Notes under the pieces: generated by a model
Seen by the model: the letters and a program-made list of their open reading frames with translations, nothing else
What the model was told of the DNA's origin: nothing
The model's database searches: none
Assembly (NCBI GenBank): GCA_000442125.1
Contig: KE546977.1
Span: 248,001 to 312,000 of the forward strand
Direction of reading: 5' to 3'
DNA length: 64,000 nucleotides
Source of the DNA: Opeltia flavorubescens
Lineage: Eukaryota > Ascomycota > Lecanoromycetes > Teloschistales > Teloschistaceae
Made by a program: the position numbers and the translations under genes
In this document: piece after piece, positions 1-64,000 of the stretch
Numbering within the stretch: position 1 is the first letter of the stretch
Layout of the letters: each line of letters opens with the position of its first letter

Positions 1-1556
1 ATTATCAGCTTTGCTCTTAATGCAGTGTAGCTACTTAAAATTTTCGAGCAATGAAGCTACTCGAGCATCTGCTCCAATCATTTCTATTGGAGACTAAATT
101 TGACCGCAGAAATCTCTCACTTTGCCACAAACCTTTTCATCTTTCACTTTGGACCAAGCTATCCACAGTAAAGCTCATATGCTTCGTGGACCATAACATG
201 GTAGTCTCGTCTCTCCGCCACAAGTAGCTGCTTCTCTAGAACCCTTTTAGCCTGCCAATTGAATACTCCTATTACATCAGGCTTTGCGTTTACCAGCCGA
301 CGGTTGAGGACAAAATCCAGATCCGGCGAGGAATCGGGATTTCCTCTACTCATTCAGTGGGTAGGGGACAATGATAGGAAATCTAGGAATAATCCAAATA
401 TGAGAAATCGATACACCAACTTCAAAATAACCGAGCTGATATACTGAACCGCATGGGATACTCGAATGTATACCGGCAAATTTGGGGAGTTTGTTGATGA
501 CGAAACTGCTAGCATGTGAAGCCCTCTACAATTCTTTTAGTCTTTCCATCGAAGTATACTTATTATTTCAACGTCTTTGCGCATCTGATTACTCCTGATA
601 CCATTTCAGGATGTCTAAGTGTTCATTAATAGTTTTGATATGATACAGTGGTATATCCGTCAACTTCACCGATTATATCGTGGTGGCCGGAGAATGGATC
701 TGCAAGGATATCTTAAGTACTTATACCCCACATTCTGTGCTCATAATCCTGCTGCGTGGTCTGACTACGCTGATAGTAAACTTGGTAGATCGATAATGTC
801 TCTTCCCAGCATTTCTTATTTCGGACCTGATTGGCAGTGGTAGGCAACACGTTCAAGGACTGTTGGTCTTGACCAATGCTCGTCATCTAGCCAGGCTGTT
901 GATACTGCATTGAGATCGGTGCAAAAATCTACGGAAAATGATCGCACCATCAACTGTTGTGTATCGGTGTCGCGCACGTTGGCCAAAACCAGATTGACTA
1001 AACAGGAGCATGGTAAGCTCTCCCAATTGACGGGTTCTACACGCTACCGCCGTGGGGTGGCTCAAGCAGCTCCTCGAGGTACGGATATTCATCGAAAAGA
1101 AAAAGGATAAAAAAGATAGAGCAACAGTAGGTAATAACGCAGCCTAAAAGGCCACTTCGGCGTATATCTTCGTCTGTGGAGAAAAACCCGGAAAGGAAAA
1201 ATCTTTCCGAACATTTTGGCTTCCTCATCATGCCTAAGGACTGGATAAAGTATGGTGAGATTCTCGGGAATCGGACAAGTGATATCTCACTGGACGGTGT
1301 TGGGTCCAGGACAGCCTTGGATGAACGAGGCTGAAGGATCGAACACACATATCTGGACCGAATGGAGCGCGATACCATCAAATGAGATTATGGCTCCTTC
1401 ATCCTTCCATTCCTTCATGCACCTGTGATGCACAAAACCGAAATGGGGCACTGGCTCCCGCGAAAGGCTGAGATTCCCCTTTATCATTCAGTAATCTGGT
1501 ATCATTCTCTCCTTGCTCTGAATCAATCTAGGATCTCTTTGANCTCGATTGTTACG
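1..1556. other. No gene recognised
   Basis: Only short open frames without recognisable protein features occur here, on both strands. The last 130 bases are open in frame with the downstream glycosyltransferase but contain an ambiguous base at 1543, and probably form its 5' leader. Confidence 0.5.
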
Positions 1557-2876
1557 ATGAACGACCATGAGATGCAGAGAAAGCTCAATACTCCCCTTCT
1601 CCTGCGCCAGATCCGTACCGAAATCTTTGTGTACTTTTATCGACTCGTGACTACTGCAGCTGGAAGGACTTTTCTCGGCTTTCTCCTTCTCTATTTGCTG
1701 CTCATACAAGTCTGCCGACATACCTTCTATCGCGATCCTACCTCTGTTTTCTTCGATCCATCGAGAGCCTACAACCATATCTACTCCTCGCAGCGTCAAC
1801 AAGAGGCCGACAACTTCATCCAAACCTTCAACGACTCCAGCCCAAGAGATAAGGACAAAACGGTCACCTCCGGATATACAATGTGCCTCGGTGTAGCTAC
1901 CGTGGAGCGGTCTGATGAACAGTATATTCGCTCAGCATTCGGCTCCTTGATGGAAGGCCTCGCAGAAGATGAGAGGAGGAACCTATACACCATTGTGTTG
2001 ATCGGCCACACCGAACCACAGCGTCATCCAATCTACCACGAACCATGGTTAAGAGGACTCTCCGATGAAGTTCTTACCTACGACAATCTGACCACGGAGC
2101 AATTCGATCTCCTGTCGGAGTGGGAAAAAGAGAAGGATTACCGGAGGAAGGCCATATTTGATTACACCTTCCTCCTTGAGAACAGTATCAATTCAGGGGC
2201 GTCCTGGATTGCTATGATCGAGGACGATACTCTTGCCGTGAGGGGATGGTATACACGTACGATGAATGCGCTGGATGTAGCTGATTCCAAGAGTTATGAG
2301 TGGCTATACCTCCGCCTGTTCTTCACTGAGCAATTCCTTGGCTGGAACAGCGAGTTCTGGCTCACATACCTGTTAGTGTCGATTTCTATCGTTGTCGCAG
2401 TCGGGCTATCACTGTTGATTCTTCGTGTGCTTAGTCTCCATAGATCCATTTCTAACTGGACTATCCTTACCGCTTGCTTCGTCTACACACCAGCCTGCAT
2501 ATTACTGTACTTCATGGCTGGACGAATATCCATGCGTCCACTGACCCCCGGTGTCCACGAGATGCCAAATTTTGGCTGCTGCGCGCAGGGATTTGTCTTC
2601 CCTAAAAATTCCGCAGCTCGTGTGGTCAGTAAGCTAAAAGAGATCAAGGGCGGAGGATTTGTAGACATGATCATCGAGGAATGGGCGAATGCGGAGCAAC
2701 TCACACGTTTCGCCGTTATACCAAGTCTTCTGCAACATATCGGTGATCATAGCTCCAAGGGCGATGGTTTTGCACCGAATCAGCCTATGTCGGTGGCTGA
2801 GACGATATTCAACTTTGGTTTTGAATTGTATGAACGGCGGGGAGATCAAGTAAGACATCCTGTTGGCGGCGGATGA
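1557..2876 (+). CDS. PGAP4-like Golgi glycosyltransferase (fungal type)
   Basis: The 439-residue product resembles the fungal branch of the PGAP4/TMEM246 family, Golgi enzymes that in animals add GalNAc to GPI anchors. An N-terminal signal anchor lies near residues 38-52. A GT-A-like region follows, with the acidic metal-site candidate IEDDT near residue 221. Two hydrophobic segments near residues 265-290 and 300-321 form a hairpin inserted inside the catalytic domain, which is the hallmark of PGAP4. The start chosen is the ATG at 1557. An open frame continues upstream to 1428 but crosses the ambiguous base at 1543 and looks unlike protein. The last eight residues follow a possible GTAAGA donor, so the true C-terminus could be a small extra exon. 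The substrate in fungi is inferred, not shown. Confidence 0.7.
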   Translation: MNDHEMQRKLNTPLLLRQIRTEIFVYFYRLVTTAAGRTFLGFLLLYLLLIQVCRHTFYRDPTSVFFDPSRAYNHIYSSQRQQEADNFIQTFNDSSPRDKDKTVTSGYTMCLGVATVERSDEQYIRSAFGSLMEGLAEDERRNLYTIVLIGHTEPQRHPIYHEPWLRGLSDEVLTYDNLTTEQFDLLSEWEKEKDYRRKAIFDYTFLLENSINSGASWIAMIEDDTLAVRGWYTRTMNALDVADSKSYEWLYLRLFFTEQFLGWNSEFWLTYLLVSISIVVAVGLSLLILRVLSLHRSISNWTILTACFVYTPACILLYFMAGRISMRPLTPGVHEMPNFGCCAQGFVFPKNSAARVVSKLKEIKGGGFVDMIIEEWANAEQLTRFAVIPSLLQHIGDHSSKGDGFAPNQPMSVAETIFNFGFELYERRGDQVRHPVGGG

Positions 2877-3552
2877 GCACCCATCCCGAATATGGGAGTA
2901 TCGCTGGACTCTGCACGAGGATTTTAGACTTGGCCAATCTCGTCGTGGCGCCCATCCATTTCGTAGAGGATCCTATCAGTCGAGACAGCATCAATAACTC
3001 AAAGTGCAGTCTAGGACTGCATCGGTAGGGCTTTGTCATTCGACTTTAGGACCAAAAGAATTTACGTACACCTGTACGTTACTCACTGCTGCGAAAAAAC
3101 ACGTGCGAGCCTCAACTTCCACTTCACATGAACTACTAATCTTGCTCTACCATTGTCCAACCTTTACCAGATGCCCATTTCTCCGACTGCGTAACTCGTT
3201 ACATCAGGACTACTCAAAGGCGTCGAAGAGTCCCATGCCAAGAATCGTGCTATTAAAGTAGCTGCTTCTGTGCAGTCAGGTTGAGATTGAAGGATGCATA
3301 CCCTATATACTCTATACTTTACACGCCCCATCTATCCGCTCTCGAATTACCACCTTCATGACATGCAGCTCCAGAAAGTCGTTTCCGTGGGACCCTAAGC
3401 ATATGGCGTATGTATTATATGGAACGATTATTTGGTTCATTGACTTGGACACATCCAGTACTTCCACATTATTTCCCCCAAGAAACCCCCCAAGAAATGG
3501 GATCATCCAGCATAGGTGAAGCGTTCCGAACACAATTGGTTTGATATACTCG
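2877..3552. other. No gene recognised
   Basis: Intergenic space between two genes that converge here, so it holds both 3' untranslated regions. I see no coding pattern. Confidence 0.5.
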
Positions 3553-4754
3553 CTACTTCCTGCTCGCATAGAATCTTTCGATTGCTTTATCGCCGTTTAT
3601 GTTTCCAATAACCTGAAGACTCTTATCTGTAGCCATGCTTTTTCCATATGTATTGCTCCTCGTCAAGCCGCTTGAGCCGGCATAATCTGAACTGTTCTGA
3701 TCCCCTGCATGCTGCGTTGCGTCAATCGTGGAAGAGACCACGTCGTAAGAATGGCCTGGGCGATGTTCATTCGGCGTAGATCCAGACGTGTGTTGCAAAC
3801 TACCGGAACCGCTGTTCTTGGTAGCAGAGGTCGTCACTTGCGCATGGTTCGATGCACTAGTGTTGGATCTCTCAGCGGCTGAGTTTCCAGGATAGCCTGC
3901 GTACTGCAGGGAGTTGAGAGTGGCTGGTTCATCACCCCAGCGGTGGCCGAGCCGATCGACGGTGGTAGCTGCCCCAGATTGTAGATCATGCCCTTTTGGA
4001 GAATTATTCATGGTCCATTGAATTAGCCAATTCTCATACCTCGCTCATCTGGAGCCTTTTCCTGCGTCTCGCGCTGCGATCTGACCCTCATTGGAATCTC
4101 TTGACCACCTAAATAGCGTGAAGGCTGCAACGACCCATCAGCACCAATACTATGACTGGAGGGGCACTTTTATGTCGTAGCCTGGTAATTTTGTCTGGTC
4201 TGGTGGAAGGGAGCTGAAACTTTTTGTCGTTGGGTTCAGAGGTGGGCTAAACTCACTGGAGCGCTTGCGCCACAAGAAGGATGTTGTGACATTCTGTCGC
4301 TAGAGAAGGTATTGATACTTTCTTGAATGTTGAGAAGGAGGTCGGTATTGACAGCACCAATGCACAGCCTTAGGGTGCTTTTTTCTCTTTCTAGCTTGTC
4401 AAGGCTGATAAGAACCTCTTTCTCAGCGAGGCCGTTCAGGATAGACCAATACTTCCACACAAGGTTTCGAGTATATTTGTTCACCAGCTCCTGGAGCAGA
4501 TTGTATAGAACTTGAGCTTCTAAGAGGGTGGCTTGGAGCTGACGATGGATTGCGGGTGACCAAAGAGATTCGTGCCTTTCGATTAAGGTGGTCGTTTGAA
4601 TAAGTTCTTGGACTTGTTTGAGATGACCTTTGGTTCGCGACGATGTGTTCTGAAGCGCTGAACATACCTCATCAAGATGTAGTACGATCTTGATGCCGTA
4701 GGCAGCTAGCTGAGTGGCACTTGCGAGGACACCAAGCGTTTCAATTCCCGACAT
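3553..4754 (-). CDS. SesA/HeLo-like effector with C-terminal amyloid-motif repeats
   Basis: Three exons join in phase: 4754-4257, 4124-4040 and 3992-3553, giving 340 residues. Residues 1 to about 150 are mostly helical and begin MSGIETLGVLASATQLAAYG, the style of fungal NLR-associated N-terminal domains (SesA, HeLo, NACHT-N). In known members these helical domains execute or trigger cell death. A Ser/Thr/Asn-rich tail follows with three 22-residue repeats starting at H211, H275 and N308, plus a weaker one near 251-269. Each full repeat has H/N at position 0, A/S at +11 and G at +16, usually followed by N or D, which is the spacing of both HET-s prion-domain repeats. The second intron (47 nt, GTATGAG...GGCTAATTC...AAAAG) is strong. 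The first (132 nt) is less certain. The divergent ankyrin gene at 5741 carries the matching motif. The cell-death role is inferred. Confidence 0.68.
3592..3945 (-). repeat. Tandem HET-s-like (HRAM) amyloid motifs, protein-level
   Basis: This stretch encodes residues 211-328 of the SesA-like protein. Aligned without gaps, the repeats begin HRWGDEPAT, HSYDVVSST and NTYGKSMAT and end SLQYAGYPG, ATQHAGDQN and SLQVIGNING. The glycine falls exactly 16 residues after the first H/N in all three, as in HET-s R1 (N226/G242) and R2 (N262/G278). The small residue at +11 corresponds to HET-s A237/S273 in the amyloid core. The nucleotide repeats are too diverged to be a recent duplication. Confidence 0.65.
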
Positions 4755-5740
4755 GGGGGTCTCTTATTTATCAGCTGCTTGAGGTTCAGCCTCATCCAAA
4801 TCGCTGAGAAGAGTTGGCTTGATAACTTATCTTCATGTCATACAGGTCGTGAGGCTCTTCTCTATGATGAGTTGAGTCTGACATGCATGACCAATAGTCC
4901 ACCCAATCAGCAGCGAGGAAGCTGTAGCCGGGCGTCATCATTCGTAGCCTGATTGCAGCTCATTGGCTTGTTCCTCCTCAGCCGGAAGCTTCAATGTTGT
5001 GTTGAAGTGATCCGAAGAACAAAATCTCGAGTATCCCCGCTTGAGAAAAGGATGATCTATGGAAGTAGAAATATTTCAGGGCCCTATGACGCTCAATTCA
5101 ATAGCAAGGCTCTACTAATAATATGGCACTGACAAATCGGACAACTCGATATGAGACCTTTAAATCACCTTCCATTGCAACCGAGGGTCGATAGGGGCTC
5201 TGGCCAGACCCTTTCATATTACTAAATACAATCTCACTTGCTAAAACGATGATTCGCTGGCCCATTAGTACTAGCTGCTACAAAGGCAGATGAGCTCTGA
5301 TTATGATACGAATTGCATGCGTCGAGCACACTCATTGGGCTCTACACGGTGCACACCTCGGTTTCTTATTATTATTTATGCTAGCATACTGCATGAAACC
5401 ATACTTTCCTAGAGCGCAGGCGGATGTCGAAGTAGTTCAGTAGGGTTTAGCGTGTGTTGACATAACAACGCTTACAATGCGAACCTAGGCACCCAGGCAA
5501 AAGCAGGCAAAAGTAGGCGGCCCCACACACTTCACTCAAGCACTTTTTACGCTCTCGATTTCGATCCGGAGCCTGCATCCCTCCAGTATGTTCCCTAGTC
5601 TCCCAAGCGCTTATTTGCTGCCTTGAAAATGATCGAACATTCCATCAGCCTCACAGGCATGCATCATATCAGCCTTATCTAGATCCTTAGCTGCACTATA
5701 AGGCTAGCACACGACATAAAGGCATTAGACTCGAATAATC
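4755..5740. promoter_or_regulatory. Shared divergent intergenic region of the amyloid pair
   Basis: This 986-bp region separates the divergent SesA-like and ankyrin genes and must hold both promoters. No specific operator is recognised. A small imperfect repeat of AGGCAAAAGC type (about 2.5 copies) lies near 5498-5522. No coding pattern is visible. Confidence 0.5.
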
Positions 5741-7293
5741 ATGACCCCACACCAGGAACCACAAGGTCACATCTATGGAGTCAACGCTTCGTATGGTCAA
5801 TCCATGCTGCATGCTGGAGATGTCCATGGAAACATAACCACGACAAACAGTAAATGCCCTCCACTAGTACAAGTTGGAAGACTTCATGGCTAATCAGAAC
5901 GCTCCACTGGCATTTGATAGACTATGAAAAAGAGCTGGGCGGAATATTCTCCAAATTGACCGCGGGAGAGCGCCAGAGGAAGCTTCTCGAGATCGCTCGC
6001 ACGGGACAGGAAATTCGCTTGAGATTTATGCTCCGACTGGACATTGACCTCGAGTATAAAAGTCCAGTGGGCAACACAGCTTTACACGAAGCACTCCTTC
6101 ATACGAAACCTGAGTGTGCTAGGCTTCTCATCACTCACGGAGCGGACGTCAATAGTTGTGGAGAGAAGGGATATACTCCGCTGATCTTGAGCGCTGAAGA
6201 CAATGACCAAGAGACCACAGAACTACTGCTGAAAAATGGCGCAGTTGTAGAAAGTTACGACTACCAAGGTTTAAGTCCACTAATGAAAGCATCTCGAGGT
6301 GGACATCAGACAATAGTTCACAATCTAGTCGAAAAAGGGGCCAACGTCAAGACAGTTGATATGTACGGATGGACAGCTTTGCTCTACGCGGCCAACAATG
6401 GCCACCAAGATGTCGTTCGCGATCTGTGCAAATACGGCTCTGATTTAGAAGCGAGAGGACCAGATGGACGGACAGCGCTCATGCGAGCTGCTCTCGAAGG
6501 ACATGCTGATGTAGTCGCTCTTCTACTCGAGGTGGGAGCAAACCCTCATGTAAACACGTACCAAGGATGGACACCGTTGCTTGACGCGGCAGATCGCGGA
6601 CACTTTTATGTTGCCCAGAGACTACTCCCTAGACGAATAGATCTAGAGGCGATGGGAGGTTCAACAAAGTGGACAGCATTGTTACGAGCTGCTTGCCGCG
6701 GACATACTGACATGGTCACCTTACTACTCATAAGAGGGGCGAACCCTCAGGCAGCAACTTCTGGGGGATGGACATCTTTACACTTCGCCTCAAAGCGTGC
6801 GGATTTGGCCGTCTCCGAAGATCTCCTTGAATGCCAATNTAATCTATCGAGCGACAATTCAGAGGAATGGCAGGCAGTGGTACAAGTTCCTGATAGCGAT
6901 GCTTTCAACGTAGTCGCTCTGCTGCTCAGATCAGGAGCTAATCCTCAAGCAAAGACTCAAGGCGGATTGACAGCACTAATGCTGGCGGCTTCGAACGGTT
7001 TGATCGGTGTCGTACAAGAACTCCTACGCCACAGGCCCGGTATTGATGACACGGACAGACATGGACAGACAGCCCTGATGTATGCTGCGCTCAATGGACG
7101 CAATGACGTGGCTCAAAAGCTCTTAGTCAATGGTGCAAATCCAGCGATGAAAAATATCGCGGGACAAAGACCTGAACAGATAGCCTTTGAAGCAGGACAT
7201 GAAGCCTTGGCTGGAATGCTACAGGAGGCAGCAAAGAGTACGAAAGCAGAGAAGGTGTCATATAGGCTCGAAAGACTCAACGTCAACCAATGA
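5741..7293 (+). CDS. Ankyrin-repeat protein with N-terminal amyloid motif
   Basis: Exon 1 is 5741-5849 and exon 2 is 5921-7293. The 71-nt intron has a GTAAAT donor, a CTAAT branch site and a GATAG acceptor, and the product has 493 residues. Exon 1 encodes almost only the motif at residues 10-31 (HIYGVNASYG, then QSMLHAGDVHGN): H10, S21, G26, D27 and G30 match the spacing of HET-s repeats and of the neighbouring gene. A short helical linker (about 38-75) follows, then roughly 11-12 ankyrin repeats to about residue 475. The first is clear at TALHEALLHTKPECARLLI. No P-loop, NACHT or NB-ARC domain is present, so this would be a repeat sensor coupled directly to an amyloid motif. An ambiguous base at 6839 affects one codon. 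Ligand recognition and signalling are inferred from architecture. Confidence 0.78.
5768..5833 (+). repeat. Single HET-s-like (HRAM) motif, protein-level
   Basis: Encodes residues 10-31 of the ankyrin protein. Position 0 is H, +11 is S, +16 is G, +17 is D and +20 is G. The effector's last repeat has N, S, G, N and G at these positions. HET-s R2 also has S, G, N and G at +11, +16, +17 and +20. Confidence 0.65.
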
Positions 7294-8748
7294 CACCGTA
7301 CCTCCGTCCCTTTCGAATCAACGCGCTAGGCATGTCGAATTTTTATTCATTGTATGTACATCTCAGTACACGATTTCTTTATGCAAGCAAGCCTCTAAGA
7401 TAGATTGGGACAAATTGGCAACGCTAACAATGCTCCGAGGTATACGTTAGATATAGTGCTCCCCTATACTCCTTATACTCCTGTCAAATTTTTATTTGTA
7501 TACTCCTCTTTGTTCCTCTCCTACTCCCGACCTTCCCTACTCCCAGAAGTTGCTGTCACAATACACAATATATCGACTATAAGAACCATAGATGAAGAAG
7601 CTCGAACAAAACGAAGNGAAAATCCTTTACAGCAGGAGATCCGGGTATAATAGAGACTAAAACGATAGAAAAAAGACTATATACCTAGTAATCTACCTTT
7701 ACGATGAAAAGTTTTGTCGCGCTTACCCATACAGTAAAAAAGCAGAGTACGACCTAGCGGCCCCCGTCAATACTCATTAGTATACAACTTATGTTTCGGC
7801 TCTAAGTATGTATAAAGGATCGGGAGACGAATAGATTAACAAGATCAAGCCGAATTCTAGAAGTGTTACATAGTAGAAGCATCAAAAAAACCTTGCTACC
7901 CCAACTTCCAGCCTGCAATTAAGCGTCCAGCTGGTTTGAAACCAGAACGTCAAGCCTAGGACACGGATTTTTGCGTAGATAATATCTCATGAATGCCGTG
8001 AAATCCAATCTAAAGTGACGGAAGATCTGTACATCGATTATAACTTCTCTTCTCTAGTCAATGATCCGAAGACATGCCATGAAACCAAGCCGGAGGTGGG
8101 CCTCATCAACGTTGATCTCAAAGAACATCCAGAGCCAAGAAACTCCGCTACGCTGGGACAGCTATGGCAGGTTATCTCCAAGGAAAAAATGGGTTAACCT
8201 AAGGCTCATCTATAAATTGATAAGGCTAATAAGAACCCATTAGGTATGCTTAGAGCTCCATTCATTCACGTGGAACACATCAACGATACACTTGTGAATT
8301 GCCATTATTCCCTAGATGCCGTACCCTCTGATCAAAGTCACGAAAGGCCATTAGCCACACCGAAAAGCGCTTTTCAATATCATCAAGGGCCTTCCTCGTC
8401 AATTGAATCCGATACACACAGCACAGCTGCCAGTGAGGGTACTCCGATGCATACTGATTGGCTGTCCGAGCGTACAGCCTTGCACGAAACATTATCTTCG
8501 ACTCCACGGTTGTGATGGCCACGGCATCACACGTCCTAGGACCCTTCAACTATCGAGATATCAGTGGGGTTGCGTAGTTCGTCGCCTTTTGGAAGCCTAT
8601 TAGTAGTCGAGTCATTTCGAGTTGGAAAGTGTAGGTTGGACTATGTCCTCTCCGTTATTCTGATCTCTTACCACTGACCGCTCTGCTCAAGCTGTCTGAG
8701 CAGCCTCTACAAGAAGGAGAGATAGATGCGCACCTGACGCCAGGAGTG
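7294..8748. other. No gene recognised; AT-rich patch
   Basis: About 7430-7910 is visibly AT-rich and rich in TA dinucleotides compared with its surroundings. That would fit decayed repeat DNA altered by repeat-induced point mutation, but no element family can be named. The remainder (8000-8600) holds short overlapping frames with no protein features. An ambiguous base lies at 7617. Confidence 0.35.
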
Positions 8749-9687
8749 TTAACCCATTTCGTATTGACACGCACGGCCATCAACCTCATTGACGTGTATC
8801 TCATCAAGTTCTTGCTGGCCTGACGTATCTGCTTTGACCGTGCTCATGGACGCTATCATTTGGAATTGTCGATGAATTTTCGATTCTTTTTCGAGCTTCA
8901 GCTTGAATTTCGTCGTCTGCCGTTTTTGGAAGTAAAAAGCGACAAGCGCCGCACATGCTGCCGCTAACATCGGTATGCCAATACCAGCCCCGATGGCTAG
9001 CTTTTCCGATTGGTCACAATGCGTCTCATGGTCTGCGATGGCAGTACGGGTTGTACAGGGAATTGGGTTGGGTGACCCGGTCGATCGTGTCTCCGAAATT
9101 ACGGTAGATGTCATGGTAAATGTACGAGCGCTTGACAGCGTGCAGTTTGGATTCCGCCCGCCGGAAGATCGGTCGAAGATGAGTTCTGCAGACGGGATCG
9201 GAAATGGTTGATCTGAACCGTTGTTCTTGTAATGGCACCGTTTTGTCGTGATGTTGAAGTCCATGCAGCAAAAGAGGTCAGACCAGCCTGCATTGCTGCT
9301 AACAGTTGGTGCCTGAGTAATAACACAGCCTCCGCCTCCGTTCTCTGGCCAGCACGCGAGTATGAGCTCTTTGGCTGCCCGACGTGATTCAGGGTTCCTC
9401 GAATTAAAAGACGTACCATCTATACACAACCTAGAACAAGCCGGACTTGACCAGGTTGCATCAGTACAGCTTCCTCGCGTCACGGATTGAACGCCGCCGA
9501 CTTGGAAACAGAGACCGTTGCTAAGACAAATATCCTTAGAACCGCAACAGTGACTGTCCGCCGCTGATGCGTCACACGGAGTATCGGCTGTTTGTTGATT
9601 TCCATCGGGATAATAGCAAGCTTTCACCGCACTGGCGACGCGGACCAGTTGGATGGTCAAGATAAATATCTCCAACAAGCTCATCAT
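8749..9687 (-). CDS. Cysteine-rich single-pass membrane protein
   Basis: A 312-residue product encoded without introns. A signal peptide (residues 1-20) precedes an ectodomain rich in cysteine: CYYPDG, CCGS, CLSNGLC, then SCTDATWSSPACSRLC at 74-88, and a second CC cluster at 140-141. A Ser/Thr stretch (about 185-215) leads to a transmembrane helix at 231-253 (after KLAIGAGIG), then a basic stop-transfer QKR and a cytoplasmic tail of about 55 residues. This topology is typical of fungal wall or surface sensors, though no ligand can be given. The cysteine framework is shared with the gene at 53568-54560, so the two are paralogues. The insert at residues 95-130 is poorly conserved and could hide a small in-frame intron. 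Confidence 0.7.
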   Translation of the reverse strand: MMSLLEIFILTIQLVRVASAVKACYYPDGNQQTADTPCDASAADSHCCGSKDICLSNGLCFQVGGVQSVTRGSCTDATWSSPACSRLCIDGTSFNSRNPESRRAAKELILACWPENGGGGCVITQAPTVSSNAGWSDLFCCMDFNITTKRCHYKNNGSDQPFPIPSAELIFDRSSGGRNPNCTLSSARTFTMTSTVISETRSTGSPNPIPCTTRTAIADHETHCDQSEKLAIGAGIGIPMLAAACAALVAFYFQKRQTTKFKLKLEKESKIHRQFQMIASMSTVKADTSGQQELDEIHVNEVDGRACQYEMG

Positions 9688-10512
9688 ACAAAATCTTACG
9701 AATTCCCCAAATCCAAGTCTGGAATCGAGAGATGGGAGCGAAAACTTGTAAGGGCCCCATCTAAAAGGCTATGAAGTGGAACACTTATAGTCGCAGAAAT
9801 TCTCTTGCCTCATGAGGTGGTGTCTGCATGCAGATCTTGGAATGGAGTAATTGGAGCGGAAGAGGGACAAAACTCATTCCATCAAGGATGGATGGCAAGT
9901 TTGCAGCTCTACTCTGCAACAAATGAAATCTGGCATGCGTGGCACATCACTGAGTGCTCAGCCAATTGTCTCCGCAAATGGCGACCAGGACGCCGTACTG
10001 AGCGTCAACATTGCAGCCAGGCTGCAGTTTAATGGCTGTTTTCTCCGAAATCAAAGGCTTCAATGCTATGCTTGACAGAGGCAGAGATCTACCAAGCACA
10101 ATCAGAGAATGTACCTACTCGAGATCCGAAACAAGGCAGCCTTGCCTCTTATTTCCGGAGCTGATCCGCGGCGTAGTCAGGAGAGGACAGCCTCACGAAA
10201 ATTGTCTGGTCCAGGATCGACATCGTGAAGGAACCTCGTTGACATACGAAGCAATGAAAGGGTCCGAAAATTGATCTGAATTTTTCCGAGATGTTTGAAA
10301 ACGAAATCACTCAATAATTGAGTTCGGTGGAAAGTGCTTTACATACTCACATTATTTCGCTACACGTCGTAAAACGCTCTTCGACTCACTGTGTCCGGTT
10401 TGTCGCTCTCCATTGAATATCGTGCAAGTTGAGAAATCGTTATATGGGTCGACCAGCCTTCACTGTAGACCTGATTACCAAAGGCACAACAGTTGGTTTA
10501 TCCTCGCAGAGA
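9688..10512. other. No gene recognised
   Basis: Lies between the promoter of the cysteine-rich membrane protein and the 3' end of the C2H2 gene. Short frames only. Confidence 0.45.
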
Positions 10513-13500
10513 TTATGCAGTCGTCTCTTCAGTGTACTGTTTCCGATTCCCCGACCTCGTTTTCCCAGGAAAATCTTCGTTGGGATGCACAACACGCATA
10601 TGCCGTGTCAAAGCGTCCCTTCGTGAGAACATCTTCTCCTCGACGCAGTATTCACATCGTATCTTTTCTTTTCGGCTGTTGTGAATCGTGTCTTCGTGCC
10701 TCGTCAGATCATAAGCTCGTGAGAATAACGTATTGCACGGCTTTCCCGTGCTTGGGTTTATCTTTCCGCATTTATATGGCCCCGACTGATTGGTGGGGTG
10801 CTTTGAAGAAGTGGATGTATTCCCAAATGGTGAAGGCATCCGACTCAATATCGGAATCGTGTCTTTCGTTTGACCTTCGGACGAGTCTGAATAAAATTCC
10901 CAGTCCTCATAAGCCTTTGGGACGACAGCAAAAGCAATCTCTTCCATGTGGCGACCAATATGTCGGGCGCGATTACGCGTACAAACAGATGATATACGTT
11001 CTGGACAGAATAGGCACATGGAAATTGATCGGTAAAAGAGACCAAAATGGGCCTCCCGCTCGTGCTTCACCAATTGCTTGCGAGAGGTATATGTCCTCGC
11101 GCTCTGTGTACACTCCTCGACTGTACAAGAATAGGGTCGAAGATCAGACATGACATGCTCCCTATTCGCAGGTGTTAATCACGCCAACTCAGCTAGAGAA
11201 CTACCTACTGCCACTGGCGGCGTCTTTCAACTTGCACGAGTTCTCCACATATGTCACAATCAAACGTCCTCTGCATTTTCAGATCGACTGGAGGTGGAGG
11301 AAGACCACGCGGAGAGCTGGGCGGAAACTGAGGTACATTGTCATCCTGTTCACAGGGATCGAGCCTCGGGCTTCCACGTAAAGGGCTGTTCATACTAGAT
11401 GAGCGTGAGTGCATAGACGCAATTGACGAAGGTCTTCTGCTCGGAGGACCTCCGTTCCAGAAACCTTTGGGCTCCGAAGGTTCATCATAAAGTACTGGTA
11501 TGCTGTTGGTCTTATCGTATTTGGGCTCGTAATTTTGGCCAAGCCATTCCTTGGATATGTAAAAATCCAGCGTCTAAGCCTACGTCAGTCACTCAGCCAA
11601 CTAAAAGGCTCATGTAACAGCAGTGTACCTCTTCAGATAGAAATTTAGGTTCGGAATTTTGCCATTGAGATGTGTTCCAGAAATGTTCAAATTCCTCCTT
11701 TCGGGATATCACCCTCTTCGCGGTTTCGGATGGGCATTGCTCCCAGTAATCGTGGCCCTGCTCATTTGCTCGAAACTATAGAGAATTAGACAAGCATTTC
11801 AGTGAGTGATTCAGTAGAGGGAAAACGATACATCAGTCTGATTCCATCTGCTCATACGGCTCTGTAGTCGTCTAAACCGTATTTGAAGAGCAGGAATTTG
11901 GTATGATTTACCAAAGTCAATCTGAAATCGCACAGAGATATCTCTCCAGGATAGATTTTCCTCTTCTCTTAGCTTCCATAGAAATTGCTCCTCGCCGTCA
12001 AGGTACACTAGATTCGGATTCGATTGCTTTTTACCATTCTTGGCAGTGGACGTGGTATTTTTTTGAGCTTTTTCCGACGTTGTTGAAGCTCGACGAAGAA
12101 CCTGGAAGTTATGAGCCGGTAAAATTGGCTCATCTCTGTGTGCTTGCTGTTCCCTTTGAATACGCGCATTTTTCCTCTTGTGCAAAGCCTCTGCTCTATC
12201 AAGATTGGCTTCAGCCAAACGGTGAGCCAAGTACGCCGGTATATGAGGGAATCTGTCTTTGATATTGCGATAGTAGATCTGGGCTGCTGCTCTAAGAGAA
12301 GCGAATTCTTCATCTATGTGGAGGTTGGCACTTCGATATGTCGAGTCCGGAGCCGTCATTACGTGGACATTACGAAAGCTCTTGATCTCCTCCATCTCTT
12401 GAGCAACCATAGACTCATCAGCTTGTTCCAAGTCGCGCTTCGCAGTGACAACAGATGGGACCGCGCTTTGATTAAGCCATGCTTCCAGAGGTGAAGTACC
12501 ACTATTCCAGTCCATCGCCGCCAGAACCGGAGGTTCTGGGCCTTCACCCTCGTTAATCTTCCGAACCTTGGCCACGCGATCAGTGGTATCGTTCAGCTGT
12601 GAAAAGTCTCGCTTCGATGTGGGCGTGGCCGATTGAACATTTGCAGAAACAGTGACAACATCGGCTGGCTCTGGTCTAGCACCGTAAAGCTGCACATCTT
12701 CCTCGAGTTGCTGGCGAGTGACGAAGTCTTCCGACACTGCTACACGATCGAAAGCGTCTTCTAGATCGTTCATTTCTTGAAAGAAGGTCAAAGAGCAAGT
12801 ATCACAAGTCATTTGGTCGGGGTTCTTGGAACACATGAACCCAATCCCGGTACAATTAGGCTGAGGGCATTGCCCCGAAATCCTCCGTCGTAGATGTTGC
12901 ATGATCATTGACATCGTCAAACACGCACCCTTCTCGATACGTCGATTCCAGTGGTTCTGGTTGACAATGGCTCTTTGGCTCATGTCTATGATATGAAAGC
13001 TACCGTTGAGGACTTTCGACTCTCCAGGTTTGTTTTTGAACTGCGTGCGGAGAAAGCCTTCAAAGATCTATGGTATATAGTTAGTACTTCGATATGTCGA
13101 AAGCCATGTGATAGTACTCACTTCCCAATGGCAGAAGTACTCATAAGGCAAAGATCTGAACTCTCCCAAAGCATTGGTGAACTGGATGTTTGAATCGTGC
13201 AAAGAACCGGGGTGATGTGAAATTTGCTCCTGTATCTGCAGTACAGCTTGATACGTTCGCCAATCAGCTTGCGTCAACGCCTGCAGACGATCTCGAATCT
13301 CCTGTGGAAAGGTCTTCACGAAAGTCAAAATGTGGTCCGCAATTGTTCTCAAATTGAATACTGCAGCATTCGATACATCGATCTTATCTGATAGTGTCTG
13401 CATGCTAGCCTGAGCCGCGGATGCTGTGTTGTTCACTCTGTCTTGCAGGCCCTGGATAGCGCTCTGTACCTCCCTTCTGCCGATTTTGTGTTCTTCATCT

Positions 13501-14166
13501 CTCGCTTTTGACGCGTCATACTCTCCTTTCATTCGGTTATGCATGGATGACAGTGTCTGGCTATGCACATGTCAGCCTTTGTCCATGCCAGCGAGTATTT
13601 ACGCGCGTGCTACGATATTCGATGCAAAGGAAATCGAGGTAACTATGTCCAGCCTCTGGCAGGAGAAGGATGAGGCTGTACTTACGAACAATGGGTCGCC
13701 AGTAGCAAATTAATGCTAATTTGTTTTGCGGCTACTATCGCGCGCAACCTCTCCACCTCTTTTCCAAATGAGACCGCCCATTTAGTTTTCCGGCCAAAGT
13801 TATTGAGAGAGCTTCGCTGTGCCCAAGGACCAAGGGATTCCTCATAGGTCTCAAGCTTTGTCATGAATTCTTGTAGATGGATCTTGCAGGCCAGAGCCAT
13901 GCCCCGAATAGCATTGACATGGCCAAGATTATCCTCCGTCGGCTTCAGGGCTTCCAGGTGCTGCAGTATATGCTTGAGGCCTTCGAGCTCGACGACTGCA
14001 TCCTGGTATTGCGAAGATGCTCCACCCGTATCTTTCAGTGCCTTGGTTATTTTTCTGATCAGGTCTGTTGAACATCATATGTCAGTGAAGCTCATGCACG
14101 AACTCACATCTACTCACTGATGGTATTGATGAAGTCGCCGACTGAGAACCCAAAAGCGGGTGTCAT
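10513..14166 (-). CDS. NLR-type N-domain, ubiquitin-like, SANT-like and C2H2 multidomain protein
   Basis: Seven exons join in phase (14166-14118, 14064-13686, 13560-13122, 13067-11832, 11775-11629, 11573-11209, 11161-10513), giving 1087 residues. Residues 1 to about 110 match the fungal N-terminal domain found on STAND/NLR proteins (start MTPAFGFSVGDFINTI). Coiled-coil-like helices follow. Residues about 290-345 resemble the fungal ubiquitin-like domain (from FEGFLRTQFKNKPGESKV). A Cys cluster (CPQPNC...CDTC) comes next, then a basic, disordered stretch and a SANT/Myb-like helix bundle near 640-697 (FLWKLREEENLSWRDI). C2H2-type units follow at about 856-910 (CDICGELV...RRRQWQEHV), 1002-1032 and 1041-1064 (CEYCVEEKMFSRRDALTRH). 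A regulatory or stress-signalling role is inferred. Two adjacent genes cannot be wholly excluded, but every junction keeps frame. Confidence 0.7.
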
Positions 14167-15566
14167 TCTTGTGAAGTGGCATCACAATACTGATGACAAC
14201 TCTGGAGACAGTTTCTTTGAGAATGGGATCGAGAGTGTAGGGAGTTTAGATACCCAAATGCAAAAGTGGAAGCCTCACGAGGCTATGTAGCAAGCATGTC
14301 TTGGCTAGCATTCAGAGCCACTGGAGCAAAGACTGGTAATCCCAAGCCTCGTTAGCCCTTCAAATATACGACTAGGGATGAAGTCGATATACAGAACAGA
14401 GGTAGGCATTGCCAATAGTATGTTACTTACAGGGTAAAGCGATTGTGGAAGATGTCCAAAGCTACCGCTGACGTAGAAGAGCTATGCTTTCACCCGAAGT
14501 TCCCCCACCCACTTTCCTCACTCGGGCATTTTCCAACCACAAAAGCTGTACCTTTTGGGTTCTCGGGTTCTTGGCAAGACATCGACGTCTTACAATATCG
14601 CGATCCAACACATCCAGCAAATCATCGTCTCACCGTCCATGGATGAAAGTCAGCCAAGCTGATGTGCATAAGATGAATCTGGTGTATGAACATGATTCAA
14701 GCCCGCTTGGGCATATGAATAAAAAGAAGAAACGCGAGAGAAAGGCAAGAAAAAGACGCAAAAGCCTCAAGCGACTATTTGTTGCTGCAACTACTTTGTC
14801 ACGTTTATCGGTACCAAGACATGTGTCAGTATACTTGAATACCAATGGCAATAGCTGAACAATGGCTTGCAAATCTATTCAGAAAATCCAGCCTCCTGTA
14901 CCGGAAATAAGAGAACCAAGAAACGAGGTTTACATAGTAAGATCACTCCTGCCAACCTCTTACACTTACTGGCAGAAATCTATATCAGATCCTGAAGCCG
15001 CCTTTTTCAGCGGAAGTTTAGCCGGCACTGAGGCCCTTTAAAGCGTTCTTCATCGAAAAAATTCAAGAGTCCGGCAAGAATGCTTCTTCCCTACCCGTTT
15101 ATAGATCTCTACACAGCTCAACTTCAAAGCAATTATGATCCCATGGAATACAATACCCTATGCCATCATCCTGTTCAGAGTGAAATTAGATACATTCTAC
15201 CCAAACCTAAATCCACTATAAAGCCCCCATTTAGTGCAGAATTTTCAACCCCTAATAACATTATACAGTCAGTTACTAAAATACGCCTTGTCCCAAGGTT
15301 CTACTGTCGCATCAATAGTCGCATTCTAAATTCTTACAAAGAAATGTCTGACCACTCAAGACTAGAGAAAACGCTTCGATCAAATCCCTTTATCTATTGC
15401 TCGCTTTGTCTAAACAATGCCGTTGTCTCCTCCGACTGCTTCTCTGCGCTCTCATAATCAATGTTGCAATGACCTAGCAGCCTATTTCCTTTCCTACCCA
15501 TTGACCGATCTTTTGCGGGGTAGAATACTTCTGGATTTTCTCAGTCAGGCCATTCATTCGATACAA
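14167..15566. other. No gene recognised (divergent promoter region)
   Basis: This 1.4-kb region lies between the divergently transcribed multidomain gene and the first kinase gene. It contains short frames such as 14484-14858 that lack recognisable features. The part nearest 15566 is probably 5' leader of the kinase. Confidence 0.45.
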
Positions 15567-17174
15567 ATGGCTACCTTGGCTAAGATTCAGACTGTATTCG
15601 CGTTCGTCAAGGGGTCGCGGCATGATGACAAGCATGACCATCTTGTACAACCACTGATACGCCATCAAAACCCTCGTCTGAATAACCCTGGTGTTGCGCC
15701 AGCGCCGCCTTTACCACCTCGTCGCGTCCTTCTGAAGAAAGTCGATGAAGATGCAGAACAAAAAGATGCTAATGGTCAAGGTAAACAGGTTCCGAAACTT
15801 ACTAGATTTGGGTATATGCTTGCCGGCAAGAAAGCTCGGGATGACAAAGTGGACGAAAAATCTGCACTAACATGTCCCCAAAGAAAGGCAGAGGAGAAGA
15901 GTATGAACTGCAAAAGCCCCTGCCCAGAAGCTGTAGGCAAAGCAGACGCAACGACCGCCCTAGTCCTCAACCCAGAAATTAACCTCAGCGTAGTAAAACT
16001 CCTCGTCCCCCAAAAGTCCACCGACACACTCCGATCCATAGCAAGCATTCACAGCAATAACAACAAACTAAACAAACCCACCAAGAAACCCCGTACCCCA
16101 ACCCTCCCCCGAATCCCACATCAACGCATGAAATTCCTGCACCGCCTCGGTTCCGGCGGCGAAGGCCACTGCGACCTCTTCCGCCTGCACAACCCTCCCC
16201 ACACCCTCCTCGCCGTAAAAACCCTAAAAGCAACCCCAGAGCTCATCCGGCACAAGGAAACCAAAAAGCGGATCCCGCTCGAAGCCCACATCCTTCAGGA
16301 TCTCCTACCGCCGCACCCGCGTATCGTCAGGTTGCACGATTACATCTGCACCCCGCTCGTGACGAGATTGTACTTTGAGTTTTGCCCTCTGGGCGACCTG
16401 CAGGATCTCATCGATGCTTATTTTACGCGGGATGCGGTAGTGCCGGAAGGGTTTATATGGCATGTATTCGCGCAATTGGCGGATGCGGTGCATCATTTAC
16501 ATACCAAGGCTAAGGATGAGGAGAATGGTAAGCATATCCCCATATTACATCGGGATATCAAACCTAATAATATCCTTCTATCGCGTCCTGGATGCAGTCT
16601 TCTCCCCTCCACCTCCTCCAACAAAGATAACAACAATATTATTATTATCGGCAATAATACTCACAGCAGCAGTATTCCTCGGTTTCAATATCCAGACATC
16701 ACGCTCGCAGATTTCGGCGTCGCGGCCCCGCTCTCCCCCTCCGCCCTCACAAAACCCTTTGGTGTCGGCACGATGATATTCCAAGGTCCGGAACTGCCGC
16801 TTCAGGACCAAGCTTCAGACATTTGGTCCATGGGCGCTGTCATCCACACGCTAGCGATTGGAAGACCGCCGATGTGTAGACGGCCGGAGGGGTGGAGCGA
16901 GAGTAGGTGGGAATGGAATCCGAGATGTAGGGAGGTGTGGGATTGTACAAAGAGTGGATATAGTGAAGGGTTGAAGGAGGTGATGGGAGGGTGTTTGAGA
17001 TTCAAGGGTGAAGAGAGATGGTGGAGTGGGGAGGTGAGGGAGATGGTTGGGAGGGGGAGGAGGGAGTGGCGGGCTGGGAATGAGGGTCGAGATGGGGAGC
17101 AGAGGTTGGAGGAGTGGGCGGTCAGGGGCCACGAAGGAAGGGAGAAGGGAGTAGTAGGAGGAGGCAGCGGATAG
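15567..17174 (+). CDS. Serine/threonine protein kinase (NEK-like), paralogue 1
   Basis: A 535-residue product when started at ATG 15567 (MATLAKIQTVFAFVKG). In-frame sequence upstream looks like leader. The N-terminal 170 residues are low-complexity and basic. The kinase domain starts near MKFLHRLGSGGEGHCDLF with a glycine-rich loop, the VAIK-type lysine in LLAVKTLK, the catalytic loop HRDIKPNN and the metal-binding DFG in LADFGVA. A Ser/Asn-rich insert (around genome 16590-16680) separates catalytic loop and DFG. All catalytic residues are present, so it should be active. It shares the phrase VVPEGFIWHV and general layout with the convergent kinase at 17959-19650. The coding strand turns from C-rich (about 15960-16400) to G-rich (16850 to the stop). 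Substrates are unknown. Confidence 0.8.
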   Translation: MATLAKIQTVFAFVKGSRHDDKHDHLVQPLIRHQNPRLNNPGVAPAPPLPPRRVLLKKVDEDAEQKDANGQGKQVPKLTRFGYMLAGKKARDDKVDEKSALTCPQRKAEEKSMNCKSPCPEAVGKADATTALVLNPEINLSVVKLLVPQKSTDTLRSIASIHSNNNKLNKPTKKPRTPTLPRIPHQRMKFLHRLGSGGEGHCDLFRLHNPPHTLLAVKTLKATPELIRHKETKKRIPLEAHILQDLLPPHPRIVRLHDYICTPLVTRLYFEFCPLGDLQDLIDAYFTRDAVVPEGFIWHVFAQLADAVHHLHTKAKDEENGKHIPILHRDIKPNNILLSRPGCSLLPSTSSNKDNNNIIIIGNNTHSSSIPRFQYPDITLADFGVAAPLSPSALTKPFGVGTMIFQGPELPLQDQASDIWSMGAVIHTLAIGRPPMCRRPEGWSESRWEWNPRCREVWDCTKSGYSEGLKEVMGGCLRFKGEERWWSGEVREMVGRGRREWRAGNEGRDGEQRLEEWAVRGHEGREKGVVGGGSG

Positions 17175-17958
17175 CTGCTTTTGATAGAGGTGTATTCGGT
17201 ATGTAGGTATGCAGAATTATTGGTCTTGAAAGGGGAGTCTTATGGTAGCAGTTGCATCTGAGTCTTCGCAATGAGGTTCCTTACCTACGGGCCCTTCTTC
17301 CAATTTCAACTCCTCAAACCTCTCAATCTGCGAGAACGAAAATTCGGCATCAAGCCTCCAAAATCGATATTTCTGCTTATTTTTTTATGCATCCTTTCTG
17401 ATATTAAGAATGCTGGAGACCACTCCTACCGAGTCCTTGTGTTATTTTAGGATAGAAAAGAACCTAGAAAGGGCTAGGTACTGGCTGAATCCCACAAAGA
17501 AACAATAGGAATCTAAGTTATTCTGAGATCTTGGCATGTCACTCTTTAATAGAAAATTGTAAGGGGTTGGCAGGAATGAATAGACAGCTTGAACATCATT
17601 AGGTTCATACAATACCCACCATCTTCTATGAACGTTGGGTTTACGACTATATCAAACATGAATTTTCTCGCTCATTCATAAAAAATTGTATATGAATTGG
17701 GTGCGATTATAATACCAGGACCACGAAGATGTCCTTCCAGCATCAAGTTCTAATCCTATGTATTCACAAAAGAAGAGATTCAAAAGCAACATGATCGAAA
17801 CTCATGTATGCCAAGACCGTCGGAAGTTGAGTATCCTAACATTAAATTGGGGAGATCTAATAAGAAAAATAAAGGTTTGCTTGAGCCTGTCAAAAAGAGT
17901 AGGTGAGGTGCAGAAGACCCTTGCAAAAGATGAAAGCCAAATGACCTACCGATCCAAC
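17175..17958. other. Convergent 3' intergenic region
   Basis: Space between the two convergent kinase genes. It is AT-rich and should carry both 3' untranslated regions. No further gene is seen. Confidence 0.55.
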
Positions 17959-19650
17959 CTACCCATCTTCCTCAAACCCCTTCGCCGCTCCTTTCTTCTT
18001 CCTCTGCAGACTAAAATCCATCGGATCCGGTTTACCCGATTTGGCATGATTCGGCCATTCACCCAGATTCCTCTCTACACCTCCTTCAGCCAACCAAATA
18101 GTCCTACCCCCTTCCGCCTTCAACACCCCCGACAACCCAACCGGTCTCATCGCTCCCTTTAGACTCAACCACTCCTTCAACGTCTCCTGTAACATCACGC
18201 TATAGCCTCTCCAGGAGATATCCCAAACCTTTCTCGTCCTACCGTCGCATTCCCATTCTTTACTCGTGCGAGGATCATCCTTTGGTTGGACAGCAAGTGG
18301 CGGATAAATGAGCGCGAGATAATGGATAACGGCACCAGCGGACCATACGTCGGAATCGATTGTATGATAAGGGAACTGCGGGGACTGCCAACAAGCCGTA
18401 CCGAGGAAATGGTAGGGCCCGCCAGTAACAAGATTCGTCGTAGCGAGGCCAAAGTCACCGAGTACGATGTCAGGGTACCGGTTCCCGGGTACGAACTTGA
18501 GGAAAACGTTGTCAGGCTTGATGTCTCGATGTACGATAGGTTGCCAATTCGGTGGCGGAGGACGTTCTGGGTCCATGTAGTCGAGCAAACCTGTATGCAG
18601 GTAAGCAGTCGCAGCCGACAATTGAGTATGGACGTGCCAGATGAAACCTTCGGGGACTACAAGACCTCGATAAAGAAAGTAGAGGGCCATGTCGAGCAGG
18701 TCACCGCAATCGCAGTAGTCCATCCAATAATGGCATTCGGCAAGTGAAGTGTTGAAATGGTATAAACAGGGCAGTCGTTTATGGCCATTGTTGATGATGT
18801 TCCGTAGGATATGGGCTTCTTTCGGGATGCCGTTGGTGTATTCAAACGACTCTCGGGTCTTCTTGAGGACAAGGAGCTTACCCGTTTTTCCGTGCTTGTG
18901 CAATTCGATTCTTCCAAAACCGCCTTCGCCGATCCTCCTAATGAATGTGCAGTCCCTCTCGAAATTAGACTCTCGGATCTTGTACACTCCATTGGAGGAA
19001 ACACTACCGTAAAGAGTAATGTCGGATTCCTGCATGGGTATCTCCTTGGATAGTTTGCTGGGTCTAGGATTTGGTTGAGGAACTTGCTGGCGATCTAGGT
19101 CTTCTTGGGAGCTCGGACTGGCAGAGCTCGGAATGTCGGACACTTGAAATGAGTACTGACTTGGCGTCTTCTCTAGCTGGTTCACACTATAGATTGACCC
19201 TTCTGACGAGGCTTTCGATGGACCCCCAATCGGACCTTTTGACGGAATCGTATCATGACCTCCATTGATGGGATAATCGTCGTCCGAGGTACGTAGGCGA
19301 CTCTGTAAGCCAAGATCCCCAGATGCGTCAAGGTCAACTGAACTCGCCAGGTGGCTCTCATAGACATTATCAGTTGCCTGACGGGACAGCTTTGTTCGGC
19401 CGTGTCTTTCCGCATGCCCAGCGCGAGAGGCTTTCTTCGATTCAACTTNATCATATTTCCCACCATTGCCAGTAATTCGAGTGTTGTTGATACGCTGGGG
19501 TTCCAAAACTACCTGTTGCCGTGTTTTAAGGCTGAGCTGTTGGCTGCTCTCTAACGATCCCTGTTCAACTTGATCCTGATCCGAAGAATTCTGTCGCGCC
19601 ATGTCAGCCTTGGGCTTCCGTAAACCTTTCAAAAAATTTCCGATACCCAT
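17959..19650 (-). CDS. Serine/threonine protein kinase (NEK-like), paralogue 2
   Basis: A 563-residue product from ATG 19650 (MGIGNFLKGLRKPK). The frame extends 10 codons further upstream but without an ATG. The N-terminal half is Ser/Gln-rich and disordered. The kinase domain has the glycine loop IGEGGFGRIE, a lysine in LLVLKKT, HRDIKPDN and LGDFGLATT, so it is predicted active. The C-terminus is lysine-rich (RKKKGAAKGFEEDG). It is oriented tail to tail with a related kinase, sharing VVPEGFIWHV and a similar region after DFG (GTACWQSPQ versus GTMIFQGPE). An ambiguous base at 19449 makes one codon NAA, which should be rechecked as one reading would be a stop. The function is unknown. Confidence 0.8.
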   Translation of the reverse strand: MGIGNFLKGLRKPKADMARQNSSDQDQVEQGSLESSQQLSLKTRQQVVLEPQRINNTRITGNGGKYDXVESKKASRAGHAERHGRTKLSRQATDNVYESHLASSVDLDASGDLGLQSRLRTSDDDYPINGGHDTIPSKGPIGGPSKASSEGSIYSVNQLEKTPSQYSFQVSDIPSSASPSSQEDLDRQQVPQPNPRPSKLSKEIPMQESDITLYGSVSSNGVYKIRESNFERDCTFIRRIGEGGFGRIELHKHGKTGKLLVLKKTRESFEYTNGIPKEAHILRNIINNGHKRLPCLYHFNTSLAECHYWMDYCDCGDLLDMALYFLYRGLVVPEGFIWHVHTQLSAATAYLHTGLLDYMDPERPPPPNWQPIVHRDIKPDNVFLKFVPGNRYPDIVLGDFGLATTNLVTGGPYHFLGTACWQSPQFPYHTIDSDVWSAGAVIHYLALIYPPLAVQPKDDPRTSKEWECDGRTRKVWDISWRGYSVMLQETLKEWLSLKGAMRPVGLSGVLKAEGGRTIWLAEGGVERNLGEWPNHAKSGKPDPMDFSLQRKKKGAAKGFEEDG

Positions 19651-20449
19651 GTAATCGTTGGAGTCTAGCGCAAGGAGCACCGGTTGTACGCAATATCCGC
19701 TTGCTGGTGCTAAATCACCGTTTGCGATGAGATCTCAGATACGCTAGCTTTCGAGAACGCAACGATGATGAGAGTTTCACTTAATTACCTTTCTCAAGGG
19801 AAACGAGCAATGGAACGACAATGCTCATTGTAAGGAATTTTATAAAGGATGTGAGATATTGAATAAAGAATGATACAACAAACGTCCGATTTCCGCTAGG
19901 CGAACAAAGATGTAGGGCAGATAGAGAGCACAGGGAATACAAGCGTTAGTTGATCATAGAAGCTGTCATAGCGAAAGGTACCCACAGAACTAAAATATGG
20001 TCAACTTTGGATTCGGCTCGATCCTATGCATTTCTGGAGATGCGCAAAACCAAGGTTGTCAGCCTATTGGCACCATCGCAGGCGGTTCAAAGTAAATTCG
20101 ATGTCAAACAAACCGGAGCTGTCTCCGCACCATGCTATTGTTGATGTAACCAATCGCTTTGGAAAGGATCTCTCGAGCCACGCGACAAGAAGGTTGAATT
20201 GCGGGTGCGCATCGAAGAAATAGCCAGGAACATCCACTTCTAAGCATGCTTTCGTACCCGCTCCGTGCCTGTCAATGCACCGAGCAAATACAGGCATGGC
20301 GTCGCACTTAAAAATCGAAGGATTTGGGAGTTGCGACTTAAATTTTGCTGTATATGAAGACATGGATGACAATGAGAGAGCATAAAGGAAGCGTCAGCAG
20401 ATACCATTTCGAAACTTCGGATAAGCTTCCTTATAGTCTGTCAAGCAAT
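19651..20449. other. Divergent promoter region, no gene recognised
   Basis: Lies between the divergent kinase 2 and the secreted unknown protein. The last 100 bases are open in frame with the latter and include upstream ATGs at 20354, 20366 and 20372. Confidence 0.5.
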
Positions 20450-21480
20450 ATGCGTTACAATTTTGACCGCCTTGTATGGTCATGGGTGTTGTTTGCCTGT
20501 GTGCTCCCCTATCAGATGGTGGTGCATGCCTTCCCCAGCCCGAATCCCACGCCTGCGGAAACTCCAAGTAACGTGGACATGTAAGTCAACGCCATGAAGT
20601 ATGTCTCGCTTGTTTATAAATCCATAGGACGCTCGGCGAAAGTATTCGACAGCCACTGGGCTTCTCCTGCACCTTTCGGCGCACGGGTCAGGGGAAAGAT
20701 CTGCCCTCCAGAGACCTATACTCTGCAACACTTCATGCTCTTCTTCATTTCAGCCTTTTGGCCTACAGGGCCCCGGCCGAGAGGTACACAACACGTGGAC
20801 CAGAACCAGTTGGGCTCGCTTCAGTCACAGCTATACCATTTCTCCTGCCTGTCTCCAATACCTTGAATGCTCATATTGCCTGGGGCTTGTACCAGAGCAT
20901 CATCGCATTCAATATTCCCGCCAATACTCGCGAGACAATGGCGAATATAGTCGTGTATAATGTCCCAGTCGCTGACATCGATTTCATCAAAATACCAACC
21001 CCGGGTATAGGAACCCAAAAACGCTCAGCAGAGCCTCTAGCAAACCTCACTTCAGCATCCGCATTACAGCTGTTAAGCAACGTGGACGATGATTTTTTCA
21101 ACAACACGACACCCCCATCAAACACTCATGGATATCGGCTAGAATGGGGAATCGTGCCAAATGGCCATGTGCTCCGGCGAGAGACGGCATATGACACAGT
21201 CGCATATGCCATCCTTTGGACCTCCCAATATTTAGAAAGCACCGAAGTCGGTGGATTTCGACAGCTGTCTGTCCCTGGAGGACGTGTCACTGTTCGTTTT
21301 TCTTCATTTCAGGTTGATCAAAGTGCTCCTATGACGCTTGGATTTGCTGCGACAGTTGCAAAGTTGATTCCTCTATATCTTGAGAGCATCGGTATGTTCC
21401 GAGAAGCAATCGCCACGGTGCGTACGCCTGACGGTCGGGTATGTGGGCAGGTGGGAATCTTTAATGAAAAACTGCCTTAA
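20450..21480 (+). CDS. Secreted protein of unknown function
   Basis: Exon 1 is 20450-20580 and exon 2 is 20628-21480. The intron is 47 nt (GTAAGTC...CCATAG) and the product has 327 residues. The ATG at 20450 gives a convincing signal peptide (positively charged MRYNFDR, hydrophobic core to about residue 26). Upstream in-frame ATGs would bury it. The mature part has no family I recognise. It contains one dibasic KR site (GTQKRSAEP), asparagine-linked sequons such as NLT and NNTT, and a C-terminal domain with alternating hydrophobic strands (RVTVRFSSFQV) and RVCGQVGIF. It could be an extracellular or wall-associated protein. An effector role is possible but unsupported. Confidence 0.62.
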
Positions 21481-21636
21481 GTTCAGGAGAAGTGAAAGGC
21501 TGTCGGTGCAGTTTGTTTAACGGAATAAAGATCCTCAGTTGAGGCCGTACTTGAGCGAAGGATAAACTTAAGTTTCCCAGTCTAGATGAATCGTGGATGT
21601 ATAGCCATAGTCATGTCTCTCGCACCATGAACAAGA

Positions 21637-23615
21637 TCAATCCTCAATGAACCCGAATTGATCTCGGAGCTCTTCGTCATCCTTCGCACCAACATATGCT
21701 CGATTGACGAAGGTATACCAGAGTTTATGGATAGCTTTACGCTTCTTGTGATGCTTCTTCTTCTTCTTGTGCTTTTTCTTTTTGGATACTGACAGATGAT
21801 CCTCCTCGTCCTTACATGCGTCAGACAAGACGTCGTCTCGTTCCGGATTATACTTGCCAATGCGCGCTGCTAGGTTGATGTAATTTCGAACAGTGAGGTC
21901 GGAAAGTCCGTAGATTGTGTCATTTCTTGTATCATATTCAAGTTCATACTCAAATTTCGCTGTGGGCGATTTTCCCGGCAAAGCGTAATCGGTATTTATT
22001 CTGGTCAGGTTGGCAAAGTACTGGGTGTAGCCGAGTAAGGACAGTGTTTGAGGAGAGTATGCCGGGCCTGGCGGTGAGGATTTGGATGGTGGCTTTGGTT
22101 TGCTGAAGCTGGGTTTCTTCGGCTTCCTGGATTTGCGATGCTTTTTCGACTTATCATGCCTGGTGGATGAAAGCTGCTCCTGATTCGTGTGACGACTGGC
22201 AGCAGTAAGGTGCAGTGCAGTAGTGTTGTACTCAAAAACGCGCATTGTCGGATAGTAATTCGGTATAATGCTCGCCCCGACAAGTGTAGCACTGTATCTT
22301 TCACCCCATTCACCGCCGATGCTGTCCAAATACTTTTCATGCTTAGATTTGCGTTTCGTGGGCTTTTTCCTCCACCCTGGTATTGACCAGAAGCTGTTTG
22401 GAGCTTCGATTGTTTCAGCTTTGACCTTGTCCGGTAGCTGTGACCACCCTTGACGGAGCTCGGTCAGATATTGGGCGGACGATTGGATGGAAAAGTCGTT
22501 CGATTGCTGCGGCGTTTTGGCCCGATAGATTTCGCCGGACAAGATTCTCATGTCGATTTGATCGCTATCCTGTAGCATGAAATGATCGATGTTCATGTGG
22601 CCATATAGACCTCCAACAACAACATCACGATACTGCTGCAGCCACAGCACGTATTTGTGCCAGCACGTCTCGTCCCAACTATGCTTACTCTCCGTCCTCG
22701 CCGGAGGTACATGACCCATCAAGATGGCCTTCATGCCCCGCTGCCGCAGGAATTGTAGTTGAATCCGTAGCCATTCAAATTGCTCATATCCGGGTTCAGA
22801 CCGGTCCGCGCAACCGTTGACAGCAACGTTAGAATTGAAAAAGTAGAGAGTGTTCAGGCTGAAGACGGCGAGCTGATTGGGGATGACTTCCACGAAGAAC
22901 CAGCCACCTCTTTCGAAACCATGCCTTTGCTCTTCTGGGATGAACTTGCGCCAGACGTGGGAAAAGGTCTTGGTCCATCTGTTCGGGCCTTCTGTAAAGA
23001 TGTTGTGAGGAAGGATATCATTGTTACCGAAGTTGGGGACAATGGGGATGGTGAAATCATTGGTGGGGTCTGTATCGTTGATGTTTTCGTCCTTGCCGAA
23101 AACTTCGACAAATTTTTCTACCAGCAACGAATTTAGATCGATGACTTGTTCTTCCGTCCGAGGGATAAGCTCGTCATTATCGTGACGTGCAGAGTCTCCG
23201 GTCCAAACGACGAAATCGATCGAATCTTTGAGATTGTCGTTTATCCACTGGAATGTTGCATTAACCAGGGTGATTGGCGAATCGCAGTCAGTGTTCTCTG
23301 AGCCGAAGATGCCGGCAGACCCTTCCCCCCAGTGGCAGGCACCATCATCGTCTGTAGATGCGCCGGAGCTATAGAATCGGTCGGGATGAAGGTCTAAGCA
23401 GAAGTCAGTGAGTGTGTCGGACGTATAGATCTGGCGTATAGCATACCAGTGATGTGGAGAAATTTGCCGCGCAAAGTCCTCGTATTGGCAGGTGTTGATG
23501 TGTCTGAAAGAGGAATGACAGGATCGCCTTGCAATGGTCGCTGTAGGTTCAGATTGGCTGCATACGAAGCAGCTAGGGTTGACAGTAGCAGCGGGAACAA
23601 CTGTCTTAGTATCAT
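21637..23615 (-). CDS. PPN1: Vacuolar endopolyphosphatase
   Basis: Exon 1 is 23615-23447 and exon 2 is 23393-21637, giving 641 residues. This is a calcineurin-like metallophosphoesterase that cleaves long polyphosphate inside the vacuole. The metal-site motifs are all present: ITDLHPD (DxH, with D completed across the intron), TGDSARHDND (GDxxRH), FGNNDILPHN (GNND), LMGHVPP and LYGHMNIDHF. An N-terminal hydrophobic segment (MILRQLFPLLLSTLAA) fits the signal anchor used by yeast Ppn1 for delivery to the vacuole. A lysine-rich tract (KKKKHKKKKKHHKKRK) lies near the C-terminus, typical of filamentous fungal members. The ATG at 23615 was chosen because the longer frame lacks an ATG. Confidence 0.92.
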
Positions 23616-26161
23616 GATTGAAAGATCCAATTGCAGGCCTGTCACTCAAGAGTTGTGACAACACCCCAGGACGGCTACAGCAGCTCTTTCGAGCGCTGGC
23701 GTGGAGGAATAAAGGGAGCCGTTCGCTGACAGGCACCTGACGTGGAGCCGTCTTCTCGCTTAAAAAATGGTGCTACGCTCAACTCAGGTATCAATGATTG
23801 ACTACAGATGACAGTCAAGACATGGAGAGATTTCGATTCATAAGACACGGTGAATGGCCAGGATTATCAAAGATGCCCGACATAAGGTATGATATCCAAA
23901 AACTCCCTCTTATTCCAGCTGACTCGTAAAGGAAGCTAAGCCAAATCCAGCCAATCACGTTGGCGGATTCTACACGTGTGATCATTTGCAGGTGACCCTT
24001 TCGACCCTCTCTACGANGCTTTTCTATTACCTTTCTTTATGCATTCAAATATGAACATCCATACACCGTTGCACATCGAAGCATGTGGACCGCCGAAAGG
24101 GTAATAGATAGCAGTTGTGATATCGCCAGCATTTGATTAATATAGAGTCAGAGTATCCCTCCACTTTAGAAGATTGGACCTGTTGCATGTTCGATTATCT
24201 TCCGCACCTGCCAATTGTCATTCAATAACTAATCTCTTTCTATGGATTCCGTAGTCAATAATGATACATGTTGCATTTCTATGACCACACTTGGATTTTC
24301 TTCATATTCGTGCTTCCTTTGGTTCTTCTACGATCTGTTGGCAATGATCGCTTTTCTACTCACATATTTTCTGTTTGCTTTTACTGGCGATTGAATACTT
24401 TGACGAGAGCCGTGATCATTATGTCTACGCTGTGTCATATCCTAACCGGGGCATGGCACAAAGAAGGACTACCACACTCTTGGTCCGCCATGACGAACAC
24501 CGCCATGAGATCTACATGGTAAAGTAAACGTCCACATCTCCTGGCAATCGGATCCCCAAATAACCGAATACAGAACAGAATCATCCCATTGAGCAATTGC
24601 TGTAAATATGGGAGGCGTATGTGAAGATGTGGAAATCGGTCATCTACAGACAACATCGCTTGAACCGACTGATTGGCTGACGCCACCACCAAAGAATATT
24701 CCGAGCAATCGCGCAACATGATCACCGTTTGTTTTGCGTGACATCTCACTACTGTTTTGCGCCGGAGCTATGTGGCTTGATGAGAAGAATTGACCATGAC
24801 GTACGGATACCACGCTCAGGTCTAAGAAATGTCCTAGACTGTTAGGCAAAACTGGTGGAACCTATATTGGATTCGAGATTCTAGATGTCCCTAATATGAT
24901 GGAACTCGAGTTCGGCAGCGTGACCGGAATGGACAGACCATTCCATATCCTAGTCAAGCAAACAAGAATTGATACGAGGTTCACTAGGAGTATATTGGAC
25001 TTACATTTTGGTAGGTCGTTTAGGTTCCGAGATCGATTCAAACCTCTAACATCGAATCGTCGCTTGGCTCGGAATTCGGCAGTCAAGATGAAGAGCAGAT
25101 GCTGGATGTAGCCATGAATGACGAAGGATCGACGAAAGGAGTGGAGGAGCTACGAAGAAGCCTCTACTCTACGGAGATGTTCCCTAACAGACTACTTTCA
25201 CAGTGGTACGGATAATTGAAGACTCTGTAGTCAGACCTGTAGCGCCCAGCTGTGGGACCACATTCATGCAGCATTTCGGGACTTTTCCTTTCCATAAGAC
25301 GTTCATGTAGCGAAGATCGGCGGTGAAAATGGCGAGATTGGGACGGGGTTAAATTACGATGTCCGGATTAGGAAAGCCAAGGGATCTCGAACCAATATCT
25401 CGGCGCGATCCCCTATCTCTAGCGCCGCCAGGGTCACCCGATGGCGCATGAACCCGAAGCTGAATCCCAGGATCTGACAGACCCCTACACCACTCTAGTC
25501 TCTCCTTTTCTGGTTCCTGCAGCTGTGTGTCTTAACAACCTCGGGATTTGTTCTGCAGGTACCACATGGCTGCTGGGGTAAACGGCGCAGACACCCCATC
25601 AAATTTTACCGACCCTCGTGCAATTCATCTCCACTTTCCCTGCTCGGATCCTACTGTCTTACGGATAGAGACAGAAAATTGTCTTACGTCTCCCCTGTCT
25701 CACGGTCGATAATCCTTCGCCGTCCGGCAAGGCTAATCAACAAGCGTGTCGCCTTGGCCGCGACACTAAACCTTGAATATGTTTTTGGCTCGATGAGGCT
25801 GGCTCGGCTGGCCCGGTCAAGACCTTAGCTCTCGAGAAGCTAATGATCCTAGACTATGGCGTACCTAAAGTTGCCAAGAACGGTCGAGACATGATGATCC
25901 TTTCCTAGGAGGACGCGAATTCATTACCCTTTTCAGTTCTCCCCCATGCGTCGTGTCCTAGTCCATCGTCGTTTACCCAGTCTCTCATTATTCATATACT
26001 GTCTTCCTTCGCTCCTTTCAACATTTCTTTTGGATCTGTCTCTTGTTCACAGTGCTTTGCACGTGCCACTTTCGTTAGCTGGCTCAGTCAAAGGAGCTGT
26101 TGATTTCATAGCATAATTGTCTATACACTAATAATTAATCTTTTTTTCCCACCGCGCGAAC
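23616..26161. other. 2.5-kb intergenic region, no gene recognised
   Basis: Divergent promoter space between PPN1 and the WSC repeat protein. Short frames (24268-24522, 24896-25111) lack protein-like features. An ambiguous base is at 24017. The last 180 bases (from about 25980) are pyrimidine-rich, as in many fungal core promoters and 5' leaders. Confidence 0.5.
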
Positions 26162-29100
26162 ATGATGCAATTAATCCAAATCACTCTGTCTTTACTGCTA
26201 TGGGCGGTCAGCAACGTTGGGGCAGGCAAGCTGTCCCCGACAGATACACTAACATGGGGGGAGGACAACAGCAGATCAGGATATTCCCCGTAAGTTTGTT
26301 CCGCAGTACCAATGGCAAGGCCATCATCCATGTGCACTCGACTGACAATCTCTCAGAAATCATAAAATGGATCCCTCGGTAGTTGGAAGCGCACAATTTG
26401 GCCAACTTTGGACTACAAAGCTCCCAGGAAATTACCGGAATAATGTGGAGCAGATTTATTCACAACCGCTAGTATATACACTCGACGACGGAATACAATA
26501 TGTTTTCATCGCTACACAACAAAATAATGTTTACAAAATCAATGCAAAGACTGGCGTCATCGTTGCTTCCAGGAACCTACACATTCCTTTTCTCAGTTCC
26601 GACGTTGTCCCATGTACTGACATCAACCCTACGATTGGAGTCACCGTAAGTAGCAGAATCGATACATCAAAATCGCAAATCTTTGCTGATATTAATAGGC
26701 CACTGGTGTGATCGATGCATCGACCTACACCTGGTACATCACAGCCAAAACGTATGATGATCAAACCGATCAAGTCAAAGGTCGTCAAAATGGCCGGTAT
26801 TTCTTCCACGCAATTGACGTGAACACCCTTTCGGAAAAGGCAGGCTTCCCCAAGCCAATAGAAGGGACGATCGCTCGAAACAACCCAAATCGCATGTTCA
26901 ATGGCGGCATCCACCACCAACGCCCCGCGCTTCTGCTCACTGGGCAGTACGTTTACGCCGGATTCGCATCTCATTGCGTTCAATACAACTTCACCGGATG
27001 GATCATGGGATTTGACAAGACCACTGGAGCTATGGTCGAGCATTTCACTACAGAAGGAGGGAAGGAACCCAATACCACTCCTGGCGGTGGTGTGTGGATG
27101 TCAGGAGGAGGTATTGCGACGGATAACAAAGGCAGCATGTATTTTGCCACTGGAAATGGTTATGCTTCACAGCTTCATGGTGTTCCAGTTCCCGGCCGTC
27201 AACCTCCAACTTCACTTGAAGAAGCGGCCGTCAACATGAAGATTAACGATGACGGCAGCCTCACAGTCGTTGATTTTTTCATGCCGTGGGAGAAGGAACA
27301 GTTGGACGGTGCTGACAAAGATCTCGGAACAACACCTCTTGAGCTGCTACCACCTGACACTTTCACCTGCCCCAACGCTAAGCGTCTGGGTGTGGTGACA
27401 GGTAAATCTGGCAAAACGTACTTCTTGAATCTGGACAACTTAGGTGGATATCAAATGGGTGCCAATAAGCTGGATGCGATCCCTCAACCGCCGATTCAGA
27501 ATGAAAATTCCGTTTATGCTGGAGCTGGTGTCTATCCTCTCGAGGGAGGATACGTCTATATCGTAAGTTGTTTTGCGCTTGACCTGGTATTCACATATCG
27601 AGAAAGCTGACTTTGCCCAGAACGTCATCCAGTACCAGACGCATGTCTTCAAATTCAGCTGCGACGGAAGCGGAAATCCTGCATTCACCAAGGTTGCGGA
27701 TACTCCCGAAAAGGCTGCGTATGTCCTTGGTGTCGGCCATGGAGCGACAACTTCGCTGGATGGTCAGGCTGGAACAGGCCTCTACTGGATGACTGACGTC
27801 GATGGTTACAATCTGAGAATCTACAACGCAGTGCCTCAAAGTGGCTCGCTTCAATTGATCAAAACGGCCAACATTCCCGGCGTGACAAAGTTTTCTCGCC
27901 CGGTGTTTGGAGACGGCAGAGCGTACGTGGGTACAGTCCAAGGTCTACTCTACGCTTTTGGATCACCTGTCAATCTTCCGCTCACATGCACATCCCCCAA
28001 TGATTTTGGAAAGATCAGCATCAACAGCTCTTCCGTCGTGAAGACGATCCAATGCCAAGCCAATACCTACACCCAGATCAAGTCAATCAAGCTCAACAAC
28101 ACTGCTAATTTCCAAATCTCGAATTTGCCAACCTTGCCCGTCGATTTGCCTGCAGGGAAGAATATCAGTTTCGACGCTGTGTTCAAGCCTGTTGCACCAG
28201 GTCCCCTGTCAGTCGATGTCATCGTATCTACCAGCAGCGGCGATGTCAAGTATTCTCCCAATACGCCAGTATCACTCAAAGGTATCGGTACCTCGGCAAA
28301 TCCGCTACTCCAAGTCAACCCCAATACCGTCACTTTCAACGGTGTGATTGTCGACCAGAATGATGGCGGAGCCACTGAGTCCGTCATATTTTCCAATGTC
28401 GGAGATGGTGTTCTTACTGTCCAGGGGTTGGATTACAGTGTCATCTCGGAAACTGGAGCCTATGTCACTCCCAACACAACTGCCAATGGTGTACAAGTCG
28501 GTCCATTCACTTTCTCCAACATCCCCACAACAATTGCAGGGAACACTGATTCCATCGTCAAAGTCAACTTCAACCCCGTGAAGACTGGAAATTTTGCCGT
28601 TTACGTTCACGTGCGCACCGATGGAGGTACCAAGATCTTCGATGTGTTTGGTACAGCTTCAAGCCAGCCAGTCGCACTGCTAGAGTTCCAAGCCGCCGAT
28701 GGCTCAGGCAAATGGATCCCATATACTAAAAACACCCCACCATTTACCTTCGGAGATGTTTACGAACAGACGACCAAATCTTTGAAGATGCGACTAACAA
28801 ATAATGGCTCTGCCTCTGCTGGTTCTTTGTCAGTCACCGTCTCCAAGCCTCCTTTTGGTGTTCCGGGTATTGTTGGTGCCCAGAATGGTGCCGATCTTGG
28901 TGAAGGTACCAATCTGGCCGCTGGTGAATCCGCTACAGCTGTTTTGTTCTGTTCGGTACCCAAATCCCAGGTTAACGTTGATTCGTACCAAGGCTCCGCA
29001 ACTTGGGTGATGAATACCGGAGACCCCAATTTCGGCAAGCAGCAGATTCAATTCGTCTGTAACGCTGTTGCTGAGCAGGTCGGCCCACTTGCTGCGAACG

Positions 29101-32100
29101 GTTCAGCTGTGTATCGTTATGCTGGCTGCTTCAAGGAGAACAATCCCGGTCGACAGCTCAAAGTGCAAATTTACGGAAACGATAACAACATGACCAATGA
29201 CAAATGTATCGCGGGTTGCGCTGCTCAAGGTTACGCCCTCGCTGCGAGTGAATACACCAATGAGTGTTGGTGTGGCAAGACGATTCCGAAGTCACCCGCC
29301 AATGAGACTGATTGCAACTATGTCTGTACGGGGAATGCCACGCAAACCTGTGGTGGTAATGGATATTTCCATGATCACTCGTTCTTGAGTTTGTTCAACA
29401 ATGGTAAAGCGCTGCCCCCGTTGCCAGATGTTCCTCCGTCGGTCCTACCATCATACGGTGTCTACAACTACAGCGGTTGTTACACTGAAGGTACAGGAGG
29501 AAGAGCTTTGGGTGCGAAACAAACAGCATCTGATGACATGACCGTCGCTTACTGTGCTAATTACTGCACTGGATACCAGTATTTCGGGATCGAATACTCA
29601 AGCGAATGCTTCTGCGGCAATTCCTTTGGAGTAGGAGCAACGCTGAAAGGCGATGGCGACTGCGGCATGACATGCAGTGGGAACTCAACGCAATACTGCG
29701 GTGGTAGCCAGCGCCTGACAGTCTACCAAGCCAACGGGACCACAGCAGTCTACTCGAGTGCTTCTGGAAGCGCAACAGCATCTTCGACAGGCGCTGTTGC
29801 GACCAACACTGGACCTGCTCTCGTTGTCCCATCAGCAGGAGCATTCGCTTATCAAGGATGTTACACCGAAGGGACCAGTGGTCGTGCTCTTGGTGATGCC
29901 ACTACCGCATACAACGGCATGACAGTGGAGAAATGTGCGGCCTTCTGCTCCGCCTACACATACATGGCTGTTGAATACTACTCGGAATGCTATTGTGGCA
30001 ACACTATCGGTGCTGGCTCTATTCCCGCAACCGACAATGGTTGTACACTGGCTTGCAGTGGTAACGCCAGTGAATTTTGTGGAGGTGCAAACAGGTTGAA
30101 CTTTTACAAGAGAAACAGCACTGCGACCTCCACATCGGCGACTGTTTCCACAACCCAGACAGGCACAAGCACTTCAACAACCGCGACTGCAACTGCTGGC
30201 CCCGCTATCGTTCAGACAGTCGGTACGTACTCATACCAGGCATGTTACTCCGAGGGTACCAGCGGTCGTGCACTTAGTGGCACCTATGTCGCCAACAGTT
30301 CAGTCACGGTAGAGGTTTGCGCTGCTTTCTGCAAAGGATATACCTACTTCGGTGTTGAGTATTCCAACGAATGTTACTGCGGAAATACCATCGCAGCTGG
30401 TTCGGCGCCAGTCACAGATGGCAGGTGTTCCATGACTTGCGCAGGAAACAGTTCCGAGATTTGCGGCGGTCCTAACGGGTTGACCTTCTACAAGAGCTCT
30501 GCAACAACGACCTCATCTGGGACTAGTTCTCAATCATCGACTTCGACCTCGTCATCTTCGTCGGCTGCAGCAACATCAAGCGGTCCGATCACCGTCCAGA
30601 GCGTTCCAGGATACGGATATCTTGGCTGCTACTCAGAAGTTCAGGGTGGTCGTGCATTGGTTGACCTCCAAAATCCTATTGACAGCACCAAAGTGTCAGT
30701 GGAAGCTTGTGGTGTTGCTTGTTCCCAGTACACCTACTTCGGCGTCGAATACTCAGGGTCAGTTCGTTCCTGTTCTCTTCCAGATCTGACTGAGGACTGA
30801 CTTTACGTAGTGAATGTTACTGTGGCAATACTATCCAGGCTGGGTCCGCTCTTGTGGCTGGCGGTAGTCCTGCGGTTACCCAGTGTAACATGCTTTGCAA
30901 TGCAAACAAAACGGAGTACTGCGGTGGACCGAACCGTCTTAACATGTACAAGAAAGGAATAGCTACCACCTCGAGCTCCTCAACTTCAACAACTTCGAAG
31001 ACATCGTCAACATCCAGTGTGGCGACTACAACATCAAGCTCTATCACTTCTACGACTTCAACATCATCGTCAAGCACTAGTCAGTCAACCTCCACTTCGT
31101 CAACAAGTTCCTCGACTACATCCAGTAAGACGAGTGGCCCAACAATTGTCCCTGGAAATACTAATTTCGCCTACACTGGATGCTACACTGAAGGATCTGG
31201 AGTCAGGGCTTTGTCGACTCTCGTCGCGGCAAATGATAGCATGACGGTTGACATTTGTCTGAGTGCATGCTCTCAATACAAGTATGTTGGTCTTGAATAC
31301 GGAAGAGAGTGTTGGTGCGGCAACTCCCTTGACTCCAGCTCTGTCCCAGCCACTGCAGAAAGCCAGTGCAGCAAAGTCTGTCCCGGTAACACTGGGCAAA
31401 TTTGCGGTGCCGGCAACCGTTTGACTCTCTACACCAAGAAGGTTGCAACCGCGAACTTCCGAATGGCAAACGTTGCAGCCGCAGCGACCACGAGCTCTGA
31501 AGCATCTACCTCTTCGACATCATCGTCATCAAGCTCATCTTCGACCACGAAGTCGTCTTCCACTACTTCAACGACAAGTTCAAAATCATCTTCATCTTCT
31601 AGCACAACATATTCCTCCTCCTCCACCACCTCCAAAACAAGCACAACATCCACTCTCTACCCAACCCCCTCCCAAACAATCTCCCAATACACCTACCTCG
31701 GCTGTGCCAACGCCACAACCCCCCTAGCCCTCAACGCCCTCACAAAAACCTCCACAGCAATGGACACATCAACCTGCCAATCCTACTGCACAGCCAACAA
31801 TTACGGACTCTCCGGTCTCCAAGGGGGAGATACATGCTACTGCGGCAACGGCCTCCAATCCTTCTCCGCAATCCTCGAAGAAACCACCTCGGGTAGCAAA
31901 TCAAAATGTAACCTCCCATGTGCCGGTAATGAGACTGAAATCTGCGGGGCTGAGAAGTATCTCAGTGTGTGGAATGCGACGGCGAGTGTGGATATTCCGC
32001 CGACGATGGTGAAGCAAGTGGGTTATTACCCGTTGAAGGGATGTTATAACTCCACCATCTCTACCACCAAGACCTCCTCGCCGCTCCTCAGCGCGGCATC

Positions 32101-32401
32101 CACTTCCCTCCCCACGACACTCTCGGCGGAGAAATGCGTAGGCTACTGCGCCACAAAGGGCTACAGCGTCGCCGGCGCCGAGAGCGATAAATGTCTCTGC
32201 GGCCCCAGCCTCTCTAGTAATGCAGAGGAGCTAGACCTCAGCGCTTGCAATGTCAGGTGTAGTGGTAACAAGCGGGAGTTCTGCGGTGCGGAAGATAAAG
32301 TGCTGGTGTGGGTGATGGATGTCGATAGCGTGGACTCTACTACTGGGGCACCGAAAAGCATGGGGGAGAAGAATGAGGCTACTGTGAAGCCGAGCTCATG
32401 A
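26162..32401 (+). CDS. Giant secreted quinoprotein-like, HYDIN-like and 8x WSC protein
   Basis: Five exons (26162-26289, 26357-26645, 26699-27562, 27621-30757, 30811-32401) join in phase to 2002 residues. A signal peptide (about 1-22) precedes a PQQ-like beta-propeller (about 30-540), recognisable by repeats such as VFIATQQNNVYKINAKTG and GKSGKTYFLNLDNLGG. Two or three Ig-like repeats of the HYDIN/SPD-2 (choice-of-anchor) type follow (about 541-900; GTSANPLLQVNPNTVTF). Eight WSC domains begin near residues 923, 1040, 1168, 1295, 1423, 1591, 1765 and 1877, each with the GCY...C...C..YCGN...C..C.GN pattern and separated by Ser/Thr-rich linkers suited to O-mannosylation. There is no C-terminal membrane helix or GPI signal. 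WSC domains bind polysaccharide, so wall association is likely. The propeller's enzymatic state is unknown. Confidence 0.85.
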
Positions 32402-33126
32402 GGAAAAGGGTTTTTTGATTCATGTGCTGTATTAAATTTGCATTGCGAGGACGTTAATTTCGTTTTCTGGGAGGGAAAATTGATGGGGTTTCATGACACT
32501 CGTTCGGGCATTTAGTAGATCGGTCTTTTTCCATTTTGTATATATTCTTCATTATAGACGATGTATTACTACAGTATTCCACATAATAGGTTTCCATCCT
32601 CGTTCTTTACAATTGTAATGGTGATCTGACATGTCATCAAACCTCGATCCATATTCACACATTCCATGTCTCATCCCCTGCGATGAAACTAAAATTAAGG
32701 GTCACCAAGACAATCCCATATGAAAAGTTTTTTCATTCAGTGTCCACATTTGAATCAGATGGATACTCAATTTTGTGGATTCTATTCATCCATTCATTCT
32801 TAACATCGACAAATTTTTTCTGGACATGATACTCATATCATCCCTCTCGTCACAGTCGATGTCTCGATGTAGTCAAAATGGACACCACTGGGGAAGAAAG
32901 ACTGGATTTATGCATTAAGCTTTCTAATGCCTTGAATGGTAGGGTTCGGATACTTTACCGTGGTCAAATTATTCCCATCCATTGGAACAAAGATTGATTT
33001 TGGATTTTCGGGAAGGAATGAGTTAATGATATGCTTACAGAAAGACAAATACCATCACTTGCTCTGGCATGCAGTATTCCTTTCCTACAAAGATCTGGTA
33101 TACAAATATCTCCATCCGTTCATTTG

Positions 33127-33190
33127 TCCATCCATCCATATATCCATCCATCCATATATCCATCCATCCATATATCCATGCATCCATCCC
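33127..33190. repeat. 16-bp microsatellite (TCCATCCATCCATATA)
   Basis: Three exact tandem units followed by a partial unit. The array is itself built from TCCA tetramers, suggesting slippage growth. Confidence 0.9.
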
Positions 33191-33271
33191 CCGAATAATC
33201 AAAAGAATTCTTCCGAGAGACCCATGATCTCTAACACACTAATATAAACCCCGTCCCTTCCCCCTTTTTCC

Positions 33272-33466
33272 CCCTATTCCCTCCAAAATAAATCCCACAG
33301 AAAATCCCGAACGAGAAAGAAAGGACTTTCCAACTAACCGTAAGTTCCCAAAAAAAAAAAAAAANCCCTATTCCCTCCAAAATAAATCCCACAGAAAATC
33401 CCGAACGAGAAAGAAAGGACTTTCCAACTAACCGTAAGTTCCCAAAAAAAAAAAAAAAAAAAAAAA
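33272..33466. repeat. Direct duplication flanking an ambiguous base
   Basis: A block starting CCCTATTCCCTCC and ending in a poly-A run occurs at 33272-33364 and again at 33366-33466, identical apart from the length of the A run, with a single N at 33365 between them. This is most simply an assembly join at a homopolymer, not biology. Confidence 0.85.
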
Positions 33467-34733
33467 TCTCCATTGATCTCAACTTCCAAATGGAAAAAAA
33501 TACCCAAACCCTCGTCAGAAAAAACCAAAAGCATTATAAACCAAGAAAAGAGTATATCTGATATGATACCCATGATAAGGGAGTAACATGGAGATACCTA
33601 AGACTAAAGCTCGAAAAAGCAGGAGTGAAAGGTGTAAATCAGAAGAGAGAAAGGGAGAGAAAGTGAAAGCTGCAAAGACAGAGCATAACAAAGCCAGTAA
33701 CGGGAAAAACAACTACCATACCACTTTCTATCAGTAAGACCACAAAACATCTCATCTAACAAAACAACCTCATCCGCTAAATATAAAAACTCCCACTCTC
33801 ATTCTCTCATTCCCTCATTCAATACACCCTGGCCAATCTATTTCCACATACATATACATTGTCAATCGTACCGTAATTCTACGCTCCCCCTCCCCCCCTA
33901 TATCCTCTTCTGGCCTCTTCTCCCCTTCTTCACATTCCTCCCATTTCTCCAGTCCCAACGCAACGCAAAACATATAATTCGAAATTTTTTTCACCGGAAC
34001 GTAGAATCTTCGTTCCATCCGTCCGTCCGTCCGTATCTCTTCGAAAAAATCCTTAGTTCCCCCTTAGCCTTAGAAATATGATCACTGTGCACCGACCCCA
34101 CAATCCTGATACAAAAGGAGAAAAAAGAAAAAAAAAAAAAGAGCAGGCGATGGTAGTGCACAGGTAGAGAGGGAAAGGTAGAGGGAGAGGGAGAAGAAAT
34201 TGGAGCAAATGAGGAAAAATGGAAAAAAGAAAACATTGGGAATTGAAAATAATTGAAGAGAAACGTAACTCCCCCCCCCCCTCTGATTTCTGGTTTTCTT
34301 GTTTCTCCTATACTATATACAGTCTTCGAAAAGAAAGAATCATCGCCTTCGTCTACAAAAAGAAACTGTCCGTTCACAAACGTCCAATATACATGCCTTT
34401 AAAAAAATCAACTTCTCCGTCTCTAAACAGATTTATATTACCAGCGGATAGAATATCAAGCAATTCTCCTTTCACAAACGTCAACGAACAAGATAGAAGG
34501 ACCAAATGGTCAATGCCCCTCTAAAAGCCAATGACCAACAAAAGAAAAGACCATGAGGCACAAACAACAAACATCCAACGATAGTATTCAAGTGAGAGAT
34601 AAATCCGGCCACTTATTTGGGTACATTACTATATTACAGCTTTTCAACCAATCACCCAGCCTAGACACCGCTCAATAAATCTTCACTTCGGCTTTACAAA
34701 ACCAAACCCAACTACCCCATCCTCCTTTCCGAC

Positions 34734-37131
34734 TCACCCGTCTCTCCCATCCTTCTCCCTCCCCCAAACCGGCCCAACCCTCTCCAAAAAATCCCCCAAC
34801 GCACCATAAAACCCCTTCAAAAACCACTCCTTCCCCGGCGCCTCCTCACTAACCACCCCCTCCTTCCCATTTCCAAAGCGCTCATACCCCTCACTACTAC
34901 TCCAAACCCTCCCCTTATCAGTCGTAAGCTTGATCCCAGCAATAACTTCCCCCTTCATCCCCTTCGGTTTAAAAGCCTTTGTCTCCATCCTAGAAATCTT
35001 CTCCCCCTGCTCTAGGATAAGAGTAGCCTCCTCACACCCCTCCTGCCCCCAGCTATAACTCTCTCCAACCCCATCATCATGATGAACGCTAAACCCCGCC
35101 AGCGCTTGAATCTGCGGGTCGAAGAGCGTGCGGATAGATGTGATACGTGAAGAGCGGGTGATGGTGCAGAGGCTGGAGAAGGGAGCTGGACCACCGGGTT
35201 GAGCTGTGGAGCTGCCGTTCCAAGTTCCGACGCGGAATAAGCTGCCGAGGGTAGCGTAGTCTTTGATGTAGGGTTCGTCCCAGGGGACGAGGTCGCGGGT
35301 GCCGATGTAGAGATTCTCGGCCGGCGGGGGGTGGCGGGTTGTGTAGGGGTTTGTGGGCTTGTCAGACATCTTGGAGACGGCATCTTTGATGTACTGGCTT
35401 GGGCTAAAGAGGTAGAGAAGGGTCGTATAAGTCAGGTGTTTTTCGTTACTGCTACGATTGGGGGGGGGGGCGGATGGCATACCCAGATGTACCGCCCAAA
35501 ACTTTCTGCCAAACGCTACCATCACGTTGTCGAAGCGTTGGATCCTGATCGTATATAGCCAGCAGTTGCTTTTCGAATTTACCCATGGGGCTTTCCGGAA
35601 TCTGAAGATTCTTCTTGGTATACTTCAGAGGTCCGATGGTGGTAATCGGTTTCCCAGCCCCGATCTTACCGTCCTTCTGAGCAGAAGGCCAAGTCCAGCC
35701 CTTGAGAGACGGCGGATCGTATGCATTCTTCCAGTCTGAGTTAAGACAACCTTGGTTTGGGCAAAAGTTACGGTAGCGGACAACGGGATGCATCGTCTCG
35801 TTGGTATTCCGAAGACCGGGATACTCTCCTGGTGTACGCTGTACATAACCTCCCCAGCCCCAGTTTCTCAGCCTATACACTTCTCTGCTTCGTCCTGAGA
35901 ACCTCGTCAGTAGGAGCCATTTAATCATATCAAAGAATAAATCTACCTTCGCCCCATTGTCTTGGGTTCATTTCTTTGGGATACTCCTTTTCGGATTCGT
36001 GGTGACTGACATAATCGTTGAAATTGGTGTACTGAGTGTAAAGGTAGTTCTCGTTGAACTTTGCCCCTAGAGCATCGAAGCGGGACATCATCCATGCAAG
36101 CGCAATGTCAGCAAGCTGCTGGTCTTCCCACGAGCCCCCAACGTTGGAATGATCTCCGGCCATCCAGCATTGTTCGAAATTCTCAAGCGGCCGAGGAATA
36201 TTAGGACATTCCCACAACGTTGGTACGAAATATCCACGCCTTTCATCAAGAGAAAGTAAATGATATGCGTGTTCGATATGTGTGCCGAGTGAGGTATCGT
36301 GCCAGCCGGTTTTATCCTTTGCCAGCCCTCCTGCGATCTCTTGTCAGTAGTTTCAATGAAAATACGGGCCTTGTGTTGACGTACCGACAGTATCCCAAAC
36401 ACCCACTGCTCGTATCTTGATCGGCTGCGGAGGATTTGTATTGGGATAATGGATTCGGGTCGTTCCTTCCTAAGCTAGCGTCAGCACGTTCCAAATTCGC
36501 CGCATGCTTCATCAGTATACTTCTTCTGAGACAGGACAAGGCTCCTGCTTGTTTTTGCCTTGGTTGCTTTCTATATAATACTTGAAGGCTTCGTGGAACT
36601 TCTCCAAGCCTGGCTTTGACAGGATACCACATTTGCCGACCATACCGGCCACACTTCGAGCCGTATAGGCGCCTCGAGAGAAGCCAGTGATGTAGATCTC
36701 ATCTCCGTAATCATAATTATTGCACAAAAATGCATATGCTTCACGAATATTGGACATGAGTCCCTGGCCGAAGCCACTCTCCAAGAACGTTTGTGCAAGA
36801 CTCTCTTCAGCGCCGGAGCCAATACCGGCTTGGTAGTAGACTAATTGTTCGAAGCCATTCTTTTCGTCTTCCAAAAGCGTTGCGCGGCTGATTCTTGCAA
36901 CATTGGAAACTGCTGGCGCAATTGTTTTTCCTGCAACTGTTGTTGCTTCTGCTGTGTATTGAGCCTTGGGAGGTCAGTGTTAAGCTAGGACTTAGTCGAG
37001 GAGAGTGATGGAGTACCTGTCCCGTTCCTGTGAGGATATTAAGTAGTAGTTCAACTTCATAGATGACGAATTAACTCACCATCTAAATTTAGGAAGATCC
37101 TTTTCTTGAGTCTTGTGCTACTTTCGAGCAT
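34734..37131 (-). CDS. DUF2235 alpha/beta hydrolase with jacalin-like C-terminus
   Basis: Seven exons join in phase: 37131-37080, 37027-37017 (an 11-nt microexon), 36964-36521, 36469-36385, 36330-35947, 35894-35483 and 35403-34734, giving 685 residues. The DUF2235 domain (related to the Tle1 phospholipase-type catalytic domain) begins RIFLNLDGTGQ. It has the nucleophile elbow ITGFSRGAYTAR, then RAVGVWDTVG, the HIEHAYHLLSLDERR region and WMAGDHSNVGGSW. The C-terminal 200 residues look like a jacalin-type beta-prism (LFRVGTWNG, AGIKLTTDKGRVW, FLKGFYGALGDFL), which binds sugars in other proteins. The last intron (GTATGCC...CCTGACTT...CTTTAG, 78 nt) includes an 11-base C run. Without splicing it, the frame would stop at 35452 and the C-terminal part would look like a separate gene. 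Substrate unknown. Confidence 0.72.
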
Positions 37132-38747
37132 TTTCTTTCACCTGAGCTCAACCTTTGTAGTAGAATGAATGGACAGGCCGTATCCGAATAAACACGAGCT
37201 TGACTTCGAACCACGTACTCAACAATTTTGATTAGGTGGAACTTTGCTTGTACTTAGGGATGCTCAACACACGATTGTTTCTAGCAGGAAATGGGAAGGA
37301 AGGAGTTTTAATGGCAATCTGGAGTATCTCATGTTCACACCATGTTGACTTGAGGGAGGGTCTTGACCTGCAGTATCGTAGATCCTTTCAGGCGAATGTG
37401 TGTGTCTATCGATACTTCGACCTGAAGCAGCTGAGCCAGATCTGCGCCATTAAGCGGACTAGAGTCAATCTAGATTGGGTCTGTGGCACAAGCTTATCCT
37501 CCATTGAGAATGGATGCTCGGAGAGAGTCTCGGGAGTAGGCGAGAGCCTCACGTAGCGGAGCAAGGATCGTGGATGGCGGTTTGAGAGGCGCTCTTGGTA
37601 TCTGAAGATTGGCTCAGTCATAGACATCCTGGCGGCGTTTGTTATTAGAAAGTGCATGCATCAGACTTCTCAAGCCTTGGGGTCCGGAGCTCTGGATACT
37701 GCGTGCTTGTCGTCCATCAACAGCAACTCCATATTGTGGCACGACCCAAGCTAGTAGAAGACTGATCATCTCCAAGACCAGTGAGTCCATCAGGGGTGAA
37801 AGTTGAAAACCCCATAAAGGTTGATCAACTTCCTTGTGGACTAACGACTGGGCCCATTACGGCATCCTTGCCAGTTGAAGTGCCGTAAAAGGAAGATCGG
37901 CAAGCCTGGTATGGACGATCAAGTGTTCCGCCCATTGGCGTCAACGGCGTCGATAGCAGTTGCTAGACCCGTGGATTATACCATGCGTGGAAGTCCATTC
38001 ATCCTGGATCTTGACGCCGAAGGAGAACCATACCCATTTTAGCTGCTGTTCAATGGGAACACTGGGACTGGAAACATCCTTTGATTGGACAAGAAATAGG
38101 CAAGGCAATCAGTCAAGAGTGATTCCACGAGGTCATCACCGGTAATTGATAGCATCTAATGAAATCCACAAATGGCCAATGTAAATCTCTGGTGGATGTA
38201 AATATGCAGGTCTCAGCCAGCCATGTTTTTGACAGAAGCTTGGCCTCGGCATTCAGCATTAGGTCATTTGCGGACAGGGATATATTTCCCTTGACGACTC
38301 TCAATCTAGCCTCAATCCACAAAGGTGACTGGGCGATTCTTCCTGGGCGATTCCTACGCCATTGGTCGTGAGGCTGGCTGGAAGGTCTTGTGTTTCCCTT
38401 TTGGGACAATTGATCTACGACGACTACCCGCGCTAGCCTAGCTTAGAGAGCACTCCTCACCTCATGGCATGACAGTTTTGTGCAGTCGAATTATGCAACT
38501 TGAAAGTTTAATGCCCATTTTCATAATCAGATCTTTCGCCATTACTTATAGCATTTTCTCCGTCCAAACGTTGAGAACATCATGGAATTTCCAATTGGCC
38601 ATTACTCCTACGTTAAAGTGTCTGGCAATAGATATTTCTGCGAACGAAAGAGCTCAAGACTCCTTCAGTGTCACGTTTCAAGGATGAGAGGTGATCATTA
38701 AAGCCGGAAATAGATTATCCACCAATCAACGAACCCATTTCTCGTGA
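37132..38747. other. No gene recognised
   Basis: A 1.6-kb region upstream of the DUF2235 gene and downstream of the GH43 gene. Short frames only (for example 37236-37556). I see no domain. Confidence 0.45.
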
Positions 38748-39863
38748 CTAGAAAGAAACCATAGTCCCATCAACCGTCAGCTCCCCAACATACATCTCCC
38801 TCACACCTGCATCCGCCTTCTCCCTATCCCCATGGAAAACTACCCTCGTTGCATCCATGGCCACATCTGCACCCCCGGGACTCTTCAACACCCCTCCTCC
38901 ATCCCCACTCCTGAGCAACGGCTTCTTGCTCTTCGTGTAAGGCCCCTCAATCCTAGGGGCAGTAGCATAAGAAACATCATACAAATCAGTGTTGTAGCAA
39001 TTACTTGAGAAGAAGAGGATGTAGGTTCCATCACCTGACCGAGCAAGGCTAGGGGCTTCGATCAAAGGCCCGTCGCCGTCATCACGGTCGAGGATGGGGA
39101 TCGGATCGCCGATGCGAGAAATTCCGTCAGAGGGGGAGACCTCCTGAAGCATGATAGGGGTGGAGTGGGTGTGGTCGGCGTTTCCGCACGGCCCGCCGCC
39201 GCCGAGAGAGTTGCCGTCGACTTTGTAGACTACGTACACGGCGCCAGAGGACGAATCGATGAAGCCGGCCGGGTCTATGGCGCCGCCTTGCCTGTGAATG
39301 GCGAGTCTGGTCAGATTTTTTTTGGAAGGGTTGAGAGATTTAGCCGGGGAGAATGGATGGGGAGATCTTACTTCAAGGGGCAAGCAAATTCCTCATCGTT
39401 GAGGGGAAGGTAGGAGCCTTGTACATCCGAGGAGGTAGCGGCGCCAACGCAGTGCTTCGAGGTATCGTTTTTGGATGTTGCGGAATAATACAAGACGAAT
39501 TTGCCATTAGGCTGCTGATAGTCAGAGGGTTTCTGCAGAATTTAGGGTCTATCGACATACCAGTTGTATCACGTCTGGAGCCCAGATATTACCTGTCGTC
39601 CATGCTGGAAGACTTTCCTTTGGCAATGCATCCTTGTCGGTGATTTCCCAATTGTTGAAATCAGATGAAGTAGCAATGGGAACGCTCTTTCCATTACTCG
39701 TTGTTGAGAACGCAAAGAATGTGTCATCCACTTCGATGAATGCAGGATCAGCAAAATTGGAAGCGATGACAGGGCCATCGGAAATGCCACGCTTCTGGAA
39801 AGGGTGTGCAAAAGAGGATACGCAAAGATTAAGAACGAGGGACGAAATGTAAAGGGAGTACAT
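38748..39863 (-). CDS. Secreted glycoside hydrolase family 43 protein
   Basis: Three exons (39863-39561, 39511-39372, 39291-38748) give 328 residues. A signal peptide (about 1-20) is followed by a likely KR processing site (FQKRG). The five-bladed propeller of GH43 is indicated by the three expected acids: D39 in SNFADPAF (base), D97 in NIWAPDVIQL (pKa modulator) and E226 in PLIEAPSLA (acid). Members cleave arabinan, arabinoxylan or xylo-oligosaccharides, so a role in plant cell-wall digestion is likely. The exact specificity cannot be read. The second exon has a tandem CAGCAG acceptor, so an isoform with one extra Gln (starting 39514) is possible. Confidence 0.85.
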
Positions 39864-40863
39864 GGTGACCCCTGATTATGACAAAGAGTGTCGAAAGTTG
39901 GAAAAAGTGAGCAAGCCCAATGAACCTTGAGGTAGGAACAGCATTCTATTACTTTTGTACTATTTTTCCCCAAGCAAGAAGATCCCAAAATACATTAATC
40001 AACAAGAAAGGTAGCTTCTTGTCCTTTTCCACAATAGTCTACCACCGCCCCTGAATAGGGTGTGTCAAACATGAAACGTCCAATCAACACGAAGACTCGG
40101 AGAGTAAAACTATTCCGAGACATTTTAAAGAAGGCAACGGGACGACAGTCAAAGGCAGCCACCCCTCAAATTTACCCACGAGGACAGTGTTTCGGGATTA
40201 ATCGCCTTACCCGGCAGAGCCTCAAATAACCTACTACATGGCGATTCGCTAGTTCTTGTGTGAGGAAGAGGTCCGCAAGCATGAATTACTGACGGGTCGC
40301 CTAGGACATGAGACAGACCGAGGCCGCGTTCACCCGTCTCCAATTTTGGAGCCTCATAGTAGGCATCGACTGCACTAGGTCATCTTCACAGCCATCCAGA
40401 TAGAATTCAAGTATATGTGGGGAGACCAAGGCTCAACCTGAAGGATGGTCACGCTGCGGTCGAGCCATGTTGGATGTCTCAAGCCACATCGATATCCATA
40501 GAGCCAAGATCTGTGGAATAGACATCATCTTGCTCACAATACTAGTATCCATAAAGGAAAAGAGATGAGGCTCGAAGCTAGAAAGAAACGAAGATACCAC
40601 CTCGGGGTGGGTAGAGATGAGGCCCGTTGACTCTTACCTCATTCGTCCATGATCTCATAGGTACATACAAGATGACGTCATTCATACAAACCTCCACATT
40701 TCCATCTTCACTCTAAACCCCCGTAAACACTCATAACCTCCACCAATCAACCCCACAGCCTCCAAACCCTACCCTCCACATCTCCAATACCAGACCAAAT
40801 ACCCACCCCACTGATTCCACAAAACCAACCACCCCACCCTATCCCACTTCGTCTCACTTCACA
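39864..40863. promoter_or_regulatory. Divergent promoter region with CA-rich leader
   Basis: Divergent intergenic region of 1 kb. From about 40690 to 40860 the plus strand is very rich in C and A with almost no G, a composition common in 5' leaders of well-expressed fungal genes. No specific site was identified. Confidence 0.5.
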
Positions 40864-41393
40864 ATGTCCTCCTCCTCCTCCTCAGACCCCAACCCCCAGG
40901 GCGGTTCCCTCTCCGACATGGCCGTCTCCGGCACAACCGTCCCCTCCTCTTCCGCAGAACCCTATATAATCCCCTCCGTCCCCCGCCCCGACCAAACCAC
41001 CGACTCTTCCTCCGATCCAAACGACCTGGGAACCACAGACCTAGCAGGCGCGGCCGACAATGCTAGCGACATGCCCAAGGTACCTAGCTACGTCCTAGAA
41101 AACCCCACGCTTCCAATTTACGAAAGAAAAAAGCATATTGACCAAAGGTATAAATAAAGTCAACCCTCGACACCGCCCCCTCCTCATCCATAATAACGGG
41201 AACAGGCGACGCCATCCCCGCCGAAGCGGCTTCGAAACGTATGCACGAGCTTGGAAACGCGGATTTGAGTAAAGGACATGCGAGGTACGATAAGCATGTG
41301 CGGCAGAAGGGGAGTGATTTTGAAAAGGGCGCTGCGGGAGGGGAAGATGCGGAAAGGGAGGAGGTTGTGGATGGGGTTGTGGGGAGGAGGTAA
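40864..41393 (+). CDS. Small hydrophilic conserved-type protein
   Basis: Exon 1 is 40864-41079 and exon 2 is 41160-41393. The intron is 80 nt and the product has 149 residues. The N-terminal half is Ser/Pro/Asp-rich and disordered. The C-terminal half is charged (KRMHELGNADLSKGHARYDK), with a likely helix, and it ends in REEVVDGVVGRR. There is no signal peptide and no known domain. Many small fungal stress-responsive proteins look like this, but that is only a resemblance. Exon 1 is strongly C-biased and exon 2 strongly G-biased on the coding strand. The acceptor (AATAAAG) lacks a pyrimidine tract, so the intron boundary is less certain. Confidence 0.62.
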
Positions 41394-41757
41394 GTAGGTG
41401 AGGTGGGGGGTATGGTTGGGATTGTGAGGGGTGGATGAGTGGGCATAGAGAGATAGGTGGATGGATGCTGGAAATTGAGGGGTGGGTGAATGAGTGCTTA
41501 TATCAAAATATATCTTAGCAAAGAAAGTAACGATATGTCAACGATTCAAAAAGGAGAACTAGGAAAGCCGTTGGAGGTAGAGTGTATGTATTACGATCGA
41601 CGATGATGGCGATGAAAATGCTGCTTAAAAAAGCTTGTTCAGGTTTCATTACATGGTTACTGTATTTTTTTTCTATGCATGCTCGCATACTAGCTACAGA
41701 AGCCACATGGTAACTTCATTCTCCCTCAATCTCTTTACCAACATCCATCCCCAACAC
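41394..41757. other. Convergent 3' intergenic region
   Basis: Contains the 3' ends of two convergent genes. No gene is seen. Confidence 0.55.
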
Positions 41758-43044
41758 TCACATCCCTTCCACAGCCTTCTCATATTCCGCAATCGCCTCC
41801 GCAACTCGATCCCATAATTTTGCTGCCTCCTCCGCCTTCCCCTCTTTTCCCTTTCCCTTAACATCCACAGCCGCAACCCTCATATAATCTTCCAACTCGC
41901 CCACCCTATCCTTAAAACTTATAACCCCAAGATCCAGCAGATCATCCCCCTGATACTTCTCCTGTTCCTTCCTCTCCACATTCGGGAATTGCACCTTCCG
42001 GAACCTCATCTCCATCTTCAAAAACTCTTTGTAAGACTCGTCCCACCCTTTCAGCTTCAAATCCTCGTTGGTGAAGAGTGCATCGTGGTCATCAACAAAG
42101 CAATATGATTGCCCTGCAATGAAATCCATCGTTGATGCCCAAACGAGGAATTTGAATCCCTCTTGTTCGCCGGGTTGAATACGATCTTCGTTGACGTCTT
42201 TCATGAATGTAAGGAATTTGGTCACGAAATCCTGGTAAGAGCCTCGGAAACTGATGCCGTCTTCCGGCAGATCAGCATACCATGAATCACCAAGGGGATG
42301 AGTTTGCTCATCAGAAGTGAAAGGTCTCGTGATCAACTCTTTGGTAATTGGATCATAAGCTGTTCTGTAACCTCTGCTGACTCCGATTGTAGCCGATTGA
42401 GCAGTGTCGATAATGTTCACCAGCACTAGCACGGGCCGTTGTGCTTCGACTGGGATTTTTGCTTGCCCGCTCATGAATATGAGTGCTTCTTTACGCTCTT
42501 CTTCTCCTAGGCTGGCGATCACTTCGAAGATAGACGAGGGAAGATCTCCAACGTTATTGTCGAGGAAGGCCGCGGCCTTTTCTTCGGTGAATGAGACCCG
42601 CTCTACCTCAGATCCAGCTGCGTCTGGGCCGGGAGCCGGTGCCTCGTTCCATATATCCAAAAGTTTCTTGATGATGGTTGCCTTTACAGCCTCATTCTGC
42701 TCAGTTGCTGTTTCGAGCTCTTGCGCCGCTGCCACTTTCGCTCGGATTTCCTTCTCATGATCTGGGTTGGATTGATCGACGTCGGCGTAGATGAGCGCAT
42801 TGGTTTGCATCGTAGCAAAAACGTAGCCATGGTAGTGATTACGAATGAGATCGTAGACGCGCGAGAAGGAGCGCGGAGGACCGAAGCGTGAGACGAAGCC
42901 GGAGAAGTAGCGGGATTGGAAATCGTGCGCCAAAGTCTCTTGTTTGATGTTTTGGGTCGTGCGGCCGATTACGGCGTAATCCTCATTGGCAGCAGAGTAG
43001 GCTTGGTCCGGGATGAACCAACGCTCGGCGGCTGAGGGGGCCAT
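41758..43044 (-). CDS. Conserved-type cytosolic protein of unknown function
   Basis: A 428-residue product encoded without introns, starting MAPSAAERWFIPDQAYSAAN. No signal peptide or membrane helix is present. The body is rich in aromatic and acidic residues. It has helical stretches (KAAAFLDNNVGDLPSSIFEV), a possible aspartate-rich loop (CFVDDHDALF) and a lysine-rich helical C-terminus (KGKGKEGKAEEAAKLWDRV). I do not recognise the family. Codon quality is high and even, so it is a real gene. The coding strand is G-rich near the 3' end. Confidence 0.72.
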   Translation of the reverse strand: MAPSAAERWFIPDQAYSAANEDYAVIGRTTQNIKQETLAHDFQSRYFSGFVSRFGPPRSFSRVYDLIRNHYHGYVFATMQTNALIYADVDQSNPDHEKEIRAKVAAAQELETATEQNEAVKATIIKKLLDIWNEAPAPGPDAAGSEVERVSFTEEKAAAFLDNNVGDLPSSIFEVIASLGEEERKEALIFMSGQAKIPVEAQRPVLVLVNIIDTAQSATIGVSRGYRTAYDPITKELITRPFTSDEQTHPLGDSWYADLPEDGISFRGSYQDFVTKFLTFMKDVNEDRIQPGEQEGFKFLVWASTMDFIAGQSYCFVDDHDALFTNEDLKLKGWDESYKEFLKMEMRFRKVQFPNVERKEQEKYQGDDLLDLGVISFKDRVGELEDYMRVAAVDVKGKGKEGKAEEAAKLWDRVAEAIAEYEKAVEGM

Positions 43045-43422
43045 GGCGACGGCTTTCTTGAAAGACTGGCTTGTGTTTGTAGAAGTCTAAAGAGACTTAT
43101 TGTAATACAAGGATGTGTGGGAGTGGTATCTTAGGGGTGGGTTCGTAATTTGGTTGGAGATGTCTGAGAGATAAAGAAGAAGAAGAGGATAGAGAATGGA
43201 GGACGCTGGTTTATATAGCCAAGAACAACCTCGAGAAGAGTCATGATGTGTAAAGACAAGGTGTCGAGTGAGTCTGAGTTCCTTAATGAAGAAAATACTG
43301 AATGACACAGATTGCGTGATACTCATGAGAACGACACATTGCAAAAGTAAGTGACAAGTCCCGGAACCGAGTAAAGGAAAGGTAGTGAGACAGGTAGACC
43401 ATCGAACGACGTTGCAATGACT
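43045..43422. other. Intergenic region
   Basis: Promoter of the minus-strand gene at 41758-43044 and 3' region of the nucleoside hydrolase. Nothing further is seen. Confidence 0.5.
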
Positions 43423-44979
43423 CTACCCGAAAATGGTCTCCAAGAGTACTCCTGCCAGCAACCTCTCTCCAGGGGATTTTACGCACCTGTCAACCCTGTT
43501 TCCCTTCTTCCAACTCAACCACTCGCCCATATCTCCCTCCACCTCCTTTTGGCCCTTTTCCGCCTTCTTCCTATCCCTTCTGTCAACTACACACATGCCC
43601 CTGGTCCACTGGCCCACAGTCTCGATTCTGATGTCCTCTCCTTCAATGAACTCCCATCTACTTTGCCCAGAAGCCTGGTCTCCAGATGTTGCAGCATACC
43701 AAATACAGACAGGATCGTGCAATTCCACGTGCGTGGTATCTCCTCCGGCTTCATGGCCATGATGCAGTGATTCCACTTTCTTGAATGTAGCATTCAAAAA
43801 GGCATTCGCCCATTCTGCCAACGGACTTCCCTTCTCGATCAACGGATTGAGCTTTGTTTTGACCTCATCTCTTCGTAGATTGTGTCTTTTGGTAAGATCT
43901 AATGGCATTTTCACCACTCGTAATCGTCGATCTCCGAGCTCGCTTGCAACGGGGTAATCTGGTAGGGAGGTAGCGGATCCAAATGGTGGCATGGTACTCT
44001 CTGGACCCGGTGACGTCAAACTATAGATTCTCGCAGCAGCAACCGCGTCGGCGATCGTATTGAACTCCCCCACCGGAGTCATGTTTCCCGGCACATCGAC
44101 AGCACCCCCCATAACGACTACTTGCTTTGCACGGAGGAAGGTTGCAGGTGCGTGAGCGGCGGCTGTGGCGAGAGTAGTAAGGGGCCCAATGGCGATGAGC
44201 GTAATGGTATTTGGAGGTTCGGTATCAAGGATGCGGAGAATTTCTAGGTGTGAGGGTGAGGATGACGGGGTAAAAAGGCTTGAAGTGGAGGACGTAGAAG
44301 GATCGACGGAGGCGGCGGTAGAAGAGAGGAGGGTACCCGGGGGAGGAGAATCAAATAGATGTTTCCAGGTTTCAGATGGTTTGGAATGATGGGGGTGCTG
44401 AGCAGAGATTGGTCAAAAGGCTTCTTAATCTCTTCATGTGTAGGGTAGGAAGGGCCGATACATACGCTGGTATGTACTCCACCGAGTCCGTCAGCACCAT
44501 CTAGATATGTATCAGCAAGCAGATCATAGGTGACCTTGGGGATCAGCCTGACGATAGTAAGCAGCTTTCATGCGTTCACCACCTAGCGGTTCATCGGCAC
44601 CGACTGCAACAATGGGTTTTGATTTCTTCAAAGCGTCAAAGCCTTCCGGTCGATTGTTGTCTTTGCGCCATTGCGTCTCTTTTTCGATGACATGAAACAT
44701 GGAAACCACATTACGAAGGCAGCTGAAACGAAAGTAAACATAGAATTTGAGAAAGAACGACGAAGCAGGCAGCGAACTTTTGCACATTCACGTTTCCAAA
44801 CGTGACAGATATCAAGAGCACTTCCAAATCGTCTGAACTACATGAGAAGGCATATAGCATAGCAAGCACATCATCTGTCCCCTGACCCAACGTTCAGCAG
44901 CTGGTATCAGGACATGCAGCGGCAATCCACCGGGCAATCTCACGGGATCCGTATCTATAATTACTTTGTTCCTTGCCAT
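43423..44979 (-). CDS. Inosine-uridine-preferring nucleoside hydrolase family protein
   Basis: Five exons (44979-44944, 44881-44778, 44722-44553, 44500-44466, 44397-43423) join to 439 residues. The first splice assembles the family's calcium-binding signature, DTDP in exon 1 and GTDD in exon 2. Further family features are LLISVTFGNVN, ADEPLGG, HGADGLGG and the core IALIAIGPLTTLAT-type segment followed by VVVMGGAVDVPGNMTPVGEFN. The enzyme cleaves the N-glycosidic bond of ribonucleosides to base plus ribose in nucleoside salvage. A Ser/Thr-rich insertion near residues 120-165 is unusual in length. No signal peptide is present, so it is probably cytosolic. The base preference cannot be inferred. 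Confidence 0.88.
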
Positions 44980-45453
44980 TTCGTTGTTGCAAAAGGCCAA
45001 AGCGAATTTTTAAGATTATGGTGATATAACCCGAAAGAGTTAAGGGTGCAATGGACCATAGGAATTATGACGTTGAGCAGAATGTGGGCTAAAACATTAT
45101 CATCAATTAGAGAAGAGTTTCGCTACGCGGGGAATACCGAAATCTGAATTGAGGAGTGGCAAAAATCGTGAGCCATGACTTGATTGGAGATCTTGTTGTG
45201 CCAATTACTGACCTATCCATACTATGGTCGCCCTTGAAAGGTCAAACGAGGCCAAGATAAACTACCGCTGAAGAACATGGGCGGTGAAAATGACTCCAAT
45301 AATCTGCCTTCATGCACTCTGCTGCAACAGTCCAGCACCAACAAATGTACTACAAAAACCCGTCCAACGCCATGCTACCAGTGGTATCTATTCCGGTGAA
45401 ACTCCAATTCATAGATGTTATTCCACATCGCTGGAACGCTGCAATGCTATCGC
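44980..45453. other. Intergenic region
   Basis: Lies between the nucleoside hydrolase start and the end of GLE1. Only short frames are present. Confidence 0.5.
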
Positions 45454-47064
45454 TTATAGATAGAGCTTCTTATCCTTCTTCATGGTATCCCCTAACGTTG
45501 ACAGAACCTTCGCTGCCACCGAACCTTCATCAGCNCGCTTCGGGTAATCCACCACAGCCACTCGTAACAGCATCTTAGCCGCATTTCCAAAGAATTCAAG
45601 AAATCTCGCTTCGCCATTCATCAGAAGCCCTCGGAGCAGGATGAAATGTGTCTCCGTAATCTGACCGGTTGGAACATTGAGGATCCCCGTTACAGCGCGC
45701 CAAAAGTTGTAGGGAGGATAAGGATTCGACATTCTACTGTTTTCAAAGTTCCGCAAGCTGAGCGCTGCATAGCCAGCACCTAGACCAGTCATACGATCTT
45801 GATGTCTCTGCTGGCTGACCCAAGGTCCTCCACCCTCTTCACGCCGCCATCCCAAACGTGTCCGACCTTCGTCTGTCTTCTCAGATCCGTGGATGCCAAA
45901 TAACGGTGGGCAGACGGCATGATACTTTGCAATGAGGATATCAATCAGCGACATGCCATTGATACGAAATTCATCTCTGGCGAATATGCTGATGGCAATC
46001 GTGCCAACAGGGTCGGCGACTTTGGAGAAGACGGCCGCTTCGTCAATGAATTGTGATACGACTGCTTTGGCGAATTGATTGAACAAGTAGATGAAGGAGG
46101 CTGGCGCTTGTATTTCTTGGATTGGGCGAGCCATGAAAGTGGCTAGGTTAACGGTGGGCTGCGGAAAGGATGTGATAGCTTCTCGGAGTGTGTCCATGAT
46201 CTTTTTTTGCTGTTTTAACATGTCAAGTCGTATTCGGCTTATCTAGCTATTGGAAAAACTTACAGGCGTTACGTTCTTCCCTTTGCCCTCAATAATCTGC
46301 CCGACTGATTTTTTTATGTCTCTTCTCATGTCACCCATGCGCGACTTTAGTTTGAGATCTTGTTTAGCTTGTTGGACCATAAATTTTCGCAGCTCCTTTA
46401 ATTTCTTGTGGATTTCGAGATATCGCTGATGCTCAACTTCTCGCTCCGGGTTTCGTGTTTGCCCTTGCGTAGTCGTGGTCGCTCCAGGCTGCTCAGAGGA
46501 AAGCGGTTTTTGTTGTGCTTTCTGAGCGGCAGCAGCAGCAGCATCAGCCTGCTCCTTGATCTTGCGTTCGTCGTCTGCCTTCCTCTTCGCCTCCGCTTCT
46601 TGTTGTGTCTTCTTCACTTTGACTGCTTCGGCTGTCTGGCGGTCCTTTTCGGCTTTTTGACGAGCCAATTCTGCGTTGCGTTCTTCAGTGGCCGCTCTTT
46701 CAGCTCTTGCAGCAGCCTCTGCCTGCTCAGCGGCACGTCGCTTTTCGATTCTTTCTCGCTCAACTGTAGCTTGGCGTTGACGTTCCTCCTCTTGACGAGC
46801 CTCGGCCGCTCTTCGTTCTCTCTCTTGCTGAATTTGCTTTTCGAGGCGATCCCGCTCAACTTCGGCATTCTTTCGGACTTGTTCATGCTTGGCTATCGCT
46901 TCAGCAAGGGCGCTCTTGTGGACAGCTTCTCGCTTCTGACTATCACGATCAAGTCGTTCATAGAGGTCCTCCTGTGTGGTAATGGCAAGTCTGCTAAGTT
47001 CCCATAGTAATTGTCTGGAAGGACTATCTCGAGCTGCCCTCCACGGGCTCTCTGCGACGACCAT
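45454..47064 (-). CDS. GLE1: mRNA export factor GLE1
   Basis: Exon 1 is 47064-46264 and exon 2 is 46209-45454. The intron has GTAAGT...AAACAG boundaries and the product has 518 residues. The N-terminal half is a long, highly charged coiled coil (Glu/Arg/Gln/Ala-rich, about 45-190). The C-terminal half is the helical GLE1 domain, with FNQFAKAVVSQFIDEAAV, LIDILIAKYHAVCPPLFG, MTGLGAGYAALSLRNF and NFWRAVTGILN. At the cytoplasmic face of the nuclear pore, Gle1 with inositol hexakisphosphate activates the DEAD-box ATPase Dbp5 to release exported mRNPs. The ambiguous base at 45535 falls in CGN, which is arginine whatever the base. Confidence 0.92.
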
Positions 47065-48310
47065 GTTGAGGAAAGGAACGGATATCGTGAGTGTGAATTT
47101 TGAAGACCAGCTTCAAAAAGTGGATGTGATTTGGCGGTTTGGTGAGTTACTTCAAAGACTGTACACGATTTGAGCAGTCAATGACTCCCAGTGATTTATT
47201 TTCGTGTTCCGCGAATCATAGAATGCTCATTGTTGTCCAGACATGAAAATCACACAGTATGAGCTCCAGCAAAGAGGAAAAAGCGAGTCAGATAACGCGA
47301 ATTGATTGAAGGACAATAAGAACATATTCCATGTGTGAGATGTGATGATCGGACGCTAACACTTACTTCAAGCTAAGCCTATTCGGATGGATCGGAGAAA
47401 TAACCCCCGCACTTTTAGCCAAGACTTTTCACAATGAAGGGCAGCCCGCAGTGAACCATGGAAATCGATGCCGGATTTCATAATTGAGTACTATCGACCA
47501 CTCCTTGATATCAGGTGTCATATTACGTGGAATTGGTTTCTGAGCGGTCAATGACATATGCTTCAAGAACTAAGGTCATTCATAACCTCCGGCTGATTGG
47601 GCAAACGCCATTTCTTTCTCTTAAGAAGAGTGAACAGGGTGTGAATGGTAATAACAACGTAGATTTTGAACATGTATTCGAGGACAAAAGCCGATACATA
47701 GCGCGATTTACTTCAATAGCCTGCGAGTATCAAAGACGTTTGAGACAGCGGCTACTACATCATCATCCGGCCCAGTACACGCTCGCCAAAGTCGTCGGTG
47801 CGGCAGAGTACTCAAGCCTCGTTCAGGAGTGACCAGTGATCTTCACTACCACGCACCTCCACTCCAGATTTTTCCACCCTCCATCATTCCTTCCCCCGAC
47901 AACAACGTCATTCCCTTCCTCGAATTCAACTCCATCCTTTCTTCTGTATTGTCCATCTCTTGCCCGCTTGCCTGACCATCTTTGCACTGACCGCCAGTGC
48001 TTCGCTCTTCAGTCAACAGACCCTGTCCTTTTTTGCGGGGAAATTTCTCCTCGACAGTGCGATATCAAAAGTATCAACCATCCTCCGTCATTTGAATTTT
48101 CTTCCTTATCCTCTCCTTGCTGGACCTCGGAGCATTCAAAATCTCGGAAGTCAGCATTATTTTCCAAGTCACTGATAAGCTTTGGCTTCGTCATTCGACG
48201 GTCAAGCTTCACCTGGCGCTTTCCGCTCACGTACTCAAGCCTACATCTTCCCGGCTATCACACTGCAAATCCCATAGCAAATCCCTACAATAATCTTGCA
48301 CAATCCAATC
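47065..48310. promoter_or_regulatory. Divergent GLE1/SSD1 promoter and long pyrimidine-rich leader
   Basis: From about 47850 to 48300 the plus strand is rich in C and T, likely the core promoter or leader of SSD1. A frame of about 100 codons (47515-47832) lacks an ATG start and has no domain. A non-coding first exon of SSD1 could lie here. Confidence 0.45.
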
Positions 48311-51300
48311 ATGGAACAACAAACCCACAATGGAGTTCCTGGGCCCGCTGGCCGGAGGCTCCACATTGCCCATCGGCGCAGTCCATCAGAGATGACCCCC
48401 ATGATCAGTAAGTATTCTCCAAGACCTCTTTGGCTATACAATCGTGTGTCTAATACGACCAGTGGAACAACTCGCTTTGCAGCAGCAGATCGAGCTTCTT
48501 CAACAGCAGCAGCAGCACATCGCTGCGCAGCATCAGCAGTATGTTCAGATGGGCATGATTCCCCAACAAAACCAACTTCCTACTGTGAATTTCCCCGGCC
48601 AACAAGCACCGCCAGGTCAGGTTAGCATGGCAGGTGTTGCCCAGCAGCCAAATGCTTTCCAGTTCCCGCAGCAGATGCAACCTCAACAGCTAGGTGTTCC
48701 CATGAATGCTCCCTCTCAGCCTTCATCCCATCGCCGAAACCAATCAGCGCTACCCGGCATGAACATGGGTCCCCCTCCGGCTCCTTCCGCTGGCGCTTCT
48801 GGCTCGGCTTTTAGCGAATATTCTCAGCAGAACACTGTGAACCAGAACCGTGAAAATGTATCTCAACGAGGTGGACGAGGTGGAGGAAACACAGGAGGTG
48901 GACACCAACGCCGTCATTCACTTGCCTTGCCTGAAGCCAAGAAGGCCGCTGAACTTGCACAACAAAAGCGAACGACTTCTGGCTTTCAATTTCCGATTCC
49001 AGGTGCCACCGGTGCTTCTCCTACCAGTGCTACTCGTTCGGATAGTCCAGCCGGATCTGATGATAAGAGTACTGAAGGTCAGCAATCTCAGCCACCTACT
49101 TCGGGACTAAGTGTCCGTGCAGGCAATCGAGGTATGCCTGGCCATGGAAGAAGTCAGAGCATGGCTATTGGAGGTGGCCGTGGTATGCCTCAAGGCCGCG
49201 GTGCCGGTGGCTTTCAATTCCCACCGCCTATGGCGACGAATGATGCCGGAGCAAGCTCTACCGGTCACCAGTCAGACTTTCAACGTCGAGGTAGCCAAGG
49301 TCATGGACGAACGTCCTCCCGCAATTTCGACTCCAATTGGAGACAACAAAATAACAACCAACCCCAAGAACAACAGCAGCAGACGATGGGCAATTTTGCT
49401 GCACCTCAGAATCCCAATGCCAACGTGTTCCAGCCCGGTCATAGGGTTCGAGGCTCAATGAACCAATCTATTGGTTCTATGGGGGCATTTCAATTTCCCA
49501 ACCAGCCGCAACTTGTACAATTGCCTCAGGGCCAAGTCATGATACAACAGCCGCAAATGTTTGCGGGTCAACAGCTAAACCCCCTCCAGCTAAATCAGCT
49601 ACAAGCACTACAGGCTGCCCAGCTGAATGGCCAACAATTCAATTTGAATATCAATCAAGCCGCCCAATCGCAGATGTCCAATCAACAGCAACAGCGAAAG
49701 ACATTGTTCACGCCCTATCTTCCTCAAGCCAGTTTGCCAGCCTTATTGTCTGATGGACAACTAGTCTCTGGAATTCTGCGGGTCAATAAGAAAAATCGAA
49801 GCGATGCGTATGTCACGTCCAGTGACCTCGACGCGGACATCTTCATTTGTGGTAGCAAAGACCGTAACCGAGCTCTTGAAGGTGACCATGTGGCGATAGA
49901 GCTTCTCGATGTTGACGAAGTTTGGGGTCAGAAACGAGAAAAGGAAGAAAAGAAGAAGCGTAAGGATATAACAGATACCCGAACCGGTGGAAGCAATACT
50001 GCCAACGAAAAGCCTACACGAAGCGATTCGGCTGCAAACGGTGACAGTGGGCAGACTGGATCGAATGAAGGAGGCCTTAGGAGGCGAGGCAGTTTGAGGC
50101 AGCGGCCCACACAGAAAAAGAATGACGACGTGGAGGTTGAAGGGCAGACCCTGCTATTGATGGAAGAAGAGGAGGTCAATGATGAACAAAAGCCATTATA
50201 CGCTGGCCATGTCGTTGCCGTCATCGAACGAGTGGCAGGCCAAATGTTCTCTGGGTAAGTCTCGACGTATCTTTGAGAGTTGATTCAGAAGACTGACTGT
50301 AGTAGCACTTTGGGTCTTTTGAGGCCAAGCAGCCAGGCAACTAAAGAGAAACAAGAAGCAGAAAGACAACAGAGAGAAGGCAATTCTGGGCGTCATCAAC
50401 ATGAACGTCAGCCAGAGAAACCGAAGATTGTGTGGTTCAAACCAACCGATAAGCGTGTGCCTCTTATTGCCATACCCACAGAGCAAGCACCGCGCGATTT
50501 CGTTGAGAATCACCAAAACTACACCAACCGCATCTTCGTTGCCTGCATCAAAAGATGGCCTATCACATCGCTCCATCCTTTCGGTACCCTAGTCGAACTC
50601 TTGGGCGAGATGGGCGATCTCAAAGTTGAGACTGATGCCCTCCTTCGAGACAATAATTTCGGGCCTGATGACTTCTCAGAAGCAGTACTCAAGAATATTG
50701 GTTTCGATGAATGGTCTGTTAGCAACGAGAGTGAGGAGGTTATCGGGGCCCGCCGTGACTTCCGCGAAGAGACCACCTTTACAATTGATCCCAATGGAAC
50801 TGAGGAACTCGATGACGCTATCCATGTCAAGGATTCTGGCGATGGCAAAGTCGAAATCGGAATTCACGTGGCCGATGTTGCACATTTTATAAAGGCCAAC
50901 TCTTTGGTCGATCGCGAAGCAAAGAAGCGTGGCACAGGAGTTTACTTGATGAACAGAGCTGTCAACATGCTTCCACCAAGACTGTCTTCTGAGATTTGCT
51001 CCCTCAGTCCTGGTGAAGAGCGATTTACCGTCAGCGTCGTCTTCACTGTCGACCTCAATACGGGCCGTGTCACAAACGAAGAGCCATGGATTGGCAAGGC
51101 AATAATCAAAAGCGCCGGGAAAGTGACCTACGATGAGGTGGATGCAGTCATTCAAGGCGGAGGGGATGTCAAGCTTCAAGGCGCTACCACAAAGGACATT
51201 CAAACACTCAAGGTATTACAATCAATCTCTGTGCAATAAATCAACCTGTAGAATAAAGCTGACCTGTCTAGAAAATTGCGCAAAAATTCCGCGAAGCGCG

Positions 51301-52757
51301 GTATGGCTCCAGATCAGACGATGTTCCGCCCCTTCGCCTGCTACACCAGCTCGATGATGAGAACGTTCCAGTCGAGCATAATATCTTCGATTCTACACCG
51401 GCACATGAGATCATCGAGGAGCTTGGCCACAAGGCCAACTCATATGTAGCGCAAAAGATTGCTACCGCCCTACCTGAAAAGGCATTCCTACGTCGTCAAG
51501 CGTCACCCAATCCTAGGCGCTTGCAGACATTCGCTGAAAGGATGACGCGAATTGGGTATGAGATCGATACATCTAGCAGTGGCGCCCTACAGAACAGTCT
51601 GTTCAACGTCAAGGATGCAGCAATCCGCAAGGTATATATACCATCAGACTTTCCATGAGCACGCTAACAATGAAGTATAGGGCATGGAGACGTTACTGGT
51701 CAAGGCGATGCAACGAGCCAAGTACTTCGTTGCGAGCAAAGAACCTCAAGAGAACCATCAACATTTTGCCCTTAACCTCCCCCTTTATACCCATTTCACC
51801 AATCCTTCGCGTCGCTATGCGGATATCATTGTCCACCGCCAACTCGAGGTGGCTTTGTCTAACGGATCTCTAGAGTTCACAGATGACGTGGAGGCTCTTC
51901 ATAAGACTTCAGAATCATGCAATACTAAGAAAGACTCGGCACAGAGTGCTCAAGAGCAGAGTGTGCATATCGAGTCCTGCCGTATCATGGACAAGAAGCG
52001 AGAGGAGCTTGGTAGCGACTTCATCAGCGAAGGCATAGTGCTTTGCGTCTATGAATCGGCTTTTGATGTCCTTATTCCAGAATATGGTTTCGAGAAGCGC
52101 GTTCACTGCGATCAATTGCCACTCAAGAAAGCGGAATTCCGCAAGAATGAGCGGGTGCTCGAGCTTTACTGGGAGAAAGGAGTACCGTCCTCGGCATATA
52201 TTCCCGAGGACGAGCGGCCTCAAACCCGTGTTGGTTCGCGACGACAACGAGAGACTGCGCCGAACCACTTGGAAAAGCCCCAAGTCAAGGCCGAGAGCCG
52301 GCAAACAGAAACGAGTACAATGTCGACGGATGATGTGGATAATCTGTTTGACGATGAGGACTCGATGTCTGAGATTACTGAGGCAGCAGCGGGAGTATCA
52401 TTGGGCTCTGACCGCCCCACTCAGAGCATGCCAGGATCTCCATCAGGAGATGGACCGACCCTGGATCAGGCGCCACACAGAACTCAATCAGATCCTAAAC
52501 TTACGACAAGTGCAAAGGACACCCCGGAGGCGAAGCTGACAAATAAGGAGAAATACCTTAACCTCTTCAAGCTTCGTGAAGAAGGAGGTGAATATATTCA
52601 AGACGTTACGGAGATGATCAGAGTTCCCGTCATCCTGAAGACAGATCTCACCAAGAGCCCTCCGTAAGTGAAGTCAGTATTGTAATGATTTGTTCTTTTA
52701 TCTGACATACGTTTCAGGTGCCTTACGATCCGTTCGATGAATCCATTCGCTTTGTAA
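48311..52757 (+). CDS. SSD1: SSD1-type RNB-family translational regulator
   Basis: Six exons (48311-48407, 48463-50254, 50306-51212, 51272-51631, 51681-52663, 52718-52757) join to 1392 residues. The N-terminal ~450 residues are Gln/Asn/Gly-rich and disordered, with RRHSL-like and HRRNQS-like sites typical of NDR/Cbk1 kinase targets. Cold-shock folds (TLFTPYLPQASLPALLSDGQ), the RNB domain and the characteristic C-terminus PCLTIRSMNPFAL follow. At about residue 790 the site reads IDPNGTEELDD: one of the aspartates of the RNase II catalytic quartet is Glu, consistent with the known loss of nuclease activity in Ssd1. In yeast Ssd1 binds mRNAs of cell-wall proteins and represses their translation under control of Cbk1. 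Relative to yeast, the last exon codes only 13 residues. Confidence 0.93.
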
Positions 52758-53567
52758 TGGAAAGCCTCCCATTCAACATCACGAATATGAACGACGTGGT
52801 CCTCGGGCTCGTACCATCCGATACACTGCCCAAGAGGACAAATCCTTAACGACAACTGAGTAGCATCTTCATATTCATGCTTGACCACACTCGACAGCAC
52901 GATGAAGACTTAGCTATCAAACCCCTTTTGGACTTCAAATCATGGTGGCGGAGAGAGGAGGGTAGAAGGAGGAGGAGCGGAAGATGCGTGATACAGAGAT
53001 GACAGGAGAAGCAGTAGTAATACCCCCATTGAGCCTATTCTCACAATCATCTTAGCGACAATTGATAGATAGCTTTAGATAGTAGCAGGTTTTAAGCTTT
53101 GAATAGTAAGCTTTTCAAGGAATGAATGTGTGCTGTTGGTGATGAGTGAATGTCTGATCATCGTTCGTTGTATTGATGATTTGACTCGTATAGAAATCCT
53201 CAGCGTCAGACAGACTATACCGTACCATCTTGGGTGTTCCTCTGGAGGTGGGACAGAGGTACGGGCTGGTAGCTTATAGTTTGTTCAGTTGTTACGTGTT
53301 ATGTGTTATGTGTTAGTCATGCTAAGCTAGAGGAAGGAAGCCCTTGGATGGATCATGCCAGCCGTAGGTTGTAAGGCGATAGAGAACCTTTGCTGGCTAT
53401 CTATATATGTATATGTGTCATTCAGATTCCCCCCTGAAAAACCCCTCTATTCGCCAAACACCACCGTTCCCATCTTCCAAAGAATCGTAGCTTAAGCCCG
53501 CCATGCAGATTCATTGCTAAACATTGAAGTAAGAGGCCATTGAACGCCCGCTGAAACCACCCCAATC
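52758..53567. other. Convergent 3' intergenic region
   Basis: Lies between the 3' ends of SSD1 and the cysteine-rich membrane protein. Short frames only. A small repeat of TTACGTGTTATGTG-type lies near 53292-53312. Confidence 0.55.
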
Positions 53568-54560
53568 TCACGCCGCCAACTCCTGCCTATTATTATTATC
53601 TTTATCCTGATACCCAATCTCAAACCTCTCCCTGCTATCCAGATGCGCGGGATCCTTCTCCCTCGTCGGTGCGTATGCTTCGTGAAGACCGGGTATCGGT
53701 ATCGTATTAGGCGGGGAGGTTGTTTCCGGCGCCGAGGGAGGGTCTTGGTATTCCTGCTCTGGCGGATGTTGGTGCTGTTCTCGATTCTTGCGGCCTCGCC
53801 GTCTGAAGAACCATATTGCTGCGGCGAGGAGCGCTAGTACGGCGACGCCTCCGACGACTCCGCCGGCGATGGCGCCGGTGTTGTTGCTTTTAGAGGGTTG
53901 GGGGTCGGGTGAAGGGAGGGATTGTTGGTTTGCGGGGGTGGTGGTGGAGGTGCTTGAGGAGGAGGTTGAAGAAGAGGTGGATGAAGAAGAAGAGGAGGTA
54001 GTGGAGGTTTGAAGATTAGGGTTGGTGTCCGTGATCCTGCCGTTGACAATCCATTTCCCGTCGCCCCTCTCACAACAGGTACTGTTTGTTGGACCGCAGC
54101 ACCAGCTGTCGTCTTTGCATTGGATCACGATTGTATCTCCGGCTTGATCTGTATGCGCACATTCCATAAGTCTCCATCATCTCTTCTGACCATTTTTGGA
54201 GCCGCGGAAATACGTACTGTTATTGCCGTCTTCATTGATCCCCGTGGTACAGAGGTTTAAGCAGTAGGGGCTTTGCCATGATCGATCCGTACAGCTTTCT
54301 CGCCATATTGGCAATGATCCGTCTGATGCAAAACCTTGGCAGAGCCCATCAGGCCTACAAACGTCGCCGCCTTCATTGGGTTGCCGACAGCACATGCTGA
54401 ATTTGGTGACTTGACTGCATGGTGTGTAGAGTACGGTGCCTTCTGCCACATCCGAATCTAGGTTCCTATCTGATCCGTTGGGATTGTAGCAATTGATGGC
54501 GATTGATGTTGCGATAAAGGTGGATACAAGGGTATAGGAGAATAACGCCTTTAGCCCCAT
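53568..54560 (-). CDS. Cysteine-rich, Ser/Thr-stalked single-pass membrane protein
   Basis: Exon 1 is 54560-54218 and exon 2 is 54148-53568, giving 307 residues. A signal peptide (1-21) leads into CYNPNGSD, CCRQPNEGG, CRPDGLC and SCTDRSWQSPYCLNLC, then WCCGPTNSTCCERGDGKW. A Ser/Thr-rich stalk (about 150-190) precedes a transmembrane helix (GAIAGGVVGGVAVLALLAAA) with an RRRGRK stop-transfer signal and a Pro/Glu-rich cytoplasmic tail. The layout is that of wall-integrity sensors of the Wsc/Mid2 type, but the ectodomain is a different cysteine-rich fold. It shares CY.P.G, the CC pair, GLC and SCTD..W.SP.C..LC with the gene at 8749-9687. Ligand unknown. Confidence 0.75.
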
Positions 54561-55228
54561 TCTTGCGGCTCCAGATCGCAGGGAGTGGGAGGCTTGGGCT
54601 CAGCAGCAACGAAAGAAATCTTGATACGAAAGATCGCAGAATGAGCACTTCGATTTGCAACGAAGAGAAACCCGGACAGACTCCAGACGACAACACATGA
54701 CGAGAGGCACGGAAGACCGAACGTTTGAAATAGTGGATCTGAAGGATTCGCCCAGACCATCAAATTATCGACGAAATAATACTTAACGTGCGGGCTGGCG
54801 GGATCGGTCACTGCGGCTTAAGCTAAACCTTAGTCCGAATCCATCGTGCATTGCTAGTCTCATGCTTCGCGCCATGCACAGACTGCGGATATCGAATTGG
54901 CAAGCTGGTAGCGGTTATTGCCGTTGATCATGACCGGAGAGGCCGACGCGACAGTCATGGTGGTTCGTGGATCAGTGATTGACTAACGAAATTTGCATGT
55001 CGTGGCCATGATTCTTCATGCAGAGGTTGATCTTGTTGTAACGAATAACACTGGTGCTCGACATGTCGCAGAGACAGACAAAGGCGGTCTCGACAATTCA
55101 CAACTGACGGGACGGATCCTTCGGAAGTGTGTCCTGCATTTCCAATCCTCCGTCAAGGCTGAATGTTTGCGTGTCTCTGCGTCGCGGCTTTTGATCCTTA
55201 TAGGAAAGCGTATGACTTTTGACTTATT
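54561..55228. other. Intergenic region
   Basis: Upstream of the cysteine-rich membrane protein and downstream of the dehydrogenase. No gene is recognised. Confidence 0.5.
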
Positions 55229-56129
55229 TTAGTAGGTGCTAGGCATAATGCTCAGTCTCCCACCATCTGTAACAATCACATTGCCGTTGAGATAGGCTCC
55301 AGCCCGGCTGGTCATGTACAAAATACAGCCGGCCATGTCTTCTTCTGAACCGACTCGTTCAGCGGGGATTCTATCCTTGGTGGTCACTCCCGTTCCAATG
55401 ATGGGAGCAGACATCTCGGATGGATATAGTCCTGGAGCGATTGCATTTGCTCGAATACCGTATGGAACCATCTGCGTAGCCATTTGTTTGACAAGGTGAG
55501 TAGCAGCAGCCTTACTCTGTCCATATGGATATCCTCCAGGGACGTTCCTGTTATAACCACCAATACTACTGGTAAGAATAAATTGACTCTTTTGCTGTAC
55601 GTTTTTCTTTTCATTTCCTCTATGCAACAGATGTAGAAAAGCGACTAGAGTGTAGTGAGCAGCAGTCACATTAACAGAAAAGGTTCGCTCATATTCCTCT
55701 TGAGGCAGACTCCATAGCGCAGATTGATAGTCTTCTAAAGAGGTTTGAGGTGTGATGACAGAGGTCTGAGGTCCTCCTATGCCACTGTTGGCGATTAGGA
55801 CGTTGATATAACCTGTCTCCTTTTCTACTTGCGAGGCGATAGATTGGAGAGAATCTTTAGATGTGACGTCGCCTACTATGGGAATAATTTTCCCATGAGT
55901 TGACTCTTTTGCTGCAGCCTCGAGCACTTCTTTTCTCCGGCCGACAATGTAGACTTTACTGGCACCATTTGCCGCCAACGCCTTGCTTATCATCAACCCA
56001 ATTCCTAATAGATGACATCAGTTAGCTCCAGCTATCGACAGTTAAACAATTCTAACCTGATCCACCCCCTGTTACGAGTGCAACAAGATCTTTGACGGCA
56101 AACAGATTGGCAGCTTCAATCGATTCCAT
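55229..56129 (-). CDS. Short-chain dehydrogenase/reductase
   Basis: Exon 1 is 56129-56057 and exon 2 is 56004-55229, giving 282 residues of classical SDR length. The cofactor loop TGGGSGIG is assembled across the intron. IVGRR after beta-2 favours NADPH, and GDVTSKDS, LIANSGIGG (NNAG equivalent), LTSSIGG (catalytic Ser) and YPYGQSKAAA (Tyr-xxx-Lys) follow in order. The C-terminal part has the expected PG motif (AIAPGLYPSEM) and VTDGGRLS. No targeting signal is visible. The substrate cannot be inferred. It shares a 204-bp divergent promoter with ERB1. Confidence 0.88.
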
Positions 56130-56333
56130 CTTGATATCGTTGGCTCAATTTTATAATGCGGCAAGAACATGTGGGAATTCTAATGGCGACACAGAGGGAC
56201 AGATAATTGGGTTCCTATGACGGTTTGATCGGTAATTTTGACCCCGATATTCCGACATCATAGGGTTTCACCTGAAGAACCCTCTACAAATTTCGAGACA
56301 AATCTTCAGTCAAATAGATTAGAGAACGAGACA
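56130..56333. promoter_or_regulatory. Compact divergent promoter, SDR/ERB1
   Basis: Only about 204 bp separate the two start codons, so the genes probably share a nucleosome-depleted region. No specific element was identified. Confidence 0.6.
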
Positions 56334-58655
56334 ATGGCATTAGAAAAGTCAAACAGGAAGCGAAAGGCAATCACTAAAGATTCACCGGAAGCCGACGAGG
56401 TAGTCCTGAGCGATGGTGGAGGGGATTTGGAGCCAGGCTTCCTCGATGGCGTTCTATCCCAAAGCGAAGACGAACAATCCAACGGGTCACAGAGCGACTT
56501 TTCGGAAGAAGAGGACGACGGGTTTGATAGCTTGGAGACTTCTGACGATGATGGGACTAATGATAAGCTCTTGTCACACGTGGACAACCGCAAAGATGAC
56601 TCTAGCAAGATCAATGGCTCATCGATAAATGTACATGCTATTTCCGAGGCGAGCGAGGACGAATCCCAACCAAACCATACTGTTGTACAAGACGCCAATG
56701 GTAATCCTCGATATGTGTACGGAGATATCGATCCAGTCTACGATTCGGACGACTCGGAGGCGCCTGAGACTACAAATACTATTGGGAACATACCTTTGTC
56801 TTTCTACGATTCCTATCCACACATCGGGTATGATATCAATGGGAGGAAAATCACACGACCAGCGAAGGGCGAGGCTCTTGACGCGTTGCTCGACAGTATC
56901 GATATACCCAAGGGCTGGACTGGGCTTACCGACCCAAATACAGGGAAACCATTGGAGCTCAGTGCCGAGGAGATGGATATACTCAAAAGAATCCAGATGA
57001 ACGAAGTACCGGAAGAAGGCTATGACCCATATCCAGCTACTGTAGAGTATTTTACAAGCAGGACTGAGACAATGCCGTTGAGCGCTGCACCAGAACCTAA
57101 GAGGAGATTTGTACCATCGAAACATGAGGCTAAGAGGGTGATGAAGATTGTCCGAGCCATACGAGAAGGACGTATAGTGCCCTATAAGCCGCCGTCGGAG
57201 GAGAATGAAGAAGACCTGGACGTTAAACGTTATGACATCTGGGCCAACGAGGCACCTCGTCCAGATCATCCCATGAATGTCCCAGCGCCCAAACTACCAC
57301 CTCCTGGATACGACGAAAGTTACCATCCACCACCTGAATATCTGCCTGATTCGGCGGAGAAGAAAGCATGGGAGGAGGCCGATGAAGAGGACCGGGAGAA
57401 AGAGTATCTACCTGCGGACCACAGCGCCTTACGGAAAGTCCCCGGCTACGACAGGTTCATTAAGGAGAAGTTCGAGCGCTGTCTCGATCTGTACCTTGCG
57501 CCCCGGATACGGCGAAGCAAGTTGAACATTGACCCGGAATCTCTACTTCCTAAGCTGCCCAGTCCAGAAGAGCTAAGACCCTTCCCAACGACTTGCTCGA
57601 CCATTTTTCGTGGTCATGACGGACGGATACGGTCACTTGCCATAGATCCATCTGGTGTCTGGCTAGCTAGTGGAGGCGACGACGGCTCAGTCAGGGTATG
57701 GGAGTTACTCACCGGCCGCCAGCTGTGGTACGTCAAGATTTCTTCGGACGAAGCCATCAATGCAGTCCGCTGGCGTCCCGGAGTCGACGCCGTCATCCTC
57801 TCCGCCGCTGCTGGCGAAGATCTTTACTTCATAATCCCACCCATCGCATCCCCAGAAATCGAATCCCACAGCCGCTCCCTCCTCGACGCAGGATTCGGCT
57901 ACTCAACCTCCAACCCATCCTCCGACTCCACTAGAAAACCCCTGGCAGCGCAATGGACCCGCCCATCCACCCACCTCCTCGACTCCGGCGTCCTCCTAAA
58001 AACCCACCTCCGCTCCACCATCAAGGTAATCTCCTGGCACCGCCGCGGCGACTACCTCTCCACCGTCTCCCCCTCAGGCCAAACCTCCGCCGTCGCAATC
58101 CACACTTTGTCAAAACACCTAACACAGCAACCCTTCCGACGCCTCAAGGGCCTCCCGCAATCCGCACACTTCCACCCTTCGAAACCGATATTCTTCGTCG
58201 CCACCCAGCGCTCCATCCGCAGCTACGATCTCTCCAAGCAGGAATTGCTGAAAATCATCCAACCCGGCGCAAGGTGGATTTCTTCTTTCGATATCCACCC
58301 CTTGGGCGATAATTTGATTGTCGGGAGCTACGATAAGAGGTTGCTATGGCATGATCTGGATCTTTCGGTCCGGCCGTATAAGACGCTGAGGTATCATAAG
58401 AAGGCGATAAGGCAGGTGGGGTTTCATAAGGGTGGACTGCCGCTGTTTGCGGACGCGAGCGATGATGGGAGTTTGCAGGTTTTTCATGGCAAGGTGGTGG
58501 GTGATATGATGGAGAATGCGACGATTGTGCCGGTTAAGGTGCTGAGGGGGCATAGGGTGGTGAAGGATTTGGGGGTGTTGGATTTGGATTGGCATCCGAG
58601 GGAGCCGTGGATGGTGAGCGCGGGGGCGGATGGGACGTGTAGGCTGTGGATGTAG
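56334..58655 (+). CDS. ERB1: Ribosome biogenesis protein ERB1 (BOP1)
   Basis: A 773-residue product from ATG 56334 ([15 protein letters not shown]). Earlier in-frame sequence has no ATG. An acidic N-terminal region (about 20-110) is followed by the BOP1 N-terminal domain ([49 protein letters not shown]) and a C-terminal seven-bladed WD40 propeller ([19 protein letters not shown], then VWELLTG and the final [11 protein letters not shown]). With Nop7 and Ytm1 it forms the PeBoW complex needed for 27S pre-rRNA processing and 60S assembly in the nucleolus. The coding strand is C-rich from about 57780 to 58260, then G-rich to the stop. Confidence 0.95.
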
Positions 58656-58876
58656 GTTGGTCTTGTTGATGAATGGGCTGAACAGGTTGAAAGTTGTGAG
58701 CAGGAGGATATAGCTGTGATTGTGAAGTTGGAAAAGTAGCTATTAAAAAGAAGTAAATTCCTTGACGGTCTTTTCCCATAAAAATGGTGGTTTAGTGGTT
58801 TCGAATTATTGCGTTGGTCTTATTTACAGCAGAACCTTCTCCCCCTTTTCTCCTTTTTCGTTCGGAAAGGAACAAT

Positions 58877-60106
58877 TCAGCTCTTACTTTTCGCCTTGAT
58901 GTCCTTCACCTCACCCCTCCCCCATTTCTTCACTGTTCGATCCATATCCCACCTGACCCACCCCATCGCCCATACCATCACCCACCCCACTACGGTATCC
59001 CACACCCCCCATCCACTCTTCCGACTAGCCCCCATACAGCTCCTCCTCATCAGCCCTCCCAAAATCTCCGTCGTTATCATCTCCTCTCCTCTCTCTAACC
59101 CGCGTATACTAGCTTCCGCAACCTCCTCCGCTGTTTGCCCTTTATCACCTTCCTCCAACTTCATTGTGATACCAGGTTTCGTCTTGTTTTCTTCATCGTA
59201 GCCTTGCCCGAAGATCGTGGCGGGAAATATGCAGTGGGGGATTACGGCCGGGCGAGCGGGAGTGGGAGGGTAGAGGAGGAGTTCTTGGGAGAGGGTGTCG
59301 GTGAGGGCGCGGAGGGCGCTTTTGGCGGGGGCGTAGGGGCTGTAGCCGGTGAAGGGGTAGAAGGCTATGACGGAGGAGGTGAAGATTAGGTGGCGGGTTG
59401 GTGGGAGAGGGGAAGATGAGGTGGTCTCGGAGGACTTTGTAGAAGGTTTGAGCCAGAGTTGGAGGGCGGCATGGGCGATGTATGCGGCTGAGAGGTAGTT
59501 GGATTCAAATTGGGATTGAAAGGAGGAAACGTGAGCGTCGACAAAGAGGGTGGGTTGGGAGGAGCCAGCGCAACACCATACTATGTCAGGAGGGGAGTTG
59601 TTGTTCCAAGTGGTGGTCTCTGAGATGACACGGGTCGCTTCGGTTGAGGAGGAGAGGTCTGCGGAGATGGAGCGGAAGCGTTGAGATTCGCGGATTGCGC
59701 CGGCCTATGGAACGTCAACTGAGCGATTGACGCCTTAAAAGCTTGGATTCTCAATGTACCGTAACGTGTTCCAAAGCTTCCTCAAGCCGTTGGAGGTTTC
59801 GCGCGACGATTACGACATTGGCACCTTTCTGGGCGAGGAGACGGGCCACGCTACGACCCATTCCCAGTGATGCACCAGTGACAATAACGGTCTATTGCAA
59901 GCAGGATCAGCTAACGATTCTGGAGACATGAGATTGGAAGGACTCACGCGTCCATCCACTGGAAACTTATTTTTTCTTGCAAAGAGGTCCATTCTTACTG
60001 CTCTGTCTGATGTACTGAGGGAAATTGGAAGTCCAAGTCCTACTCCAGGGACAAATAGCACTAGAACAAGGAGTATGACAAATGCAAACCATGCAGCGAC
60101 AGACAT
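58877..60106 (-). CDS. TSC10: 3-ketodihydrosphingosine reductase
   Basis: Three exons (60106-59948, 59891-59760, 59704-58877) join to 372 residues. An N-terminal membrane helix ([19 protein letters not shown]) precedes an SDR domain with [13 protein letters not shown] (TGxxxGxG), VVIVARN, WCCAGSS (NNAG-like), FTSSVIAF (Ser) and [12 protein letters not shown] (Tyr-xxx-Lys). A C-terminal hydrophobic segment ([18 protein letters not shown]) is typical of the fungal enzyme. It reduces 3-ketosphinganine to dihydrosphingosine with NADPH on the cytosolic face of the ER, the second step of sphingolipid synthesis. It is divergent from SAS10, with start codons about 165 bp apart. Confidence 0.92.
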
Positions 60107-60271
60107 TTGATGAAGCTCAGCTCCTTCGACTCCTTCGAGCTTATGCAGGGGAATTAAGCTGAGCTTAATCGATAAGGGCTAGGGCTGGACATCTTTACGA
60201 CTTCTTTGAAACCTCGGTAAAAAAAAGTCGTGGATTGACAACGCTTGCCTGCAAGATTTCAATGGTCTAGA
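60107..60271. promoter_or_regulatory. Compact divergent promoter, TSC10/SAS10
   Basis: A short region of about 165 bp between start codons of two housekeeping genes, likely a bidirectional promoter. No consensus element is claimed. Confidence 0.6.
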
Positions 60272-62371
60272 ATGGCGAAGAAAAGGAAAGCAAGCAGTCA
60301 AAGGGCGAACGGACACAGTGACGGTCGCGACTCAGAGCAGAATACGAAACTCACCATCAACACATACGAAGATGTCGCAGACTCAGAAGATGAATTCTTC
60401 ATCAATCGAGACAAAATTCTCTTAGACGAAGGTCCCGAGCAGAAGAAACGGAGAAAAATACAGGAAGATGGTATCTTTCTCCTGGAGATGCCTTCCTCAG
60501 TCTTCCACATTGACTGATGAAGTCGTACAGAAGCACTCCTCGAGCCCTCCGACGAGGAAGTCCTCCCAGAACCCTCTTCCCCTTCCATCTCCGACAGCGA
60601 AGAGTCGCAAGACGACGATGGCGCGTTCTCTCCAAAATTGATCCCAACCCATCTTAACAGCCGGGATCAGGATGACTTATCAGACGCCTCAGATGGCGTA
60701 CCCAGAAGAGGAGGGGAAGAAGAGCAGGACACGTACGACTGGGGTCCCTCTCGAAAAGACTACTACAACGCCGACCCCATCACCACCGAAGCCGATGCTC
60801 TGGAAGAAGAAGCTGAAGCTAGACGCCTGCAGAAAAAACAACTAGAGCGTATGACAGATGCGGATTTCGGCTTGGATGAGATTGACTGGGCAGTAGCGAA
60901 GAAAGAATGGATGGATGGCGGAGAGGAAGACGATGGTAGCAGGGGAAAAGTAATCAGCGAGGTTCTTCCCAAGGTCGAGATCACGGAGTCCATGGGCCAG
61001 GAGGAGAAGATGCAGATTTTGAGGCTGCGGTATCCGGAGTTCGAGCCTTTGGCTAATGAATACTTGGATTTGCAGGGTGTATATGAGGATTTGTCTTTGG
61101 CTAGCAAAGCTGCATCTGCTATGGACTCGTCCACTGTATCTGTCGCTAACGCAGGTGGAAGTGCTATCGCCGCTGTCAAATTGAATGCACTGGGTGGGTA
61201 TCTAGCAGCGCTGTGCATGTACTTCGCTCTCCTCTCGGCAACGGATATGACTTTGGATGATTCCCAGGAGCCCATGTCGCCAGCCGAACTGCACGATCAC
61301 AAGATCATGGATACCCTGGTGAGGTGTCGACAGCTATGGGAGAGGGTGAAAGACATGGCGATCCCAGAGCCTGTGCCATTAGAAACAAATGGAGTAAATG
61401 GCCACCAAACCTCACACACCGGCGAAGAGGCGGATTCTAACAATTACGAACCCATCGAACCAACCATCAAGCCCCGAAAACGCAAATCCCGCAGCGAAAA
61501 GAAAGCCGCCCGTGCCCTCGCCACCGCCCAAGCAGAAGCCGAAGCCCGCCGCCAGGAACGCCTCCGGAAGACCGAGGAGTCTCTCAAAGATCTCTCAAAC
61601 CTGACCTCTCTCACCTCGCAACCCAGAGCCAAAGCCGCCACAACCACTACCAACCATGCAACTGCCCAGGATGACAACGATAGTGATCTCGGTGATCCCA
61701 TAAACCTCACACCTGAGGAAGCCGCACAGAAGGCGGCCCGCAAGAAATCACTCCGTTTCTACACCAGCCAGATAGCGCAGAAATCCAACAAACGCGGCGC
61801 CGCAGGACGAGACGCAGGCGGAGACGCAGATATCCCCCATCGAGAACGCATCAGAGATCGTCAAGCGAGGTTGAATGCCGAAGCCGAAGCTCGAGGACGG
61901 AAGAAGGACAACAGTGCCAGTATCGCGTTAGATGCAAACGGCGAAGGAAGTGACAGCGGGAGCGAAGCCAACGGTGACCAAATGGACATCGCCAGGGAAG
62001 TCCGTGAAGACCAAGACGAAGATTACTACGATCTCGTAGCTTCCCACTCGCAGAGAAAGAAACTCCTAAAATCCGCAAATGCTCAAGCTGCGCGAGAAGG
62101 CGGCGTGGTCCGCATTCTCGAGCCCGAGAACGGAGTAGGGGCAGACGGCAAGAGGGGTATCACGTACGCGATTGAGAAGAATAAAGGGTTGGCGCCGAAG
62201 CGAAGGAAAGAGGTGAGGAACCCAAGGGTGAAGAAGAGGAAGAAGTTCGAGGATAAGAAGAAGAAGCTGTCGAGCGTGAGGGCGGTGTATAAGGGTGGGG
62301 AAGGACGAGGAGGATACAAGGGAGAACTGACCGGTATCAAGAGCGGATTAGTCAAAAGTGTGAAATTGTGA
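60272..62371 (+). CDS. SSU processome factor SAS10/UTP3
   Basis: Exon 1 is 60272-60470 and exon 2 is 60531-62371, giving 679 residues. The product is strongly acidic at the N-terminus and basic at the C-terminus. The Sas10/Utp3/C1D domain is recognised by LRYPEFEPLANEYLDL and by AVKLNALGGYLAALCMYFAL. The C-terminal Sas10 domain is recognised by GITYAIEKNKGLAPKRRKEV, RNPRVKKRKKFEDKKKKL and SVRAVYKGGEG. It acts in the nucleolus in the U3-containing 90S pre-ribosome for 18S rRNA processing. The ATG at 60272 (MAKKRKASS) has a lysine-rich start typical of the family. Confidence 0.93.
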
Positions 62372-62661
62372 AGTAAATCAACAGTCAGGGCCCGAGCTCC
62401 TTGATGGAAATATCGGCTTCTAGCAGTGTCATACTGCCTTGATGTCCATTTTGAAGAGTCATTGCCATGTGAAGATCCACGGAGAGGGTGACTGTGATAG
62501 GTTCAGGGAACGGGTATAAAAGGACCTCTGCTGTCGCTGAAAACGAGATTCTTTTGTATATCCAAAACATCAAATACTATCCGCACATCACCTCCCTAAG
62601 TCTCCCCTTTCGCATCGACACATCGACACCCTTATACTTCCTATCGCTAAAAGCTTTCACA

Positions 62662-64000
62662 ATGGCATCTTCAACAGACTTCTGGTTTCAATCAGATGAC
62701 GAGTTCTACGCTGCAGTTGAAGACAACGTTGTTGTCGGCCAGACAGCTTCCATGACCCGCCAAGGCCTTCGTGAGGATGAGCCGTTCGCTTTCGATGGTA
62801 CTGATTTTGATGACGATGATCATGATGAAAATAGTGCGCCTGTTGAAGAAGAGGAATATCCACTGAAGTTGAAAGATATTCTCCTCAACCCTTATCACTA
62901 TGGTAACTCCCTAGGTTGCGATGCCGATTCGCAGCTCTTGTATGCAGATGTCGATAACCATGACTCGAGTAAGCTCGATATCAATCAGTCTGTGGCAAAA
63001 TGTGGATTTCTGGAAGAAGAGAGTGACAGGAGTAAATTGATGAAAGCAAAGTTGCTCGATCATCTTGCATCTTTGCCCTTGGGCTGGCAGAGCGACAATT
63101 TCTGGAATACCGATCCTGACCTCGAGTATGAGGACTCTGAGGACGAGGATAAGATCAAAGAAATGCGCCAAAAATTGAAGAAAGAAACTGATGAGAGGTA
63201 CGGCAAGAAGAAAGATTGGGACACGTTTCAGAGAGACAGATCCTTTGTCGAACGAAACTTAGAGAGAGACTATGGTCTTCTCTGTCCCGACAAAGTCAAT
63301 TACCTCCTCAGTCTCGACGAGGTAGATGGGCGAGAAGTCCTCAACATCTTCAGCAACCAGTGCAAGCGAAAGCTTAAGCGTCCAGTGGTACTCTTGATCG
63401 GTGCAGTCGACAAGCCTTCGATGCAAAAGCCAGGGACCAAGGAGGGCTGGGCGGTAGTGTACCACTTCTTCAGCAACAAGATCACTGTGAAACCCTTCCT
63501 CCTGGATAAAACACACCATCCTCTGGCCCAGAATTGGGATACCGATGTGCCGAATGACGGGATTTGCTTGACAGGTAATCCGGCAATCTTTGTTGACAAA
63601 GTACTGCAGCTCGAAGCCGATATTAAGAGCGAATTAAACGAGGCCCATACCTCTCAGATCCTGGTGTACTATGTCGTTGCGAGATGGCTTATTCTCCATT
63701 GGAAAGCCTTATCCGCTATCAAGGATGATGGCCAAGCTACCATGACTGATGAAAATCGTGAGAAGGTCAGCGATGCAAAACGCTTCATGCTCCGCGAGTC
63801 AGCCAAGATTGATGTTCCTCGGGAGAAGCCACAACCTGCACCAAAGAAAACAATCAGAGTCTTCGAGCACCTACAAGCACACCTGGAAGATTACGAGGCA
63901 GCAATCAGGCACGAGGCCATCAAAGCCAAGGATGCAGGAAACGAGACAGCTGCAGATGATGCAGTCAAATTGTATGGTAAGCTGACGGAAATGCTGCAAG
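62662..64000 (+). CDS. Acidic protein of unknown function, cut by window edge
   Basis: An open frame from ATG 62662 (MASSTDFWFQSDDEFYAAVE) runs 446 codons to the edge of the window without a stop, so the 3' end is missing. No signal peptide or membrane helix is present. It is rich in Asp/Glu near the start (DFDDDDHDENS) and contains charged helical segments (DEDKIKEMRQKLKKETDER). The middle has a compact hydrophobic part (LKRPVVLLIGAVDKPSMQ, EGWAVVYHFFSNKITVKPFL, SQILVYYVVARWLILHW). I do not recognise the family. The even codon use and length make it a real gene. Confidence 0.75.
   Translation, partial: MASSTDFWFQSDDEFYAAVEDNVVVGQTASMTRQGLREDEPFAFDGTDFDDDDHDENSAPVEEEEYPLKLKDILLNPYHYGNSLGCDADSQLLYADVDNHDSSKLDINQSVAKCGFLEEESDRSKLMKAKLLDHLASLPLGWQSDNFWNTDPDLEYEDSEDEDKIKEMRQKLKKETDERYGKKKDWDTFQRDRSFVERNLERDYGLLCPDKVNYLLSLDEVDGREVLNIFSNQCKRKLKRPVVLLIGAVDKPSMQKPGTKEGWAVVYHFFSNKITVKPFLLDKTHHPLAQNWDTDVPNDGICLTGNPAIFVDKVLQLEADIKSELNEAHTSQILVYYVVARWLILHWKALSAIKDDGQATMTDENREKVSDAKRFMLRESAKIDVPREKPQPAPKKTIRVFEHLQAHLEDYEAAIRHEAIKAKDAGNETAADDAVKLYGKLTEMLQ

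Follow-up and report, generated by a model that had tools for sequence, protein, structure and literature searches.

The 64,000-nucleotide window of Opeltia flavorubescens analyzed here contains two divergently transcribed genes whose products share a short motif, and it raises the question of whether a fungal amyloid-signaling pair can include a receptor that lacks a nucleotide-binding oligomerization domain (NOD). Fungal amyloid-signaling receptors, as described in the literature excerpts that we used, all possess a NACHT or NB-ARC switch, which is thought to cluster the seed. We consider that the two genes probably form a two-component death-signaling unit of amyloid type, similar in kind to HET-S/NWD2, whose receptor consists of an N-terminal HRAM-like motif (r0) followed by ankyrin repeats. 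The features of the locus are given in Table 1.

Table 1. Positions in the window of the two genes, their exons and the predicted motif copies
Feature	Position	Strand	Details
Effector gene, whole model	4754-4257, 4124-4040, 3992-3553	-	340 aa
Effector exon 1, predicted N-terminal HeLo-like all-helical domain	4257-4754	-	Residues 1-148 = 4311-4754
Effector exon 2, linker	4040-4124	-	Splice model, identical to P0002
Effector exon 3, S/T/N/G/Q-rich tail: amyloid-like repeats, then short C-terminus with aromatic residues	3553-3992	-	
Effector repeat R1, extra upstream repeat	3883-3948	-	Residues 210-231, H at 211; Y at +17
Effector repeat R3, r1-like	3691-3756	-	H at residue 275
Effector repeat R4, r2-like	3592-3657	-	N at residue 308
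Divergent intergenic region separating both start codons	4755-5740		Gene models
Ankyrin receptor gene, whole model	5741-5849, 5921-7293	+	493 aa
Receptor exon 1, bears N-terminal motif	5741-5849	+	Gene model; database protein; relative at second locus
Receptor motif r0	5765-5830	+	Residues 9-30, H at 10
Receptor exon 2, ankyrin repeats about 6070-7248	5921-7293	+	No NOD found

Both gene models agree with database proteins. P0002 is identical to the predicted effector, and P0001 differs from the predicted receptor solely at residue 343, where the window base is ambiguous (6839). Because these proteins match the gene models, the junctions of both genes occur in joined reading frames, and the motif-bearing first exon, which the initial annotation had included in the receptor, is retained in the one joined protein found (P0001). 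Other 'lgn' and 'ena' relatives (for instance, P0004 and P0008) seem to continue into the first intron. As the 'lgn' and 'ena' sources seem not to be intron-aware, the joined forms of both genes most likely derive from RNA. The longest contig listed for P0001 measures 8,254 bases, which is long for such a message and counts against an RNA origin.

The motif has a common register in the two proteins: H or N at 0, an aromatic residue at +2, A or S at +11, G at +16 and D or N at +17. The copies with position 0 at ankyrin residue 10 and at effector residues 275 and 308 fit it in full, and R1 fits it except at +17. A candidate fourth repeat at effector residue 240 (S at 0, +2 and +17, A at +11, G at +16) was not counted. 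The initial annotation had aligned the effector repeats with the ankyrin N-terminus without gaps, and this alignment is real: when 20-mers of the ankyrin N-terminus and of the effector tail are aligned ungapped, the best pair scores 39 (shuffle mean 20.4, s.d. 4.8), a value attained in 1 of 500 shuffles. A matrix made from six effector repeats only, three from this effector and three from its Letrouitia orthologue, gave the ankyrin exon 19.7 bits; of 59,025 six-frame windows, only this effector's own three training repeats scored higher, and the next window reached 6.9 bits. Across 227,400 windows, the same matrix placed the first-exon motifs of both this receptor and that of a second pair (described below), together with two second-effector repeats, at 18 to 27 bits, against 6.9 bits for the best unrelated window. 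The converse matrix, made from four receptor motifs, recovered R3 at 26.5 bits but was weaker for R4 (4.1 bits) and for one repeat of the second effector (3.1 bits); it also scored an unrelated stretch of an NLR locus (L050) at 16.4 bits, above R4. That stretch has no G at +16 and looks like an ankyrin repeat. R3 is the closest match to the receptor motif in this effector, R4 matches repeat three in the second effector, and the repeats split into r1-like and r2-like types across both paralogues and Letrouitia. The divergent effector/receptor pair with a common HRAM-like motif that had been proposed for this locus is supported.

To what extent does the motif resemble published HRAMs? The initial annotation had looked to motif profiles for confirmation. 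PF11558 (HET-s 218-289), the sole HET-s motif profile run, matched neither the ankyrin protein nor the effector, which speaks against the proposal as it was worded. It also matched nothing in the genome, where the controls gave no match either. This miss is not decisive, because PF11558 recognizes only 38 of the 155 proteins in the published HRAM set (PMC4518210). Pfam gave no match to the motif itself, and neither did a comparison of the motif profile with solved structures. Among ten aligned motifs, all have G at position 19, and at position 3 nine have H or N (K in one P0020 repeat), a conservation that is partly by construction because the motifs were chosen by eye; the matrix tests provide the independent support. 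Published HRAMs are hydrophobic at positions 5, 8, 10, 16 and 18. In a list of ten motifs without the longer second-effector repeats, positions 5 and 18 are hydrophobic throughout, position 16 is mixed, positions 8 and 10 are often polar, and position 15 is never R or K. The C-terminal repeats, of about 21 residues, are separated by a loop of 12 residues between R3 and R4 and of 6 residues (counted by hand) in the second effector, where the repeats are one residue longer; the published loops span 6 to 18 residues (PMC4518210). As in HRAM pairs, the product of the adjoining gene carries a single N-terminal motif. In published HRAMs, r0 is poorer in charge and richer in S and H than r1 and r2 (PMC4518210). 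Here, D, E and K make up 5/68 in four receptor motifs versus 27/156 in nine effector repeats, and S plus H 32% versus 20%.

These features bear on the possibility that the shared segment is a pairing or docking motif that does not fold as amyloid, and that the HeLo-like protein serves a purpose other than killing. The hydrophobic pattern, which is HRAM-like only in part, and the lack of a profile match to the motif would fit such a role. We nevertheless regard it as unlikely, given the r1-like and r2-like repeat types in two paralogues and Letrouitia, the HRAM loop length and charge trend, and the match between the effector domain and a family whose domains are predicted to form pores. Charge pairing between R3-type and R4-type repeats was also considered. 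In register, it gave 6 opposite and 1 like charge pairs (four repeat pairs, two sharing one partner), and at offset +2 it gave 5 opposite and 0 like; in-register complementarity is only suggestive because the offset does as well.

The effector domain has no direct Pfam match and is absent from the 24 PF17111 matches listed in the genome. By profile-profile comparison it is HeLo-like: hhalign of the effector family against PF17111 members of the same genome gave 95.8% (E 8e-9, 139 columns), and a repeat with controls gave 96.1%, compared with 0.7% for the reversed profile and at most 0.5% for 30 column shuffles. For the profiles, 12 of 20 effector-family sequences were used on one side and, on the other, 8 of the 10 PF17111 loci that were fetched. 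The domain had initially been annotated as SesA-like, a label that we change to HeLo-like on the profile-profile result; hhalign against SesA gave 2.6% (with only two of the four SesA loci listed) and the SesA model PF17107 touched 2 of 12 effector-family members, with a best E-value of 0.014. Among 19-residue stretches, residues 7-25 are the most hydrophobic. The AlphaFold2 model is weak, with a mean pLDDT of 68, and the folds that it matches are helical bundles of a generic type.

In the receptor, only ankyrin families match among the Pfam profiles (E-values down to 3.5e-66), with no NACHT or NB-ARC domain in the protein. The superstructure-forming repeats of NOD-like receptors are thus present, and the NOD is not found. 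Nor is there a NACHT or NB-ARC domain within 120 kb of either pair among the matches listed, the nearest NODs in that set being 153 kb and 124 kb away from the two pairs. The reading of the receptor as devoid of NACHT/NB-ARC therefore holds. An NLR encoded elsewhere could still be involved, with the ankyrin protein serving as an adaptor or amplifier in trans: the genome has at least 50 exon-level matches to NPHP3_N, hence many NACHT loci, and signaling among non-adjacent genes has been suspected (PMC9815663). We judge this quite unlikely because, besides the lack of listed NACHT or NB-ARC matches within 120 kb, 30 NPHP3_N loci taken with about 1.5 kb on either side yielded nothing close to the motif copies under the effector-trained matrix (best score 6.7 bits).

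A second pair lies on contig C16 of the same genome, arranged in tandem rather than divergently. It comprises a HeLo-like exon, a tail of three repeats and an ankyrin gene that has a motif exon at its N-terminal end and likewise lacks a NOD. Its HeLo-like exon is 64% identical to the one in the window, and the relative of the motif exon was found by tblastn (E 7e-5). When positions 1-20,000 of the window were compared with a 15-kb region around the C16 pair, the matches at E 1e-4 were confined to the HeLo-like, motif and ankyrin exons; the repeat tail fell short of this cut-off. The C16 ankyrin gene has six possible splice models, one of which places the intron as here, just before YE, and the C16 effector has four three-exon and two two-exon models. 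Between the paralogous HeLo-like exons, dN is 0.21 and dS 2.43, a value close to saturation, and no usable dS was obtained for the ankyrin exon.

The unit also recurs in relatives. In Blastenia crenularia, the one relative in which adjacency was assessed by locus tags, effector P0005 and ankyrin protein P0021 carry consecutive tags, and the contigs given for them are equal in length. P0021 is 65% identical to the receptor over its length, with 25/30 identical residues in the motif region versus 291/455 elsewhere; the P0005 model (200 aa) stops before any repeat tail. The Letrouitia effector P0003 retains R1, R3 and R4 (12/22, 15/22 and 16/22 identical); the corresponding values are 19/42 and 5/11 for its spacers and 126/148 for its HeLo-like domain. 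The protein-database search found no ankyrin neighbor for P0003. In Pyrenodesmia, P0007 is a single gene model in which ankyrin repeats and the motif are joined to the HeLo-like domain. Motif and adjacency thus recur, as the proposed pairing had anticipated, in the C16 pair and in Blastenia. Of the unusual minimal system that had been described, the NOD-less receptor stands, but the pair is no one-off, having counterparts both elsewhere in this genome and in relatives. The ankyrin gene could alternatively be a decayed NLR that has lost its NOD and no longer signals. Such a loss is easily imagined, as ankyrin-repeat NLRs are common in fungi (PMC9815663). We find decay very improbable, however: the NOD-less layout is found at two loci and in the Blastenia and (partial) Pyrenodesmia models, the reading frames have stayed open, there is a joined form, and the motif is better conserved than the remainder.

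For a two-component death-signaling unit, we infer amyloid formation, cell death and gating as follows. A ligand would bind or cluster several ankyrin proteins, and their crowded r0 motifs would form a beta-solenoid seed. This seed could template the R3-R4 tail of the effector. In the HeLo-like domain, the hydrophobic helix at the N-terminus would thereby be freed, enter the membrane and kill the cell. The off state, lacking a nucleotide switch, might be held by a low r0 concentration and by shielding from the ankyrin array, so that the threshold would be set by clustering or dose. In favor of this scheme, NWD2(1-30)-GFP assembles and seeds without the NACHT domain; against it, NWD2(1-30) is insufficient in mammalian cells (PMC4344463).

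The same architecture could work in the opposite sense. The ankyrin protein would then be a brake, whose r0 and bulky ankyrin array cap or sequester the effector tail, and death would follow once it is removed or bound by the product of an invader. The single motif of r0 and the lack of a detected oligomerization domain to drive seeding would suit a brake, and retention of the pair in two orientations is also compatible with an effector and its inhibitor. We think a brake rather unlikely, because the charge depletion of r0 (four motifs) follows the trend of motifs thought to self-stack in NLRs (PMC4518210), self-stacking is needless for an inhibitor, and the N-terminal motif of NWD2 activates (PMC4344463).

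Returning to the activating receptor, a broader proposal, which we put forward tentatively and at somewhat less than even odds, is that ankyrin-only receptors are NOD-independent amyloid sensors of lichen fungi, a conserved and duplicated two-gene unit in which repeat clustering nucleates death. If confirmed, the pair would represent a simpler form of fungal immune signaling and a natural minimal system for how off states are maintained. A conserved receptor without a NOD would test whether repeat clustering or dose suffices for prion-like death signaling. It would also provide a search rule for the partners of HeLo effectors without an adjacent NLR, namely a motif exon combined with a repeat array of any kind. 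If the proposal is true, ankyrin-only partners could explain some of the 57 HeLo-type HRAM effectors without an adjacent NLR (155 minus 98, PMC4518210).

Several known systems share parts of this organization. Like the sesA/sesB/het-eN (sigma) and PP-motif systems, the pair is an effector/receptor cluster with a common N-/C-terminal amyloid-type motif, and het-eN likewise has ankyrin repeats. The sigma and PP motifs presumably differ from the motif of this pair. In addition, the receptors in those systems are STAND proteins with a NOD (PMC3321046). Fungal NACHT-ankyrin NLRs also have ankyrin repeats as the likely ligand-binding part, but in them these are joined to a nucleotide-binding switch that was not found here. 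The closest likeness is to HET-S/NWD2 and the HRAM1-5 pairs (Podospora, Fusarium and others), in which the effector has a HeLo or HeLo-like domain and C-terminal motif repeats and adjoins a gene whose product has a single N-terminal copy, with G at 19, N, Q or H at 3 and a charge-poor receptor motif. Unlike those pairs, in which the adjoining gene encodes an NLR with NACHT or NB-ARC, the present one has no such domain that we could find, three clear repeats per effector instead of two, often polar positions 8 and 10, and no PF11558 match. No report of a motif-plus-ankyrin receptor without a NOD was found in the open-access literature excerpts searched. HELLF/FNT1 (HRAM5, Podospora anserina) also has a HeLo-like effector domain, and its partner FNT1 is an NLR (PMC7889193), unlike the receptor here. 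As in HRAM5 (PMC4518210), position 16 is Q in five of the six effector repeats listed, whereas L or A occupies this position in the receptor motifs of the present pairs.

The gene pair proposed in the initial annotation, with exon structures modelled here from splice signals, agrees with the protein database. Entry P0002 is completely identical to the effector model, and P0001 equals the ankyrin model except at residue 343, whose codon contains an ambiguous window base. Both entries carry the source label lgn, and because other lgn and ena relatives apparently read through the first intron, the joined forms most likely derive from RNA assemblies. The longest listed contig has 8,254 bases for P0001 (long for such a message) and 1,669 for P0002. 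Single ambiguous bases occur at 1543, 6839, 7617, 19449, 24017, 33365 and 45535, with 6839 falling within the ankyrin frame. Neighbouring frames at 1560-2876 (plus), 10516-11178 (minus) and 11814-13067 (minus) have MGAT4, C2H2 zinc-finger and ULD_2 matches; the first two matches are weak and below curated cut-offs, and ubiquitin-like ULD_2 is above its own.

Features of the two effector/ankyrin pairs (window positions unless prefixed)
Feature	Position	Strand	Length	Remark
Effector gene, first pair	exons 4754-4257, 4124-4040, 3992-3553	minus	340 aa	modelled from splice signals
Ankyrin receptor gene, first pair	exons 5741-5849, 5921-7293	plus	493 aa	modelled from splice signals
Second, tandem effector/ankyrin pair	L017:3111-5997 = G000:C16:1211111-1213997	plus		same motif; no NOD found

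A motif common to the effector tail and the ankyrin N-terminus had been claimed, and the statistics support it. The best ungapped match between the two scores 39 (shuffle mean 20.4), a value reached by 1 of 500 shuffles. A matrix trained on effector repeats only (three from the window effector, three from its Letrouitia orthologue) placed the ankyrin exon, among 59,025 windows, immediately behind the three window repeats used in training. In a wider set of 227,400 windows, drawn from 55 sources, this matrix gave 18-27 bits to the motifs of both receptors and to two of the second effector's repeats, against 6.9 for the best unrelated window. These sources overlap and include, from the same genome and with about 1.5 kb on either side, 30 NPHP3_N loci (of at least 50 matches), 10 of 24 PF17111 loci and the 4 PF17107 loci. 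A converse matrix, built from receptor motifs of three other loci, ranked the window ankyrin motif first (50.7) and effector repeat R3 second (27.8), followed by an unrelated stretch (10.5), with repeats R4 fifth and R1 seventeenth. A four-receptor-motif matrix was less clean over the 227,400 windows: R3 scored 26.5 and R4 4.1, with an unrelated sequence from within an NLR locus reaching 16.4. The unrelated stretch lacks the G at +16 and resembles an ankyrin repeat.

By its sequence the motif appears to be HRAM-like (HET-s-related amyloid motif), and we assign no subfamily. HRAMs described in excerpts of PMC4518210 have N/Q/H at position 3, G at position 19, hydrophobic residues at positions 5, 8, 10, 16 and 18, two repeats separated by a 6-18-residue loop, and a single motif at the neighbour's N-terminus. 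Of these features, position 3, G19, the loop and the N-terminal motif of the neighbour agree here; within the hydrophobic pattern, positions 5 and 18 fit, whereas 8, 10 and 16 do so partly. Two effector repeat types, r1-like and r2-like, are found across both paralogues and Letrouitia. Among the repeats of this genome, each receptor motif scores highest with an r1-like repeat of its own effector (first pair, 39 versus 30 and 26; second pair, 49 and 45 versus 44, a small margin). The receptor motifs are poor in charge and rich in S/H, the trend reported for the HRAM r0 motif in the same excerpts.

A Pfam search of the effector gave no match. Its family profile (12 of 20 sequences) nevertheless aligned with a profile of PF17111, named PigL_N in Pfam and termed HeLo-like in excerpts of PMC9815663, over 139 columns with 95.8% probability (E 8e-9). 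The PF17111 profile used 8 stretches from this genome (10 fetched, 24 matches). A scripted repeat gave 96.1%, compared with 0.7% for a reversed control and no more than 0.5% in any of 30 column shuffles. The structure model is weak (mean pLDDT 68) and all-helical with four helices, and its fold matches are unspecific. The most hydrophobic 19-residue stretch, residues 7-25 near the N-terminus, would suit a predicted membrane-entering helix.

The description of the receptor as lacking NACHT/NB-ARC holds: Pfam gives ankyrin families only, and the nearest nucleotide-binding oligomerisation domain (NOD) match among those listed is 153 kb away (for the second pair, the nearest is at 124 kb). In this respect it is unlike the amyloid partners in excerpts of PMC3321046, PMC9815663 and PMC5485727, which carry NACHT or NB-ARC. 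Seeding does not always need a NOD: a GFP fusion of NWD2 residues 1-30 assembles and seeds in the absence of NACHT, outside ligand control (excerpts of PMC4344463, which add that in mammalian cells this segment did not suffice). Control would then need another source. Exon-level matches in the genome comprise at least 50 NPHP3_N, 22 NACHT and 4 NB-ARC. On the contig of the window pair, a single 445-aa frame (G000:C13:97335-98456) has a PF17111 match directly ahead of a NACHT match to NPHP3_N and is apparently an ordinary HeLo-like NLR. NACHT matches with internal stops (G000:C22:297131-297628, C10:1414843-1415226, C14:1140872-1141024 and C12:1285132-1285401) reflect introns or decayed NLR genes.

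The two-gene unit recurs on contig C16 of the same genome (34.4 Mb, 23 contigs). Effector exon 1 matched itself and this locus (64% identical); the ankyrin N-terminus matched its own two exons and the C16 ankyrin gene (47%, residues 37-81), which lies downstream of the effector on the same strand. The C16 effector tail carries three repeats, two of the form GHRY...SQHAGD and one of the form RHTY...VQVLGN. The ankyrin gene begins with a motif exon, and in its second exon Pfam finds nothing but ankyrin repeats. Among six in-frame splice models we prefer one of 432 aa with a 61-base intron directly before YE, as in the first pair. A comparison of window 1-20,000 (frames of at least 50 aa) with the 15 kb surrounding the C16 pair gave no matches at E 1e-4 beyond those of the HeLo-like exon, the ankyrin exon and the motif exon (E 7e-5 for the last); the effector tail fell short of this cut-off. 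The loci have in common the two-gene unit without its neighbourhood. The HeLo-like exons are 66% identical over 148 codons and the ankyrin exons 36% over 370: the effector domain has been conserved, and the ankyrin exon, the likely recognition part, diverges.

Co-occurrence in relatives was borne out in part. Of the 19 effector matches, three are assigned to a named organism (Letrouitia leprolyta, Blastenia crenularia and Pyrenodesmia sp.), all Teloschistales, Lecanoromycetes. In Blastenia the ankyrin orthologue P0021 (Q9170_005178) and effector P0005 (Q9170_005179) adjoin, given their consecutive locus tags and the same 29,111-base contig size. Identity to P0021 is 25/30 in the motif region and 291/455 over the remainder; the 200-aa P0005 model ends ahead of any repeat tail. 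The Letrouitia effector (P0003), for which no ankyrin neighbour was found, keeps the repeats (identities 12/22, 15/22 and 16/22; spacers 19/42 and 5/11; domain 126/148). Pyrenodesmia P0007 (491 aa, partial) is a single gene model that runs from a HeLo-like domain through the motif to ankyrin repeats; because its ankyrin part starts with MTDNQ, aligned with the receptor start, the model may either merge a tandem pair or represent a genuine fusion. In a distant effector relative, P0020 (jgi, 344 aa, 25% identity), two segments of the tail follow this register, and in one of them K replaces H.

Parts, conservation, adjacency and recurrence of the two-gene unit are direct observations. From them we consider it fairly probable that a ligand would cluster the ankyrin proteins, that clustering would nucleate r0, and that nucleated r0 would template the effector tail and free a membrane-active helix. 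Our confidence is slightly lowered because the converse matrix was weaker and the Blastenia tail is missing; in the main rival explanation, the ankyrin protein is a brake. Elsewhere in the genome, a short frame (L001:1492-1596, contig C7, plus strand) exceeds the Pfam Ses_B (PF17046) cut-off at 32.2 bits and by eye resembles the PP amyloid motif; this fungus may have a PP-type system as well.
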